Assembly (NCBI GenBank): GCA_963693285.1
Contig: OY848920.1
Coordinates: 7,577,135-7,641,134 of the forward strand
Reading direction: 5' to 3'
Source: Xestospongia muta
Taxonomy: Eukaryota; Porifera; Demospongiae; Haplosclerida; Petrosiidae
DNA: 64,000 nucleotides
Made by a program: the position numbers and the translations under genes. Numbering within the stretch: position 1 is the stretch's first letter; each line of letters begins with the position of its first letter. The notes beneath the pieces were generated by a model. The model saw only the letters and a program-made list of their open reading frames with translations, did not search any database and had not been told where the DNA came from. Below, piece by piece: positions 1 through 64,000 of the stretch.

Positions 1-140
1 GTATATTTGAATTTGTGTCTCAGCTTTCTTGATTTGAAATTTCTCCACAATACCCTCTAAGCAACTAATATTGATCAGTGTACAGTGATCATTCACAATC
101 TCCTGTATTCAACAATGGAGGCAGAAAATAATATTTGAGT
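1..140 (-). pseudogene. Fragment of death-fold family conserved domain
   Basis: The reverse complement reads as the stretch around 'HCTLINISCLEGIV' of the unnamed conserved domain found in exon 7 of the intact gene at 20291-26805. It runs off the left edge and has no flanking exons I can find. A second, longer relic of the same domain lies at 2215-2670 and shares nearly all of this sequence, including the non-coding tail ending at a run of 'aataatatttgag'. I call it a decayed duplicate, not an exon in use. Confidence 0.6.
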
Positions 141-200
141 AAATAATATTTGAGCTTAAAACTTAGTAATAGAACGAAAGAAGTATCTCTTTTTTTTCAG

Positions 201-796
201 AAATAAAATCTTTTTAACTGTGGAAATTTTGATCCTGTTGTTCTCAAGTATATTTGCTTTAATTGGTGCAATAATGGTTACCTATGGATGGACACAGACA
301 TGTGATGCAATTTAAGCAAATGTAAGTGTAAAATATACTGATTTCAGAATATATTTGATAACATATTATCATTTTAATTATTATTCTAGAAATGACCATA
401 GTGGTATGAAGTGCAATACAAACTATGCAAAAGAAATAACAACATCAGCTGTAAGTTTAAAGAAGAAATATTTAAAATTTTTGCTTGTGTGAAAGTAACA
501 CTAAAAGTTGATATAATAGAATTTCAATCATATATTTAACAAAATATGTTTTTCCCCAGTAATCATGTATGCATGGAAATATCTGCCACTATTATGCAAA
601 TAACAGAAATACAAACATGATCTATGTTATAATGACTTTTGAATTTGTGATTGATTGCTACAATCTTACTCTATCTCAAGCCATAACTTGTTCTTGTGTA
701 TAGGTGTTTGCTGTCTTTGCTGTTGTTGCAGTTTCTGGAAATACTGTCTTCACTGTAGTAATTGCTATGCTTGAGACACATGAAAGCAAGAAATGA
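201..796 (+). pseudogene. 3' exons of a small multi-span membrane protein, probably broken
   Basis: Three exon-like blocks are flanked by splice signals: 201-321 after a polypyrimidine tract and cag; 390-450 between tag and gtaagt; 704-796 after tag, ending in TGA. The first encodes a hydrophobic helix (LILLFSSIFALIGAIMV), the second a short polar loop with one Cys, the third another helix (VFAVFAVVAVSGN) and a charged tail ending ESKK. The pattern resembles the C-terminal half of a four-span membrane protein, but I cannot name the family. The first block has an in-frame TAA at about 313, before its donor, and its phase does not fit the next block, so the gene is probably decayed. Upstream exons are absent: the next sequence to the left is an unrelated relic. 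Confidence 0.45.
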
Positions 797-2214
797 ACAA
801 ACTTCATTAAATTATAATTGCCTTTTGGTATTCTTCTTAGTATTTTTTGCAGTAGTCAAGCCTCTTCTTGTTAACGTATTGACAAAATAACCTTTCTTAC
901 ATTAAGTAAATGGACATCTCAGCATAACTCTATGTCATAATAATTGTTTAAAAGGTTCAGTATTAATATGAACAATATATTTACAACTGATGATTTTGTT
1001 TAGTTTCTAACCTCTCCCTTTTACTTTGTATTAATAATTTGGACACTATAAAGAAATCCTAGATGTTATATTTGGTATGACATATAAAGTTATTGTTAAA
1101 ATAAGCATTACTTGAGTATGTACTATGTAAAGTGGGTGTGGCATTGAAACAACATCCACAGACATCCACTAACTATTGCATGTACTCTTTTAATCACATA
1201 ACTATTGAAAATAAGTGACATCTCATGATCATGAGTTATGTTATACTATTTTTGAGACAGTCTTGTCATAAAATGTAACAGTTTATGTTGACTCCACCAA
1301 TAATATTGTTCTCATATTATATATACACTAATACCTCAAGTATTAACTTATCATAATAGACTGTTAGAGAAAACAAAATACATAATTAATGATGACGTAC
1401 ACTTCAACATATGGGTTTTGTATAGCAGAATGACAACAGGAGGAGAAGCTACCTTAATTAATTACTCTAGTGTCATATTAAAGGGTTTGACTGATTGTTG
1501 TTAAAATTATTCAATGAATAACAGGAAACACTTGCTAATATTATTACAAACATGTAATTATATAAACATAGTGAACTGGTAGCTATCTATAGATAATCTA
1601 GTTAAAAGTAGATTTGTATTAAAGACACAGTTTTCATGTTATTAATTAATTAAGTCTGGGAGTTTGATTACATCACTGGTTATGACAACTCACAGCTCAC
1701 CATATCTGAATATATTATGATGGGAGTTGTGCTGTAAAGTAGTGCATGTGTGGCACATAGTCTCATTTCCAAACTGCCCTGCACCCCAAGTGAAAAGGTA
1801 TTTTGCTCATGGATCATTCCAGTCTAGGTACAAGAGTATGAGGTATGACATATAAAAAAATTTGTTGGTATTTTGAACTTCTACATGTAATCCAGCCATT
1901 GTTTGTTTATTGACAAACAACAATCTTTGGGGGAGGTTATTAAAATAATGAACTGTTACACCCACATTAATAAGGTTATAAATTATGTAATTAAGGCATT
2001 TTGGGGTAGTACACCTCCTGAGCCATTGACTCTATTTGATGTCAGAAGGATCACCAACTCTATATAAATGACCACCAACTGTTCATTATTAAGTTATTAC
2101 TGATTTAGATTTTACAAAATGAATCTGAAGGGACAGTTGTTAAATGATAAAACTTTTATAACTTTGATAATGTTATGACTTTCTTGTCACTATTGGTATA
2201 ATACCCAATACTCA
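797..2214. other. Intergenic, nothing recognised
   Basis: AT-rich sequence with scattered stops in all frames. I see no conserved coding block, splice-flanked exon or clear repeat beyond short A/T runs. Confidence 0.5.
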
Positions 2215-2670
2215 ATCATAATAATCCTTCTTTAATAATTCAAGTGTCTCCTGAGCTTTGTCAATAAGTGATGTTATTAGATTAAGTGAGTAAAACTGGT
2301 CATGCATAATAAAAGGTTAACCTTCCTTACAACTCAAATCTGTTCAATTCCCTGATAACTGATTCAACAAAAATATCTCAAATATCTTCCAAAGACTAGC
2401 CAGTTGGGTCCCAGTCTAAGACAAAGACAATTGTCTCGTGTCGCAGAAAAAGAGAATAATTTGTCACTTGAATGTTTTATTTAAACAAAAAGAAGCTTTC
2501 AGCTCTTTACAAAAAATGAACAAATTTATTGCATATTTGAATTTGTGTCTCAGCTTTTTTGATATGAGATTTCTCCACAATATCCTCTAAGCAACTAATA
2601 TTGATCAGTGTACAGTGATCATTCACAATCTCCTGTATTCATCAATAGAGGCAGAAAATAATATTTGAGT
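2215..2670 (-). pseudogene. Decayed copy of the death-fold family conserved domain exon
   Basis: On the minus strand this region matches exon 7 of the gene at 20291-26805. It includes a block around 2230-2285 reading like 'LIDKAQETLELLKKE', a block near 2400-2450 like the 'TAVFVLNWNP' stretch, and the 'HCTLINISCLEGI' stretch at 2570-2625. The blocks are in different frames and separated by small indels, so the exon is broken. The right part (2530-2665) repeats 1-140 with few changes, so a local duplication occurred before or during decay. Confidence 0.65.
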
Positions 2671-3160
2671 AACTATCTGCAAGAAAATACTTCATTTTAT
2701 CCAGGAGAGGAGGACTTCCATTGATGGCATTTCAGATGTTACTTAAAGCTATTACAAATTGCTTTTGGATAGATCCACACACAGGGTCTATTTTCAAGGA
2801 ATAGGATTTCTCAAAGGAAATAGTTTCTCTATCAAAGTATTACTAATGTAAAGTCCTGATGTATGTGTAGTATTGTTATCCTATTGTAAATTTCATAGTA
2901 ACTATTAAGATTTAATAGTTGTTTTTGTAAAAACAAAATTATTAATCTAAGGCAATCAGCTATATACTTAAGAAAGTGAATTATAATATGTATTGAGTAT
3001 TGTGTATAAAAAATAAGTGCAAAAACAATCTCATTTAATGTAGTAGCAGATTTATTACTGTCTGCTGTGATATGATGAAGAGTAGCAATTGTGATAGTAA
3101 GGAGGCTGGATAGCCCTCAGTATTATATGCAAGGGCATAGGAGACTTCTTTAAATTTTGG
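2671..3160. other. Intergenic, nothing recognised
   Basis: AT-rich, no coding block or repeat that I can support. Confidence 0.45.
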
Positions 3161-3788
3161 GAGAAGGGCTTCATCCTCCCCCAACCACCCACCCTACACT
3201 CACTACACTCTTGTTTAATATGAGTTTACCTACTGCTCCCTGTCCTTATGGACTAGATAAATGATTGCGTGTGATTAATGTTACTACTGTTTTAATTACT
3301 ACTTTATTAAAAAATTGACAATTCATGTAACTTATTATCTAAGTTACAATATTTTTAATGCTTAGCATGTCCTATCACTATAGAATGTATTTTATACATT
3401 TCCAGCAATCAACATATTTATTGAAGTACATAAAGTGTCATTCTATAGTAATTAGTAATCAAAACAGTATACATATGTACATGTTGTTAATACCATTCAA
3501 CATATTTTGCAGGCACACATGCCAGAAGTGTGGATCAGTTAAATTAACCAAACCATTATAACCGATACATATTAATCAGAATAACTCAGAGTAAATAACA
3601 GATTAATGAGTACGCTACTGAACATGATATAAATAATTGTATACATGATTAATTATATTAACAGCACGTTGCCTTGGCAATGATTAAATATTCATAACAT
3701 GTTAATTAGCAGTGTACTTAAAGCTATATATTACTGTAGCAATGATACAATTCTATATTTCAACACAGACCGAAGTAGAATATTTGTA
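3160..3788. repeat. 5' flank shared with the next paralogue (copy 1)
   Basis: This upstream block resembles 6500-6980. Both have a C-rich patch, then 'ccttatggactagataaat', a shared 'aaaattgacaattcatgtaact' stretch, and a common segment just before the gene around 'catgttaattagc'. The duplication that made the genes at 3789 and 6981 therefore carried about 500-600 bp of upstream DNA, presumably with the promoter. No TATA box or other element can be assigned with confidence. Confidence 0.6.
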
Positions 3789-4829
3789 ATGAATATAATT
3801 GTTTTTTATTGTCTAATTGCTGGTCTACAAATTCTGGCTTGTGAGGGCTCCTCTGTTTGTATGGCAGACTGTACTAGTCTACTAACTCCACGTCCTCCCT
3901 CACTCTATGAACAATACTGTTGTATTCCTAGTAACAGTGGAAAGACATTCACTGTGAATGAAAACAGTCGAATGAAGATAATGCTCTGTCCATCTACAAT
4001 ACCTACATCTTGTATCAAACATACCTTTCTATATAATTCCTGCATTGCTCTACTACAAGCCTTCCCTACTGCTACATCAGGATATTATAGCCTCACTTTA
4101 AGTAATGGTAGTATTGTTGATGTCTACTGTGACATGGAGGGAAGTAACTGTGATGGTAAGGGAGGCTGGATGAGAGTAGGCTATTTCAACATGAGTCAAC
4201 CAGGGGCTATTTGTCCTCCTGGACTTAATACATACAATTTTAGTGGAATTAATTATCCTTTATGTGACAGGGTGCATAGTAGTGGCAGTGGTTGTAACAG
4301 TACTTTATTTAGTTCTTTAAATGTCTCATATCAACATGTCTGTGGAAAAGTAAGAGGATACCAGTATAGAATTACTGATGGAATTTATCCTAATCATGGT
4401 GGAGGTGTTAATTCTCTAGACGGTCCATATGTTGATGGAATCTCTATCACTACACATGGTACAACTCGTCAACATCTCTGGACTTACATCTGTGGCAATG
4501 CAGAGAAAAGAGACAACTGGCAATCGTGTCCATGTAATACTGGTAGTTCAGCTACTGTTCCTTCTTTCGTGGGCAATAATTATTACTGTGAGTCTGGGGC
4601 AGATGATGGTGATAGTTCTTTTCCTAATGCCATTTTCACTGATGTTTTATGGGATGGTCAAAACTGTGATTTCGATGAGCCTCCCTGTTGCAATAATCCT
4701 AAAATGCCCTGGTTTGTCAGGATGCTTAACCAGTCTACTACAGATGATATTGAATTGAGGTTATGTACCAGTGAGGGTTATCCTGATGAAGCTGTTCCAG
4801 TTGATTTTTTCGAAATTTATGTTCGCTAA
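3789..4829 (+). CDS. Secreted fibrinogen-like protein, short N-terminal type (paralogue 1)
   Basis: 346 codons in one exon. I chose the ATG at 3789 because it begins a signal peptide (NIIVFYCLIAGLQILACEG) and matches the start of the paralogue at 6981; the open frame runs further upstream without support. After the signal comes a Cys-rich segment (CMADCTSLLTPRPPSLYEQYCC). Next is the fibrinogen-like core, with the hallmark VYCDMEG followed by GGWMRVGYFNMS. The rest is a Cys-rich C-terminal half with the motifs YVDG.SI, HLWTY.CG, CPCN, YYCESG, LWDGQ.C and PPCCNNPKMPWF, ending in a .DFFEIYVR tail. Several N-x-S/T sites fit an extracellular protein. Only the N-terminal part looks like a standard fibrinogen domain, so receptor or lectin roles are guesses. 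Confidence 0.85.
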   Translation: MNIIVFYCLIAGLQILACEGSSVCMADCTSLLTPRPPSLYEQYCCIPSNSGKTFTVNENSRMKIMLCPSTIPTSCIKHTFLYNSCIALLQAFPTATSGYYSLTLSNGSIVDVYCDMEGSNCDGKGGWMRVGYFNMSQPGAICPPGLNTYNFSGINYPLCDRVHSSGSGCNSTLFSSLNVSYQHVCGKVRGYQYRITDGIYPNHGGGVNSLDGPYVDGISITTHGTTRQHLWTYICGNAEKRDNWQSCPCNTGSSATVPSFVGNNYYCESGADDGDSSFPNAIFTDVLWDGQNCDFDEPPCCNNPKMPWFVRMLNQSTTDDIELRLCTSEGYPDEAVPVDFFEIYVR

Positions 4830-5220
4830 AGTCTATTATCCATTAAATAACACGCTAAAGTGCATTGAATTGAAAGCTGAAGTAATTTTTATTAATAGTA
4901 CTAAATTACAACTTTACTTTCACAATTTTGTAAAATTTCATAAGACAAAATAATATAGATTTTTAGAGGAAATAATCTATTCTTGATTATTTCCTGTGCT
5001 GAAGTATTAAATGAGTCCCACCCACTTAACAGCCAACTCAGTATAAATATTAATAACGCCTGGGTGGTATCTGGTCATTCTTTTTTTTTACTGTCCTTTC
5101 TTGGCCAGTATTCTCTCAATATGTTTCATCAGGAACTGTTTATTATAATGGGTAAGCTCCCTCTATTAATAATAATAATGAGACCATTACTTATTTAGAT
5201 TAACTACACATTAATATTGA
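4830..5220. other. 3' flank, AT-rich
   Basis: Sequence between the secreted-protein gene and the LRR relic. It shows no splice-flanked coding exon I can support. Confidence 0.4.
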
Positions 5221-5751
5221 GTGTACAAGACAAGGAGTATGGTGCTGCTTATGGGTCAGACAGGCAGTAAATGGAGTGTTTGGCTTCATACAGCTACTCC
5301 TGAAAGTGCTTTAGTAATTATTGTTAATCTTAATGAGTGTATAATCTGGAGACTTGGTATTTGGAACACTCCATTAAATGAAATTTGTGTGTCAGCCTTG
5401 TCAGAGATATTTATTACTAATAAATCTTTAAAGAGACTGTTTCTCGAATCCTCTCCATTTGCTGATGTTGATGGTATCAAACAATTAACGAATGTCCTTG
5501 CCACTAACACTACACTTGAAACATTAGAGTTATCAAATGTTAATATTACAGATGAAGATACATCTTATTTATCCAACATGTTAATGAACAACAAAGCATT
5601 GAAAGAACTAGACCTCACTGACTGTAATATCACCAATAATGGCATCCAAAACATTTCTGAAGGACTCCAAAAAAACCAAACCCTGATTACATTGAACATC
5701 AGCAACAACCCATTAATCACTTCAGACAGTACTAGTGCATTATTTGTTTGA
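5221..5751 (+). pseudogene. Truncated NLR-type LRR exon
   Basis: The open frame matches the last exon of the death-fold/LRR genes: a GSKWSVWLHTATPES-like start, an NLNECIIW stretch, then ribonuclease-inhibitor-style repeats (TLETLELSNVNITDEDTSYL, ALKELDLTDCNITNNGIQNI). It stops after about four repeats at 5749-5751, inside the segment where the intact copies continue for about 80 more residues. No upstream coiled-coil or death-domain exons are visible on this strand nearby. I read it as a detached, truncated exon copy; expression as a short LRR protein cannot be excluded. Confidence 0.7.
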
Positions 5752-5894
5752 GGAGATGATAACCATCACCGTCTTGGTCGGAGATCATTGCTAGTAATTT
5801 GAATATTAAACACTGATACTATAAATAGCATTTCATGAGTCATTAGTGATATAAATAACAACATAGCTTATTTGGTATAATAAAATGACATTTT

Positions 5895-6425
5895 GTATTG
5901 TATATACTTTTAGTAAATTCTTTGGCTTCCTGGGAGGATTTAGCCACACGAGATCCCCACTGCCATGGATAATGTTTTTGAAACAGAGAATACAGAGGAT
6001 TTAGTTTGGATAATAGGTTTAGGAAAGCTTGCTGTAATAATTGAGATGTACTAAAAATGGTTTATACTGAGTCAAATTCTTTGAGACAGGAGCTTTCAGA
6101 ATGGCTTGTACTTTCACTTGCATAAGAATGAGTCCTTTTTTGTCAATTAAATCCCTCAAGTATTCTACTTGAGGGACAAAAATATGCACTTCTCTCTTTG
6201 AAGACAACACCTAGCAGCTTGCAATCTCTTCAGTACCTCATCTAAATTACAAATGCAATCAGCATCAAGTTTCTGTTACCAGGATGTCATCCAGATAACC
6301 AGTGACATTGGAGTAAGTTATCCATAGTACATTGGATTATAATATAAAAGATGCTAATTACTCCGAATGAATGTCTATCTTAATGAAACAGACCTTTATG
6401 AGTACAAGTAGTAGTATACTATTTG
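5895..6425 (-). mobile_element. Ty3/gypsy-type LTR retrotransposon relic (RT fragment)
   Basis: On the minus strand, 6210-6019 encodes the end of a gypsy-like reverse transcriptase: VEYLRDLIDKKGL, then VQAILKAPVSKNLTQ and LNYYSKL, equivalent to the family's EYLGH...KV.AI..AP.P.....L.SFLG..NYY.KF. After a frameshift, the reading continues at about 6000-5905 as LNPLYSLFQKHYPWQW, the usual link toward RNase H. There are no LTRs or other pol/gag parts nearby. It is a short, broken remnant. The LTR-retrotransposon assignment rests on family motifs. Confidence 0.75.
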
Positions 6426-6446
6426 ATTTCTCATCTAATAGCAGCT

Positions 6447-6496
6447 GTTGGTATGTATGTGCCATATCAAATTAGATATGACACATACATACCAAC
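6447..6496. repeat. 50-bp near-perfect inverted repeat
   Basis: Left arm 'gttggtatgtatgtgccata' and right arm ending 'acatacataccaac' are complementary over about 21-23 bp with one mismatch, around a short A/T loop. It sits just beyond the retrotransposon relic. It could be a tiny foldback element or a replication-slippage product. Confidence 0.8.
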
Positions 6497-6499
6497 TTC

Positions 6500-6980
6500 A
6501 TGCTCCCCGCCCACCTCCCTGTCTCTCTCTTGTTTTCATGAGTGTACCTGGTACTACCTCTCCTTATGGACTAGATAAATAATGGTGTGTGGTTAATGTT
6601 ATCACTCCATTACATCCTTTGATAATGATATTGTTTTAATTACTAATTTATTATAAAATTGACAATTCATGTAACTAATAATTATCTAAGGTACAATATA
6701 TTTTTAATTCTTATATAGCATGAGCTATACTATATATAAAATTCATTTTATACAGTTCATAATTAGACAACCATACACCTATTGATGTGGGCAATGAACA
6801 ATTCAAAATATGTTATAATTAGTCTACAGAACATTCTACAACATTTCATTAGCAGCATGTTGTCTTGGCGACATGTTCATAGTATGTTAATTAGCGGTGT
6901 ACTTGAAGCTATATAATACTGTGGGAATGATACAATTCTATATTTCACCACTCGTTTCTGGACAGAGCTAGAAAAATCTT
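6500..6980. repeat. 5' flank shared with the previous paralogue (copy 2)
   Basis: Counterpart of 3160-3788: the same 'ccttatggactagataaat' block, the same 'aaaattgacaattcatgtaact' block and the same pre-start segment. Retention in both copies is consistent with a carried promoter, but I see no assignable element. Confidence 0.6.
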
Positions 6981-7997
6981 ATGATGAATATAATTGTTTT
7001 TTGTTGTCTAATTGCTGGTCTACAAATTGTGACTAGTGAGAGCTCCTCTGTTTGTATGGTTGACTGTACTAGTCTACTAACTCCACGTCCTCCCTCACTC
7101 TATGAACAATACTGTTGTATTCCTAGTAACAGTGGAAAGACGTTTACTGTAAAAGAAAATGGTCGAGTGAAGATAATGTTCTGTCCATCTACAATACTTA
7201 CATCTTGTAAGAAATATACATATGATTCTTGTAATGCCTTGTTGCAAGCCTTCCCTGTTGCTACATCAGGTTATTACAATGTCACTTTGAAAAATGGTAG
7301 TATTATCACTGTCTATTGTGACATGGAGGGAAGTAACTGTGATGACAAGGGAGGTTGGATGAGAGTAGGCTATCTCAACATGAGTGAACCTGGTGCTTCT
7401 TGTCCTTCTGGACTAACATTACTGCAATATAACAATATTGATCATGATTTGTGTGGACAACCATTTTCATATTCACCTGGTTGTTATTCTACGTTCTTTG
7501 ATACATTTGCAAGTAACTATAGCAACGTGTGTGGACGACTAAGAGGATATCAATTTGGAGCCCCAGAAGCATTCACTAATAGTTCAATAGACACATATTA
7601 TGTCCATGGTGTATCTATTACTTATGGTGCCAGTCCTAGAAGGCATATATGGTCCTATTCTGTTGGAACATACGAAAATCGATCAAGTTATATATGCTGT
7701 CCATGTAATAACGGTAGTACTGGTTTTATTCCATCATATGTTGGTAATGATTATTATTGTGAGTCTGGTATAAGTACCAATAGTGCTCAGTCTGTTTTAT
7801 ATGCCAATGATCCATTATGGGATGGAAAGAACTGTAATGGACTGGAAAATACATGTTGTACTAATCCTAAAATGCCATGGTTTTTCAAGTCACTAAAGGA
7901 CATTACCTCTGATGATCTTGAACTAAGGATATGTGATGATTTTGGGTCATTTGATGAAGGTTCTCCACTTGACATCATTGAATTGTATGTTAAATGA
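6981..7997 (+). CDS. Secreted fibrinogen-like protein, short N-terminal type (paralogue 2)
   Basis: 338 codons, single exon. It starts with two ATGs (6981, 6984) and a signal peptide (IVFCCLIAGLQIVTS). The mature start repeats the CMVDCTSLLTPRPPSLYEQY motif of the gene at 3789. The fibrinogen-like core (VYCDMEG...GGWMRVGYLNMSEP) is followed by CGQPFS, VCGRLRGYQFG, YVHGVSI, HIWSY, CPCN, YYCESG, LWDGKNC and CCTNPKMPWF, ending with PLDIIELYVK. In the HIWSY segment the Cys found in the other paralogues (WTYACG) is replaced (YSVGTY), so one disulphide may differ. The tandem arrangement and shared upstream DNA point to recent duplication with the gene at 3789. Confidence 0.87.
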   Translation: MMNIIVFCCLIAGLQIVTSESSSVCMVDCTSLLTPRPPSLYEQYCCIPSNSGKTFTVKENGRVKIMFCPSTILTSCKKYTYDSCNALLQAFPVATSGYYNVTLKNGSIITVYCDMEGSNCDDKGGWMRVGYLNMSEPGASCPSGLTLLQYNNIDHDLCGQPFSYSPGCYSTFFDTFASNYSNVCGRLRGYQFGAPEAFTNSSIDTYYVHGVSITYGASPRRHIWSYSVGTYENRSSYICCPCNNGSTGFIPSYVGNDYYCESGISTNSAQSVLYANDPLWDGKNCNGLENTCCTNPKMPWFFKSLKDITSDDLELRICDDFGSFDEGSPLDIIELYVK

Positions 7998-9220
7998 TTT
8001 TTTAGCTGACAAACACTTTAAAATATATTTTCTTAATACAGTTTTGTCACTAATGCATTAGTATATAGTGTGTTGGTTGCAATATTTGTTTTACATTTTA
8101 TAGATATGTATAGTTCAACCCAAATTTTCAAAGAAATTTATATACTTGATGTCTAAATGTTGAATACTTGCCATGTCATACTGAATACATACAAAAATGT
8201 TGATAGTATATTTAAGTAATCAAAGTATGCATAAATTTTGAGTGTTTGTTGGGATTTGTGAAGATGAAAGTCAAATGAAATACATATCTTTTTAATTATA
8301 TCTAAAAGTAGATATTGAATAATACATAAAGTTAATCTGATAGTAAGTTCAAAATGAATCAATTTTTACAGAGTAAACATGTGCGTTTATATAGACCAAG
8401 GAGTGGCATATTTTATAGCAATGTTAACCAATGTTAGGAATGAAAATATTATGATATTTGCTTTCATTTGCATCTACTAATTCGTTGGACACATACAAAA
8501 ATGAAGTTCGATGTTTACTTTCAGTTTGCAAACATGCAACCTATGTATTGATTGTCATTTGAATCAACCAATCAATTTATATTACTTAGATATGTATGTC
8601 TAAGCACATACTCTTATTAACTGACGTGCTAGCTAAGATCAAATCTCTCCTCATGCAAATACATGGTGTTTAAATTTATTAAAATGTACTAAGTTATATC
8701 CTCTCCTTCGTTCATATATGCATGCAATGTAGTCAAATATTTATATATACGAACAAGCTATACTATGAGAAATCAATGTTTTTGTATAGCCATATATACT
8801 CTTTCCCAGTGATGTGCATGTAATGTGATGTGAACACACTACATGATAAAAATGTTTACAGTGTGTAGTAGATTGATTATGGTACTGTATTACAAATTCA
8901 TCACCTTCTATTTTTAAATTATATGCTTTACTCATTTGATACTATATTTACTTCCAATAACAGGTTAAAAGATAATGTTTGAGAGTGTATCATCACGTTT
9001 ATGTAATATAGACTAATCAATGTTTGTGTAAAGGCTTTGTTGGATGCTGACTTCATCTCTACATGGTACCTTTCAAGTATTTACTGCAATTTCAGTTTGT
9101 TGTATAAACATGTAAATCTTAACTTACTAAGTTGTCTCAATGGATGATATGATATATCCAAATAAATTAAACAACAATAATAAAAGCGCACAATCAATTA
9201 ATGGCTTTATTTTAATTATT
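7998..9220. other. Intergenic, nothing recognised
   Basis: AT-rich. Small open frames here show no family features. No repeat structure noticed. Confidence 0.45.
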
Positions 9221-9600
9221 GATGGATTTTGTACTATTTACTGTGATGTAGAGGGGAGTAATTGTGATGAGTGCACCTTGTTTATTTAATTATTTATACC
9301 ATTCCATACATGGTCTATATGATTAAGATATTTGACATATATTAGATTATAAAATAGAAAGCAGAGACTATAACTTATCACAATTGATCACAGATATACA
9401 ACAGTAGTCATAAAGCTAACGATAAAAGTAACAATCTTCAGATATTGTTTGCATGTCTACTAATAGTATTTAGTGAGGCCTTTTCTAATTGTATAGTTGA
9501 CTGTTATATGTTATAGTCTAGTAACATGTCTTCACTCACTCTATAAGCAGTACTGTTGTATTCATAGCAACAGTGGAGATATGTCCAGTAATGCTATATG
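9220..9600 (+). pseudogene. Fragments of a fibrinogen-like gene
   Basis: Two decayed blocks. One, near 9225-9270, reads like FCTIYCDVEGSNCDE. The other, near 9505-9580, corresponds to the LTCLHSLYKQYCCIHSNSG segment of the N-terminal Cys-rich region. Their order is inverted relative to a normal gene, since the N-terminal piece lies downstream. This is therefore a rearranged relic and not one gene with introns. Confidence 0.6.
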
Positions 9601-10003
9601 GGACGATGTCTCTAATACATGTAAATTACATGTGGTTACTACTATCACTAGATCTCTCATTACAAACCTTAAATCTTAACACTAATACCATGACAGGAGA
9701 TGTAACCTTCAGACTTTTTACTAGTACCTTAACAACAGTGACACCGGAGACATTTTTCAATGGACATATATAGGTCTTATCAGTGTGCAGCCATTATTCT
9801 CTGAAATATATGTAATGGAAGAAAGTATACATTTTAGTACGAGGACAATTTTGTTTCCTGATAACTGTTGGCAAAGTTACAGTTATTATTAATTTCTGGC
9901 ACATGCGATGAGTTAGGCTATCCTAAGATTGGTTTGGACCACATGTTAACTATCTATATTTTTTATTTTTTTTATTTTTTATTATAAATTATTGTTGGAT
10001 GTG

Positions 10004-10490
10004 ATTCTCAAGCAGGGCCTAAAAAGTGAGACTTTTATCACTACACATATGTATAACTTGAGTACATTTTTACAACAATTAGGTATAATAACATCAATAT
10101 GCATGTATAGTATCTAAAATTTAACAGAAAAAAAGAAGATGTATATATATATACTCCTGCTGTTTATATCGAACAATGTTAAAATGTTTATGAGGAAGTC
10201 TTGCTGATTTTGCAACATTCATCCAGGCTTGTTTATACAGTAGATCTAACATCAAAGTCAGCTACACATGGAATATTATGATGTACAATTAGAATTACAA
10301 ATTAGTAAAATCATAGAAGTTCTAACTGGTGTAATTCAGCTTAATAACAAATGTCATTATATGTCACAGTAGTATAAATAATGCAGAAATTAATACTACA
10401 CAAATTATCTCTAGTCGCTGCACACTTTTTTCCAATCACTGCACATTTGTGCAGTGATACTCATAGTTTTTAGGCCCTGCTTTCAAGAAC
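10004..10490. mobile_element. About 490-bp foldback/MITE-like element
   Basis: The ends are imperfect inverted repeats of about 40 bp. The left, 10004-10043, contains 'aagcagggcctaaaaa'. The right, 10449-10490, contains 'tttttaggccctgctt' followed by 'tcaagaac'. The interior has no coding capacity but contains further small palindromes near 10430-10455 ('cactgcacatttgtgcagtg'). This fits a non-autonomous DNA transposon; target-site duplications were not established. Confidence 0.7.
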
Positions 10491-10908
10491 GATAAATTAA
10501 TCCGCATATGATAACATCTGATGCACATAGCAACCAATGAATGTTCGTTATTGATGGTTAAGTTAAGACATTGTTTTAACAAATAGTTCAATAATTTCTA
10601 AATGAGTATCTTCATCATTCTCACCTTGTAATCCAGTTAATGCAGACTATATTCACAATTGTAGTCTTGAAATCATCTTGTGAATGATTTTTTCTGCCCT
10701 TGATACGCGAACTTATAAAAATTTATCTTTGTTCAACAATGGCTAGTAAGTGTCTAGGTATCTTATTTATATAGGAAGAGAGTTATTAAAAAGCACACCC
10801 TTTAATGAATATTATTTTAATAAAACATTTTTAGGGTGCGCCCCTTCCACTCACGTCAATAACTAATACCCAGTGTCGCTCTGCTTCACCTCACAGCTAC
10901 ATTTAGTA

Positions 10909-12096
10909 ATGGCGCTCCTTTTTGCTAAGTGGTTTCTCTTATTCGGAGCACTCATTTCTTGGTGCTATGGAGATGATGTCAAAAACCATCCACTTCAAAA
11001 TACAACTATTACAGATGTACCAGTTAAGGTCTATCAAAGTAACTTTCAATGTGCTCAATGGAGACTTTCTGAATCCTTAAATGTATTCACCAATTTTTTC
11101 CCTCCCATTGAGGCTGATATGGTATGTAATGGAAAGGAGTATGTCGAGAATGACGTGTTTACAACCTGTTATTTATCACAACTTTGTGTTGAAACGTATT
11201 ATGAATGTGAAATCTTTACTAATCTTGGGGGAAATTTGATGGTACAATTAGAAGCAATCTCCAAGCTCATCATTAACTCATATCCAATTACATGTTTTGA
11301 TATTAAACAGAAAAATAACCATGCTCAATCAGGCTATTACACAATACGAGCTCCTAATGGTTCTTTTATATCAGTCTATTGTGATATGGAGGGTACTAAC
11401 TGTGATAGTAATGGAGGCTGGATAAGATTGGGCTATCTCAACATGAGTGAACATGGCACTTCCTGTCCTTTTGGACTAACACTACGACAGTTTAATAACA
11501 TAGATCATAGCCTTTGTGGTCGACCTATGTCTTCATCTATAGTTTACTCCGTTCATGGATTTAATTACAGCAAAGTATGTGGTCAAATAAGAGGTTATCA
11601 GTTTGGTGTACTAGATGCATTTCCACCTTTACATGATAGTAATGCTATTCCAAATATTGATAATTGCAGCACATATGTTGATGGTGTTACTATTACTTAT
11701 GGTAGTAATCCTCGTAAACATATTTGGACTTATGCTTGTGGTGCAAGAGAGACAGCAGTAGGAAAGATTTCAGCTCATCCCTATATTTGTCCATGTAATA
11801 GTGACAGTATTGGTACATGTGTACCGGAGTGGGTAGGTAGTGATTACTATTGTGAATCTGCATTATATTCATCAAAAGGTAACCCCCAAGCCTTATTCTC
11901 CAATGATACATTGTGGGATGGACAACAATGTAATGGAAATGAAGGACCATGTTGTACTAACCCTAAGATGCCATGGTTTATAAAGGCTCTCAATGAGACT
12001 ACCACTGAAGATATTGAATTAAGAATGTGTGGTAGTGAAGATCCATCAAATGATGAAGATACTCCACTGGATATTATTGAACTTTATATTCGCTAA
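10909..12096 (+). CDS. Secreted fibrinogen-like protein, long N-terminal type (paralogue 3)
   Basis: 395 codons, single exon. The ATG at 10909 is chosen because it opens a signal peptide (LLFAKWFLLFGALISWCYG) collinear with the gene at 27995. An N-terminal region of about 125 residues (DVPVKVYQ...) has its own Cys pattern and replaces the short CMVDC segment of the other subfamily. Then SGYYTIRAPNGS, VYCDMEGTNCD and GGWIRLGYLNMSE begin the fibrinogen-like core. The C-terminal half has CGRPMSSS, VCGQIRGYQFG, YVDGVTITYGSNPRKHIWTY, CPCN, YYCES, LWDGQQCNGNEGPCC and PLDIIELYIR. The last ~160 bp and the 3' flank are the first unit of a 566-bp tandem array. A possible poly(A) signal, 'caataaaaac', lies near 12331. 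Confidence 0.87.
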   Translation: MALLFAKWFLLFGALISWCYGDDVKNHPLQNTTITDVPVKVYQSNFQCAQWRLSESLNVFTNFFPPIEADMVCNGKEYVENDVFTTCYLSQLCVETYYECEIFTNLGGNLMVQLEAISKLIINSYPITCFDIKQKNNHAQSGYYTIRAPNGSFISVYCDMEGTNCDSNGGWIRLGYLNMSEHGTSCPFGLTLRQFNNIDHSLCGRPMSSSIVYSVHGFNYSKVCGQIRGYQFGVLDAFPPLHDSNAIPNIDNCSTYVDGVTITYGSNPRKHIWTYACGARETAVGKISAHPYICPCNSDSIGTCVPEWVGSDYYCESALYSSKGNPQALFSNDTLWDGQQCNGNEGPCCTNPKMPWFIKALNETTTEDIELRMCGSEDPSNDEDTPLDIIELYIR

Positions 12097-14168
12097 CTGC
12101 TTTGCTCTTTCATGCTTTTACATTTATTTACTTACTTTACTGACTATTGTTTTATTGCATTGTATGTATGATGTAGTTATAAACTTTGCTGAGTTTTTCT
12201 AAATAACATTTTTGCTACTAACAACTTTAATTACAAAACCTCATATAGACTGTATTTGTGTTGTGTTTTTAATTTAATTAGGATTTGTTTTTAAGTTAAG
12301 ACTAAAAAACGAGTATGTGTGTTAATAGTGCAATAAAAACTTTCCTTTGTTGAATGAAATGTGCCATAGTTGTTATTATACACAGATATTTTATTTGTTC
12401 ATTTTAAATGGCACTGAAATTTATAATAATTAATTTTAATGCTAAATGGACATAGTATGTATTATGGATAACAGGTGCTCGTGGAAATGAAAATGGAAAT
12501 GGAAATGAAGGACTATGTTGTACTAATCCTAAGATCCTATGGTTTATAATAGCTCTCAATGAGACTACCACTAAAGATATTGAATTAAGAATGTGTGGTA
12601 GTGAAGATCCATCAAATGATGAAGATACTCCACTGGATATTATTGAACTTTATATTCGCTAACTGCTTTGCTCTTTCATGCTTTTACATTTATTTACTTA
12701 CTTTACTGACTATTGTTTTATTGCATTGTATGTATGATGTAGTTATAAACTTTGCTGAGTTTTTCTAAATAACATTTTTGCTACTAACAACTTTAATTAC
12801 AAAACCTCATATAGACTGTATTTGTGTTGTGTTTTTAATTTAATTAGGATTTGTTTTTAAGTTAAGACTAAAAAACGAGTATGTGTGTTAATAGTGCAAT
12901 AAAAACTTTCCTTTGTTGAATGAAATGTGCCATAGTTGTTATTATACACAGATATTTTATTTGTTCATTTTAAATGGCACTGAAATTTATAATAATTAAT
13001 TTTAATGCTAAATGGACATAGTATGTATTATGGATAACAGGTGCTCGTGGAAATGAAAATGGAAATGGAAATGAAGGACTATGTTGTACTAATCCTAAGA
13101 TCCTATGGTTTATAATAGCTCTCAATGAGACTACCACTAAAGATATTGAATTAAGAATGTGTGGTAGTGAAGATCCATCAAATGATGAAGATACTCCACT
13201 GGATATTATTGAACTTTATATTCGCTAACTGCTTTGCTCTTTCATGCTTTTACATTTATTTACTTACTTTACTGACTATTGTTTTATTGCATTGTATGTA
13301 TGTAGTTATAAACTTTGTTGAGTTTTTCTAAATAACATTTTTGCTACTAGCAACTTTAATTACAAAACCTCATATAGACTGTATTTGTGTTGTGTTTTTA
13401 ATTTAATTAGGATTTGTTTTTAAGTTAAGACTAAAAAACGAGTATGTGTGTTAATAGTGCAATAAAAACTTTCCTTTGTTGAATGAAATGTGCCATAGTT
13501 GTTATTATACACAGATATTTTATTTGTTCATTTTAAATGGCACTGAAATTTATAATAATTAATTTTAATGCTAAATGGACATATGTATGTATTATGGATA
13601 ACAGGTGCTCATGAAAATGAAAATGGAAATGGAAATGAAGGACTATGTTGTACTAACCCTAAGATGCCATGGTTTATAAAGGCTCTCAGTGAGACTACAA
13701 CTAAAGATATTGAATTAAGAATGTGTGGTAGTGAAGATCCATCAAATGATGAAGATACTTGTCTGGATATTATTGAACTTCATATTCGCTAACTGCTTTG
13801 CACTTTCATGCTTTTACTTTTATTTACTTGCTTTACTGACTGTTGATTTATTGCATTGTATGTAGTTATAAACTTTGCTGAGTTTTTCTAAATAACATTT
13901 TTGCTACTAGCAAATTTAATTACAAAACCTCATATAGACTGTATTTGTGTTGTGTTTTAATTTCACTTAGGACTTGTTTTGAAGTTAAGACAAAAAAATG
14001 AGTATGTGTGTTAATAGTGCAATAACAAATTTCTTTTGTTGAATGAAATGTGCCATGTCGTTACTATACACAGAGATTTTATTTGTTCATATTTAAGTGG
14101 CACTGAAATTTATAACAAGATAATCTAAATGGACATACCTATGTATGTATTATGCATAACAGGTGCTC
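11935..14168 (+). repeat. 566-bp tandem repeat array built on the 3' end of a gene
   Basis: Four consecutive units. The shared post-stop sequence 'aactgctttgc' recurs at 12095, 12661, 13227 and 13791 (spacings 566, 566, 564). Each unit contains the last ~50 codons of the fibrinogen-like gene, its stop, ~370 bp of 3' flank with a poly(A)-like signal, and ends at 'ataacaggtgctc'. Units 2 and 3 are almost identical; unit 4 is more diverged downstream. Unit 1 is the real gene end, so the array arose by tandem duplication of the gene's tail. Confidence 0.92.
12476..13795 (+). pseudogene. Three orphan 3' ends of the fibrinogen-like gene
   Basis: Within array units 2-4, the frame GNEGLCCTNPK...W F/I...DIELRMCGSEDPSNDED...DIIEL.IR is kept to the stops at about 12660, 13226 and 13792. 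Units 2 and 3 read CCTNPKILWFI where the gene has CCTNPKMPWFI. Unit 4 keeps KMPWFI but has TCLDIIELHIR in place of TPLDIIELYIR. None has a start or the upstream domain. They could act as alternative last exons only if splicing joined them. The 'cag' at each unit junction is suggestive but unproven. Confidence 0.7.
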
Positions 14169-14332
14169 AAAGCAATCTTATGACTATGTGGTATGTATAG
14201 ATAACAAGTAATGATGATATGTGTGATACAGCTCAGATTCATCAAGCTATTATATGATTTATGGATTCTTAATAATTCTATTATAATAAATCTGATAGTA
14301 TGTTCATGTAAACAGCATATGATTTTCATGCA

Positions 14333-14399
14333 AAATATATAACCATTATATTGGTTAAATCAATCAGTCACTTATTACAGTGATTTGACTGTGAAAACT

Positions 14400-14461
<62 letters not shown>

Positions 14462-14620
14462 GGTTCAGAGATAATGCATATGATTGATGAACCATGATAT
14501 ATGTAATTACTTATCATGAGACTCATATTAACCTGGCATTAATGCTTCATAATATATAAGTAATCAAAGTGGTATTATGATTACTTTTTTGATCAAAATA
14601 AATTGCTACAGAAGAAAAAA
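14333..14620. repeat. (AT)n microsatellite inside a dispersed-repeat relic
   Basis: A run of AT dinucleotides at about 14403-14457 is flanked by pieces shared with 29878-29965 and 42080-42185: 'atattggttaaatcaa' on the left and 'agtaatcaaag...gattacttttttgatcaaaataa' on the right. The microsatellite seems to have expanded inside a copy of that element. Confidence 0.65.
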
Positions 14621-16365
14621 TCCATTACTGTTTACTATTTATGGTTTCTATGGCAACGAAATTTGGAAAGCATAACAGAAATGGATGTTGCTAATAGTAA
14701 GTGAAATTTTTTAAGTTCATTTGATAGAAGTTGTTAATAGGTAAGGATAGAGACTGAAATGATCAGATTGTGGATAGAGCACTCTTTGACCTGAGTATGT
14801 GTTAAGAGTGAATAAAAGCAAAATGGCTGTTGTGATACGTGTGTTCGATGTGGTGATGATTGTTCAAATAGAAGGACAGACCATCCTTTACTAACTATTC
14901 CTACCTTGCACATAACAATGCTTTAAAAGCAGAGTTTCGAGCAGCTTTAAGGACTTTAATAGCCATCATCATCTCACATGAATAGGATTTAAGTGTAAAG
15001 GAGGAGCTTGTATATGAATAAGGTGTTTCCGTGGTCTTCGAGAATTCTGGACACTGTACAAGTCCTATATATGCTTGTCTGTAGACCCTTCATCTCTTAG
15101 TGAAGGGTCAACTATACCAGACAAGACTTGACTAGTTTTTTTATAGTATGCATTGTTAACATTTTTGCTTTCCAGTTCACTGAGCCAATTTTTAAGTTGA
15201 TATGCTTGTTACATGAGGAAATTATGCATCTTTATTCTGTACTTAGGAATGCTCTGTCACTATAAAAATATTTGGTAGGTATGGTTAAGTACAGTAGCTA
15301 TACTGAATATATAGAACAAAAGTAGAAGGAATCAATGAGTTGTTAGCTTATTTGACTCTTTACTTGATATGTTAAATCATTTTATTTGTGAATTTTTTGC
15401 AGTTGTAGTAACAGACTGTCTGATAAGGCCAGCCCCTTTGCTTAAAGAAAAAGGGCAGTCCATGCACAGTACAGTTGTCTCTTTCACCAGCATTCATGGT
15501 AAAAGCATAGACGTTTGAACTCATACCTGAGAAATCACACTGTTTTTATAGTGGATGTTGACTGAAAATTGCTTTATCAAAAAAGGGTAGATGTTTCATG
15601 TCGAAATATAGAGCTTATTTGTCCTTTCTTGTTGTATTTGTGTTACAATTTCTTTCATTTAGTCATGTTGATTTAAGTTAGTAAAAACATCATGTTGTAG
15701 TCACTCAAGCCAGCCCAAGAGAAATGGGCTGGGCTGTTTTGTGGCATTTTGATATTAACATATGAAGGTTTTTTTTTAAATAAGAATATCCGTAGTGACA
15801 TCACTATTGCTTATGTCAACTATAGGTGGAGTCAACTAAGACACGGGCAAGTATATTAATATTTGTCAGTAACAACATATGTAGCAAGTATTCTATTTGG
15901 TTGATATTTGTGTCAAGAAAGTTGTATTATAAATGACAATACTGCAGAGTATGTGTTTTATTATATTATAATATAATAAACTAATATATCATTGGCTGAG
16001 TCTTATGTCTTTTGTCTGACTCTTTATCCTTTGTCTCTTGTCAATATCAGAGTCTTTTGATATATCTTGTGATAATGAAGATTCTACATAAGATACTTTA
16101 ACATGTAAATGTACATAGTGTAATAAAACAATACTTAATACAACCATTTAATAGATCTTATCATAATCATAACTTTATCATATTATACTGACACTAAAGT
16201 GTATAATATGGGAAATTCATTTTTTTAACGTTAATGAATTTAATTATTGTGGTTTGAGAATTATCAACAACTTCACTATAATAATTTGTGGTTTATAAAT
16301 TAAATAATTATTAACACTGTTGGCTGTAAGAGATATAATATTATCATATAAACTTACGTGAAGGA
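14621..16365. other. Intergenic, nothing coding recognised
   Basis: No supportable exon. A short hairpin, 'agccagcccaag' / 'gggctgggct', lies at about 15708-15737. Several A/T-rich inverted bits occur near 15955-15980. Confidence 0.4.
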
Positions 16366-19300
16366 AAGGTTCCATTGTTATTATCAGCTAAACCTCCTAA
16401 CTGATCTTTAATTCAACTCTAATACTGGAGAACACACTCGTAATCACAGTTAAGACATATACATTACTAAGAATATTATTATAATATTATCGGTACCTGT
16501 AGTTTCATGTGTAGACTCTTCTTGGCTAGATGTGATTTGAATTTCCTCAAGTACTTGATCAGTTACTGGGTTACAAGCCTCTGGTATGAATGTTAGATCT
16601 ACAACAATACAATGAAAAATCATTAATACCAGTTACCTTTCAAGCTATGTTTTAACACCTCAATCTGTTGGTCTCTCTCTCTTAGTTGTAAAGTCAATGA
16701 CGTTACTATTTCCTGCAGTGTTTCTAGCTCTTTCTGTCTCTCAGCAGACACCGAAAGCATATTCTTCTCAATAGCTTTATAAAAAACGAGAAGAATATTA
16801 ACCACAAATATTATGTAGATACTGATAGCATTACACTTGTGATTGCTGATGTATTAACTTACCTTCCTTTGTTTTCACAAGTGGTGTTAAATTTTTAATT
16901 GTCTTTTCTCTCATTTCTCTTGTTTCTATATAAAGGAACAATAGTTATAAATCAGATGTATCTTATATTAGATAGCTATTAAATAAAACAGTATCTGTAC
17001 ACAACATACGTTCATTTTGCCTGACAATAGATGATATTTGCATAGTCATCTTTTTCTGCATGGTTTGTTCTAGTTCTAATTGTCTTTTCAACTCCTTTGT
17101 GTTCTCTTCTACAATAGCTCTAACCTCCTATATATCAAGAAACAACACATGTAGTAACTGTTGTCTAACACTACTTACTACCTTGTCTCTTTGATGTTTA
17201 TCATAAATGGTACAATATCCAACTGTTAGTTGGATTGATCTTTTTTCTTCACTGATTCAAGTGTGTCCTAAGCTTTGGCAATAAGTGGCATTGTTAGACT
17301 GAGTGGAAAAAACAGGTCACAACAATAGAGTTGCCCTTTCTTATAACACATATTTGCACGTTCTCTTCAACTGATTCAGCAATAATATCTCGAATATCTT
17401 GCAATGTGTACCCAGTAGGATCCCAGTCTAAGATAAAAACAGCTGTCTCACATTTGAGAAGAGAAGGGGTTCTTGTTACTTAAAACATTTCACCTAGACA
17501 AAGGGAAGCTTTTGTTTTTTCACAAAATGACTGACATCGTCTTTGTACGTTTGTATATGCGTCTCAGCTTCTTTGATGTCAAAACATTCCACGATACCCT
17601 CATGACAATTGATATTAATCAATGTACAATGATTTCTCACAACTGTTAGTATGTCGTCAATAGATTCAGTGCTGTCTATTTCAGATTGAAGATGAGAGTA
17701 ACTATCTTCATAAATAGTTTCAGTTCCTCCAGATGTGGAGGGTTTTCTTTCATACCTTTTCGAATTTTACTAAAGGCTAATGCAAACTTCCTTTTAATAG
17801 AGCCAAATATAGAGTCTAACTTGCGAGGAATTGAAACGCCTTTTGTCAATGAAGTTTCATCTACAAAAGAAATTGGAACTGTTAGACCTTTAGTTAATGA
17901 TTATTGGCTCTCGAGTGACAATAATTTATCTAATGTTTGATTTAATGAAATATACCCTAACATATATAATACCTACCTTCAATAACTGTAATAACACTAG
18001 GTTGTACTTCTACAGCATCATCTTCAAGTAATACTCTCTCTCTCTATAAAAATGATTTTTACATAAAAATTATTATAATAACTAGAATTTTTATACTTAC
18101 CACAATCCTTTAAGATAGCATTGGCACATGGAACATTGCTAGTAATCTTTAACAGTACATTAGAAAACACCTCCAGGTGATGGTAGTTGACATGCACAGC
18201 ATGTCGTACAGCTTTTAACACAACAAAAGATGCTTCTTTTTTGGAATGAGATTTTGCAGTAGTTTTCACATTAAATAATGTTGTCTGTGAAAGAACTCTC
18301 TCTCCACAAAGTAATTCTGCTACTCTAATGGGATACTGAAGAGACTGAGAGAGAGTACCATAATGACAACGTAAAATGTCACTGGGCATAGAAGCTTGGA
18401 CTAGAAATAGAATTTAATAAGTATATTTCAACTATTATACATATACCATTAGAATCAGATGATGCTTCCAAGTCAAGCCTTTCTTTTTTTGGTTTTAAGT
18501 CCTCATTGGTTATCTCATTGTCTTTTCATAGTCGCTTTCTTATATTTGATGGACTTAGCTCTGTCATGTCATGAGATTGCTAAGCAAAAACATAAATGTT
18601 GATTTTATGAACAAAATTGTTGCTATCAACCTGATATTCCAAGTCTTCCTTTGTACAATCAGATTCTATACCCTCCATTGAGTCACTAATAGCTTGATAT
18701 TGATGACTAATATGACCTGTCATTGCTATCTCTTGAACTACTGTCATCTGATCATTTGGACACCTTTGAACTAAGAAAAATAGGTAATTGTACAGTAGGT
18801 TAGTGGTGAGTGAAAATAATACCATATTCACAGATAATTCTTTCAGCTAGCATTTTGGTCTCTTCAAACGTGGATAGTACTGTTGCTAATGCTTTCAATT
18901 TCTTATGATCTAACGATACAGATGTGTATATAGCAGATAATAGAGTTGCCTTTTTCTCATCTAAACTTCCTTCTAACGTCTCTATCTTATCAAGTGCTGC
19001 TTTGTTGATACATCTCTTACTAAATAAGAGCTGGGACACTTTTACAGGATTGATCAGAGACTGTGATAGTGTATCAGCGTGGCACTGAAATATACTAGTT
19101 GCTTCAGTAGTCAGATACTAAAGGTAAGCTCTTAACAACAAGTACTATGTACACACTTGTTCTCTCTTGTTTATAGAGTCTGAGTTGAAACAATTGTTAG
19201 AAGCAAGTACTAAAATGAACAGAGCAAAGATTTTACAGATAGAACAGTTAACAAATACCATCAAGGAAAAAGAAAGTGAGATGTTAATAATGTACACACT

Positions 19301-19796
19301 ATTGTATTAATGAGATATTCCATAGTCTTTGAGAAGGAGTTATTGTCAGTGTCTGTTGAGAGACAAGGAGAGATAGAGACACCATAATAAGAACAGTATA
19401 CAATCCACAAACAAACTAGTATTATAGCATTTATAATTAGATGTACATACAAAGATTATTGTACTAACTACCTGGGAGGTTACAGGATTTTCTCAATGTC
19501 AACTCATATTCATGGGCAACAGTGATTTCTTCAATGACCTCCTACTTTAAAGCATCTACCACTTGTCTTCTTGTAGCATGAGGGTTGGTGTCTAACCACA
19601 ATTCGAACATCCTTGTTGTTTTGTAGGTAGAATCTTCTGGTAACTTTTGAATATCATCTCGCAACTTCTTAGGATCTAGTTTTAATAAGATTCCTAATTG
19701 GTACCATTTACTACCAATACGAATATGTTCACAAAGTTCATTAAGTGTTGGTTTTTCTTCTAAAATCTCCTCGAAAGATACATTTCTTGTAGCCAT
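16366..19796 (-). pseudogene. Decayed death-fold (DD-CARD-CARD-coiled coil) gene
   Basis: This is a minus-strand paralogue of the gene at 20291. Recognisable blocks are: death-domain exon 19796-19472 (start MATRNVSFEEILEEKPTL); first CARD-like exon about 19115-18823; exon 18775-18632 (VQRCPNDQM...); a basic-cluster exon near 18550-18447; second CARD-like exon about 18404-18101; the conserved-domain exon 17800-17187; coiled-coil exons to 16620; an exon around 16609-16497. Breaks: in-frame TAG directly after the death-domain helix ...VVDALK (about 19539-19541), a TGA in the basic exon (about 18529-18531), an internal shift in the conserved domain, and a TAA in the exon near 16410. No LRR exon follows. 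The extra + strand exon relics at 19165-19385 lie inside it. Confidence 0.8.
19165..19385 (+). pseudogene. Opposite-strand coiled-coil exon relics inside the decayed gene
   Basis: After a 'tttatag', + strand 19178-19280 reads ESELKQLLEASTKMNRAKI then QIEQLTNTIKEKESE, a heptad-like coiled coil. A second block from about 19327 reads FEKELLSVSVERQGEIET, which matches the EKNILSVSAERQKELET exon of the intact gene. Both are oriented opposite to the surrounding minus-strand pseudogene, so a piece of another family member was inserted or inverted between its death-domain and CARD-like exons. Confidence 0.7.
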
Positions 19797-20290
19797 TGCT
19801 TCTTTGTCGACACGCCCTACATGTTAATAGGCAATGACGCAATCAGGATCTTAATTATGGGCGTGACATGGCCTGAAAATCTTTCCTCTCTTCACTTGCA
19901 ACATCAACAATTTGCTATTGCGCCAAATCTCATAGAATTCAGAGATAATATTGACTATCCTGAAAATTGTAAATGGAGAGAATATTTAATGACAACTAAG
20001 TACTGTTACTTTGTGTTGTGATTATTATTAATTGTATTTTAAAATTACTTACATCAAGTTTTATTTCTTGCCTTTCAAATATTAGACTAAGCAAAGTACT
20101 CTTCCCTATTACAAATGGCGGCAATATGCGATATTAACGTGTGCATTTATACTACCTGTGTCTCCTAGAACAATAACTTTCCTGCAGATTTGCAGCTTAA
20201 CCTAAAGGGTTAAAAAATCAGAAGGTGTGGGGTGGGGCTGAGCCACACACCCAAACGATGATCAGTGGTTTACTTGTCAGTGACGAAGCA
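19797..20290. promoter_or_regulatory. Head-to-head intergenic region, possible bidirectional promoter
   Basis: About 490 bp separate the two divergent death-domain starts (ATG at 19796 on -, ATG at 20291 on +). A divergent promoter is the natural inference. I see no clear TATA box or named motif and it is not proven. The flanking start regions are similar to each other (ATRN / TTRN), so the pair looks like an inverted duplication. Confidence 0.4.
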
Positions 20291-23200
20291 ATGACTACAA
20301 GAAATCGCTCTTTTGAGAAGTTATTAGAAGAAAAACCAACACTTGATGAATTATGTGAACATATACGTATTGGTGATAAATGGTACCAGTTTGGAATTCT
20401 GCTTAAACTTGATTCCAAGAAGTTGAATGATATTCATAGACGACCTTATGATTCCACTTACAACACTTTAAAAATGTTTCAGTTGTGGTTAAACACCAAC
20501 CCTCATGCTACCAGAAGACAAATTATAGATGCTTTAAGGAAAGAAGTCATTGAAGAAAACACTATTGCTCATGAATATGAGCTGGTAGTATTAAGACAAA
20601 GTTGCATCTCTGCTGGTGAGTAAACTGGGTTGATGAGCTACTGTGTGTCATTTTTTTATTACAGGAATGGACTCCTCAGCTACTGAAGCAATTATTATTC
20701 TTTGGCACCATAAGGACACGCTATCACAGTCTCTAATCAAACCTGTAAAAGTGTCCCAGCTCTTATTCAGTGAGAGATGTATCAGCGAAGCAACACTTGA
20801 TCATCTGGAGACTATAGAGGGTAGTCTAGATGAGAAGAGGACAACCTTGTTATCTGCTATACATACAGCAGTATCTTCAGATCATAAAATGTTGAAAGTA
20901 TTAGCTACAATACTTTCCAAATTTGAAGAGACAAAAATGCTATCTGAAAAAATTATTTCAGAATATAGTGAGAAGTCAATTTAGTAATTTTATAATTATG
21001 TCTACTTCATTGATAGCTCAAAAGTTTTCAGACGACCAAATTGTGGCAAATATTCAAGATGATAGAATCGTTTTAAGTCATATGAATCATGAAGATCATG
21101 CCAGTGACATTTTACGTTGTCATTATGGCGCTCTCTCTCAATCTCTTCAATATCCTATTAGAGTAGCAGAGGTGCTCTGTGGAGAGAGGGTTATTTCAAA
21201 AGCAACATTGTCTATTATAAGGAACACTGCAGAATCTCATTCTGAAGCAGAAGCATTGTTTGTTCTGTTAAGAGCTATACGTCGTGCTGTACATAGTAAA
21301 TATAGTAATCTGCTAGTATTTGCTAGTGTACTGTTAAAACTTACTAGCAATGTGCCATGTGCTAAGGATGTGATAAAGGATTATGGTTAGTACATATGAT
21401 TTATAATCATAACACTAATATTGATATAGAGAAAGCATTTAATAAAGAAGAAATCTCAGAGGCACACTCACTTAATAGTGTTGTAGATAGTGAAGGTATA
21501 TTATAATACATTAAGATCGTGATGTTATTGAGTAGATTAGATTATTCACTGACTACTGAATCAATTGATAGCAGTTCAACTTCAATTCAAGGTAATAGAT
21601 ACATTTAAATTGATAAATTGTCATTGACTGATCATTTATTAGATCATACATTACCTACAGGTTTAATCAACAACAGTTTAGCCTCAAATCAAGGTTAGTA
21701 GTGCAAGAATATAGGAGAAATATTCATCATTCTTAATTGCAGATAATGCGTTAAAAGAAGTTCCAATTCCTCGAAGGTTTGGGCCTATTTTTGGGTCAAT
21801 TAAAAGTGAATATGCAATAGCCTTCAGTAATATCCGAGAAGCTATCAACAAAACACCTCCACCTCTGGATACATTGAAGCAGTTTCTTAGAGATGGTTAC
21901 TCTCACCTTAAGTCTGAAATAGCTCATTCTAACTCCATCGATGATGTTCTAGATGTTGTGAATGATCATTGTACACTGATCAATATCAGTTGTTTGGAGG
22001 GAATTGTGAAGCGATTCAAAATTAAAGAAGCTGACACACATATTCAAGCATATAAAAATGTCATTCACTTATTTTGCAAGAATACGAGAGCTTCTCTTTG
22101 TCTAAACAAAAACTTCAAAGGCACAAACACTCCTTCTCTTCTACAATGTGAGACAGCTGTTTTTGTCTTGAATTGGAATCCTAAAGATTGTACGTTGGAA
22201 GATATTCAAGATATCCTTTCAGAGTCACTTGAAAGAGATGTGGAGATACGTCATTTAGCAAAAGGGAATTCCATTATTGTTACTTGTTTTATCCCACTAA
22301 GTTTAGTAACCACACTTATTGCCAAAGCTCAGGAGACGCTTGACTTATTGAAGAGGAAAGGATTACTTAAGCTTTCGGTTGGTCACTGTACCATTTATGA
22401 TCATAAAAGAGACAAGGTAAGAGATAAGTAGTATTAGACAACAGTTACTACATGTGTTGTTTATTGATATATAGGAGGTTACAGCTATTGTAGAAGAGAA
22501 CACAAAGGAGTTGAAAAGACAATTAGAACTAGAACAAACCATGCGGAAAAAGATGACTATGCAAATATCATCTATTATCAGGCAAAATGAAGGTATACTC
22601 TGTACAAATATTGTTTATATTTAATAGCTATCTATTATAAGATATATGTGATTTATAAGTTAATGTTCCTTTGTGTAGAAACAAGAGAAAGTAAAGAAAA
22701 GACAATTGAACATTTGACATCACTTGTGAAAACAAAGGAAGGTAAATTAATATAACAACATCACAAGAGTAATGCTGTCAGTATTTACGCAATATTTGTG
22801 ATCAATTTTCTTCTCATTTTATATAAAGCTATTGAGAAGAATATACTATCAGTGTCTGCTGAGAGGCAGAAAGAACTAGAGACACAACAGGAAATAGTAA
22901 CGTCATTGACTTTACAGCTCAGAGAGAGAGACCAACAGATCAAGAAGTTAAAGCAGAGCTTGAAAGGTAACTGGTATTACTCTCTTCTCATTATATGTCA
23001 TTGTTACTAGATCTAGCATTCTTACCAAAGCATTGTAAACCAAAGACTGATGAAGGACTTAAGGTAAACCAGTCACATCCTAGTCAGGAAGAGACATTAT
23101 ATATTAAAGAAACTACAGGTATTTTAATACATTATATGTAACTATTGATGTATGTACTAATTTAGACACTCACGAGATATTAGAAATGAACGATCAGATA

Positions 23201-26200
23201 AAGGAATCAGCTAAATCAGATAATAAAGATGACAGCTTGTTTTTGTCTCAAAGTAGGTATTATAAAAACTATAACATAATGATAAATTTGATAAGGACTA
23301 AACACACTATGTTCTTTACTATAACAAAACGTATAGGTAATTTGATTTGGTTTGTCTATATAAACTTGTGTTTTGTTAGTTGATTGTGCGTTTTGATAGT
23401 TAATTGTGTCGTTATGATAGATATATGTAATCTTCAAACCACAAACCCATGTCAGGGACATTACATTCTAAAGACAAAAAGATAATATAAATTATATTAC
23501 TATGAATATATTTATATATAGAGTCTCCAGTATCAGATGTCATATTAAAGGATTCTAATGATGTTTCAGAGGATACAGTAACAAACAAAGGTATGCTTAC
23601 TTGTTATGATATAGTCTTAAAATAGTTTGGGTTCTAAATAATATTAATTATATAATGTTTGCTAGTATTATTTTATTTATTGTTATTGTATGTGATTGTT
23701 AATGATACATACACATTGACTACTTAAACCATTGGATCAAATAAATTTGAATAAAATTTTTAATGTGGTCACTATATAACTGATTAAAGTTATAGTTATT
23801 TAGGAAATTAGTTTTTAACATTGCTTATCGTAGCTAAGTCTCTGATCTTTGATTTTGATTTTACCTATTTTCCTATGATCAATATTCATCAAGATCTTTA
23901 GCTTTTTGGTATTAATAAAGTACATGGAGTTGACCAAACCATAAAAATTAAAATAATCAGAGCTTCACAAAAAAAGCTACATAAATATCACTCTAACATG
24001 TCAAGCAGCTGTGACAAATTTCATACATGATTGGATTTTGACCCACTTGGCCAATTTTTTGGCTGTTGTTTGCCACGCTTATCTTAGTCAACAATGACAT
24101 AATTATCACATACTATTTGCTTCTATTTTTAATTCAAACATTATAAAAAATTGGCCAATCAAATTTTCTGCATTTCAGACTGATCCAATTCAAGATTTTG
24201 CTATTCCATTTTGTGTATAAGCCATCTTTAAAGGTTTTGGAATTTGCAGATTTACAGATTTGCAGACTTTTAGGTTTGCCGATTGCAGAATTGCATATTT
24301 TCAAATTACATAATTAAAGGTTTAAAGATTTGTAGACAGATTTGTAGAATGAATTTTTGCAAATTCACAGAAATATACATTTGAAGATTTACAGAATTAA
24401 AGAGTTATAGATTTACTACACAGTTTCATAAATTTGTATTTACATATTTACAGATTTGCAGATTTACAAATTCACAACTTTACAAACTGGAGAATATGCT
24501 CAATATATTCTATTAGGTTGAATTATGGATTTGAATGTTTTTTTCAGTAGTAAATTCTCCATTTAATTAAGTCATATACAGTATATAGAAATTACATATA
24601 TGCAAGATATTGTTTTTGCAAGAGCAGATATGACTTGATTAAATGTGAGCTGATTTAGGAAAAGGACCACTTCTGTTAAAATGTCTCAAACATTCAGTTG
24701 TTATGTACACAACCATATGTTTTCAATGAATGTTTACTAAGTTATATTTCAGTTTAATAACAATAGATAACTTGAAATGTAAAATTTAGTTATCATTTCA
24801 TTTTTAAAAAATGCTTACGTACACTCAAATGTTTATAATGGTTTGATAGAAATGGTCCCTTTTTACAAATCAGGTCACATATTGTTGTATTTTCTAACTC
24901 ATCAAGGACCAAAAATGATGTTAAGGAAGTACTCGCTGTTTGTGGTGTTAAAAAGATAATTTTTTTTCAGATTTTCTTAATTCTATATTAATATATTTCA
25001 ATGTTTTTGTCCATTTCTCTTTTGACTGGACAACAATACCTAGTGATTTGATTGCTATGCATTTTTTGCAGATATAAGGTTAAATTTTCTTAAATATTCT
25101 CTTTGTGGGTTTTAGCCAATACTGATGTCATAACGTTAGCAGAGTATGGTGAACTTAAACTGCTTTGTCCCCAGACTTTGTAATTAAAGTATTCTATTAA
25201 TGACATGAAGTATACTGAGTTATCTGGGGTTTTACTTCTCGAAAATTAGCAAAATAGTATCAAAAAATAAAAAAATTATCAATCCTTTTCGTTGAAAGGT
25301 ACTCCTTCTTTATCTTGATTTTTTGGCCTTGATGAGTTAGATAGTATAATGATAATTCAGTCAACACTGCTAGTGTACTATGATTTCACAAAGAAATTAT
25401 ACCGTATATGAGTAAATTAAATGGAGATTTATTACTGAAAATAACCTAAACCATATATTGACCAATTTTTAAAGTTGTCAATTTATAAATCTGCAATTCT
25501 CCATATCTGTAAAATTGCCCTAAATTTCATAATGGAATAGCAGTCTGAAATGTTGAAATGTAGATTGGCCACTTTTTATTGTTTTATTAGTTTTTAGTTT
25601 CAATTCATTCTTTCCTCTATCAGTTTCAAAAGTTACATATTTACTAAAACAATTACTAATAATGTCACATCCTGCTAGTATCATTAACAAACTCAGCACC
25701 TGCCTATGTATCAATTTAACAAGTACTAATAATCTATTATTGCAGAAAATAGCTTTGTTTTCAAGTATTCATATCATTGTTACTAACATTATCATATTGT
25801 AACTGTTCATCAGCAGTCATTAACATTCAAAATTGTCTCTTCCATTAAACAGCAAACATGACCTTTACTATGTTTACTATGTACATATATGATGTTTTGT
25901 TGCCATAGTAACCACAGTTAGTAAACAGTAATGGCTTCCCTTCTTCTTCCCTGTGTTATCTGTAACTATTTGTATGTTATACTATATACTAACTCTGTTT
26001 TATAATAGGAGACACTGGAAATGTTCAGTGGAATGATGATGACAATAGTGTTAAACTCGACTCACCAAGTCTAGTACAATGTGAAAACGTTACAAATAAA
26101 TTAATACAAGAGCAGCAAACAGGAAAAGAGTGGAATATCATTCTATGGAAATCATCTCCTGAAAGTACTGCAGTTATTATAAGCAATCTTAATAAATGTG

Positions 26201-26805
26201 TTGTGAGGAGACTTGATATAGAGGGTACTTCATTGGACAGTAGGTGTGTATCCATATTATCAGAGATACTAAAAACTAATAAAACAATAAAAAGACTAGA
26301 GCTGCGGTTCTCTTCGCTTACTGGTGGTATCAAACAAGTCAGTGATAGTCTCTTTGAAAATAAAACACTCAAAAAATTAGTATTGTCTAATGTTACTGGT
26401 ATCACAGATGAAGATATGTCTCACTTATCAAACATGTTGGGAAATAATACAAATTTAAAAGAGTTTCAACTCCGCCACTGTAACATTACTGATAACGGTG
26501 TCCAGTATATCTATAAAGGACTTATTAAAAACAAAACACTGACTGAGGTCGACATCAGAGGTAATAGTGAGATTACTTCAGTTAGTACCAGTACAATAGC
26601 AGATTTAATACAAACAACTACATCACTGAAAGAACTACGTCTTCACAACACTTCACTGAAAGATGACGATATCGAGACAATATGTACATCACTAAATAAA
26701 ACTACTACGATACAGAAACTTGTCGTCTCAAGACAACATGAAGAATATTGTAAGACGTTAGACAGTTATCAAGATATTAAAGACAGGCTTCAGTTCTGGT
26801 TGTAG
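20291..26805 (+). CDS. Death domain-CARD-CARD-coiled coil-LRR protein without NACHT (14 exons)
   Basis: Exons by GT-AG and frame: 20291-20615, 20665-20967, 21017-21385, 21430-21495, 21541-21591, 21643-21693, 21743-22416, 22475-22592, 22679-22741, 22829-22966, 23011-23118, 23166-23252, 23522-23590, 26009-26805; total 3,219 nt, 1,072 codons, no internal stop. Start chosen by match to the neighbour (MTTRN/MATRN). Domains: death domain ~10-100 (RIGDKWYQFGILLKLDSKKL); CARD-like bundles ~120-209 and ~240-332; short linkers; an unnamed conserved domain ~389-612 (HCTLINISCLEGIV, GNSIIVTCF); coiled coils ~613-720, then a polar linker; ribonuclease-inhibitor-type LRRs ~830-1072. This resembles NLR ends with the NACHT ATPase missing. 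A cytosolic sensor/adaptor role in death or innate signalling is inferred. The large last intron holds a foldback element. Confidence 0.85.
24141..25582. mobile_element. About 1.4-kb foldback element in the last intron
   Basis: Left end 24141-24182 and right end 25541-25582 are imperfect inverted repeats (shared 'ttggccaatc' and 'catttcagactg' on the left, complemented on the right). A nested pair lies inside: 24893-24915 ('tctaactcatcaaggacc') against 25319-25341 ('ggccttgatgagttaga'). At 24240-24490 there is a patch of degenerate short repeats of the 'agatttgcagatttacag' type. No transposase is visible, so it is a non-autonomous foldback element. Exact ends and target-site duplication were not determined. 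Confidence 0.65.
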
Positions 26806-27379
26806 TAAGTAGTTTGTTTATTATTTCTCACTTACTTATATTTTCACATTTTTATTTTTAAATTTATCTTCTTTTATTAGCAATTTCATTCTTTAATAAA
26901 GCTACTAGACAATTAAACTAGAGCAGTTTTGCTCAACATTACTTTTCTAACATCACATTTCTTTGATCACTCATAGTTGCAATTATAAGCCTATGTATAT
27001 ATAAATAATATTATCTGTGGGTGTGTTTTAGTGGGACAAGATTTTGATTGCAGACTTTGAGTTTCTGAAGAATATATTAAAAGAACTACACAATTTTCTT
27101 AACTACCCAAAGTAGTCATTAGACCAAAAATAAAATACTGCTCAATTAGGTAGAGAGTGAGGATTTCATTCAAGATGTGTACTAACAATGCAGTAAAATA
27201 GTTTTCAAATATTAAGATTGTGATTGGGTACTTTTGTGTGGCTACTATGTAGGAATATCCATACTGCCATTACTACTTTGGCCTTGTTTGAGATGTTTCA
27301 CTGCCATCACTACTTTTTAAATAACAGTTTTAGAATTTTTTTTTTAATTTATATGTCTTATTTTTATTTCAATTTTAAA
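26806..27379. other. 3' flank of the death-fold gene
   Basis: Contains 'aataaag' near 26896, a candidate poly(A) signal, and a segment 'agcagttttgctcaacatt' repeated at 30707-30725. No coding block. Confidence 0.5.
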
Positions 27380-27545
27380 ATTACTTATATCTATCTGTCT
27401 ATTGTGATATGGATGGTAGTCACTGTGATGGCAAAGTAGGCTGGATAAGAGTGGGCTACCTCAACATGAGTGAATCTGGTACATTTCCTGGAATGACATT
27501 GCAACAATATAACAACATGGGCCATGCATTAAATTTCACTTGATT
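27380..27545 (+). pseudogene. Fibrinogen-like core fragment
   Basis: Reads LSVYCDMDGSHCDGKVGWIRVGYLNMSESG then MTLQQYNNMGHAL, the core of the fibrinogen-like family, with no start, signal or C-terminal half. The proline/cysteine segment (CP.GL) is shortened. It lies 0.45 kb upstream of an intact paralogue. Confidence 0.75.
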
Positions 27546-27994
27546 TTTTTATTTTGAATTTTAGTTAATTAATTATAATTAATTAACTTAATAGATGTGC
27601 TTATATAGGTCAGATGGAAACTAAGTCTATGTATGAGTTCTTTCCATCAACTGTAAGGAAAACAAGGTATATTAGATGATTTAGTGAAGATAGTTGTCAC
27701 AATGAACGTCGTAGTTCTAGCATGTGCACTACCATTATTTTTCTTGAAGTATAAGTGATTGTGAACTCAGTTCTCTTCAAGCAAGATTCCAAGTGTACTC
27801 CAATGCTATAATTGACTAATTGATAGATGAGGCCGATAATAGAAAAATAGAGTTGCCTTGATCATTTTATCTAAGACTGACATTTAATTATAAATTCAAT
27901 TAATAGCGCATAATGAATATTAATTAGGTGAAAATTTGTCCATCACCAATAACTTCTTACTGTTGCTAAGCTCGCGCTACAACTAGATTTAACA
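27546..27994. other. 5' flank of fibrinogen-like gene
   Basis: AT-rich, with an AT palindrome 'ttaattaattataattaatt' near 27566. No assignable promoter motif. Confidence 0.4.
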
Positions 27995-29161
27995 ATGACG
28001 CCTCTTTTTGTTAAGTGTTTTCTTTTATTTGGAGCGCTCATTTCTTGGTGTTATGGAGATGATGTCCAAAACTATCCACTTCAAAATACAACTATTACAG
28101 ATGTACCAGTTAAGGTCAATCAAGGTAACTTTCAATGTGCTCAAAAGAGACTTTCTGAATCCTTAAATGTGGTCTCCAATGTTGTCCCTCCAATTGAGAC
28201 TTGTGTTGCCTGTAATGAAAAGGAGTATGGCAAGAATGACGTGTTTACAAACTTTTATTCGTCACAACATTGTGTTGAAAAGTCTTATGAATGTGAAAAC
28301 ATTACTGATCCTGGGAAAAAATTGATGGGACAATTAGGAGCTATCTCCGAGTTTATTAACTCATATCTAACTACATGTCTTGATATCAAACAGAAAAATA
28401 ACCTTTCTCTCTCAGGCTATTACACAATACGAGCTCCTAATGGTTCTCTTATATCAGTATACTGTGACATGGAGGGAAGTAACTGCGATGGTAAAGGAGG
28501 TTGGATGAGAGTAGGCTACCTCAACATGAGTGAACCTAATGCTACCTGTCCTTCTGGACTAACTCTACGAGAATTTAACAACACAGAACATGGGCTTTGT
28601 GGTCGACCTATGTCTTCATCTGTAATTTACTCTGCTCATGGCATTCATTACAATAAAGTCTGTGGTCAAATAAAAGGTTATCAGTTTGGCTCACCAGATG
28701 GATTTCCACCTTTGGCTGGTCATCATGGCAAACCAAACATTGAGAACTGTAATACATATGTTGATGGTGTTACTATTACTTATGGTAGTAATCCTCGTAA
28801 ACACATTTGGACCTACGCTTGTGGTGTAAGGGAATATACTAATGATCAATATTCATGTCCATGTAATAATGGAAGTTCTGGCACAACATCACCTAATTTT
28901 GTAGGTAAGGAATACTATTGTGAATCTGGATTGCCTTATGGGAATGTACATCCTGTTTTGTATTCTAATGACACTTTGTGGGATGGTCAACAATGTGGAG
29001 GATTAGAAGGACCATGTTGTACTAATCCAAAGATGCCATGGTTTATAAAGACTCTTTCAGAAACCACAACTAAAGATATTGAATTAAGAATGTGTGGAAT
29101 TGATTACCTATCAAATACTGAAGATACTCCTCTGGATATTATTGAACTTTATATTCGCTAA
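27995..29161 (+). CDS. Secreted fibrinogen-like protein, long N-terminal type (paralogue 4)
   Basis: 388 codons, single exon, ATG at 27995 with signal peptide (FVKCFLLFGALISWCYG). Closest to the gene at 10909: the same DDVQNYPLQNTTITDVPVKV region, the same Cys-bearing N-terminal segment, then SGYYTIRAPNGSLISVYCD and GGWMRVGYLNMSEP. The C-terminal half is complete (CGRPMSSS, VCGQIKGYQFG, YVDGVTITYGSNPRKHIWTY, CPCNNGSSG, YYCESG, LWDGQQCGGLEGPCC, PLDIIELYIR). Many N-x-S/T sites. A secreted or matrix role is inferred. It has not acquired the 566-bp tail array seen at the 10909 gene, though its immediate 3' flank is homologous for about 60 bp. Confidence 0.87.
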   Translation: MTPLFVKCFLLFGALISWCYGDDVQNYPLQNTTITDVPVKVNQGNFQCAQKRLSESLNVVSNVVPPIETCVACNEKEYGKNDVFTNFYSSQHCVEKSYECENITDPGKKLMGQLGAISEFINSYLTTCLDIKQKNNLSLSGYYTIRAPNGSLISVYCDMEGSNCDGKGGWMRVGYLNMSEPNATCPSGLTLREFNNTEHGLCGRPMSSSVIYSAHGIHYNKVCGQIKGYQFGSPDGFPPLAGHHGKPNIENCNTYVDGVTITYGSNPRKHIWTYACGVREYTNDQYSCPCNNGSSGTTSPNFVGKEYYCESGLPYGNVHPVLYSNDTLWDGQQCGGLEGPCCTNPKMPWFIKTLSETTTKDIELRMCGIDYLSNTEDTPLDIIELYIR

Positions 29162-29877
29162 CTGCTTTTCGTGCAGATTTTTCATGCTTTTATGTTTATT
29201 TACTTACTTTATTGTTATTAATTATTAATGTTGGCATTGTATGTACTTATAAACATTGCTGAAGTTTTCTGAAGACCCTTTTTATTAATAGATGTTAGTT
29301 GTTATTATATTCAGGTAGTATATTTGTCCATCTCAATAGTTGCATACTACATATTTAATATAATTAATTGCACTAAATATACATACCTATGTATTAATTA
29401 AACATAACAGGCATTCCAAAGCAATCTTGTGACTCTTTTGTGTGCACAGTTAATAATGTTGATTTATCAATTATTGTTCAATGTAATGACATCTTGACCT
29501 AAATATATAAATTATGTCATTCTATTGTTCAATCATATGAGCCACTTCAAAATAATTTAGAAAGTAGCATTAAGATGTTAGTAATGGTATCACTATCCAC
29601 TCTGACCTTTCAGAAGACTTATTGTCCTGGCAACATAATAACAGAATTGATAAAAATTGTCATCAGATCTGTAAAAACCTTCCACTTTGCTGTTTTTGAA
29701 GAAAGAACTAGACCTAGCTGTCAGGTACGATATTTAAAATATAAACCTGCTATATATATATATATATATATAAATTGACTGACTTCAATTTAATTGTATA
29801 TGGATAAGTAAATGTAACACTATTTAGTTATTTATTTTATTATGAACTTGACTGTATGTACATAAGCAATAATATAT

Positions 29878-29966
29878 TAGTAATCAAAACAGTTTTATGA
29901 TTACTTTTGATCAAAATAAGGTTACTACATGCTCTTGTATAACCATATATTGGTTAAATCAACCAT
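29878..29966. repeat. Dispersed repeat, same family as 42080-42185
   Basis: 'tagtaatcaaaacag', 'attacttttgatcaaaataa' and 'aaccatatattggttaaatc' occur in the same order and spacing as at 42080-42185 and, in pieces, around 14333-14620. Probably a MITE family. Confidence 0.7.
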
Positions 29967-30084
29967 GTATTAACAATAAATAAACAATGTACAGTATGTA
30001 GGTATATCCTGTTATGTATATCACTGTAAACATTAATTAGTATATTATCTTAACAATTAATATGTAGTTTACATGCATCGTTAC

Positions 30085-30185
30085 TTCGGAATTTAGTGAA
30101 TTACTCATTTATAATTTGTCGGTATGTTATCCAAAGAAAAAATTTATACAGTGAGTAATTCACATGAATTTTAGATTCCAAAGCA
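30085..30185. repeat. About 100-bp foldback element
   Basis: Left arm 'ggaatttagtgaattactca' and right arm 'tgagtaattcacatgaatt' ... 'ttcc' are inverted. A related element with the same arms (tgaattatttacag / tgagtaattcaca) lies at about 39478-39570. Non-coding, MITE-like. Confidence 0.65.
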
Positions 30186-30387
30186 ATGCAAGCATGTAAG
30201 CTAATAATTAGTAATTAAAATAACATCAATTTTTACAATAATATAGATTTTATGCATGCTGACAGCTTTATACATATTAACGTCAAATTAAGTGGTTGAT
30301 TTAACCAACATATAAGTATACATATGACAAATAATTCGATGCAAAAGAGTAAATATGATGTTCAGTATTGATTACTAAAGTGCCACG

Positions 30388-30472
30388 GAAGCCGAGGACG
30401 GACATTCCAATTCCTATTTCGAATTTCATTCAAACGGGGTTATACGGAGTTGGAATATTCGCCCTCGGCTTC
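30388..30472. repeat. GC-richer 85-bp foldback
   Basis: Arms 'gaagccgaggacggacattc' and 'gaatattcgccctcggcttc' are inverted with a few mismatches. It stands out as much richer in C+G than its surroundings, which suggests an inserted small element. Confidence 0.75.
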
Positions 30473-30504
30473 TGTACTACACTATACGGAAACAATATTT
30501 ATCA

Positions 30505-30740
30505 AGAAGACATATAGAGTTTATGGAGAAGTTAGAGAGTTATCAAGTTATTAAAGTCACTTGTGTTTAATTAATAGTAAGTAGTTTGTTCTTTATTCTT
30601 AATCTGTCTTCGCCCACACTTTTAATTACGCTTTTAATTTCTCGTGACTTTTTCTTCTTTTATTACCAATTCTTGTCCATAACAAAATTGGTAAACAATT
30701 AAAATAGAACAGTTTTGCTCAACATTCACTTATCTAATGT
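30505..30740 (+). pseudogene. Relic of the 3' end and 3' flank of a death-fold/LRR gene
   Basis: 'ggagaagttagagagttatcaag' followed by a 'tagtaagtagtttgtt' block matches the last codons and 3' flank of the gene ending at 26805. The later 'acaattaaa..agagcagttttgctcaacatt' stretch (26910-26942) is repeated at 30693-30725. No LRR codons remain upstream, so only the tail of a former copy is left. Confidence 0.65.
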
Positions 30741-31718
30741 TGCACGTTTTTACTCTCTCACAGCTTGTCACTTGGTGCCTGTCAAACGCATGATCTTTAA
30801 ATAGGACAATAATTTGGACACAATAACTTGAGACTCCTGCAACAACTGTATGGGGTTTTCCAGCTGTGATTATAACTGAGAATGAAAGTGTCTTAGGATT
30901 GACAGTAGATTGAAATATCAATAGAAATTTTGATTATAATCTAGACAGACACTGGAGCTGAGGTGACAAGACTTAATAGTTGGACCTATATACAAGTTGG
31001 ACAAGTAATGTCCCTGTCTTCTCTTTCTAGTCAATATGAAATTATTATTACCATTACAGAAAATGACCAACAGCTTATGGATCATCATTAATGAAAGTAT
31101 TTGCAGAGGATGTTCAGCTTTAGATATATCATCTTTAGTAACTCACAGTAGTTTTCTGAGGAGGAAATTCTCTCTCTTCAAATACATTAAACACTAGTAT
31201 TACTCTTATGTTAAGTGTGCATAGTAACTTCAGTACTAATGCTTCAAGGACTAAAGTGACATTTTGGCAGCTTGACCTTCTAAGGTAATATTGTTAACTG
31301 AAACATCCTTCTTAGGAGGTGGCCTCTATCATTATTTGCATTATACTGGCAGGTATTGATTATGAGGCAAGGGAAATTATCAAATGTAAAGGTTTAAAAA
31401 TATGTTTATTTCCTTTGAAGTTCAGGAGTGCTCTCTTCAAGGAACTTATAGTTTTTCTTTCCCTCAGGTAATGGAGATTATTTTATCTCTATTATCAGAG
31501 GAATCAAAATGAAGACTAAGAATGTTGGTATTAAAGCTGACCAGCTATGAGAAAGACAAAAAAGGCCAAATGCTGAAGTTAAAGAGAAGTGCTGAGTAAA
31601 ACTGATCTATTTCATCAACCAGTTTTGTTAAAGAATTTTTTTGAATAAAAGAAATAGTCAAGAGAAGTTTAAAGAGAAAATACAAGTGAGCAAAAAAGAA
31701 CAAACAACAAAGTACTCA
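30741..31718. other. Intergenic, nothing recognised
   Basis: No family match, splice-flanked exon or repeat I can support. It is the 3' flank of the minus-strand gene ending at 31719. Confidence 0.4.
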
Positions 31719-34700
31719 TTAATACATGAACTTAAGTCTGTTTTTAATAACTTCATAACTGTCTGACTTCTTAATACATGCTTCATGTTGTCTTGCTAAG
31801 TACAGTTCCTGGATTGTAATGTTTTTAGCAAGTGTTGTACATACGGTCTTGATATCATCATCATTCAATGAAATATTGTGGAGACGTAGTCTTTTCAGTG
31901 ATGTAGTTGTTTTTATTAGATTTGCTATTGCACTGGTACTAACTGAAGTGATTTGATGATTACCGCCAATGTTTAACGTAGTTAGTCTTTGGTTTTTAGT
32001 AAGACCTTCACAGATATATTGAACACCATTATCAGTGATGTTACAGTTGTACAGCCATAGTTCTTTTAAAGTTGTATTACGAGCTAACATACCAGACATG
32101 TGAGACATACAGTCATCTGTGATACCAGTAATATTATACAACCGTAACTTCTCAAGTGTCATATTATGAGAGAGACTATCACTGACTTGTTTGATACCAC
32201 CGGTAAGTAAGGAGGAGTATAACCATAGTTTCTTTATAGTTTTATTAGCTTTTAGTATCTCTGAAAATATAGATTGACACTTACTGTCCAATGGAGTGTT
32301 GAATAAATAAAGACTCCACACTGTACACTTATTAAGATTGTTTATAATAACTGTAGTACTTTCAGGAGATGACGAGTGCAGTTCTAAACTCCATTCTTTT
32401 CCTGTTTGTTGTTCTTTTATTAATTTGTTCATAACATTTTCACTTTGTATGACATTGGGTTCAGTAAGACTAACATTATTAATATCATCGTTCCACTGAA
32501 TACTTCCAATGTCTCCTGTTATAAGACAGAGTTAGTATATAGTATAGTACACACATAGTAATATATTATATTATAAGACATTACAATACACATAACGATG
32601 TGGCTGCACTGAAATATATAGCTTCACAGTCTAGTGTTTCATGCATAGTTTTCTGCTTTGAACCATGAAATGTTCAAAAATGTTTCTAAATCAAGCTTAA
32701 TAGCTAATATAAATGTGTCATGATTATCATTGCAATAAAACCTCAAACCAACCTAAGCACTGAGTATAATACTATAATAAGTTGTTTTGTACCATCTTCA
32801 GGCCGTAGCCAATTGAGTTTCAACACAGTTGGCATATCATAACATCTATGACGTTTAATTGGGTGTAGCTCGGAAAACCAACCACTCCAATAGTGTGTTA
32901 GCATTATAGTATAAGTCATTTCTGTTGGCTAGTACATGCATATATAGTAATGTTTTAAATCATGTGCTAATATGCATTTATTTACATAATTTCACTCCAT
33001 TGTGGTTAGCAATAATTAAGCAACAGACAAACTTGAACCACTAATGCACACATAACAACCAATGAGGCACTATTGTAAGCTCTGCTATGATTACAGAGAC
33101 TGATTCTGCTTTAAAGATTATAACTAGTTTGGCTCCCTGTCTTATAATCTAGTGAGAACTTCTCAAAACTCAGTGCATCTCTTTCATATTAACATTAATA
33201 ACAACTGAGATCTTTTTCTCAATTATAATCTTATTTACATTGACTAATGATAGTGGGTTACTAGTACATACCTTCTTCATCTGGCTCTTTACCCTTACCA
33301 TGATTAGAATCCTTTAATACATCATCTGATACTGGAGACTCTATACAAATTTAGATGTATCACAGTAAATTTAATAAAAATCATAACTATTATTCAATAT
33401 TATGGTCTGAGTAATATGACTATAATCAACACATGATTCTGATAATCTGTGTGGGTAATAACAATACACTTATAAATAAAATTGCGCCAAGTGCTTTAAT
33501 TATTCACTCTAATGTTTAAATAACTCTCCTAATTAGCACTCATTTTCACTAAAATACAGTCACTCATGTGGTTGAATTGACCAGCTTGTATAAGTGTCAA
33601 ATCTCATAACACTGAATTTAGCAACTAACATAAAATTTGATTGATTTCACATAATCACTTTCTATCATATCCTTATTATATGCACTATATATGATACTAA
33701 CACTGAAGAGTATCCACTTAATATATACAAAGTTACAATTATAATATAACTTACTTGGACGAGGTAAGGAACTCTCATTTTTATCATCAGCTTTTAACTC
33801 ATTTTTCAACTCTGATATAAATTAAGGCTTTATTAGTAGCCATATCATTTTTTACTACCTGTAGTTTCACTGATAAATGATGTGGATTCTTGTTGATTAG
33901 ACTTTGTTTGGGTATCTTCTGGTTCTTGATCAGTTAGTGGTTTATGAGCTTTTGGTATGAACACTAGATCTAGTAACAATGACATATAATAGAGAAATGA
34001 CAAATACCAGTTACCTTTTAAGCTCTGTCTTAATGCCTCAAGCTGCTCATTTCTCTCTCTTAATCGTAACATCAATGACGTTATTACTTCCCGCAGTGTC
34101 TCCAACTCATTTTGTCTCTCTACATACACTGACTGTATCTGTTCTTTAAAAACTAAATAATTATAAAATATTATTTATGTACTGAAACATCAGTGACACA
34201 GACTATGTTAGTGATAACTGTTGTATCAATAATACCTTCCTTCCTTTTCAGAAGTGATGTCAAATGTTTGATTCCTTTTTCTTTCATTTGTTTTCTTTCT
34301 ACATAGAAACATTGAATGTTAAATCAAATATACTATATAATAGACAGCTATTATATACACTGGGATAATTTCCTGCATGTACAAATACCTTCACATTGTT
34401 GGATAATAGATGACACTTGCAAAGTCATCTTTTTACAGATGGTTTGTCGTGCTTCCAGTTGACATCTCAACTCTTTTGTCTTTTCTTCTACAATAGTTCT
34501 AATCTCCTATATATCAGTAAACAAAACATGTAATAACTATTGTTTAATACCATTCATGTCTTACCTTGTCTCTTTGATGTTTATTATAAATAGTGCAATA
34601 ACCTATTGTTAACTTAATCACACCCAACTGCTTCAACAAATCAAGATTATCTTTTGCTGTCATCAGCAAAAGATCAATTAAACTTTGTGGAGCATAGCAG

Positions 34701-36119
34701 GTAACAATGATGGAGTTGCCTTCATTTACTGCTCTAACTTGTACTGACTTTGCCAAACCTTTAAAAGCTTTTGATAGTAATCCTTTGATGTCAATGAGAG
34801 TACATTTGTCAGCCTCCCAATCCAAAATGAACACAATAGTCTCACAAATGAGTAGATGAGAAGATGAAGACATCATGAAGCTTTGATTACAGCATACATC
34901 AGCTTTGATCCTCTCACAAAATGCATCAACAGTAGTGTTGTAGTTTGTGATGTGTTCTTTAGCTTCTGTAATGTCATATTGATCAACAATACCTTCTAAA
35001 CAACAAATGTTAATAATAGTACATTTATCTTGTACAATCTCTATAACATCATTAAAAGATTCTGCTGTCACCAACAGAGGTCTTAGTTCTCTGAAACACA
35101 TCCGAAGGTATGTTTTAAGGTCTTGCAATGAAGGGATACCCCTAGCAATAAGTGGAGCAACAGTGTAAAAAAGTTTACCAAATTTCATTCTGATTTGATC
35201 AAAATCATATTGAAAAGTCGGTTGGAGAATGAAAAAAGTTTGATCTATTAATAAAAAAATAAGAATTTACAGATATATGTGTTAGTACTTACCATACTCT
35301 TTGAGAATATCTTTAGCAATAGGTACTGTTTGTTCAGACTTTAATAATGTGCAAGCGAATGATTTCAATTTGCTAGGATCTTCAGACACAGTAGTATGTA
35401 GTGCCCTCAAAGGACCATCACCTAGTACACCTCCCAATTTATTTACTTCATCTAATGTCTCCTTAGAGATCACTCTCTCTGTATATAATGTCTGAACAAT
35501 CTCCATAGGAAGAGTAAGTGGGGAGAGCCTGTCAGATTGTTTCTGTAACATTTGACAAGCTGGAATGGATAAGAGTCCCAAGAAAAAATAATGAATATTA
35601 ATATTATAAATGTAGAACACTAATTTATACCTATATCCAAATTAACTGCTTTGGATTTTTGTTCAAATTCCACTTTTTTATCTTCTCGTTTTCTTTTTCT
35701 TGAACTTGGTATGTTATTGTCATCTATTAATTATTTAGTTTTACTTTAATAGATCTGATGAACACAATGTTCTACTTACCTCTAGTTAAGTATTCACGTA
35801 TTACAGTAGCTACCTTGACATTATTAACGATAGGACCCTCAACGGCAATAATTGCTGCCTCCCAGGTAACAAGATGGGACTCGGTAGTAGTTAGCCAGCT
35901 CTCAATCACTTGATCAAGTTTGTAAGTATTACTTAGCTGACAACTTATTAAACCATTTAAAACACTCTGAGAAACCTCAAATGACAAACCAATCTCATAC
36001 CACTTGTCATTAATATCAGCTAATAGATTGAGTAGTTCATATTTAGTAGGAGAAATACCTGAAAAATTAATACATTAAAAAAACAAACAATTCTATCATG
36101 CCTCACGTTGAAGTGCCAT
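31719..36119 (-). CDS. Death domain-CARD-coiled coil-LRR protein without NACHT (12 exons)
   Basis: Minus-strand exons: 36119-36107, 36058-35780, 35723-35631, 35559-35293, 35244-34565, 34506-34389, 34298-34236, 34143-34015, 33969-33859, 33811-33755, 33340-33272, 32515-31719; total 2,676 nt, 891 codons, one frame, GT-AG junctions. Exon 1 is only 13 nt (ATG + 10), an unusual but frame-consistent start (MALQ-R). Death domain ~5-95 (INDKWYEIGLSF); exon 3 carries a basic cluster SRKRKREDKK that looks like a nuclear localisation signal; one CARD-like bundle ~135-217; the unnamed conserved domain ~218-444; coiled coils ~445-540; LRRs ~650-891. Paralogue of the gene at 20291, but with one CARD-like module instead of two. 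Signalling role inferred. Confidence 0.85.
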
Positions 36120-37130
36120 AGTCTGAGATTACTATATAGTCTAGATAGGGGTGTGGTTGCATACAATCTAAACTATGAATATTGTATAATGTATTCATGA
36201 ATATTATCTAGTACAAACACTAAGTTTAAGTATTTCTGTGTTATCTGTCTACCTGCCTGCACATCTGTCTACCATTAATTCATTTGTCACTGATCAATAA
36301 AACCTATTATATTCATAAAAGGGCTAGTTATATTAAGACCTACTATATATTACAAGTGGAGAACATTCAATGTTTTACTGTACACATGTCTGGTGGTTGT
36401 AAAAATCATATATATAACTGTTCATATATGTATAGGAAGTATCAATATTATTTTATGTTGAGGCAGCAAACCAAACTATATGCTGCTTATAAGTGATAAC
36501 CAAACCCTCATAAATATGAATTTTTTTTTAAATTTATTAACATTTCATAATAATGTTAACATTTCATGATTTACATTACATCATCATTCAAGCTTATTCT
36601 TCCTCCACATATCTAATTTTTATTTCCTATTATTACTGGATCACTACTATAAATTGTAACTTAGACTAGTGGTAAGCTAGCTCCTCCTCCTTTATAAAAG
36701 CAGAATATCTAAAAAGATAAGGTTATAAATGTACTAAGTAGGCATATTCACATGATTTGTTACATACTGACTCATCAATGCTAATCTATGAGAGGTAAAT
36801 AATAACTGATATGTGGTAGAATAGTTATAATTGAAATAACTTAAACTGTTGAGTAACTTTTAATTACAATTATATGCCTGATGAGTTAGTCTGTGGTTGC
36901 TAGGCAACCAACCACTTTATAAACAGAGTAACAGGATACTTCTCTCATTCTCGTTCTATTTTATATGGCTATGTTTGATCAATCTTGACTTAATGCATCT
37001 CATAATTAGAGCCTTGTGGAATCAGATTAGTTATGGATTGTACTAGTTTGTGATTAATTTCACATATTAAGTTAAACAAGTTGTCAATGTAGAAATGTAC
37101 ATCATATTAATGAAACAATAATTACATCAT
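36120..37130. other. Upstream region, nothing recognised
   Basis: 5' flank of the minus-strand death-fold gene. No conserved exon. No clear promoter motif. Confidence 0.4.
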
Positions 37131-37325
37131 AGTGGTTTGCAATGGCTTACGTAACCAGTGGATTACAGTGGGTTACATGTTCAATGGGTTACAGTAAGTT
37201 ATAGTAGATTACAGTGTGAATTATATTGAGTCACATATGCACTATATTATAGTAAGTTCCAATTTATTATTGTAATCTACTGCAAGCTGCTTTATTCATT
37301 GCACTGTAAATCATTGTAACCCAGT
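37131..37325. repeat. Degenerate minisatellite, dispersed copy 1
   Basis: Tandem units of about 10-11 bp around 'gtgggttaca'/'gtaagttata'. The non-repetitive tail, 'ctgcaagctgctttattcattgcactgtaaat', is shared with the copy at 56386-56645, so both belong to one dispersed element carrying the minisatellite. Confidence 0.75.
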
Positions 37326-37756
37326 ATTACTAATCACAATCTTAACAGCTGTATACTGGTGTGTGGAGGTGGAGATGAAGGTAGAGAGAACAGTTGCACT
37401 CAAGTAATGATAATTATAGACATGCCACTGATGCCAGTATAGTTACATTACATGTAGTTATTGGCCACATCCATATGATTGTTTAAATTCCATTAGGTAT
37501 TTTGCAATGTTCTATACAAGAAAATCAACTTCACAGAGATATGTCATCATGAAATTTTGAGGGAGTGTCTAACAATGAATCATAATAATAAACAAGGAAA
37601 TGATGAAAGGATAATTAATATTGCCTTAGTTTATTGATATGGTTTAATTGTACCAAGCCATAAATGTCTGTAATTAAGACAATTGGCGTATAGAATATCA
37701 TAAATAAAAAGCATCGACTATAAGTTATCACAGTCAGTGAAAGATACACAACTGTG

Positions 37757-38827
37757 ATGACAGCGCTAATTGTGAAAGTAATTTTCTTCAGTTGCCTGTT
37801 TGCAGGTCTATTAATAGTGTCTTGTGAGGCCTCCATTAGTACTGATTGTATGGTTGACTGTATTAGTCTACTAACTCCACGTCCTCCCTCACTCTATGAA
37901 CAGTACTGTTGTCTCTCTAGTAACAGTGGAAAGAAGTTTAAATTGAAGGAAAGCAATGGAGTCAAGTTCATATTATGTCCACCATCAGTACCTTCATCTT
38001 GTATCAAACATACCTTTCTATATAATTCCTGCATAGCTCTACTACAAGCCTTCCCTACTGCTACATCAGGATTTTACAGCCTCACTTTAAGTAATGGTAG
38101 TATTGTTAATGTCTATTGTGATATGGAGGGTAGTAACTGTGATGGTAAAGGAGGCTGGATGAGAGTAGGCTATCTCAACATGAGTGAACCTAATGCTACA
38201 TGTCCACCTGGACTAACACTTCAACAATATAACAACATAGATCATGGAGTTTGTGGTCTTTCTAATTATTCAATATTGGCATCAACATTCTTTTCCTCTG
38301 GAGGAAATAATTACAGTGAGGTCTGTGGTCAAATAAGAGGTTATCAGTACAAATCACCAGATGCATTTCCGCCCTTGGTTGGTAATACTGGTATTCCAAA
38401 CATTGAGAACTGTAGCACATATGTTGATGGTGTTACTATTACTTATGGTAGTAATCCTCGTAAACATATCTGGACTTATGCTTGTGGTTTAAGTGAAGGT
38501 CATTTTTGGAGGCATCTTTTATGTCCATGTAATACTTTGAGTTCCAACACAGCATCACCTAGTTTTATTGGTAATGATAGTTACTGTGAATCTGGATTAC
38601 CTACAGGAATAGCTTGGCAGGATGTTCTATATGCTAGTGATCCATTGTGGGATGGACAACAATGTAACGGAAATGAAGGACCATGTTGTACTAACTCTAA
38701 TATGCCATGGTTTATAAAGACACTTTCAGAGACTACAACTGACAATATTGAATTACGAGTGTGTTCAAGTCAAGGTCATCTCGATGAAGATACTCCAGTA
38801 GATATTATTAAACTTTACATTCGTTAA
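37757..38827 (+). CDS. Secreted fibrinogen-like protein, chimaeric type (paralogue 5)
   Basis: 356 codons, single exon. The ATG at 37757 begins a signal peptide (IVKVIFFSCLFAGLLIVSC). The N-terminal third matches the short-type genes at 3789/6981 (CMVDCISLLTPRPPSLYEQY; TFLYNSCIALLQAFPTATSG). The C-terminal half matches the long-type genes at 10909/27995 (YVDGVTITYGSNPRKHIWTY; LWDGQQCNGNEGPCC). The switch falls roughly between residues 150 and 210. All core Cys motifs are present except that CCTNPKMPW is CCTNSNMPW, and the tail is VDIIKLYIR. Likely a recombinant paralogue; secreted role inferred. Confidence 0.87.
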   Translation: MTALIVKVIFFSCLFAGLLIVSCEASISTDCMVDCISLLTPRPPSLYEQYCCLSSNSGKKFKLKESNGVKFILCPPSVPSSCIKHTFLYNSCIALLQAFPTATSGFYSLTLSNGSIVNVYCDMEGSNCDGKGGWMRVGYLNMSEPNATCPPGLTLQQYNNIDHGVCGLSNYSILASTFFSSGGNNYSEVCGQIRGYQYKSPDAFPPLVGNTGIPNIENCSTYVDGVTITYGSNPRKHIWTYACGLSEGHFWRHLLCPCNTLSSNTASPSFIGNDSYCESGLPTGIAWQDVLYASDPLWDGQQCNGNEGPCCTNSNMPWFIKTLSETTTDNIELRVCSSQGHLDEDTPVDIIKLYIR

Positions 38828-40396
38828 CTGTGATATTCTTTAATTGTTAACTTGTTATCAGTAGATGAGTAAGATAACGTAATTAACTGCTGAATATTGT
38901 TTGCTTCCCTTATATACACTGATATTATTTTTGATTTGGTACTGTTACTAATATTATACATAGAATGAAATGTTTATTTACTATTTGGCCGTGAGGAGTG
39001 GCAGGAAGTATAGATAGCAACACTTCGCTCCTAATTATAGCTAGCGGATTTACTGTTTGTTATTTAATTACACCTACTCTTGTCGATCCATTTTAATACG
39101 CCCTTTCTACACCTGCCTAGCTCTTTGATAAATACCACAAGTATTTCGTACAAATCGAACACTGAAATATTTTTTTACAGGAATATTACTATTTGCAATT
39201 ATGGATAGCTGTCCACTTCCTGAAGAAAGATTTCAAAAACCATGGAGTATAGTTTGAAATCCTTGTGGTTGATGTCTGGTGTTTTAGTCATACCACTGCA
39301 ATATATATATATATTTGTATATATAATTACATACATATATAAACCTTCTGAGTTGGGAATTTGTAAAATATATCACCCAAGGACTGTATCAAGGGTTTTG
39401 TACACTGTAAAAATTAATGTTATTTTAACAACTAATTTGTACTTTATTTATATGGGTGGATTATTATGGAATGTAGAATTTAAGTGAATTATTTACAGTT
39501 TAATTTATTTGCATGTAAAAGTATAACATACCAACAAACTATATAGACAGTGAGTAATTCACAGAAAGTCTATATTTTATAACAAACCATCTATGTATGC
39601 TACAAATCATTTGTTAAACTGACATATTAATTTTTACAGTGTAAAGAGTATCAAACTTAAGAGAACATTCTCCATGCCAAGGTGTTTATAAACACTAGCA
39701 ATAATAAGTGTAAAATCAAGGAGTTAATTTAGTTAATATATATTGTTGATTGATGAGCTATATTATAGTGCATGGTGTTGGTCAAATTAAAATCATGTAT
39801 AATTTCAACCATCCAATCCTTAATATATCATGATGATATTAACCATTATGTTGTATAACTCCAATATATTAATGTAGCTCCATTTGCAAATGTGCAATTA
39901 CAGAAGTTACTGATTATATAAAAATTTATTTATGTCAAGTTTTTATGTAAATAAAAAATGATATAAATATAAAATTATATATTACAAAAATAATAACATC
40001 TGCTATACATACTGACTCATAATATAATTTTAAAAATATAATTTATTAATATTAAATACAATTGTGATAAGACATTACAAACTTTGTTTTTGGAATTATA
40101 TAGATTGTAGATTTAAATGGAAAAGATTACTGATCAAGGTAAAGGGTAGTATTGGTTTTATCAAGCCTCATGCCTTCATTAGTTTCATAAATCCAGTAGG
40201 AAAAAGAGTGTAGGCAACTGGAGGAGGGGGGCAAGGACTGAAGCCTTCCTTTCCCTCAATTTAGATCCAATTTTTTAGTTTAATTTACCCTACAATAATT
40301 AGAATAAAATCTAAAGATGATAGGGAAAACTCTAAAACTACTTACTGTCTAAAAAATGTTTAGTTTCTATAGACAATGTCATTACCATATCTGTTA
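38828..40396. other. Intergenic; one foldback, otherwise nothing recognised
   Basis: Contains an AT/TA-rich patch near 39300-39325 and a foldback at about 39478-39570 related to the one at 30085. A splice-like 'tttttttacag' at 39170-39180 precedes a short frame MDSCPLPEERFQKPWSIV ending in a stop near 39257. I cannot connect it to a gene. Confidence 0.4.
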
Positions 40397-40470
40397 GTCT
40401 AGCGAGCTAGACCCTCCTCCTTTTTGATAAGCTGATGGGCGGAGGAGGGTCTAGAAGCGAACTAGGCTTA
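40397..40470. repeat. Foldback element with 14-bp perfect arms
   Basis: Arms 'ctagaccctcctcc' (40407-40420) and 'ggaggagggtctag' (40441-40454) are perfect inverted repeats. Complementarity extends imperfectly outward through 'gtctag' and 'actaggc'. Short GC-rich loop. MITE-like. Confidence 0.8.
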
Positions 40471-40527
40471 CTGCCCCTTTGAAATGTATAGAATGTGGAG
40501 CAGTACCGCAATGTTTACATAGTAGTT

Positions 40528-40581
40528 TTATAAACTGTTATTACAACTGTTCACGTGAACAGTTGTAATAACAGTTTATAA
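40528..40581. repeat. Perfect 54-bp palindrome with no spacer
   Basis: Two 27-bp arms meet at 40554/40555 in 'cacgtg'. Left arm begins 'ttataaactgttattacaac'; the right arm is its exact complement. A few further bases match on both sides with one or two changes. It lies 118 bp beyond the stop of the minus-strand gene at 40699-41877, in its 3' flank. Confidence 0.92.
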
Positions 40582-40698
40582 CCACTATAAAAAAAGCAAA
40601 AAAAGCAAAAGAAAACTTCAGCAAATTTTATAACCATATACAATGTAAATATTAACCAGCAATAAAGTAAGCCAAAAAGCATAAAAACATAAAAGCAG

Positions 40699-41877
40699 TT
40701 ACCGAATATAAAGTTCAATAATATCCAATGGGGTATCTTCATCTGATGGATTTTCACTACCACACATTCTCAATTCGATGTCTTCAGTGGTAGTCTCATT
40801 TAGAGCCTTTATAAACCATGGCATCTTAGGGTTAGTACAACATGGTCCTTCATTTCCATTACATTGTTGTCCATCCCACAATGGATCATTGGAGTATAAG
40901 ACTGATTGCCAACTTTGTCCTGCAGGTAATCCAGATTCACAGTAATTGTCATTACCAACGAAACTAGGTGAGGTTGTGCTGTAGCTCCCAGTATTACATG
41001 GACATAATAGATAACCCGTACGATCTGTCTCCCCAATACCACAAGCAAAAGTCCAGATATGTTTACGAGGATTACTATCATAAGTAATGGTAACACCATC
41101 AACATATGTGTTACAATTATCAATATTTGGAATAGCATTAGTAGCATGCAAATGCAAAGGTGGAAATCCATCTGGTGCACGAAACTGATAACCTCTTAAT
41201 TGACCACAGACCTTGCTGTAATAAAGTCCATGAGCCAAGTAAAATGTAGACGAAGACATAGGTCGACCACAAACACCATGATCAATGTTGTTAAATTGTC
41301 GTAATGTTAGTCCAGGAGGACAGGTAGCACCAGGTTCACTCATGTTGAGGTAGCCCACTCGCATCCAACCTCCTACTCCATCACAGTTACTACCCTCCAT
41401 ATCACAGTAGACAGATATAAGAGAATCATTAAAAGCTCGTATTTTGTAAAAACCTGATGGAGCCATGTTATTCTCCTGCAGAATTTCTAAGCACCCAGAA
41501 GAATATGAGTGAATGAACTCAGAGATTGATCCTAATTGTCCTAAAAGCCTTTGAAAATGATATTCTGTACCATTCCCACATTGGTAAGACACTTCAGCAC
41601 AATGCTGTGAAGGATAGAATTGTGTAAAGCTGTCGTTATTAACATACTTCTTTCCATTATAGACAACACAATTACCAGTAGGAGTAACAACATCAGATAG
41701 CTCACTCAAAGATCCTGAAAGACCGGGACCACACGGAAAGTTATCAGGATAGACCTTAACAGGGACATCAGTAATGGTCATGTCCTGAAGAAGATGGTTT
41801 GAGTCTTCATAGCATGAAACAATGCAAGAGATGAGAATAGCTATCAAAAAAGTACAGTTGATACCAATATACATCAT
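40699..41877 (-). CDS. Secreted fibrinogen-like protein, long N-terminal type (paralogue 6)
   Basis: 392 codons on the minus strand, single exon. ATG at 41877 (a second at 41874) precedes a signal peptide (INCTFLIAILISCIVSCY). The N-terminal region (MTITDVPVKVYPDNFPCG) belongs to the long type but is more diverged than those of the genes at 10909 and 27995. Core: SGFYKIRAFNDSLISVYCD, then GGWMRVGYLNMSEPGATCP; C-terminal half with CGRPMSSS, VCGQLRGYQFR, YVDGVTITYDSNPRKHIWTF, CPCNTGS, YCESG, LWDGQQCNGNEGPCC, PLDIIELYIR. The C-terminal end is nearly the same as in the gene at 10909, suggesting conversion between the two. A 54-bp palindrome lies just downstream. Confidence 0.87.
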   Translation of the reverse strand: MMYIGINCTFLIAILISCIVSCYEDSNHLLQDMTITDVPVKVYPDNFPCGPGLSGSLSELSDVVTPTGNCVVYNGKKYVNNDSFTQFYPSQHCAEVSYQCGNGTEYHFQRLLGQLGSISEFIHSYSSGCLEILQENNMAPSGFYKIRAFNDSLISVYCDMEGSNCDGVGGWMRVGYLNMSEPGATCPPGLTLRQFNNIDHGVCGRPMSSSTFYLAHGLYYSKVCGQLRGYQFRAPDGFPPLHLHATNAIPNIDNCNTYVDGVTITYDSNPRKHIWTFACGIGETDRTGYLLCPCNTGSYSTTSPSFVGNDNYCESGLPAGQSWQSVLYSNDPLWDGQQCNGNEGPCCTNPKMPWFIKALNETTTEDIELRMCGSENPSDEDTPLDIIELYIR

Positions 41878-42017
41878 TGATTGCTCTTGAGGATGTATCA
41901 CTACTCAATGTTAAATATTGTCCATCACATGACTAACACCATAAAGTGGGTGGACACCTACACAGTACAGAGTGAATTTATATTGATATTGTGAAGATTC
42001 TTTAACTAAAACTCAAT

Positions 42018-42118
42018 ATGATGTAAAAGTAACACTGTTTTTATTACTAATGAACTACTAGCTACAAAAACAGTAGTAATTAGTAATCAAAACAGTGTTA
42101 CGTTTACTTTTACTTCAT
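42018..42118. mobile_element. Foldback/MITE copy
   Basis: Left arm 42018-42050 ('tgatgtaaaagtaacactg') and right arm 42080-42118 ('cagtgttacgtttac...ttcat') are inverted. The sequence from the right arm to 42185 is also found at 29878-29966. It lies upstream of the gene whose ATG is at 41877. Confidence 0.7.
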
Positions 42119-42214
42119 AATAAGTTTGCTACATACAACCTGTATAACAATATATTGGTTAAATCAACAAACCAATTTTTACAGTGTACATACTGACTCA
42201 TCTTGGCCAAATGT

Positions 42215-42860
42215 ATGGATCACTAGGATATAGAGCATGCTGCGAAGCTTGTCTTGCAGGTAATCCAGATTCACAGTAACTATCATTCCTAACAAAACTA
42301 AGCGATTTTGTGTTGAAACCTTCATTATAAAACTTCACCCCGATAGTGACCCTCAGCCAAACCACAAGCATAAGTCCAGATATAATGTTTATTTACAAGG
42401 ATTACTACTATATGTAATAGTAACACCATCAACAAATGTGTTACAATTCTCAATGTTTGGACTGATATTGCTATCATACAAAGGTGGTAACCCACTTACT
42501 TGACCACAGACCTACCTGTAATGAATGCCATAAACCATAGATGAAGACATAGTTTGAGCACAAATTCCATGATATATGTTAATAAATTGTCGTAGTGTTA
42601 GCCCAGGTGGACATGTAGCATTAACTTCACTCATGTTGAGATACCCTATTCTCATCCAACCTCCCTTACCATCATAGACACTTCCCTTCATATCACAATA
42701 GACTAAGAGAACCATTAGGAGCTCGTATTGTGTAATAGCCTGATGTAGCAAGGTTATCCTTCTGTAGGCTCTCAGAACATCCAGAAGGATATGAGTGGAA
42801 AAAACTCAGAGATAGCTTCTAAATGTACTAGTAGATCCTCAGCATTGCTACCACATCTAT
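42215..42860 (-). pseudogene. Fibrinogen-like pseudogene
   Basis: Minus-strand remains: a SGYY-like start near 42750, VYCDMKGSVYDGKGGWMRIG, CPPGLTLRQFINIYHGIC, then a YVDGVTI-like block near 42440 and an SYCESGLP-like block near 42275. The blocks are in shifted frames, the Cys in the GSNCD motif is lost (GSVYD), and the C-terminal motifs from LWDGQ onward are missing. No signal peptide. Confidence 0.8.
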
Positions 42861-42869
42861 AAATGTTGC

Positions 42870-43030
42870 AAAACATGACAAGAAAATTGACAATAATTAA
42901 GATAGTGTTATCTCATTTATGATATTTAGTTATGAATTTCTACTATATATTATACACAAAATAAGACAAATAATTATAAGTAACTGTTATCAATAGCAAA
43001 CTACAGAATGCATTACATCCCATATATATA
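42870..43030. repeat. Duplicated flank, copy 1
   Basis: The block 'agacagtgttatctcattta...tatattatacacaaaataag...taactgttatc.atagcaaactacagaatgca' occurs here and again at 44495-44655 (offset about 1.62 kb), marking a local tandem duplication around the two pseudogenes. Confidence 0.75.
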
Positions 43031-43099
43031 AGCAAAAACAAGAAGAAAAATGAAGCATCTACATATGTTTTAAATCTACAAATAGAATATGTCATTGGA

Positions 43100-43235
43100 A
43101 AAAATGTACAATAATATCCACAGGGGTGTCTTCATTTATCAATGATTCACTACCACATATTATCAGTTCAATATCTTCAGCGGTAGTCTCATTCAGTGTC
43201 TTTGTAAACAACAACATCTTAGGGTTAGTTTAATA
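43100..43235 (-). pseudogene. 3' end of a fibrinogen-like pseudogene
   Basis: Minus strand reads a shortened LTNPKMLLFTKTLNETTAEDIEL.IC..ESLINEDTPVDII tail, with the double Cys and the PWF motif altered. Only the last exon part remains, close to the body at 42215-42860 but in the wrong order, so the region was rearranged. Confidence 0.65.
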
Positions 43236-43406
43236 AGGTGTAACAACCTTCTCATAAGATAGAATATTCATTTTTGGGTGAGCAATAACAGTATAAATTG
43301 TTGATATAAAATGCAGAATTTTATATACAAAAAAACAAAATGAACAATCAAAAGTAGATTGTATATAATAGATACTTAATTCAAAACTTGAATACCCAAC
43401 ATACTT

Positions 43407-44215
43407 TTAATAAATGTAAAGTTCAATTATATCAAGAGGAGTATCTTCCTCATCTACTACTCCACTACCACACATTCTCAGCTCAATATCCTCTGAAATT
43501 GTTGCATTAAGAATTTTTACAAACCATGGCATCTTAGGATTAGTACAACATGGTCCTTCTAATCCTCCACATTGTTGTCCATCCCACAACGTGTCATTAG
43601 CATACAAGACAGAATTGGTACTCCCATAAGGGAATCCAGATTCACAGAAGTATTCCTTACTTACAAATGTAAGTGATGTTATGTCAGAACTTCCATTATT
43701 ACATGGACATGAATATCGATGATTATTATTTTCTCTTTTACACATGCATAAGTCTATATATATTTACAAGGATTGCTACCATAAGTAATAGTAACACCAT
43801 CAACATATGTGCTACAATTATCAATATTTGGAAAGGCATAAGGACCAGCCAAAGGTGGAAATCCATCTGGTGAGCCAAATTGATAAGCTCCTGTTTGACC
43901 ACAAACTTTGCTGTAATGAATGCCATGAACAGAGTAAATTATAGATGAAGACATAGGTCGATCACAAACTCCATGATTTATGTTAATAAACTGTCGTAGT
44001 GTTAGCCCAGGTGGACACGTTCCATTAGTTTCACTCATGTTGAGATATCCTATTCTCATCTAACCTCCATTACCATCACAGTTACTACCCTTCATATCAC
44101 AATAGACTGATATAAGAGAACCATTAGGAGCTCGTATTGTGTAATAGCCTGAGAGAGAAAGGTTATTTTTCTGTTTAATATCAAGACATGTAGTTAGATA
44201 TGAGTTAATAAACTT
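43407..44215 (-). pseudogene. Fibrinogen-like pseudogene, recently broken
   Basis: Most of a long-type gene on the minus strand: SGYYTIRAPNGS near 44140, VYCDMKGSNCDGNGG, an in-frame TAG where the family has Trp (GGW; about 44059-44061), then an open block to GSNPCKYI, a frameshift near 43750, and an intact C-terminal part to 43407 (CPCNNGSSD, FCESG, LWDGQQCGGLEGPCC, PLDIIELYIY). The signal peptide and N-terminal region are missing beyond about 44215. Closest to the gene at 27995. Confidence 0.85.
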
Positions 44216-45190
44216 GGATTTTTGTAGTGTCTTGATGATTTGTCAATCCTGATTACTTGAATTAAGTTATAATTGAAATGTTACTTGGAGTTTTGATATA
44301 ACATATACTGTCATTTATTCTAAAGTACTATTAATAAAACTACATGTTTATATATGTACATTTGTTTATTTGTATAACCAGTAATGGTTGTATAAGATCA
44401 ACAGCAAAGTTGGTTTTATTTTTATATACCTGTCTTTCAAAGACTATATGATATACAGTTCCCATTAATGTATACAAAACAAGTTAAGTTCCAAAACATG
44501 ACATGAAGATTGTCAATGATTATTAAGACAGTGTTATCTCATTTATTAATATTTAGTCATGAATCTCTGCTATATATTATACACAAAATAAGAACATTCA
44601 TTATAAGTAACTGTTATCCATAGCAAACTACAGAATGCAGTTACAATGTGTTCCATATTATACATAAATATATCGTTAAAGTAACTCAATTTAATATTGA
44701 TATCAAGTGTTGGTTGCTGATCTTCATTGTATATAGAAAGGTATATATAAAATGAATTTTTGCTTTCTGTTTTAACATTAAATACATGGTCATTTATTTG
44801 ATATTACTAACAAGGCTACATTAATATATAATATAGTTCATTATTATAGATAACAGGGTGAAATTATTTCTTCATACTAATAATAGAGTAATATTATGTA
44901 TGTTTACATATGCCACCAGGTTGAATAAACTCAATTGATTATGTTTTCCTTATAGCTGCCATTTCTAAGACTATACTCAGTCATCGCACATACATACACA
45001 CACACACACATATATTAGATTGACTATTTGTGATAGTGATTTCTAAAAGCATTTGATGAGTTAGCTGATAGTACCTATTAACATATATTTAGAAAACCCT
45101 TGCTAATCTACAAAGCACTAAGAAATAAAAAAAAATTTTATTCAAAAGGTACATAAAATCACATATACAGAATTTCAATGACATTATCCT
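44216..45190. other. Intergenic with duplicated flank, copy 2
   Basis: Holds the second copy (44495-44655) of the block at 42870-43030 and a short CA microsatellite near 44998-45012. Nothing else recognised. Confidence 0.5.
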
Positions 45191-45194
45191 TCAC

Positions 45195-45520
45195 TGAACA
45201 TAGAGTTCAATGACTCACAGAGGTGTATCTTCATCATTTTGGAGTTCACTACCACACATTCTTAGTTCAATATCTTCAGAGGTTGTCTCAATAAGTGTTG
45301 TCATGAACCATGGCATGTTAGAGTTAGTACACCATGGTTCTTCTAAAATTCCACATTGTATTCATCCCATAATCAATCATTGAAATATAATAGTTAATGT
45401 GATAGTTCTATTCCTAGAGGTGTTGCAGACTCATAATAATAATTACTACCTACAAAGCTAGGTAGAGTTGTTCCTGTACTGTTAACATTGCATGGACAAT
45501 TATACTGAATAAAAATTTTG
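45195..45520 (-). pseudogene. Fibrinogen-like 3' fragment
   Basis: Minus strand, decayed: YNCPCNVNSTGTTLPSFVGS, YYESATPLGI, a damaged LWDGQ.C region, then NSNMPWFMTTL, TSEDIELRMCGSEL and a TPLCESLNSM-like tail. Several stops and shifts. A copy of this piece in inverted orientation lies at about 57060-57420. Confidence 0.75.
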
Positions 45521-45771
45521 TCTCTTGATCAGGTTTACAATGAGTATACATGTACATTTAACTGGCAAGATAATTATTATGACAGATAAACAGTGTAAAA
45601 TGTGAGATGTAGCATTTTATTAAAAGTCATATAACTCTAAATTACACGTCATAATTATGTATCAGCTTAAAAAAATAAAATTCATTAGTAGTGTAACAAA
45701 CAAACTACATTAAGATTATGTCAGCAAAAAAACAAAAACATAAACATTTACTCAATAGAGGTAAAGAAATA

Positions 45772-46828
45772 TTATTCAGGCTGTGTTGGTAGTTCAATAG
45801 TTGTCATTGTTGTCTTTGCACATGACAAAGATGCAGTATTATCTGCTGTACCTACGCTAGCGCTCTTAGCTTTTTTAGTTGGCTGCAATATCATTATAAA
45901 GACTCGTTGACCAAACAGACATATTAAAACTGCCAAAGCACTTAGTTGAATAGTTAATGATATCACAGCTGGTCTAAACTGGACATCGATAGTACCATAA
46001 GTTATGATGAATGCTAACCATATTAGAACCAATGCAAATGTAGAGAATGCCATGTACTTAGATTCATTAAAATTTTGAGGAAATTGAATTGTCAAGACTG
46101 CTAGTGCATTACTTGCAATTATTAGAGCACTTACATACAATATGTGTATAAGTGACATTACAGTATGAGATTTGGTACATTGCACAAAAATTATTGGAAA
46201 GTCATTTGTGTTCTGAGTATCATTCACTTGATTTTTCTCTATATCAGGATAAACAATAATTAGAGATATTAGTTGGAGAATCATTTCAACTCCTACCAAT
46301 AGAAATGTAAACAAAATCTGATATATAGGTGAGATAAACTTGGGTTTAGAAGAAATGTTTTTCAATAAAAATATCCGATATGCTCGGACTAATTTTATGA
46401 ATACAGCACTGGGAATTAATGAAAAGCAAACGGTTCCTCCTATCCTTTGAAAAGTACAGACAGCCACAGAGGGTTTTGGGATAAATACAATTGTTATTAG
46501 AAAACAAAATGTTATTCCACCTAGTAGTAGTACCATTTGTTCTCGTCCTGATGACTTTACAATTGGTGTGTTTCAGAATTATATGAAGACTCCACTCACA
46601 AATACTACAGCTAACAAACAGACTACAGTACCCTCGCTATGCGCCCACGCACAGCGAGGTTAATAATCCAATTATAGCTAACAATATTAGTACAATAGAC
46701 CATCCATCAGAAGGTTTGAGATATGGCTCTTCAATGAATACACAACCACTACTACCATTAAGAGGGTTATTACCCCACATATATTGAGGACATATTTGAC
46801 ATTCTGTTGAAAAGATAGTGTTAGTGTT
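45772..46828 (-). pseudogene. 3' fragment of a mGluR-like class C receptor
   Basis: Minus strand: from 46536 to 45772 one open frame covers TM2 to the C-terminus (MVLLLGGITFCFLI, KPSVAVCTFQRIG, PQNFNESKYMAFSTF, tail TTIELPTQPE). Upstream, 46828-46536 holds the last Cys-rich residues and TM1 but is broken by an insertion at about 46612-46660 with a short GC-rich hairpin. The ligand-binding domain is absent. The left breakpoint at 46828 joins directly to a FEM1-like fragment. The C-terminus is close to the intact receptors at 47120 and 57540. Confidence 0.85.
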
Positions 46829-46994
46829 ATCGATTCAGACTGAGAGGTAAAGGAGTAGAAAAGTAGTCGTCAAGATGAGGATTCAATTCGATATCCCAAA
46901 TACGAATATATTTGCAGTCAGATGAAACAGGTTTACTAACAGCATCAAGATGAGCTCCATGAGCAAGAAGTAATGATGTAGCTTCTTTTGTCTG
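46829..46994 (-). pseudogene. FEM1-like C-terminal fragment fused to the receptor fragment
   Basis: Minus strand matches 62640-62830 of the FEM1-like gene (TKEATSLLLAHGAHLDAVS, then the IELNPHLDDYFSTPLPL stretch), with a deletion near 46847. It ends abruptly against receptor sequence at about 46828 and, on the other side, against the receptor 3' flank at 46995. Two breakpoints therefore place a FEM1-like piece between receptor sequences. Confidence 0.75.
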
Positions 46995-47119
46995 AACACA
47001 TTATATGTATCAGCTTAAAAAATAAAATTCATTAGTAATGTAACAAACAAACTACATTAAGATTATGTCAGCAAAGAAACAAAAACATAAACATTTACTC
47101 AATAGCGGTAAAAAAAACA

Positions 47120-49798
47120 TTATTCAGGCTGTGTTGGCAGTTCAATAGTTGTCATTGTTGTTTTTGCAAGTGACAAAGATGCACTTTTCTCTGCTGTACT
47201 TGCACGTTTTGCATTTTGACTTGGACACACTATCATTATAAAGACTCGTGGACCAAACAGACATACTAGAATAGCCAAAGCACTTAGTTGAATAGTTAAT
47301 GATATCACAGCTGGTTTAAATTGGACATCAGTGGTAACAAAAGTTATGATGAATACTAACCATATTAGAACCACTACAAACGTAGAGAATGCCACACACT
47401 TAGATTCATTAAAATTTTGAGGAAATTGAATTGTCAAGACTGCTAGTGCATTACTTGCAGTTATTAGAGCACTTAAGTACAATACTTGTATAGCAAGTAT
47501 TACAGTATGAGGTGTGGTACATTGGACAAAAAGTAATGGAAAGTCATTTGTGTTTTGTGTATCATTCACTTGATTTTTTTCTACATCAGGATAAACAAGA
47601 ATTAGAGATATTACTTCAAGAACCATTCCAACTCCTACCAATAGAAATGTAAACAAAATCTGATATATGGGTGAGATAAACTTGGGTCTAGAAGAAATGT
47701 TTTTCAATAAAAATATTCGATATGTTCGTACCAATTTTATGAATACAGCACAGACAATTAATGAAAAGCAAAAGGATGTTCCTATCCTTTGAAAAGTACA
47801 GACAGCCACAGAGGGTTTTGGGATAAATATAACTGTTATTAGAAAACAAAGAGTTATTCCACTTAGTAGTAGTACCATTTGTTCTCGTCCTGATGACTTT
47901 ACAATTGGTGTGTTCCAGAAATATATGAAGACCCCACTCACAAATACTACAGCTAAAAATCCAATTATAGCTAACAATATTAGTACAATAGACCAACTAT
48001 CAAAAGGTTTGAGATATGATTCTTCAATATCTACACAGCCATTACTACCACTAAGAGAGTTATTACCCCACATGTATTGAGGACATATTTGACATTCTGT
48101 TGAAGATGTAGTGTTAGTGTAGTTTTGTCCAAGACAAGGGTCACAGGTACCACAACAAGATGACATCACTTTACGTTTAATAAAACCAAGTCCACAAAGT
48201 TGACACTGTGACTTGAGTGAATACATAATATCACCTAATTCATTCAGACCGAATTGCTTTGTAATATTGGGATGTAATTTAAGATGATGTCGTGGCATAT
48301 TTCCATCCCAATATCCAACATTTACAATGTTAAATGATTTGCTACAATTTTGACATGAAGATACTACCTGATAATTGTAGAATTTGTATATTGGTTTTAC
48401 ACTGCCATGTTCATCAAAGTATACTTTCTTGCCAGTTGGACTGAAAAAGCTGACATTCTTTATATATTCCAAAAAATTTAAGCCATTTAATTCTCGATTT
48501 TGTCCGAGGCATGTTTGATTTTCAGGGTACCAAACTAATGGTTTATTGCAGTTATCATTAAAAAAGTCATTCATTGCATGAGCTACACTATAAACAGCAT
48601 CAATAGCAGTAGCATCAAAAGAATCCTGGTGAAAAGTATATCTAGAATCATTCACAATGCTCGTATTGATGCAGTTAACACCAATACTGCAGTTGTAATA
48701 GTGCTCATAAAATTCACTAAACCATGGATTACGCCTGTTAGTTGCTGGAGTTAGTTGTGAATAATAGTTAACAAAAGAATGCAATGTCTCAGAATAAGGT
48801 GCTGTGCCCCATTTTCCTATTGTAATATCCTTGTACTTGGTATCATACTCTTGAGACCAACTATCACTGGCAATCCATAGGAACCGCCTTTTAGAAGTAC
48901 CTGAAGTGTACAATGTTTGCACTTCTGTCAATAACATTTCAACGTGATGAGATGAAGCAAACAATACAACAACATTAGCAGAGGAATTTAGTAGTTGATT
49001 AGCCAGGAGGACATAATTAGAGGTATCCTCTATACCAATATTTAAATCAATGCACACACGTTTCGCTTTTGCTAGATTGTGAAACTCATTTATACCAGGT
49101 TGACCATACAAATTATTTGAATAAATTGTTGAGACATAGTCCCAACCAAAATATAGTATTAAATCAATCATTGCTTGAGCCTGATATTTATCTGAAGGTA
49201 CAGTACGATAAAAGTAAGTATAAAGATCACGATCACTCAAAAGAGGAGATGTTGATGCAAAACTGACTTGAGGCATGTTGACTATGCGAAAGAAACTAGC
49301 AAGTGGAATAGATATATAGCTATCTATAGCTCCAATAACAGCTACAACTGGAGGTATAGTTGAAATGCTGCTGTTGAATTTAGAATCAAAGCAACTTTCA
49401 GGTTCTGAACGACCACTTGATAACACAAAGTCAACACTTTCATCAAGAGCTATGTTCTCACTTATACAAGTGTCTCTAATATCATAACCAAGTGTTATAT
49501 TAGGCAAAAGGTGAGGGTCATTGTTGACGAGATCTATAGCAAACAAAACGGCCTCCAAATGTTCCATACTCTTGTCTAAAAAAACCTCACCACATTTCCC
49601 ACTACCATTACGTTTATGTACTCTTAGTAACCCACCTAAAATGATGTCTTTATCTTTAAGATCCTGTATACCACTTATTCTAGTACCTCCATCAGCTCTA
49701 AGAATAGATCCAGGGGTGTCATAATGATACTGAACTGCACACTCAGTAAGGAATAGAAACTGGAAGAACACAACATGAAAAACAAGAGTCCACTTCAT
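47120..49798 (-). CDS. mGluR-like class C G-protein-coupled receptor (copy 1)
   Basis: 892 codons, single exon. ATG at 49798 is chosen because it opens a signal peptide (WTLVFHVVFFQFLFLTEC). Order: extracellular bilobed ligand-binding domain ~45-480 (PQVSFASTSPLLSDRD; QAQAMIDLILYFGWDYVSTI); Cys-rich linker ~520-585 (CQLCGLGF, CCGTCDPCLGQNY, CQICPQYMWG); seven transmembrane helices ~603-850; a short tail ending TTIELPTQPE. Family marks include NTPIVKSSGRE in the first intracellular loop, FIPKPSVAVCTFQRIG, and FPQNFNESK before TM6. Metabotropic glutamate-type receptors couple such domains to G proteins; the ligand here is unknown. Almost identical to the receptor at 57540. Confidence 0.93.
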   Translation of the reverse strand: MKWTLVFHVVFFQFLFLTECAVQYHYDTPGSILRADGGTRISGIQDLKDKDIILGGLLRVHKRNGSGKCGEVFLDKSMEHLEAVLFAIDLVNNDPHLLPNITLGYDIRDTCISENIALDESVDFVLSSGRSEPESCFDSKFNSSISTIPPVVAVIGAIDSYISIPLASFFRIVNMPQVSFASTSPLLSDRDLYTYFYRTVPSDKYQAQAMIDLILYFGWDYVSTIYSNNLYGQPGINEFHNLAKAKRVCIDLNIGIEDTSNYVLLANQLLNSSANVVVLFASSHHVEMLLTEVQTLYTSGTSKRRFLWIASDSWSQEYDTKYKDITIGKWGTAPYSETLHSFVNYYSQLTPATNRRNPWFSEFYEHYYNCSIGVNCINTSIVNDSRYTFHQDSFDATAIDAVYSVAHAMNDFFNDNCNKPLVWYPENQTCLGQNRELNGLNFLEYIKNVSFFSPTGKKVYFDEHGSVKPIYKFYNYQVVSSCQNCSKSFNIVNVGYWDGNMPRHHLKLHPNITKQFGLNELGDIMYSLKSQCQLCGLGFIKRKVMSSCCGTCDPCLGQNYTNTTSSTECQICPQYMWGNNSLSGSNGCVDIEESYLKPFDSWSIVLILLAIIGFLAVVFVSGVFIYFWNTPIVKSSGREQMVLLLSGITLCFLITVIFIPKPSVAVCTFQRIGTSFCFSLIVCAVFIKLVRTYRIFLLKNISSRPKFISPIYQILFTFLLVGVGMVLEVISLILVYPDVEKNQVNDTQNTNDFPLLFVQCTTPHTVILAIQVLYLSALITASNALAVLTIQFPQNFNESKCVAFSTFVVVLIWLVFIITFVTTDVQFKPAVISLTIQLSALAILVCLFGPRVFIMIVCPSQNAKRASTAEKSASLSLAKTTMTTIELPTQPE

Positions 49799-49816
49799 AT
49801 TAAGTGCTCTGTTCAC

Positions 49817-52060
49817 TTGTTGTCATGGAAGTAAGTGAGATGGTGTGATATTTTATGTTTATATATCTTGTTATGATTTGCTTTAAAAAAACTAATTTAC
49901 ATACTCTAACAAACAGCATATGTTTTGATATTGAACTTTCGTTTTGTCATTTTTTGCCCATATATGCACAATGATCTTACATATATTGGCTTTAATTATT
50001 GTCATGGGGAATTAGAACAGCTGCAGATCTGATGAGTTAAATAACACATACAGTGAGAGTATCCACGTCACGTAATATTTTGGAACTAATAATGAATAAT
50101 AATTTGTATCCTTTGAGCTGTGCAAAGGCAAAACAGTGTGATAATTAAATATACAATTTTGTGTTGAAGTAAATAGAGCAGGCAACGTTGCTATCTTCAC
50201 GTAATACTAGAGTATCAATAGAATAGCTATACAGACACAACCAAATAGACTTTACAGAAATAAGTGAAAGATAACAACATAGACAACAGCATTGATAACG
50301 ACTAATTGCTACGACTAAAATACATGTACGAGGTCACTCATTATATACACAGTAGATGTTCTAGAATGTTGCAGATAGTAGCATGTGTTTACACCTAATA
50401 ACAAAAACTGTAACGAGTGCATACAGGAAGTACAATTAGTTAAAACTGTCTTATCTTCAACATTTTGTACTAACGACATTGAACAATATACACACAATTA
50501 AAGTTTTTTTCTCACATGAATAATAAGCTAGCTCATTTAATAGATTTAATAGTAGTGAGATCACAGAAATAAGCGTAAATCTTCTCTTCTGCATGGATAT
50601 TAAAGGTTAGGATTTTTCAAGATTATATTCCAATTGAAAATACTATAATCTCTTTAATTCTGTTAAATAAAATGAACATTTTAAAATTTTATACTCACTG
50701 CATAATACTTTACAGTAATGTTTATGTGATGTCGTCTTGACAAAATGTTACTAACTGTTTCTAGTTTTTAGAGTTTATATTTATAGACAACAAAAGATTC
50801 TCAATTTGGATCAACTCTAGTGGAATCTGTTATTGAGATAGGTCATCCTCCATTGGTCTCATAGACAACAAATAAATGATTAACAAAGATACATTGGTAT
50901 AGACTATATATCCTTGCCTTGTATTAATTGAGGTGTATCCTTTGATATAATTGTTCATATAATATAACAAAATGTTCCACAGCTTTTGTCAACCTCTAGT
51001 CTTCAGTATTCTCAGAGAAGTGTATGACAATATATAGTGTGCACTAATTAACACATGGATAGTTACATGGAGAGAAGCCTCCTAAAGAGAAGTGAAACTG
51101 TGAGTATTATATAATATTAATAATTACAGTATATATATAGTCATACATTATCAGCTAACTGAAATGAAAGCTTTTCACTATAAGTGAAACATGGAGATAC
51201 CACTACTTTAAATATATCAAAACATAATCTGATTTTATTGATGAAATAATCTAGTTAGTGATAACTTGTTGCCTATACTATCAAGGTCCATCATCATACA
51301 TTAAATTCCACCAGACAAATTATAATTGTAAGTGAAGTCCACAGAAATCACTGAATTTCTTTGTTGATATTGTGAGGACAAATAACAGAGAAGTACAATA
51401 ATCAGGTCCTAAATAAGAAAGTAGTCTCATAGAGGTAGGAACATTATCAAAGATGAGGGAGCTAATGTAGTCTCTTGTTGTCATCTCTCTTGCAGATAAA
51501 ATAATCATTTGGATGTTAATTGTTATAATTCATTTGAATGAGTTAACATCATAATCTCATTGTCATACTGTACAACTACTTATAAATTCATCATTCCTTT
51601 TCTGATTGTTGTGTCAGTACTGCATGTACTTGACAATTTTAAGCTGAGGGTCTTAGCCTCCCATTTATGTCAATTGGAAAACTGAATCCCTCTAACTCTG
51701 CCACTCCCACCCTCCACCTAAGTATACCCCTGTGATTAGCGTTAATTGTCTACCCAACTGGTGATAACAATTACAGATCCATTTGGAAATAATCAAGAAA
51801 CCAAGTAAACCAAGTGATATAAACAAGAAAACCTATATGCATGATACAAAAGCAAAAAGGAACTAGTTGTCTTCAATATTTCAATATTTATAATAAATAT
51901 TGTTCATAGGTTAACGCCAGTTTATAATGACAAATGCAAATTGAATATTTCAAACAAATCAAATTTTATTTGGAAACTTTCAAAAAGTGAAAAAAGGAGA
52001 ATTTAGTTCGTATATAGTTATATATAAAAATATTTTGAAATGACTTAAATGATATTTATT
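49817..52060. other. Intergenic part of duplication copy 1
   Basis: About 2.2 kb between the receptor start and the FEM1-like 3' end. It is almost identical to 60237-62480. Small open frames recur in both copies only because the DNA does; none has family features. It presumably holds the receptor promoter (near 49800-50000). No motif assigned. Confidence 0.55.
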
Positions 52061-52089
52061 AATGTGTGATTTCCTGCTTTAAATGTATG

Positions 52090-52625
52090 TTACCAAGACC
52101 GTAAGTAAAGTAAAAGGTCACTATCTTCACTTTCATTATCAATAACTTGAATATTGTCAGGATCATGCAAGCCAATAAACTCTATGATATGATGAGGAAG
52201 GTCTAGTGACTGATAAGGTATCGATTCAGACACAATGCATCTTGCAGAGAGACAAGTGAGAGGTAAAGGAGTAGAAAAGTAGTCGTCAAGATGAGGATTC
52301 AATTCAATATGCCAAAAAGGATTATATTTGTTGTCAGATGAAACAGGTTTACTAACAGCATCAAGATGAGCTCCATGAGCAAGAAGTAATGATGTAACTT
52401 CTTTTGTCTGAACTAATTTGAGAGGTCGATAACCAGTCAACCCAACTTTGTTCACAAATGCATTACCACCTGACTGTAGCAATAAAGACAGAAAACAATC
52501 ACTAAATGTTCTCCAATGTCCTAATGTCATAATATCAAGAGCGTTTACATGCCATGTTGGTCTGATTGGAAACTCAGGACATTTTTCCATGAGTTGATGA
52601 CAAAGACTTGTCACATCAATAGTAT
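52090..52625 (-). pseudogene. Extra duplicated 3' end of the FEM1-like gene
   Basis: Minus strand, open from about 52614 to 52090: TSLCHQLMEKCPEFPIRPTW, then NALDIMTLGHW, the ankyrin-like SLLLAHGAHLDAVSK and the C-terminal PLTCLSARCIVSESIPYQSL block. It repeats 52735-53260 of the adjacent gene as a tandem ~630-bp unit (the non-coding link around 52640-52690 is shared as well), so the gene's tail was duplicated. Confidence 0.8.
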
Positions 52626-52734
52626 GAAATGAATTTTGAAAAGGAAAATTTAGTTTGTATATAGTTATATATAAAAATATTTTGAAATGACTTGTATATT
52701 TATTAATGTGTGATTTGCTGCTTTAAATGTAAGT

Positions 52735-54878
52735 TACCAAACCTCTAAGTAAATTAAAAAGCCTCTATCTGCCCTTTTAATATCAATAACTTGAATATTG
52801 TCAGGATCATGCAAGGCAATAAACTCTATGATATGACGAGGAAGGTCTATTGACTGATAAGGTATCGATTCAGACACAATGGATCTTGCGGAGAGACAAG
52901 TGAGAGGTAAAGGAGTAGAAAAGGATTCAATTCGATAGGAAAAAAAAGAATATATTTTCTGTCAGGTGAAACAGGTTTACTAACAGCATCAAGATGAGCT
53001 CCATGAGCAAGAAGTAATGATGTAGCTTCTTTTGTCTGAACTAAATTAAGAGGTCGATAACCAGTCACCCCAACTTTGTTCACAAATGCATTACCACCTG
53101 ACTGTAGCAATAAAGACAGAAAACAAGCACTTAGTGTTCTCCCACGATGTCTTAATCTTATAATATCAAGAGCATTTGCATGCCATGTTGGTCTGATTCG
53201 AAACTCAGGACATTTTTTTATGAGTTGATGACAAAGACTTGTCACATCAATAGTATGAAATGAATTTTGAGATAGATCATCCAACAACCTAAAACAATCT
53301 TTCCAATTACATAAGGCAACAATGTGATCCGGCCCACTATAGATAGTCACTTCTTTATTGTTCACAATCATTTCCATACTCTGTCGTTGACACTCTATAA
53401 GATTACATACTATTAGTTCGAACTTAGTACTAAGATCTTGTAATGTTTGAAACACTTTTATTACTTTACCCATTTCTGGCTTAATACAGTAATATCCATT
53501 TTTAATAAGGCGAATGAGTTCATGTTTACTTCTAATACCTTCTTTAAAATGTGATAGAAGCATCTGAGTACCTCGAAGCCACAAAGAAAGACCCTCAGGA
53601 AAGTGATCAAGTGCTATCATCCATCCTCCATACATGAACAAAGAGCTAATAACAGTAACATCACCATAACCAAGACATCGTTCTCTGATAATAAGACACT
53701 GATAAGCTAAGTTAACTTGTGTAGTAGTGTTAGTTAAATCAGAGTATTTCTCATTTAACTCTTCAACAGAGATCACCTCTGATAGACCACCATATTCTTC
53801 AATAGGGTCTGATATAATAGGTGGTGGTAGCTTCAATTTGGCTTGGAGCGTTAATCCTTCTTTGATAAGATCATAACATGCTCTGATGCTATCTGTAGGA
53901 GGTGAGTTAATGTAAATATTCCAATATAACGAGAAAGTAGCATTAGCTAAAATGCTATCAACCTTGAGACGAGGAGGACAAAGAGGATGTTTAGTAATAA
54001 GATCAGTAATCTTTTTAGGATTACTACGTGGTTCTGGTGAATTTTCATCTAAAAAATCATCTGACATTTCCTTTATCAGCAAAAAATAAAGCATGTCCTT
54101 GTGATGGTGGAAACAAATTAGGTGATATTTTTGCTGATAGAAGAGCACTTAAATTATCTCTCCAATTATAGCCATAACCTATAGCATGATGCAGTACATT
54201 GTGGCCACATTCATCAGTTAGAGTAGGATCAGCACCTGATTTAAGAAGCAATATGATTATATCTTTCATGATTTGTGATGATCCAGACGCACTAGCAGCA
54301 TGCATTAATACAGATAAACCCTTACTATCTTGATAGTGAACATCAGCTCCAACTTTTATCAGATAGCTAACAATATCCTTGTTTGGATTGTATTTATTAA
54401 CAGCTCTTAATAAAGGGGTAACAGAAGAGCTGTCAGGTATATTAACTAATGCTCCATGAGACACCAGCAAATTTAAAATTTTAGTCGAGGCAGTTTCACC
54501 GCGTACATCATTAACAACAGCATGAACTAGAGTCTCTTCACGCTTATCAGATGTTATTATTGTAACGTTGTGACTTTGATGTTCAATAAACTCAGGATAA
54601 GGAGGGTAGAGGATAAGTTGGTTGATATCAAACTTTCCTCTATGATGTTTTAGTACAAACTTGACTAAGTAGATATTGTCAGAGCGACAAGCTTCATGTA
54701 CTACTGATATAAACCCACTAGTAAATGTAGCAGGACCAATATACAAGTTATGTTCACTTAGAAACTGCTCTAAATCACTCACTACTTGTTTTGGTGAAGT
54801 AGTACTGGAAGGTGTACGATGTGCAGAGACTTGCGTAACCCAGTGTTTAACATCTTCAGTTGATAATAACCACTCCAT
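52735..54878 (-). pseudogene. FEM1-like ankyrin-repeat gene, frameshifted copy
   Basis: Start ATG 54878 (MEWLLSTEDVKHWV). Ankyrin repeats ~60-245 (LVSHGALVNIPDSSSVTPLL; LIKVGADVHYQDSKGLSVLM; LLKSGADPTLTDECGHNVLH). A FEM1-type TPR-like region follows (LIIRERCLGYG...MYGGWMIALDHFPEGLSLW), then C-terminal ankyrin repeats. The FEM1 family provides substrate receptors of cullin-2 ubiquitin ligases that read C-terminal degrons; that role here is inferred. Two breaks compared with the copy at 62507: an 11-bp deletion at about 54070 splits the frame into 54878-54057 and 54148-52847, and a 16-bp deletion near 52920 destroys the C-terminus. The Met at 54065 could restart translation of the second part. 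Confidence 0.8.
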
Positions 54879-54899
54879 TTTTACCCTTTAGTCTTGAAG

Positions 54900-55430
54900 T
54901 ACTTCCTGTTTACATAAAGTAGCCCTTCCTCCAACTTGTACGGTGGAAGTGATAAGTTTCCCTTAATGAATATTCATATTTTAATACATAAAGGCTAGCT
55001 TGTGCAGCGTTTTACTCAGCTCTAATTCATTGTAAGTACATCTTCGAAATACCTTGCCTAACGTCTTTATGAATAGTCCTGTAACTTTTAAAATGGTTTC
55101 CAAAAGGCAGTCAAAGTTTCAACAGTGATTATCATATTTCAAAAACAATAGGAATTAGCTCAAAAAATACCTCATAGATCAAGTGTGACAATACTAGTAA
55201 GGCAAGTTACTAAACTCTACTTTGAAGATGTTCATGGAAGAAAGCACCTAACAATAAAAATATAAAAGGTAAAGGAACTATATTGACACTTTAAACAAAG
55301 TTAACATTCAAAACAAGTGGGTGCCTTGAGTGAGCTGCTCTAATTATAATGCAGTTTTGCTATTGTCATTTTGCTTCTAGTCCTTTGCTGGACAGCCTGG
55401 ACTACCATTGCTCTTTATTTTCATTGTTAT
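54900..55430. other. Upstream region, nothing recognised
   Basis: 5' flank of the frameshifted FEM1-like gene. No motif or exon supported. Confidence 0.4.
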
Positions 55431-55434
55431 TCTT

Positions 55435-56251
55435 TATTTTCTCATTTCCACCTTGTCGTAATTATTTCCATACTCTGTCGTTGACATTCTATTAGATTAC
55501 ATGCTATTAGTTCAAGCCTAGTACTAAGATCATGTAATTTTTGAAACAGTTTTATTAATTTACCCATTCTTGGCTTAATACAGTAATATCCATTTTTAAT
55601 AAGGCAAATGAGTTCATGTTGTTCACTTCTAATACCTTCTTTAAAACGTGATAGAAGCATCTGAGTACCTCAAAGCCACAAAGAAAGACTCTCAGGAAAG
55701 TGATCAAGTACTATCATCCATCCTCCATACATGAACAAAGAAGTAATAACAGTAAACTCACCATAACCAAGACTTCGTTCTCTGATAATAAGACATTGAT
55801 AGGCTAAGTTAACTTGTGTAGTAGTGTTAGTTAAATCAGAGTACTTTTCATTTAACTCTTCAACAGAGATTACCTCTGATAGACCACCATATTCTTCAAT
55901 AGGGTCTGATATAATAGGTGGTCCTCGCGTTTATCAGATGTATTATTGTAACGTTGTGATGCTGATGTTTAATAAACTCAGGATAAAGAGGATAAAGGAT
56001 AAGTTGGTTGATATCAAACTTTCCTCTATGATGTGTTAGTACAAACTTGATTAAGTAGACAATCTTCATGTACTACTGACATAAACCCACTAATAAATGT
56101 AGCAGGACCATATATACAAGTTATGATCACTTAGAAACTGTTGTAGATCACTCATTACTTGTTTTGGTGAAGTGGTACTGGAAGGTTTATGATGTACTGA
56201 GACTTGCGTGACCCAGTGCTTAACATCTTCAGTTGATATTGACCACTCCAT
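55435..56251 (-). pseudogene. Internally deleted FEM1-like pseudogene
   Basis: Minus strand: the start is kept (ATG 56251, MEWSISTEDVKHWVTQVSVH), but after ~50 codons the frame is lost. Part of the first ankyrin region remains near 56075-55930. It then jumps into the TPR-like region (55915-55670: EEYGGLSEVISVEEL, LIIRERSLGYG) and ends at QRQSMEIITTRW near 55442. All ankyrin repeats between and the C-terminus are gone. Confidence 0.8.
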
Positions 56252-56385
56252 TTTGACCCTTTGGTCATGAAACACTTTCTGTTTACAAAATACAAAGGCT
56301 AGTTAGCTTCTAATTTACTTTACATATTGGGTTACACTAGTTGTCAGTATTAACATGCACGTCACTTGATAAAACAATGATAAAT

Positions 56386-56645
56386 TTGTAGTGGTTTACA
56401 GTGGGTTACAATAGGTTATAGTAGGCATTACAGGGGAATGTGGGTTTACATATGCAGTAGCTTACAGTAGGTTACGGTAGATTCAATAGGATACAGTGGG
56501 TTATAGTAGGCTATAGTAGGTTATAGTAGGTTACAGTGTGTTACAGTGGATTATATTGAGTTACATTTACACTAGGTTATACTGGGTTACAATTTGTTAT
56601 TGTCATCTGCTGCAAGCTGCTTTACTCCATGCACTGTAAATAACC
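56386..56645. repeat. Degenerate minisatellite, dispersed copy 2
   Basis: About 20 units of 'gtaggttata'/'gtgggttaca' type, followed by the same unique tail as the copy at 37131-37325 ('ctgcaagctgcttta..ccatgcactgtaaat'). Confidence 0.8.
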
Positions 56646-57060
56646 CAGCACTGTAACTCTATACAGTGTCTGAAGTCCCAGTAAAAAACATAGACTTTCT
56701 GCTAAGATCCCATAGCTACTTCAACAACAACACTATATTTACTTTTAAATACACACACACACACATATATATATACAAGACGACAATGCCATGATACAGC
56801 TATCATCACATGTACGATGAGTATACATGCATGTACACTTATAGCAAGATATATAATTATTATGACAGAAAAATAATGCCAAGTGTAAAGTGTGAGATGT
56901 AGCATATAAAGTCATATATAACTCTAAATCATATGTACCAGCTAAAAGGCACAAAACTCAATATTAGTGTAACAAAACAAACTACATCATGTGTGATGAC
57001 TATACTCAGTCATCACACATGCACATACACACATACATATTCAATATCTTCAGTAAATGT
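56646..57060. other. Microsatellites and duplicated 3' flank
   Basis: (AC)n/(AT)n run at about 56750-56775. 56800-57000 resembles the receptor 3' flank (45530-45720: 'gtgagatgtagcat', 'catataactctaaat', 'aacaaactacat'). Confidence 0.6.
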
Positions 57061-57420
57061 AGTCATAAACTGTGGCATGTTAGAGTTAAATTAGAGTTAT
57101 ATGACTTTTAATAAAATGTTACATCTCACATTTTACAGTGTTTATCTGTCATAATAATTATCTTGCCAGCTAAATGTACATGTATACTCATTGTACACCT
57201 CACCTAATCAAGTAACAAAATTCTTATTCAGTATAATTGTCCATGCAATGATAACAGTACAGGAACAACTCTACCTAGCTTTGTAGGTAGTAATTATTAT
57301 TATGAGTCTGCAACACCTCTAGGAATAGAACTATCACATTAACTGTTATATTCCAATGATTCATTAGGGGATGAAAACAATGTGGAATGTTAGAAGAACC
57401 ATGCTGTACTAAATTACACA
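57061..57420 (+). pseudogene. Inverted copy of a fibrinogen-like fragment
   Basis: + strand 57225-57410 reads YNCPCNDNSTGTTLPSFVGS, YYESATPLGIELSH and a damaged CGMLEEPCCT block. Together with the non-coding 57061-57225 it is the reverse complement of about 45325-45650. No start, stop codons present. Confidence 0.8.
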
Positions 57421-57539
57421 TCATATGTATCAGCTTAAAAAATAAAATTCATTAGTAATGTAACAAACAAACTACATTAAGATTATGTCAGCAAAGAAAC
57501 AAAAACATAAACATTTACTCAATAGCGGTAAAAAAAACA

Positions 57540-60218
57540 TTATTCAGGCTGTGTTGGCAGTTCAATAGTTGTCGTTGTTGTTTTTGCAAGTGACAAAGAT
57601 GCACTTTTCTCTGCTGTACTTACACGTTTTGCATTTTGAATTGGACACACTATCATTATAAAGACTCGTGGACCAAACAGACATACTAGAATAGCCAAAG
57701 CACTTAGTTGAATAGTTAATGATATCACAGCTGGTTTAAATTGGACATCAGTGGTAACAAAAGTTATGATGAATGCTAACCATATTAGAACCACTACAAA
57801 CGTAGAGAATGCCACACACTTAGATTCATTAAAATTTTGAGGAAATTGAATTGTCAAGACTGCTAGTGCATTACTTGCAGTTATTAGAGCACTTAAGTAC
57901 AATACTTGTATAGCAAGTATTACAGTATGAGGTGTGGTACATTGGACAAAAAGTAATGGAAAGTCATTTGTGTTTTGTGTATCATTCACTTGATTTTTTT
58001 CTACATCAGGATAAACAAGAATTAGAGATATTAGTTGAATAACCATTTCAACTCCTACCAATAGAAATGTAAACAAAATCTGATATATGGGTGAGATAAA
58101 CTTGGGTCTAGAAGAAATGTTTTTCAATAAAAATATTCGATATGTTCGTACCAATTTTATGAATACAGCACAGACAATTAATGAAAAGCAAAAGGATGTT
58201 CCTATCCTTTGAAAAGTACAGACAGCCACAGAGGGTTTTGGGATAAATACAACTGTTATTAGAAAACAAAGAGTTATTCCACTTAGTAGTAGTACCATTT
58301 GTTCTCGTCCTAATGACTTTACAATTGGTGTGTTCCAGAAATATATGAAGACCCCACTCACAAATACTACAGCTAATAATCCAATTATAGCTAACAATAT
58401 TAGTACAATAGACCATCCATCAAAAGGTTTGAGATATGGCTCTTCAATGTATACACAACCACTACTACCATTAAGAGGGTTATTACCCCACATATATTGA
58501 GGACATATTTGACATTCTGTTGAAAAGGTAGTGTTAGTGTAGTATTGTCCAAGACAAGGGTCACAGGTACCACAACAAGAAGATATCACTTTACGTTTAG
58601 TAAAACCAGGTGAACAAAATTGACACTGTGACTTGAGTGAATACATAATATCACCTAATTCATTCAGACCGAATTGCTTTGTAATATTGGGATTTAATTT
58701 AAGACGATGTTGTGGCACATTTCCATCCCAATACCCAACATTTACAATGTTAAATGATTTGCTACAATTTTGACATAAAGATACTACCTGATAATTGTAG
58801 AATTTGTATATTGGTTTTACACTGCCATGTTCATCAAAGTATACTTTCTTGCCAGTTGGACTGAAAAAGCTGACATTCTTTATATATTCCAAAAAATTTA
58901 AGCCATTTAATTCTCGATTTTGTCCGAGGCATGTTTGATTTTCAGGATACCAAACTAATGGTTTATTGCAGTTATCATTAAAAAAGTTATTCATTGCATG
59001 AGCTACACTATAAACAGCATCGATAGCAGTAGCATCAAAAGAATCCTGGTGAAAAGTATATCTAGAATCATTCACAATGCTCGTATTGATGCAGTTAACA
59101 CCAATACTGCAGTTGTAATAGTGCTCATAAAATTCACTAAACCATGGATTACGCCTGTTAGTTGCTGGAGTTAGTTGTGAATAATAGTTAACAAAAGAAT
59201 GCAATGTCTCAGAATAAGGTGCTGTGCCCCATTTTCCTATTGTAATATCCTTGTACTTGGTATCATACTCTTGAGACCAACTATCACTGGCAATCCATAG
59301 GAACCGCCTTTTAGAAGTACCTGAAGTGTACAATGTTTGCACTTCTGTCAATAGCAATTCAACATGATGAGATGAAGCAAACAATACGACAATATCAGCA
59401 GAGGAATTTAGTAGTTTATTAGCCAGGAGGACATAATCAGAGGTATCCTCTATACCAATATTTAAATCAATGCACACATTTTCCACTATTGCTAGATTGT
59501 GAAACTCATTTATACCAGGTTGACCATACAAATTATTTGAATAAATTGTTGAGACATAATCCCAACCAAAATATAGTATTAAATCAATCATTGCTTGAGC
59601 CTGATATTTATCTGAAGGTACAGTACGATAAAAGTAAGTATAAAGGTCACGATCACTCAAAAGAGGAGATGTTGATGCAAAACTGACTTGAGGCATGTTG
59701 ACTATGCGAAAGAAACTAGCAAGTGGAATAGATATATAGCTATCTATAGCTCCAATAACAGCCACAACTGGAGGTATAGTTGAAATGCTGCTGTTGAATT
59801 TAGAATCAAAACAACTTTCAGGTTCTGAACGACCACTTGATAACACAAAGTCAACACTTTCATCAAGAGCTATGTTCTCACTTATACAAGTGTCTCTAAT
59901 ATCATAACCAAGTGTTATATTAGGCAAAAGGTGAGGGTCATTGTTGACGAGATCTATAGCAAACAAAACGGCCTCCAAATGTTCCATACTCTTGTCTAAA
60001 AAAACCCTACCACATTTCCCACTACCATTACGTTTATGTACTCTTAGTAACCCACCTAAAATGATGTCTTTATCTTTAAGATCCTGTATACCACTTATTC
60101 TAGTACCTCCATCAGCTCTAAGAATAGATCCAGGGGTGTCATAATGATACTGAACTGCACACTCAGTAAGGAATAGAAACTGGAAGAACACAACATGAAA
60201 AACAAGAGTCCACTTCAT
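57540..60218 (-). CDS. mGluR-like class C G-protein-coupled receptor (copy 2)
   Basis: 892 codons, ATG at 60218 with the same signal peptide as copy 1. Ligand-binding domain, Cys-rich linker (CQFCSPGF, CCGTCDPCLGQYY, CQICPQYMWG), seven helices and the TTIELPTQPE tail are all intact. Differences from the receptor at 47120 are clustered: a patch in the ligand-binding lobe (AIVENV for AKAKRV; then DIVVLF for NVVVLF), the Cys-rich linker/TM1 segment, VKSLGRE for VKSSGRE, and EMVIQLISL for GMVLEVISL in the TM4-5 region. The last patches resemble the fragment at 45772-46828 more than copy 1. Ligand unknown. Confidence 0.93.
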   Translation of the reverse strand: MKWTLVFHVVFFQFLFLTECAVQYHYDTPGSILRADGGTRISGIQDLKDKDIILGGLLRVHKRNGSGKCGRVFLDKSMEHLEAVLFAIDLVNNDPHLLPNITLGYDIRDTCISENIALDESVDFVLSSGRSEPESCFDSKFNSSISTIPPVVAVIGAIDSYISIPLASFFRIVNMPQVSFASTSPLLSDRDLYTYFYRTVPSDKYQAQAMIDLILYFGWDYVSTIYSNNLYGQPGINEFHNLAIVENVCIDLNIGIEDTSDYVLLANKLLNSSADIVVLFASSHHVELLLTEVQTLYTSGTSKRRFLWIASDSWSQEYDTKYKDITIGKWGTAPYSETLHSFVNYYSQLTPATNRRNPWFSEFYEHYYNCSIGVNCINTSIVNDSRYTFHQDSFDATAIDAVYSVAHAMNNFFNDNCNKPLVWYPENQTCLGQNRELNGLNFLEYIKNVSFFSPTGKKVYFDEHGSVKPIYKFYNYQVVSLCQNCSKSFNIVNVGYWDGNVPQHRLKLNPNITKQFGLNELGDIMYSLKSQCQFCSPGFTKRKVISSCCGTCDPCLGQYYTNTTFSTECQICPQYMWGNNPLNGSSGCVYIEEPYLKPFDGWSIVLILLAIIGLLAVVFVSGVFIYFWNTPIVKSLGREQMVLLLSGITLCFLITVVFIPKPSVAVCTFQRIGTSFCFSLIVCAVFIKLVRTYRIFLLKNISSRPKFISPIYQILFTFLLVGVEMVIQLISLILVYPDVEKNQVNDTQNTNDFPLLFVQCTTPHTVILAIQVLYLSALITASNALAVLTIQFPQNFNESKCVAFSTFVVVLIWLAFIITFVTTDVQFKPAVISLTIQLSALAILVCLFGPRVFIMIVCPIQNAKRVSTAEKSASLSLAKTTTTTIELPTQPE

Positions 60219-60236
60219 ATTAAGTGCTCTGTTCAC

Positions 60237-62480
60237 TTGTTGTCATGGAAGTAAGTGAGATGGTGTGATATTTTATGTTTATATATCTTGTTATGATTTG
60301 CTTTAAAAAAACTAATTTACATACTCTAACAAACAGCATATGTTTTGATATTGAACTTTCGTTTTGTCATTCTTTGCCCATATATGCACAATGATCTTAC
60401 ATATATTGGCTTTAATTATTGTCATGGGGAATTAGAACAGCTGCAGATCTGATGAGTTAAATAACACATACAGTGAGAGTATCCACGTCACGTAATATTT
60501 TGGAACTAATAATGAATAATAATTTGTATCCTTTGAGCTGTGCAAAGGCAAAACAGTGTGATAATTAAATATACAATTTTGTGTTGAAGTAAATAGAGCA
60601 GGCAACGTTGCTATCTTCACGTAATACTAGAGTATCAATAGAATAGCTATACAGACACAACCAAATAGACTTTACAGAAATAAGTGAAAGATAACAACAT
60701 AGACAACAGCATTGATAACGACTAATTGCTACGACTAAAATACATGTACGAGGTCACTCATTATATACACAGTAGATGTTCTAGAATGTTGCAGATAGTA
60801 GCATGTGTTTACACCTAATAACAAAAACTGTAACGAGTGCATACAGGAAGTACAATTAGTTAAAACTGTCTTATCTTCAACATTTTGTACTAACGACATT
60901 GAACAATATACACACAATTAAAGTTTTTTTCTCACATGAATAATAAGCTAGCTCATTTAATAGATTTAATAGTCGTGAGATCACAGAAATAAGCGTAAAT
61001 CTTCTCTTCTGCATGGATATTAAAGGTTAGGATTTTTCAAGATTATATTCCAATTGAAAATACTATAATCTCTTTAATTCTGTTAAATAAAATGAACATT
61101 TTTAAATTTTATACTCACTGCATAATACTTTACAGTAATGTTTATGTGATGTCGTCTTGACAAAATGTTACTAACTGTTTCTAGTTTTTAGAGTTTATAT
61201 TTATAGACAACAAAAGATTCTCAATTTGGATCAACTCTAGTGGAATCTGTTATTGAGATAGGTCATCCTCCATTGGTCTCATAGACAACAAATAAATGAT
61301 TAACAAAGATACATTGGTATAGACTATATATCCTTGCCTTGTATTAATTGAGGTGTATCCTTTGATATAATTGTTCATATAATATAACAAAATGTTCCAC
61401 AGCTTTTGTCAACCTCTAGTCTTCAGTATTCTCAGAGAAGTGTATGACAATATATAGTGTGCACTAATTAACACATGGATAGTTACATGGAGAGAAGCCT
61501 CCTAAAGAGAAGTGAAACTGTGAGTATTATATAATATTAACAATTACAGTATATATATAGTCATACATTATCAGCTAACTGAAATGAAAGCTTTTCACTA
61601 TAAGTGAAACATGGAGATACCACTACTTTAAATATATCAAAACATAATCTGATTTTATTGATGAAATAATCTAGTTAGTGATAACTTGTTGCCTATACTA
61701 TCAAGGTCCATCATCATACATTAAATTCCACCAGACAAATTATAATTGTAAGTGAAGTCCACAGAAATCACTGAATTTCTTTGTTGATATTGTGAGGACA
61801 AATAACAGAGAAGTACAATAATCAGGTCCTAAATAAGAAAGTAATCTCATAGAGGTAGGGACATTATCAAAGATGAGGGAGCTAATGTAGTCTCTTGTTG
61901 TCATCTCTCTTGCAGATAAAATAATCATTTGGATGTTAATTGTTATAATTCATTTGAATGAGTTAACATCATAATCTCATTGTCATACTGTACAACTACT
62001 TATAAATTCATCATTCCTTTTCTGATTGTTGTGTCAGTACTGCATGTACTTGACAATTTTAAGCTGAGGGTCTTAGCCTCCCATTTATGTCAATTGGAAA
62101 ACTGAATCCCTCTAACTCTGCCACTCCCACCCTCCACCTAAGTATACCCCTGTGATTAGCGTTAATTGTCTACCCAACTGGTGATAACAATTACAGATCC
62201 ATTTGGAAATAATCAAAAAACCAAGTAAACCAAGTGATATAAACAAGAAAACCTATATGCATGATACAAAAGCAAAAAGGAACTAGTTGTCTTCAATATT
62301 TCAATATTTATAATAAATATTGTTCATAGGTTAACGCCAGTTTATAATGACAAATGCAAATTGAATATTTCAAACAAATCAAATTTTATTTGGAAACTTT
62401 CAAAAAGTGAAATAAGGAGAATTTAGTTCGTATATAGTTATATATAAAAATATTTTGAAATGACTTGAATATTTATTAAT
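60237..62480. other. Intergenic part of duplication copy 2
   Basis: Counterpart of 49817-52060, with only scattered single-base differences. No gene recognised. Confidence 0.55.
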
Positions 62481-62506
62481 GTGTGATTTGCTGCTTTAAA
62501 TGTATG

Positions 62507-64000
62507 TTACCAAGACTGTAAGTAAAGTAAAAGGTCACTATCTTCACTTTCATTATCAATAACTTGAATATTGTCAGGATCATGCAAGCCAATAAACTCT
62601 ATGATATGACGAGGAAGGTCTAGTGACTGATAAGGTATCGATTCAGACACAATGGATCTTGCGGAGAGACAAGTGAGAGGTAAAGGAGTAGAAAAGTAGT
62701 CGTCAAGATGAGGATTCAATTCGATATCCCAAATACGAATATATTTGCAGTCAGATGAAACAGGTTTACTAACAGCATCAAGATGAGCTCCATGAGCAAG
62801 AAGTAATGATGTAGCTTCTTTTGTCTGAACTAAATTAAGAGGTCGATAACCAGCCAACCCAACTTTGTTCACAAATACGTTACCACCTGACTGTAGCAAT
62901 AAAGACAGAAAACAATCACTAAATCTTCTCCCATGTTGTAATGTTATAACATCAAGAGCATTTCCATACCATGTTGGTCTGATTGGATCCTCAGGACATT
63001 TTTCCATAAGTTGATGACAAAGACTTGTCACATCAATAGTATGAAATGAATTTTGAAATAGACCATCCAACACTCTAAAACAATCTTTCCAATTATATAA
63101 GGCAACATTGCGATCCAGCCCACTGAAGATAGTCACTTCTTTATTGTTCACAATCATTTCCATACTCTGTCGTTGACACTCTATAAGATTACATACTATT
63201 AGTTCAAATTTAGTACTAAGATCTTGTAATGTTTGAAACACTTTTATTACTTTACCCATTTCTGGCTTAATACAGTAATATCCATTTTTAATAAGGCGAA
63301 TGAGTTCATGTTCACTTCTAATACCTTCTTTAAAACGTGATAAAAGCATCTGAGTACCTCGAAGCCACAAAGAAAGACCCTCAGGAAAGTGATCAAGTAC
63401 TATCATCCATCCTCCATACATGAACAAAGAGCTAATAACAGTAAATTCACCATAACCAAGACATCGTTCTCTGATAATAAGACATTGATAGGCTAAGTTA
63501 ACTTGTGTAGTAGTGTTAGTTAAATCAGAGTATTTCTCATTTAACTCTTCAACAGAGATCACCTCTGATAGACCACCATATTCTTCAATAGGGTCTGATA
63601 TAATAGGTGGTGGTAGCTTCAATTTGGCTTGGAGCGTTAATCCTTCTTTGATAAGATCATAACATGCTCTGATGCTATCTGTAGGAGGTGAGTTAATGTA
63701 AATATTCCAATATAATGAGAAAGTAGCATTAGCTAAAATGCTATCAACCTTGAGACGAGGAGGACAAAGAGGATGTTTAGTAATAAGATCAGTAATCTTT
63801 TTAGGATTATTACGTGGTTCTGGTGAATTTTCATCTAAAAAATCATCTGACTCGACAAAAAAATTTCCTTTATCAGCAAAAAATAAAGCATGTCCTTTGG
63901 ATGGTGGAAACAAATTAGGTGATATTTTTGCTGATAGAAGAGCACTTAAATTATCTCTCCAATTATAGCCATAACCTATAGCATGATGCAGTACATTGTG
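62507..64000 (-). CDS. FEM1-like ankyrin-repeat protein, 3' part (runs off window)
   Basis: Open frame on the minus strand from the right edge to the stop at 62507, about 497 codons visible; the start lies outside (expected near 64.7 kb by comparison with copy 1). Visible order: end of an ankyrin repeat (NVLHHAIGYGYNW); a linker with NFFVESDDFLDENSPEP; the FEM1-type helical/TPR region (LAYQCLIIRERCLGYG, MYGGWMIVLDHFPEGLSLW); C-terminal ankyrin repeats (FLSLLLQSGGNVFVNKVGLA; SLLLAHGAHLDAVSK); then the FEM1-like end (PLTCLSARSIVSESIPYQSL; DLPRHIIEFIGLHD). The family recruits substrates to cullin-2 E3 ligases; substrate unknown here. This copy keeps the two segments deleted in copy 1. Confidence 0.82.
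   Translation of the reverse strand, partial: HNVLHHAIGYGYNWRDNLSALLSAKISPNLFPPSKGHALFFADKGNFFVESDDFLDENSPEPRNNPKKITDLITKHPLCPPRLKVDSILANATFSLYWNIYINSPPTDSIRACYDLIKEGLTLQAKLKLPPPIISDPIEEYGGLSEVISVEELNEKYSDLTNTTTQVNLAYQCLIIRERCLGYGEFTVISSLFMYGGWMIVLDHFPEGLSLWLRGTQMLLSRFKEGIRSEHELIRLIKNGYYCIKPEMGKVIKVFQTLQDLSTKFELIVCNLIECQRQSMEMIVNNKEVTIFSGLDRNVALYNWKDCFRVLDGLFQNSFHTIDVTSLCHQLMEKCPEDPIRPTWYGNALDVITLQHGRRFSDCFLSLLLQSGGNVFVNKVGLAGYRPLNLVQTKEATSLLLAHGAHLDAVSKPVSSDCKYIRIWDIELNPHLDDYFSTPLPLTCLSARSIVSESIPYQSLDLPRHIIEFIGLHDPDNIQVIDNESEDSDLLLYLQSW

Follow-up and report, generated by a model that had tools for sequence, protein, structure and literature searches.

The two genes described here lie in a window of 64,000 nucleotides from the sponge Xestospongia muta (contig OY848920.1) and belong, with a probability that we put at roughly 0.8, to a large family of immune-type receptors that has expanded within its lineage and probably acts inside the cell. 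On this reading each combines a death domain, one or more helical domains, a domain resembling TRADD-N of the NCOA6 clade, a coiled coil and leucine-rich repeats (LRRs); neither is an NLR, and no NTPase is recognizable. The family is best read as a large NTPase-free death-fold LRR receptor repertoire running parallel to the NLRs of the same genome.

The splice models contain 13 exons for gene 1 (20291-26805, plus strand) and 12 for gene 2 (36119-31719, minus strand), joined by GT-AG introns of which 21 out of 23 are in phase 1 and two in phase 0 (Table 1). The frames are open, as the original prediction had it, and the lengths of 1,072 and 891 codons given there are here revised to 1,047 and 889 amino acids through different splice choices. 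Matching exon order is found, whole or largely, in the paralogous units of L043, L046, L047 and L048, which supports the LRR exon being part of the same gene. A separate LRR gene is rejected on this conserved order and on same-strand pairing: an LRR exon follows within 8 kb downstream in 62 of the 150 listed matches to the ~225-residue domain, in no case with NACHT in between, and on the opposite strand in none of the 150. Inspection by eye reveals no signal peptide or membrane span in either spliced protein.

Table 1. Features of the two genes and of a neighbouring broken copy (positions within the window).
Feature	Position	Strand	Evidence
Gene 1 exon 1, start codon followed by death domain	20291..20615	+	Pfam Death (PF00531) 6.3e-8; splice model
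Gene 1 exon 2, helical CARD-like copy 1	20665..20967	+	39% in alignment to exon 4 of gene 2; no CARD HMM match
Gene 1 exon 3, helical CARD-like copy 2	21017..21385	+	Splice model; no CARD HMM match
Gene 1 exon 4, short linker (tentative)	21430..21495	+	Splice model alone
Gene 1 exon 5, micro-exon (tentative)	21661..21693	+	Splice model alone
Gene 1 exon 6, ~225-aa domain (predicted helical bundle and TRADD-N-like ferredoxin-like half)	21743..22416	+	39-40% identity to exon 5 of gene 2
Gene 1 exons 7-9, coiled-coil segment	22475-22592, 22679-22741, 22829-22966	+	Splice model; heptad periodicity
Gene 1 exons 10-12, linker	23017-23118, 23166-23252, 23522-23590	+	Splice model
Gene 1 exon 13, LRR and stop	26009..26805	+	Pfam LRR_6 9.5e-10; 64% identity to the LRR exon of gene 2
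Gene 2 exon 1, start codon (tentative)	36107..36119	-	Splice model alone
Gene 2 exon 2, death domain of the second type	35780..36058	-	Member of FADD-matching profile
Gene 2 exon 3, linker with basic stretch RKRKRED (candidate nuclear signal)	35631..35723	-	Sequence
Gene 2 exon 4, helical CARD-like domain	35293..35559	-	85% identity in L047; no CARD HMM match
Gene 2 exon 5, ~225-aa domain	34565..35244	-	AlphaFold2 model, fold matches, PF13820 link
Gene 2 exons 6-8, coiled-coil segment	34389-34506, 34236-34298, 34015-34143	-	Splice model; heptad periodicity
Gene 2 exons 9-11, linker	33859-33963, 33755-33811, 33272-33340	-	Splice model
Gene 2 exon 12, LRR and stop	31719..32515	-	Pfam LRR_4 3.7e-7, LRR_6 2e-6
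Third copy of the gene type, broken (stop codons, frames disrupted)	16510..19796	-	See text

An N-terminal death domain had been proposed for both proteins. That of gene 1 is recognized by Pfam, whereas that of gene 2 has no Pfam Death match by itself and is reached only through a profile built from 13 death-domain exons, those of the two window genes included, which matches the death domains of FADD (7.9e-7), a small adaptor consisting of a DED and a death domain and devoid of LRRs. The proposed CARD-like bundles found no HMM support: none of 13 members matches the Pfam CARD models, a profile of these exons found no CARD chain in the PDB, and the 52 CARD matches found across the genome all lie outside the window. 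The coiled coils were assessed solely by hydrophobic heptad periodicity, which is strong for residues 445-547 of gene 2 (reached by 2 of 5,000 shuffles) and weaker for four shorter segments (62, 64, 172 and 262 of 5,000 shuffles, the values of 62 and 262 belonging to gene 1). The predicted C-terminal LRRs pass the Pfam cut-offs in both genes.

The ~225-residue domain appears to have an identity of its own, a helical bundle being combined with a ferredoxin-like domain whose best HMM link is to NCOA6-clade TRADD-N. AlphaFold2 modeled the gene 2 copy (mean pLDDT 73.5) as helical at about residues 8-118 and ferredoxin-like at residues 134-216, the latter half being a predicted βαββαβ fold with an RRM-type sheet of four strands and two helices. 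This run took 63 proteins into its alignment, drawn from the best 120 listed of the 636 proteins that the domain-exon profile matched; a run without alignment was poor (pLDDT 50). Searching with the full-length gene 2 protein gave no match among the 7,994 candidates that had the most words in common with it. When the NCOA6 TRADD-N model PF13820 was run against the whole genome, all eight candidates fell in exons of this domain, each under the Pfam cut-off (13.7-17.1 versus 22.5 bits, E 0.4-4.2). Six of 25 domain members match PF13820 at E<=1 (best 0.0066), although on single members it is equaled or beaten by two unrelated families, PF10862 (seven members, best 0.0015) and PF16454 (two members, best 0.00038). 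The TRADD_N model PF09034 has no match in the genome, and PDB profile searches with the domain gave no TRADD chain, their matches being chance-like (best E 0.052).

Foldseek returned nothing at E<=0.001; TRADD is absent from the best 50 fold rows, in which ties occur among many unrelated ferredoxin-like folds. Where a row covers both halves, it is an initiation factor 2 alpha chain aligned with an rmsd of about 10 to 13, and the search bears mainly on the ferredoxin-like half, the helical half being barely covered. Ser177, invariant in 65 sequences and carried also by gene 1 exon 6, is placed by the model in the β2-β3 turn; the residue preceding it is Asn in at least 90%, itself preceded by Gly, where the TRADD-N description has a tiny residue before the Ser. 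For the helical half a bundle is predicted, and DED is not among the families matched by the 25 domain members. A DED-like exon of similar length in L040 (DED 0.011) was considered as a homologue and found no support from hhalign (Prob 0.1).

The genome contains 98 NACHT matches, none of which lies in the window. In agreement with the original prediction, the Walker A motif GxxxxGK[ST] is absent from all sense-strand ORFs of at least 25 residues in both genes. An unseen NACHT exon in the large last introns had been allowed for; their longest sense ORFs are 81 and 61 residues, neither with a Pfam match. The proposed architecture, in which a death fold and LRRs occur without NACHT and the conserved domain and coiled coil fill the middle, is upheld. 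To call this an NLR that has lost its NACHT is too strong, given the separate identity of the middle domain and the fact that, among the 144 LRR matches listed, the window-type LRR exon lies within 8 kb downstream of none of the 98 NACHT matches.

It is very improbable that an ancestral death-NACHT-LRR gene lost its NACHT, or let it decay, and left the ~225-residue domain as the remnant. The two ends are indeed laid out alike, and window death-domain exon types are found by eye, among 150 listed matches per type, within 2.1 kb upstream and on the same strand of at least five (gene 2 type) and at least one (gene 1 type) of the NACHT matches; two weaker gene-2-type matches ahead of NACHT are in L039 and L045. 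A degenerate NACHT, which had been named as a possible identity of the domain, is however rejected on fold, HMM and motif evidence: the predicted fold is of another kind, the best 50 fold rows name no P-loop domain save ABCA1 (aligned at 2137-2224), NCOA6 TRADD-N is the best HMM link, and Walker A is missing. Two matches of the ~225-residue domain (L039 and L040) have a NACHT exon within 8 kb downstream; each of the two exons in L039 has its own similar death-domain exon in front, which suggests that they are probably neighbours. By comparison with animal NLRs, then, the window genes share an N-terminal death fold, C-terminal LRRs, large expansion and, upstream of a few of the genome's NACHT exons, the death-domain exon types; they differ in having no NACHT or other NTPase that could be found, a different LRR exon family, and a TRADD-N-like domain and coiled coil at mid-protein.

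The family is large, with at least 153 genome matches to the ~225-residue domain (634 first-look candidates) and at least 144 to the LRR exon (519 candidates); contig C4 holds 77 of the 150 listed domain matches and 127 of the 144 listed LRR exons. Across 21 genes the exon of the ~225-residue domain is conserved, with a median dN/dS of 0.22, whereas the concave-face residues of the LRRs are hypervariable, with a dN/dS of about 2 to 2.5 at sites chosen by eye on the LxL motifs after the entropy profile was known. These are 210 gene pairs, less nine with undefined dS, and the pairwise comparisons are non-independent; the duplicate LRR exon L062 (second unit in L046) was removed from the concave-face analysis.

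This variability bears on two further readings. Sponges show allorecognition, and the LRR face might recognize individuals or symbionts rather than pathogens; diversifying selection there fits any variable recognition system, as does the clustering on contig C4. We consider such a self/non-self or symbiont-sorting receptor unlikely, the death-fold N-terminus and the lack of a visible signal peptide or membrane span pointing to intracellular signaling. Less credible still is a nuclear or transcriptional adaptor close to NCOA6 in function, whose LRRs would bind a protein partner and whose N-terminal domains would assemble transcription or signaling complexes. The link to the NCOA6 clade and the basic stretch of gene 2 are compatible with it, but well over 100 domain copies and an LRR-face dN/dS of about 2 are unexpected for a housekeeping adaptor, and RKRKRED is missing from gene 1.

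From sequence comparison, the LRR exons look homogenized across subfamilies. One of four domain-tree clades is rejected by the LRR data (p 0.0475; the others 0.112, 0.354 and 0.189), and the strong rejections concern weakly supported LRR-tree groups, which the domain data reject. The L029 unit, with its LRR 5.8 kb away, was excluded from the trees. The comparison of gene pairs retained the L036 unit, which is paired over 5.1 kb; pairs that do not include it, for example L021 or L022 with L033, still show the dS contrast.

As regards the immune-type receptor reading, the hypervariable concave face would bind a changing ligand, presumably microbial, as the selection suggests. The coiled coil would hold or draw chains together, and might thereby drive ATP-independent oligomerization. 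The TRADD-N-like domain, situated between a conserved signaling half and a variable LRR half, may serve as a switch, and the exposed death domains would seed death-fold assembly and feed downstream adaptors. Some NLRs may use the same adaptors, in view of the same death-domain exon types lying close in front of NACHT exons in a few cases. Duplication and diversifying selection at the LRR face would renew the repertoire, probably together with conversion or exchange that moves LRR exons from one subfamily to another. On balance we lean towards a second variable repertoire beside the NLRs, comprising, in the set of copies examined, about 60 or more linked genes whose NTPase-free core of TRADD-N and coiled coil replaces NACHT and whose LRR exons, with a strongly diversifying face, pass between subfamilies by conversion or exchange, recombining specificities onto conserved signaling halves that share death-domain exon types with NLRs. 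If this is true, an early-branching animal lineage possesses a large death-fold LRR repertoire that signals without a NACHT switch and whose recognition face diversifies as in classical variable immune receptors, and it offers a case in which ATP-independent assembly and renewal by exon exchange could be tested in an animal that lacks adaptive immunity.

TRADD and DEDD2 are adaptors without LRRs. The published account of TRADD-N proteins used for comparison is presumably that of Kaur, Iyer, Burroughs and Aravind (2021). In its available text (PMC8195603), TRADD and DEDD2 likewise couple a TRADD-N-type domain to death-fold domains, TRADD-N domains in general are proposed to be a switch, and 357 TRADD-N proteins are reported from the sponge Amphimedon, which usually carry one to three death-like domains and variable C-termini, LRRs among them. 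The architecture class is already in print for Amphimedon. Window genes share with those NCOA6-clade proteins the death-domain start, the TRADD-N-like domain and the variable C-terminus, the CARD-like exons being putative; they differ in having a coiled-coil segment together with LRRs and no SH3 that was found. "Coiled" occurs once in the main text of PMC8195603, in another context, and its available text gives column entropies and no site-level selection on these LRRs, in contrast to the concave-face selection measured here. The quantitative addition of this work comprises the domain-LRR pairing counts, the dN/dS contrast and the LRR exon homogenization. Among the papers listed by the literature searches, none besides PMC8195603 describes the family, which does not prove absence. 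NACHT-based surveys, of which the sponge NLR survey PMC12909245 is an example as far as its available text goes, would miss such a receptor class.

The broken third copy has no LRR exon match downstream on the minus strand within the window; it retains a death domain, a pair of CARD-like exons, fragments of the ~225-residue domain and coiled-coil exons. The regions following the ~225-residue domain vary among the relatives L047, L049 and L050: between coiled coil and LRR, L047 has a weak PDZ match, and L050 has a WW domain (2.8e-15) and a weak SH3 match.

Splicing of the two window genes by GT-AG rules yielded models of 13 exons and 1,047 amino acid residues (gene 1) and of 12 exons and 889 residues (gene 2), in agreement with the original prediction of two open frames, put there at 1,072 and 891 codons. 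Twenty-one of the 23 introns are in phase 1 and two in phase 0. The predicted N-terminal death domain was recovered by Pfam in exon 1 of gene 1 (6.3e-8), and a profile built from 13 death-domain exons of the family, among them those of the two window genes, matched FADD death domains at 7.9e-7. The accompanying CARD-like exons gave no Pfam match above the cut-off, nor did the ~225-residue domain of either gene. The last exon of both genes matches LRR families in Pfam, as anticipated. The proposed absence of a NACHT ATPase also holds: none of the 98 NACHT matches in the genome (158 Mb in 28 contigs searched) lies inside the window, no Walker A motif occurs in sense-strand ORFs of 25 residues or more in either gene, and the large last introns, which might have concealed a NACHT exon, contain no sense ORF longer than 81 residues.

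The ~225-residue domain carries a Ser in its predicted β2-β3 turn that is invariant across the 65 sequences aligned. Six of 25 domain members matched NCOA6_TRADD-N (PF13820) at E ≤ 1 (best 0.0066); such matches prove little on their own because single members score equally well with the unrelated PF10862 (seven members, best 0.0015) and PF16454 (two members, best 0.00038). The genome-wide PF13820 search is a stronger test. It returned eight candidates, all under the cut-off (13.7-17.1 versus 22.5 bits; E 0.4-4.2), of which two overlap listed domain exons and the other six match the domain by tblastn at 38-52% identity. Domain exons are estimated to occupy far less than one percent of the genome, so that chance is an unlikely source of eight out of eight. 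PF09034 gave no match in the genome.

Amphimedon is reported to possess 357 NCOA6-clade TRADD-N proteins (PMC8195603, 2021), the majority of their architectural types consisting of one to three death-like domains, TRADD-N and a C-terminal part that varies, in which ankyrin repeats, or SH3 with LRRs after it, are the most frequent; TRADD-N was there proposed to be a switch between its flanking domains. Genes 1 and 2 fit this class. Among relatives at other loci of the window's genome, L050 has a WW domain (2.8e-15) and a weak SH3 match, and L047 a weak PDZ match. Among the papers listed, none besides PMC8195603 was seen to describe this family. The window genes belong to a class already described; what is new is quantitative evidence for the family acting as a repertoire of variable receptors.

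Of the 150 listed domain matches, 62 are followed on their own strand by an LRR exon of the window type at a distance of up to 8 kb (median 2.5 kb; 8/62 beyond 5 kb). With the same limit, 31 are preceded by one on their own strand, taken to be that of a tandem neighbour, and none has one on the opposite strand; both lists hold the best-scored candidates, so that these counts are lower bounds biased to the window's own types. No NACHT match falls in any of the 62 intervals between domain and LRR exon. The remaining 88 lack such an exon among the LRR exons listed, and in this region some relatives, at least L049 and L050, are built differently. A NACHT exon follows within 8 kb on the same strand in two of the 150 (L039, L040), both without an LRR exon of the window type. 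The exon order of the window genes, complete or largely so, recurs in units of L043, L046, L047 and L048, which favours placing the domain and the LRR exon in one gene.

For 21 genes with both exons, dN and dS were calculated pair by pair with an in-house Nei-Gojobori script; 201 of the 210 pairs, which are not independent, gave finite dS in both. Median dN/dS was 0.22 for the domain and 0.70 for the LRR, the latter being higher in all 201 pairs, and dN exceeded dS in 38/201 pairs for the LRR versus 0/201 for the domain. Positions x3, x5 and x7 of the LxL motifs form the strand face in the general LRR register. In 21 LRR exons, eight motifs (24 such sites) were placed by eye, at a point when the LRR entropy profile was already known. 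At these sites dN/dS came to 1.95 for all 210 pairs and to 2.51 for 95 close pairs, other LRR sites giving 0.56 and 0.68; dN at the buried L positions was 0.036. Their mean entropy (2.12 versus 0.61) was matched by none of 10,000 random site sets, and they include 15 of the 25 most variable LRR sites. Ten shifts of the set gave 0.39-0.97; at minus 2 and plus 2, where two thirds of the sites are used again, the values were 1.51 and 1.58. A recognition surface would be expected to vary in this way.

Gene conversion or exchange of LRR exons is likely. When pairs are ranked by LRR dS, the lowest 15 (0.02-0.07) comprise 11 with a domain dS of 0.62-0.90 and four with 0.04-0.12. The domain tree resolves well supported subfamilies; the LRR tree is almost star-like inside its main clade. 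Overall, the correlation between domain-tree and LRR-tree distances is weak (Mantel r 0.30; 264 of 5,000 permutations attain this value); among 15 members of the close LRR clade r is 0.63, and the history of the two exons is therefore partly shared. Two LRR-tree groups, both weakly supported, were very strongly rejected by the domain data (p 1e-45 and 4e-36); of the four domain clades, one was rejected by the LRR data, and that marginally (p 0.0475, against 0.112, 0.354 and 0.189 for the rest).

For the family, homology and the splice models establish the domain order, no NACHT match is present, the signalling half is constrained and the LRR face carries excess replacement change. The proteins would presumably act intracellularly, with the LRR binding a ligand, the coiled coil, to judge from its heptad periodicity, assembling chains, the TRADD-N-like domain serving as a putative switch and the death-fold domains signalling.

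The death-domain exon types of genes 1 and 2 have 1,166 and 1,479 first-look candidates (best 150 listed for each), which, if they hold up, represent a very large genome-wide expansion. By eye, at least 5/98 NACHT matches are preceded on their own strand, at no more than 2.1 kb, by an exon of the gene-2 type and at least 1/98 by one of the gene-1 type; weaker gene-2-type matches precede two NACHT exons (L039, L045). The exon type therefore seems common to the family and some NLRs, which perhaps also have downstream partners in common. L040 (6643-7446, -; contig C12) has a 268-residue ORF that is followed, on its own strand, by a death-domain-like exon and a long NACHT ORF. The first half of this 268-residue ORF matches DED weakly (0.011), and the second shows, by eye, a GS-turn strand pattern. 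The ORF may be a TRADD-N-type domain within an NLR gene; hhalign against the domain family gave no support.

Further features of the window, with gene 1 and gene 2 for position
Feature	Position	Strand	Remark
Gene 1	20291-26805	+	
Gene 2	36119-31719	-	
Third copy of the same gene type	19796 to 16510	-	broken
Pieces of ~225-residue domain	1-159, 2345-2794	-	near window start
Divergent LRR ORF	5257-5742	+	near window start
Six long ORFs, related proteins	3684-4829, 6972-7997, 10867-12096, 27953-29161, 37724-38827	+	
	40699-41904	-	
Two closely similar 900-residue ORFs, class C GPCR type	47120-49822, 57540-60242	-	first: ANF_receptor 1.7e-66, 7tm_3 1.6e-47
266-residue ORF similar to these	45772-46572	-	
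Ankyrin-repeat ORFs	52090-54887	-	Ank_2 2e-19 in 54057-54887

ORF 52847-54148 also matched Cas10-Cmr2_palm2 (2.7e-4, under the cut-off), probably by chance. The two tested of the six related ORFs (27953 and 37724) gave no Pfam match at E ≤ 0.1. All six have a hydrophobic start and a common YCDMEG...GGWMRVGY stretch, which resembles fibrinogen-type domains.
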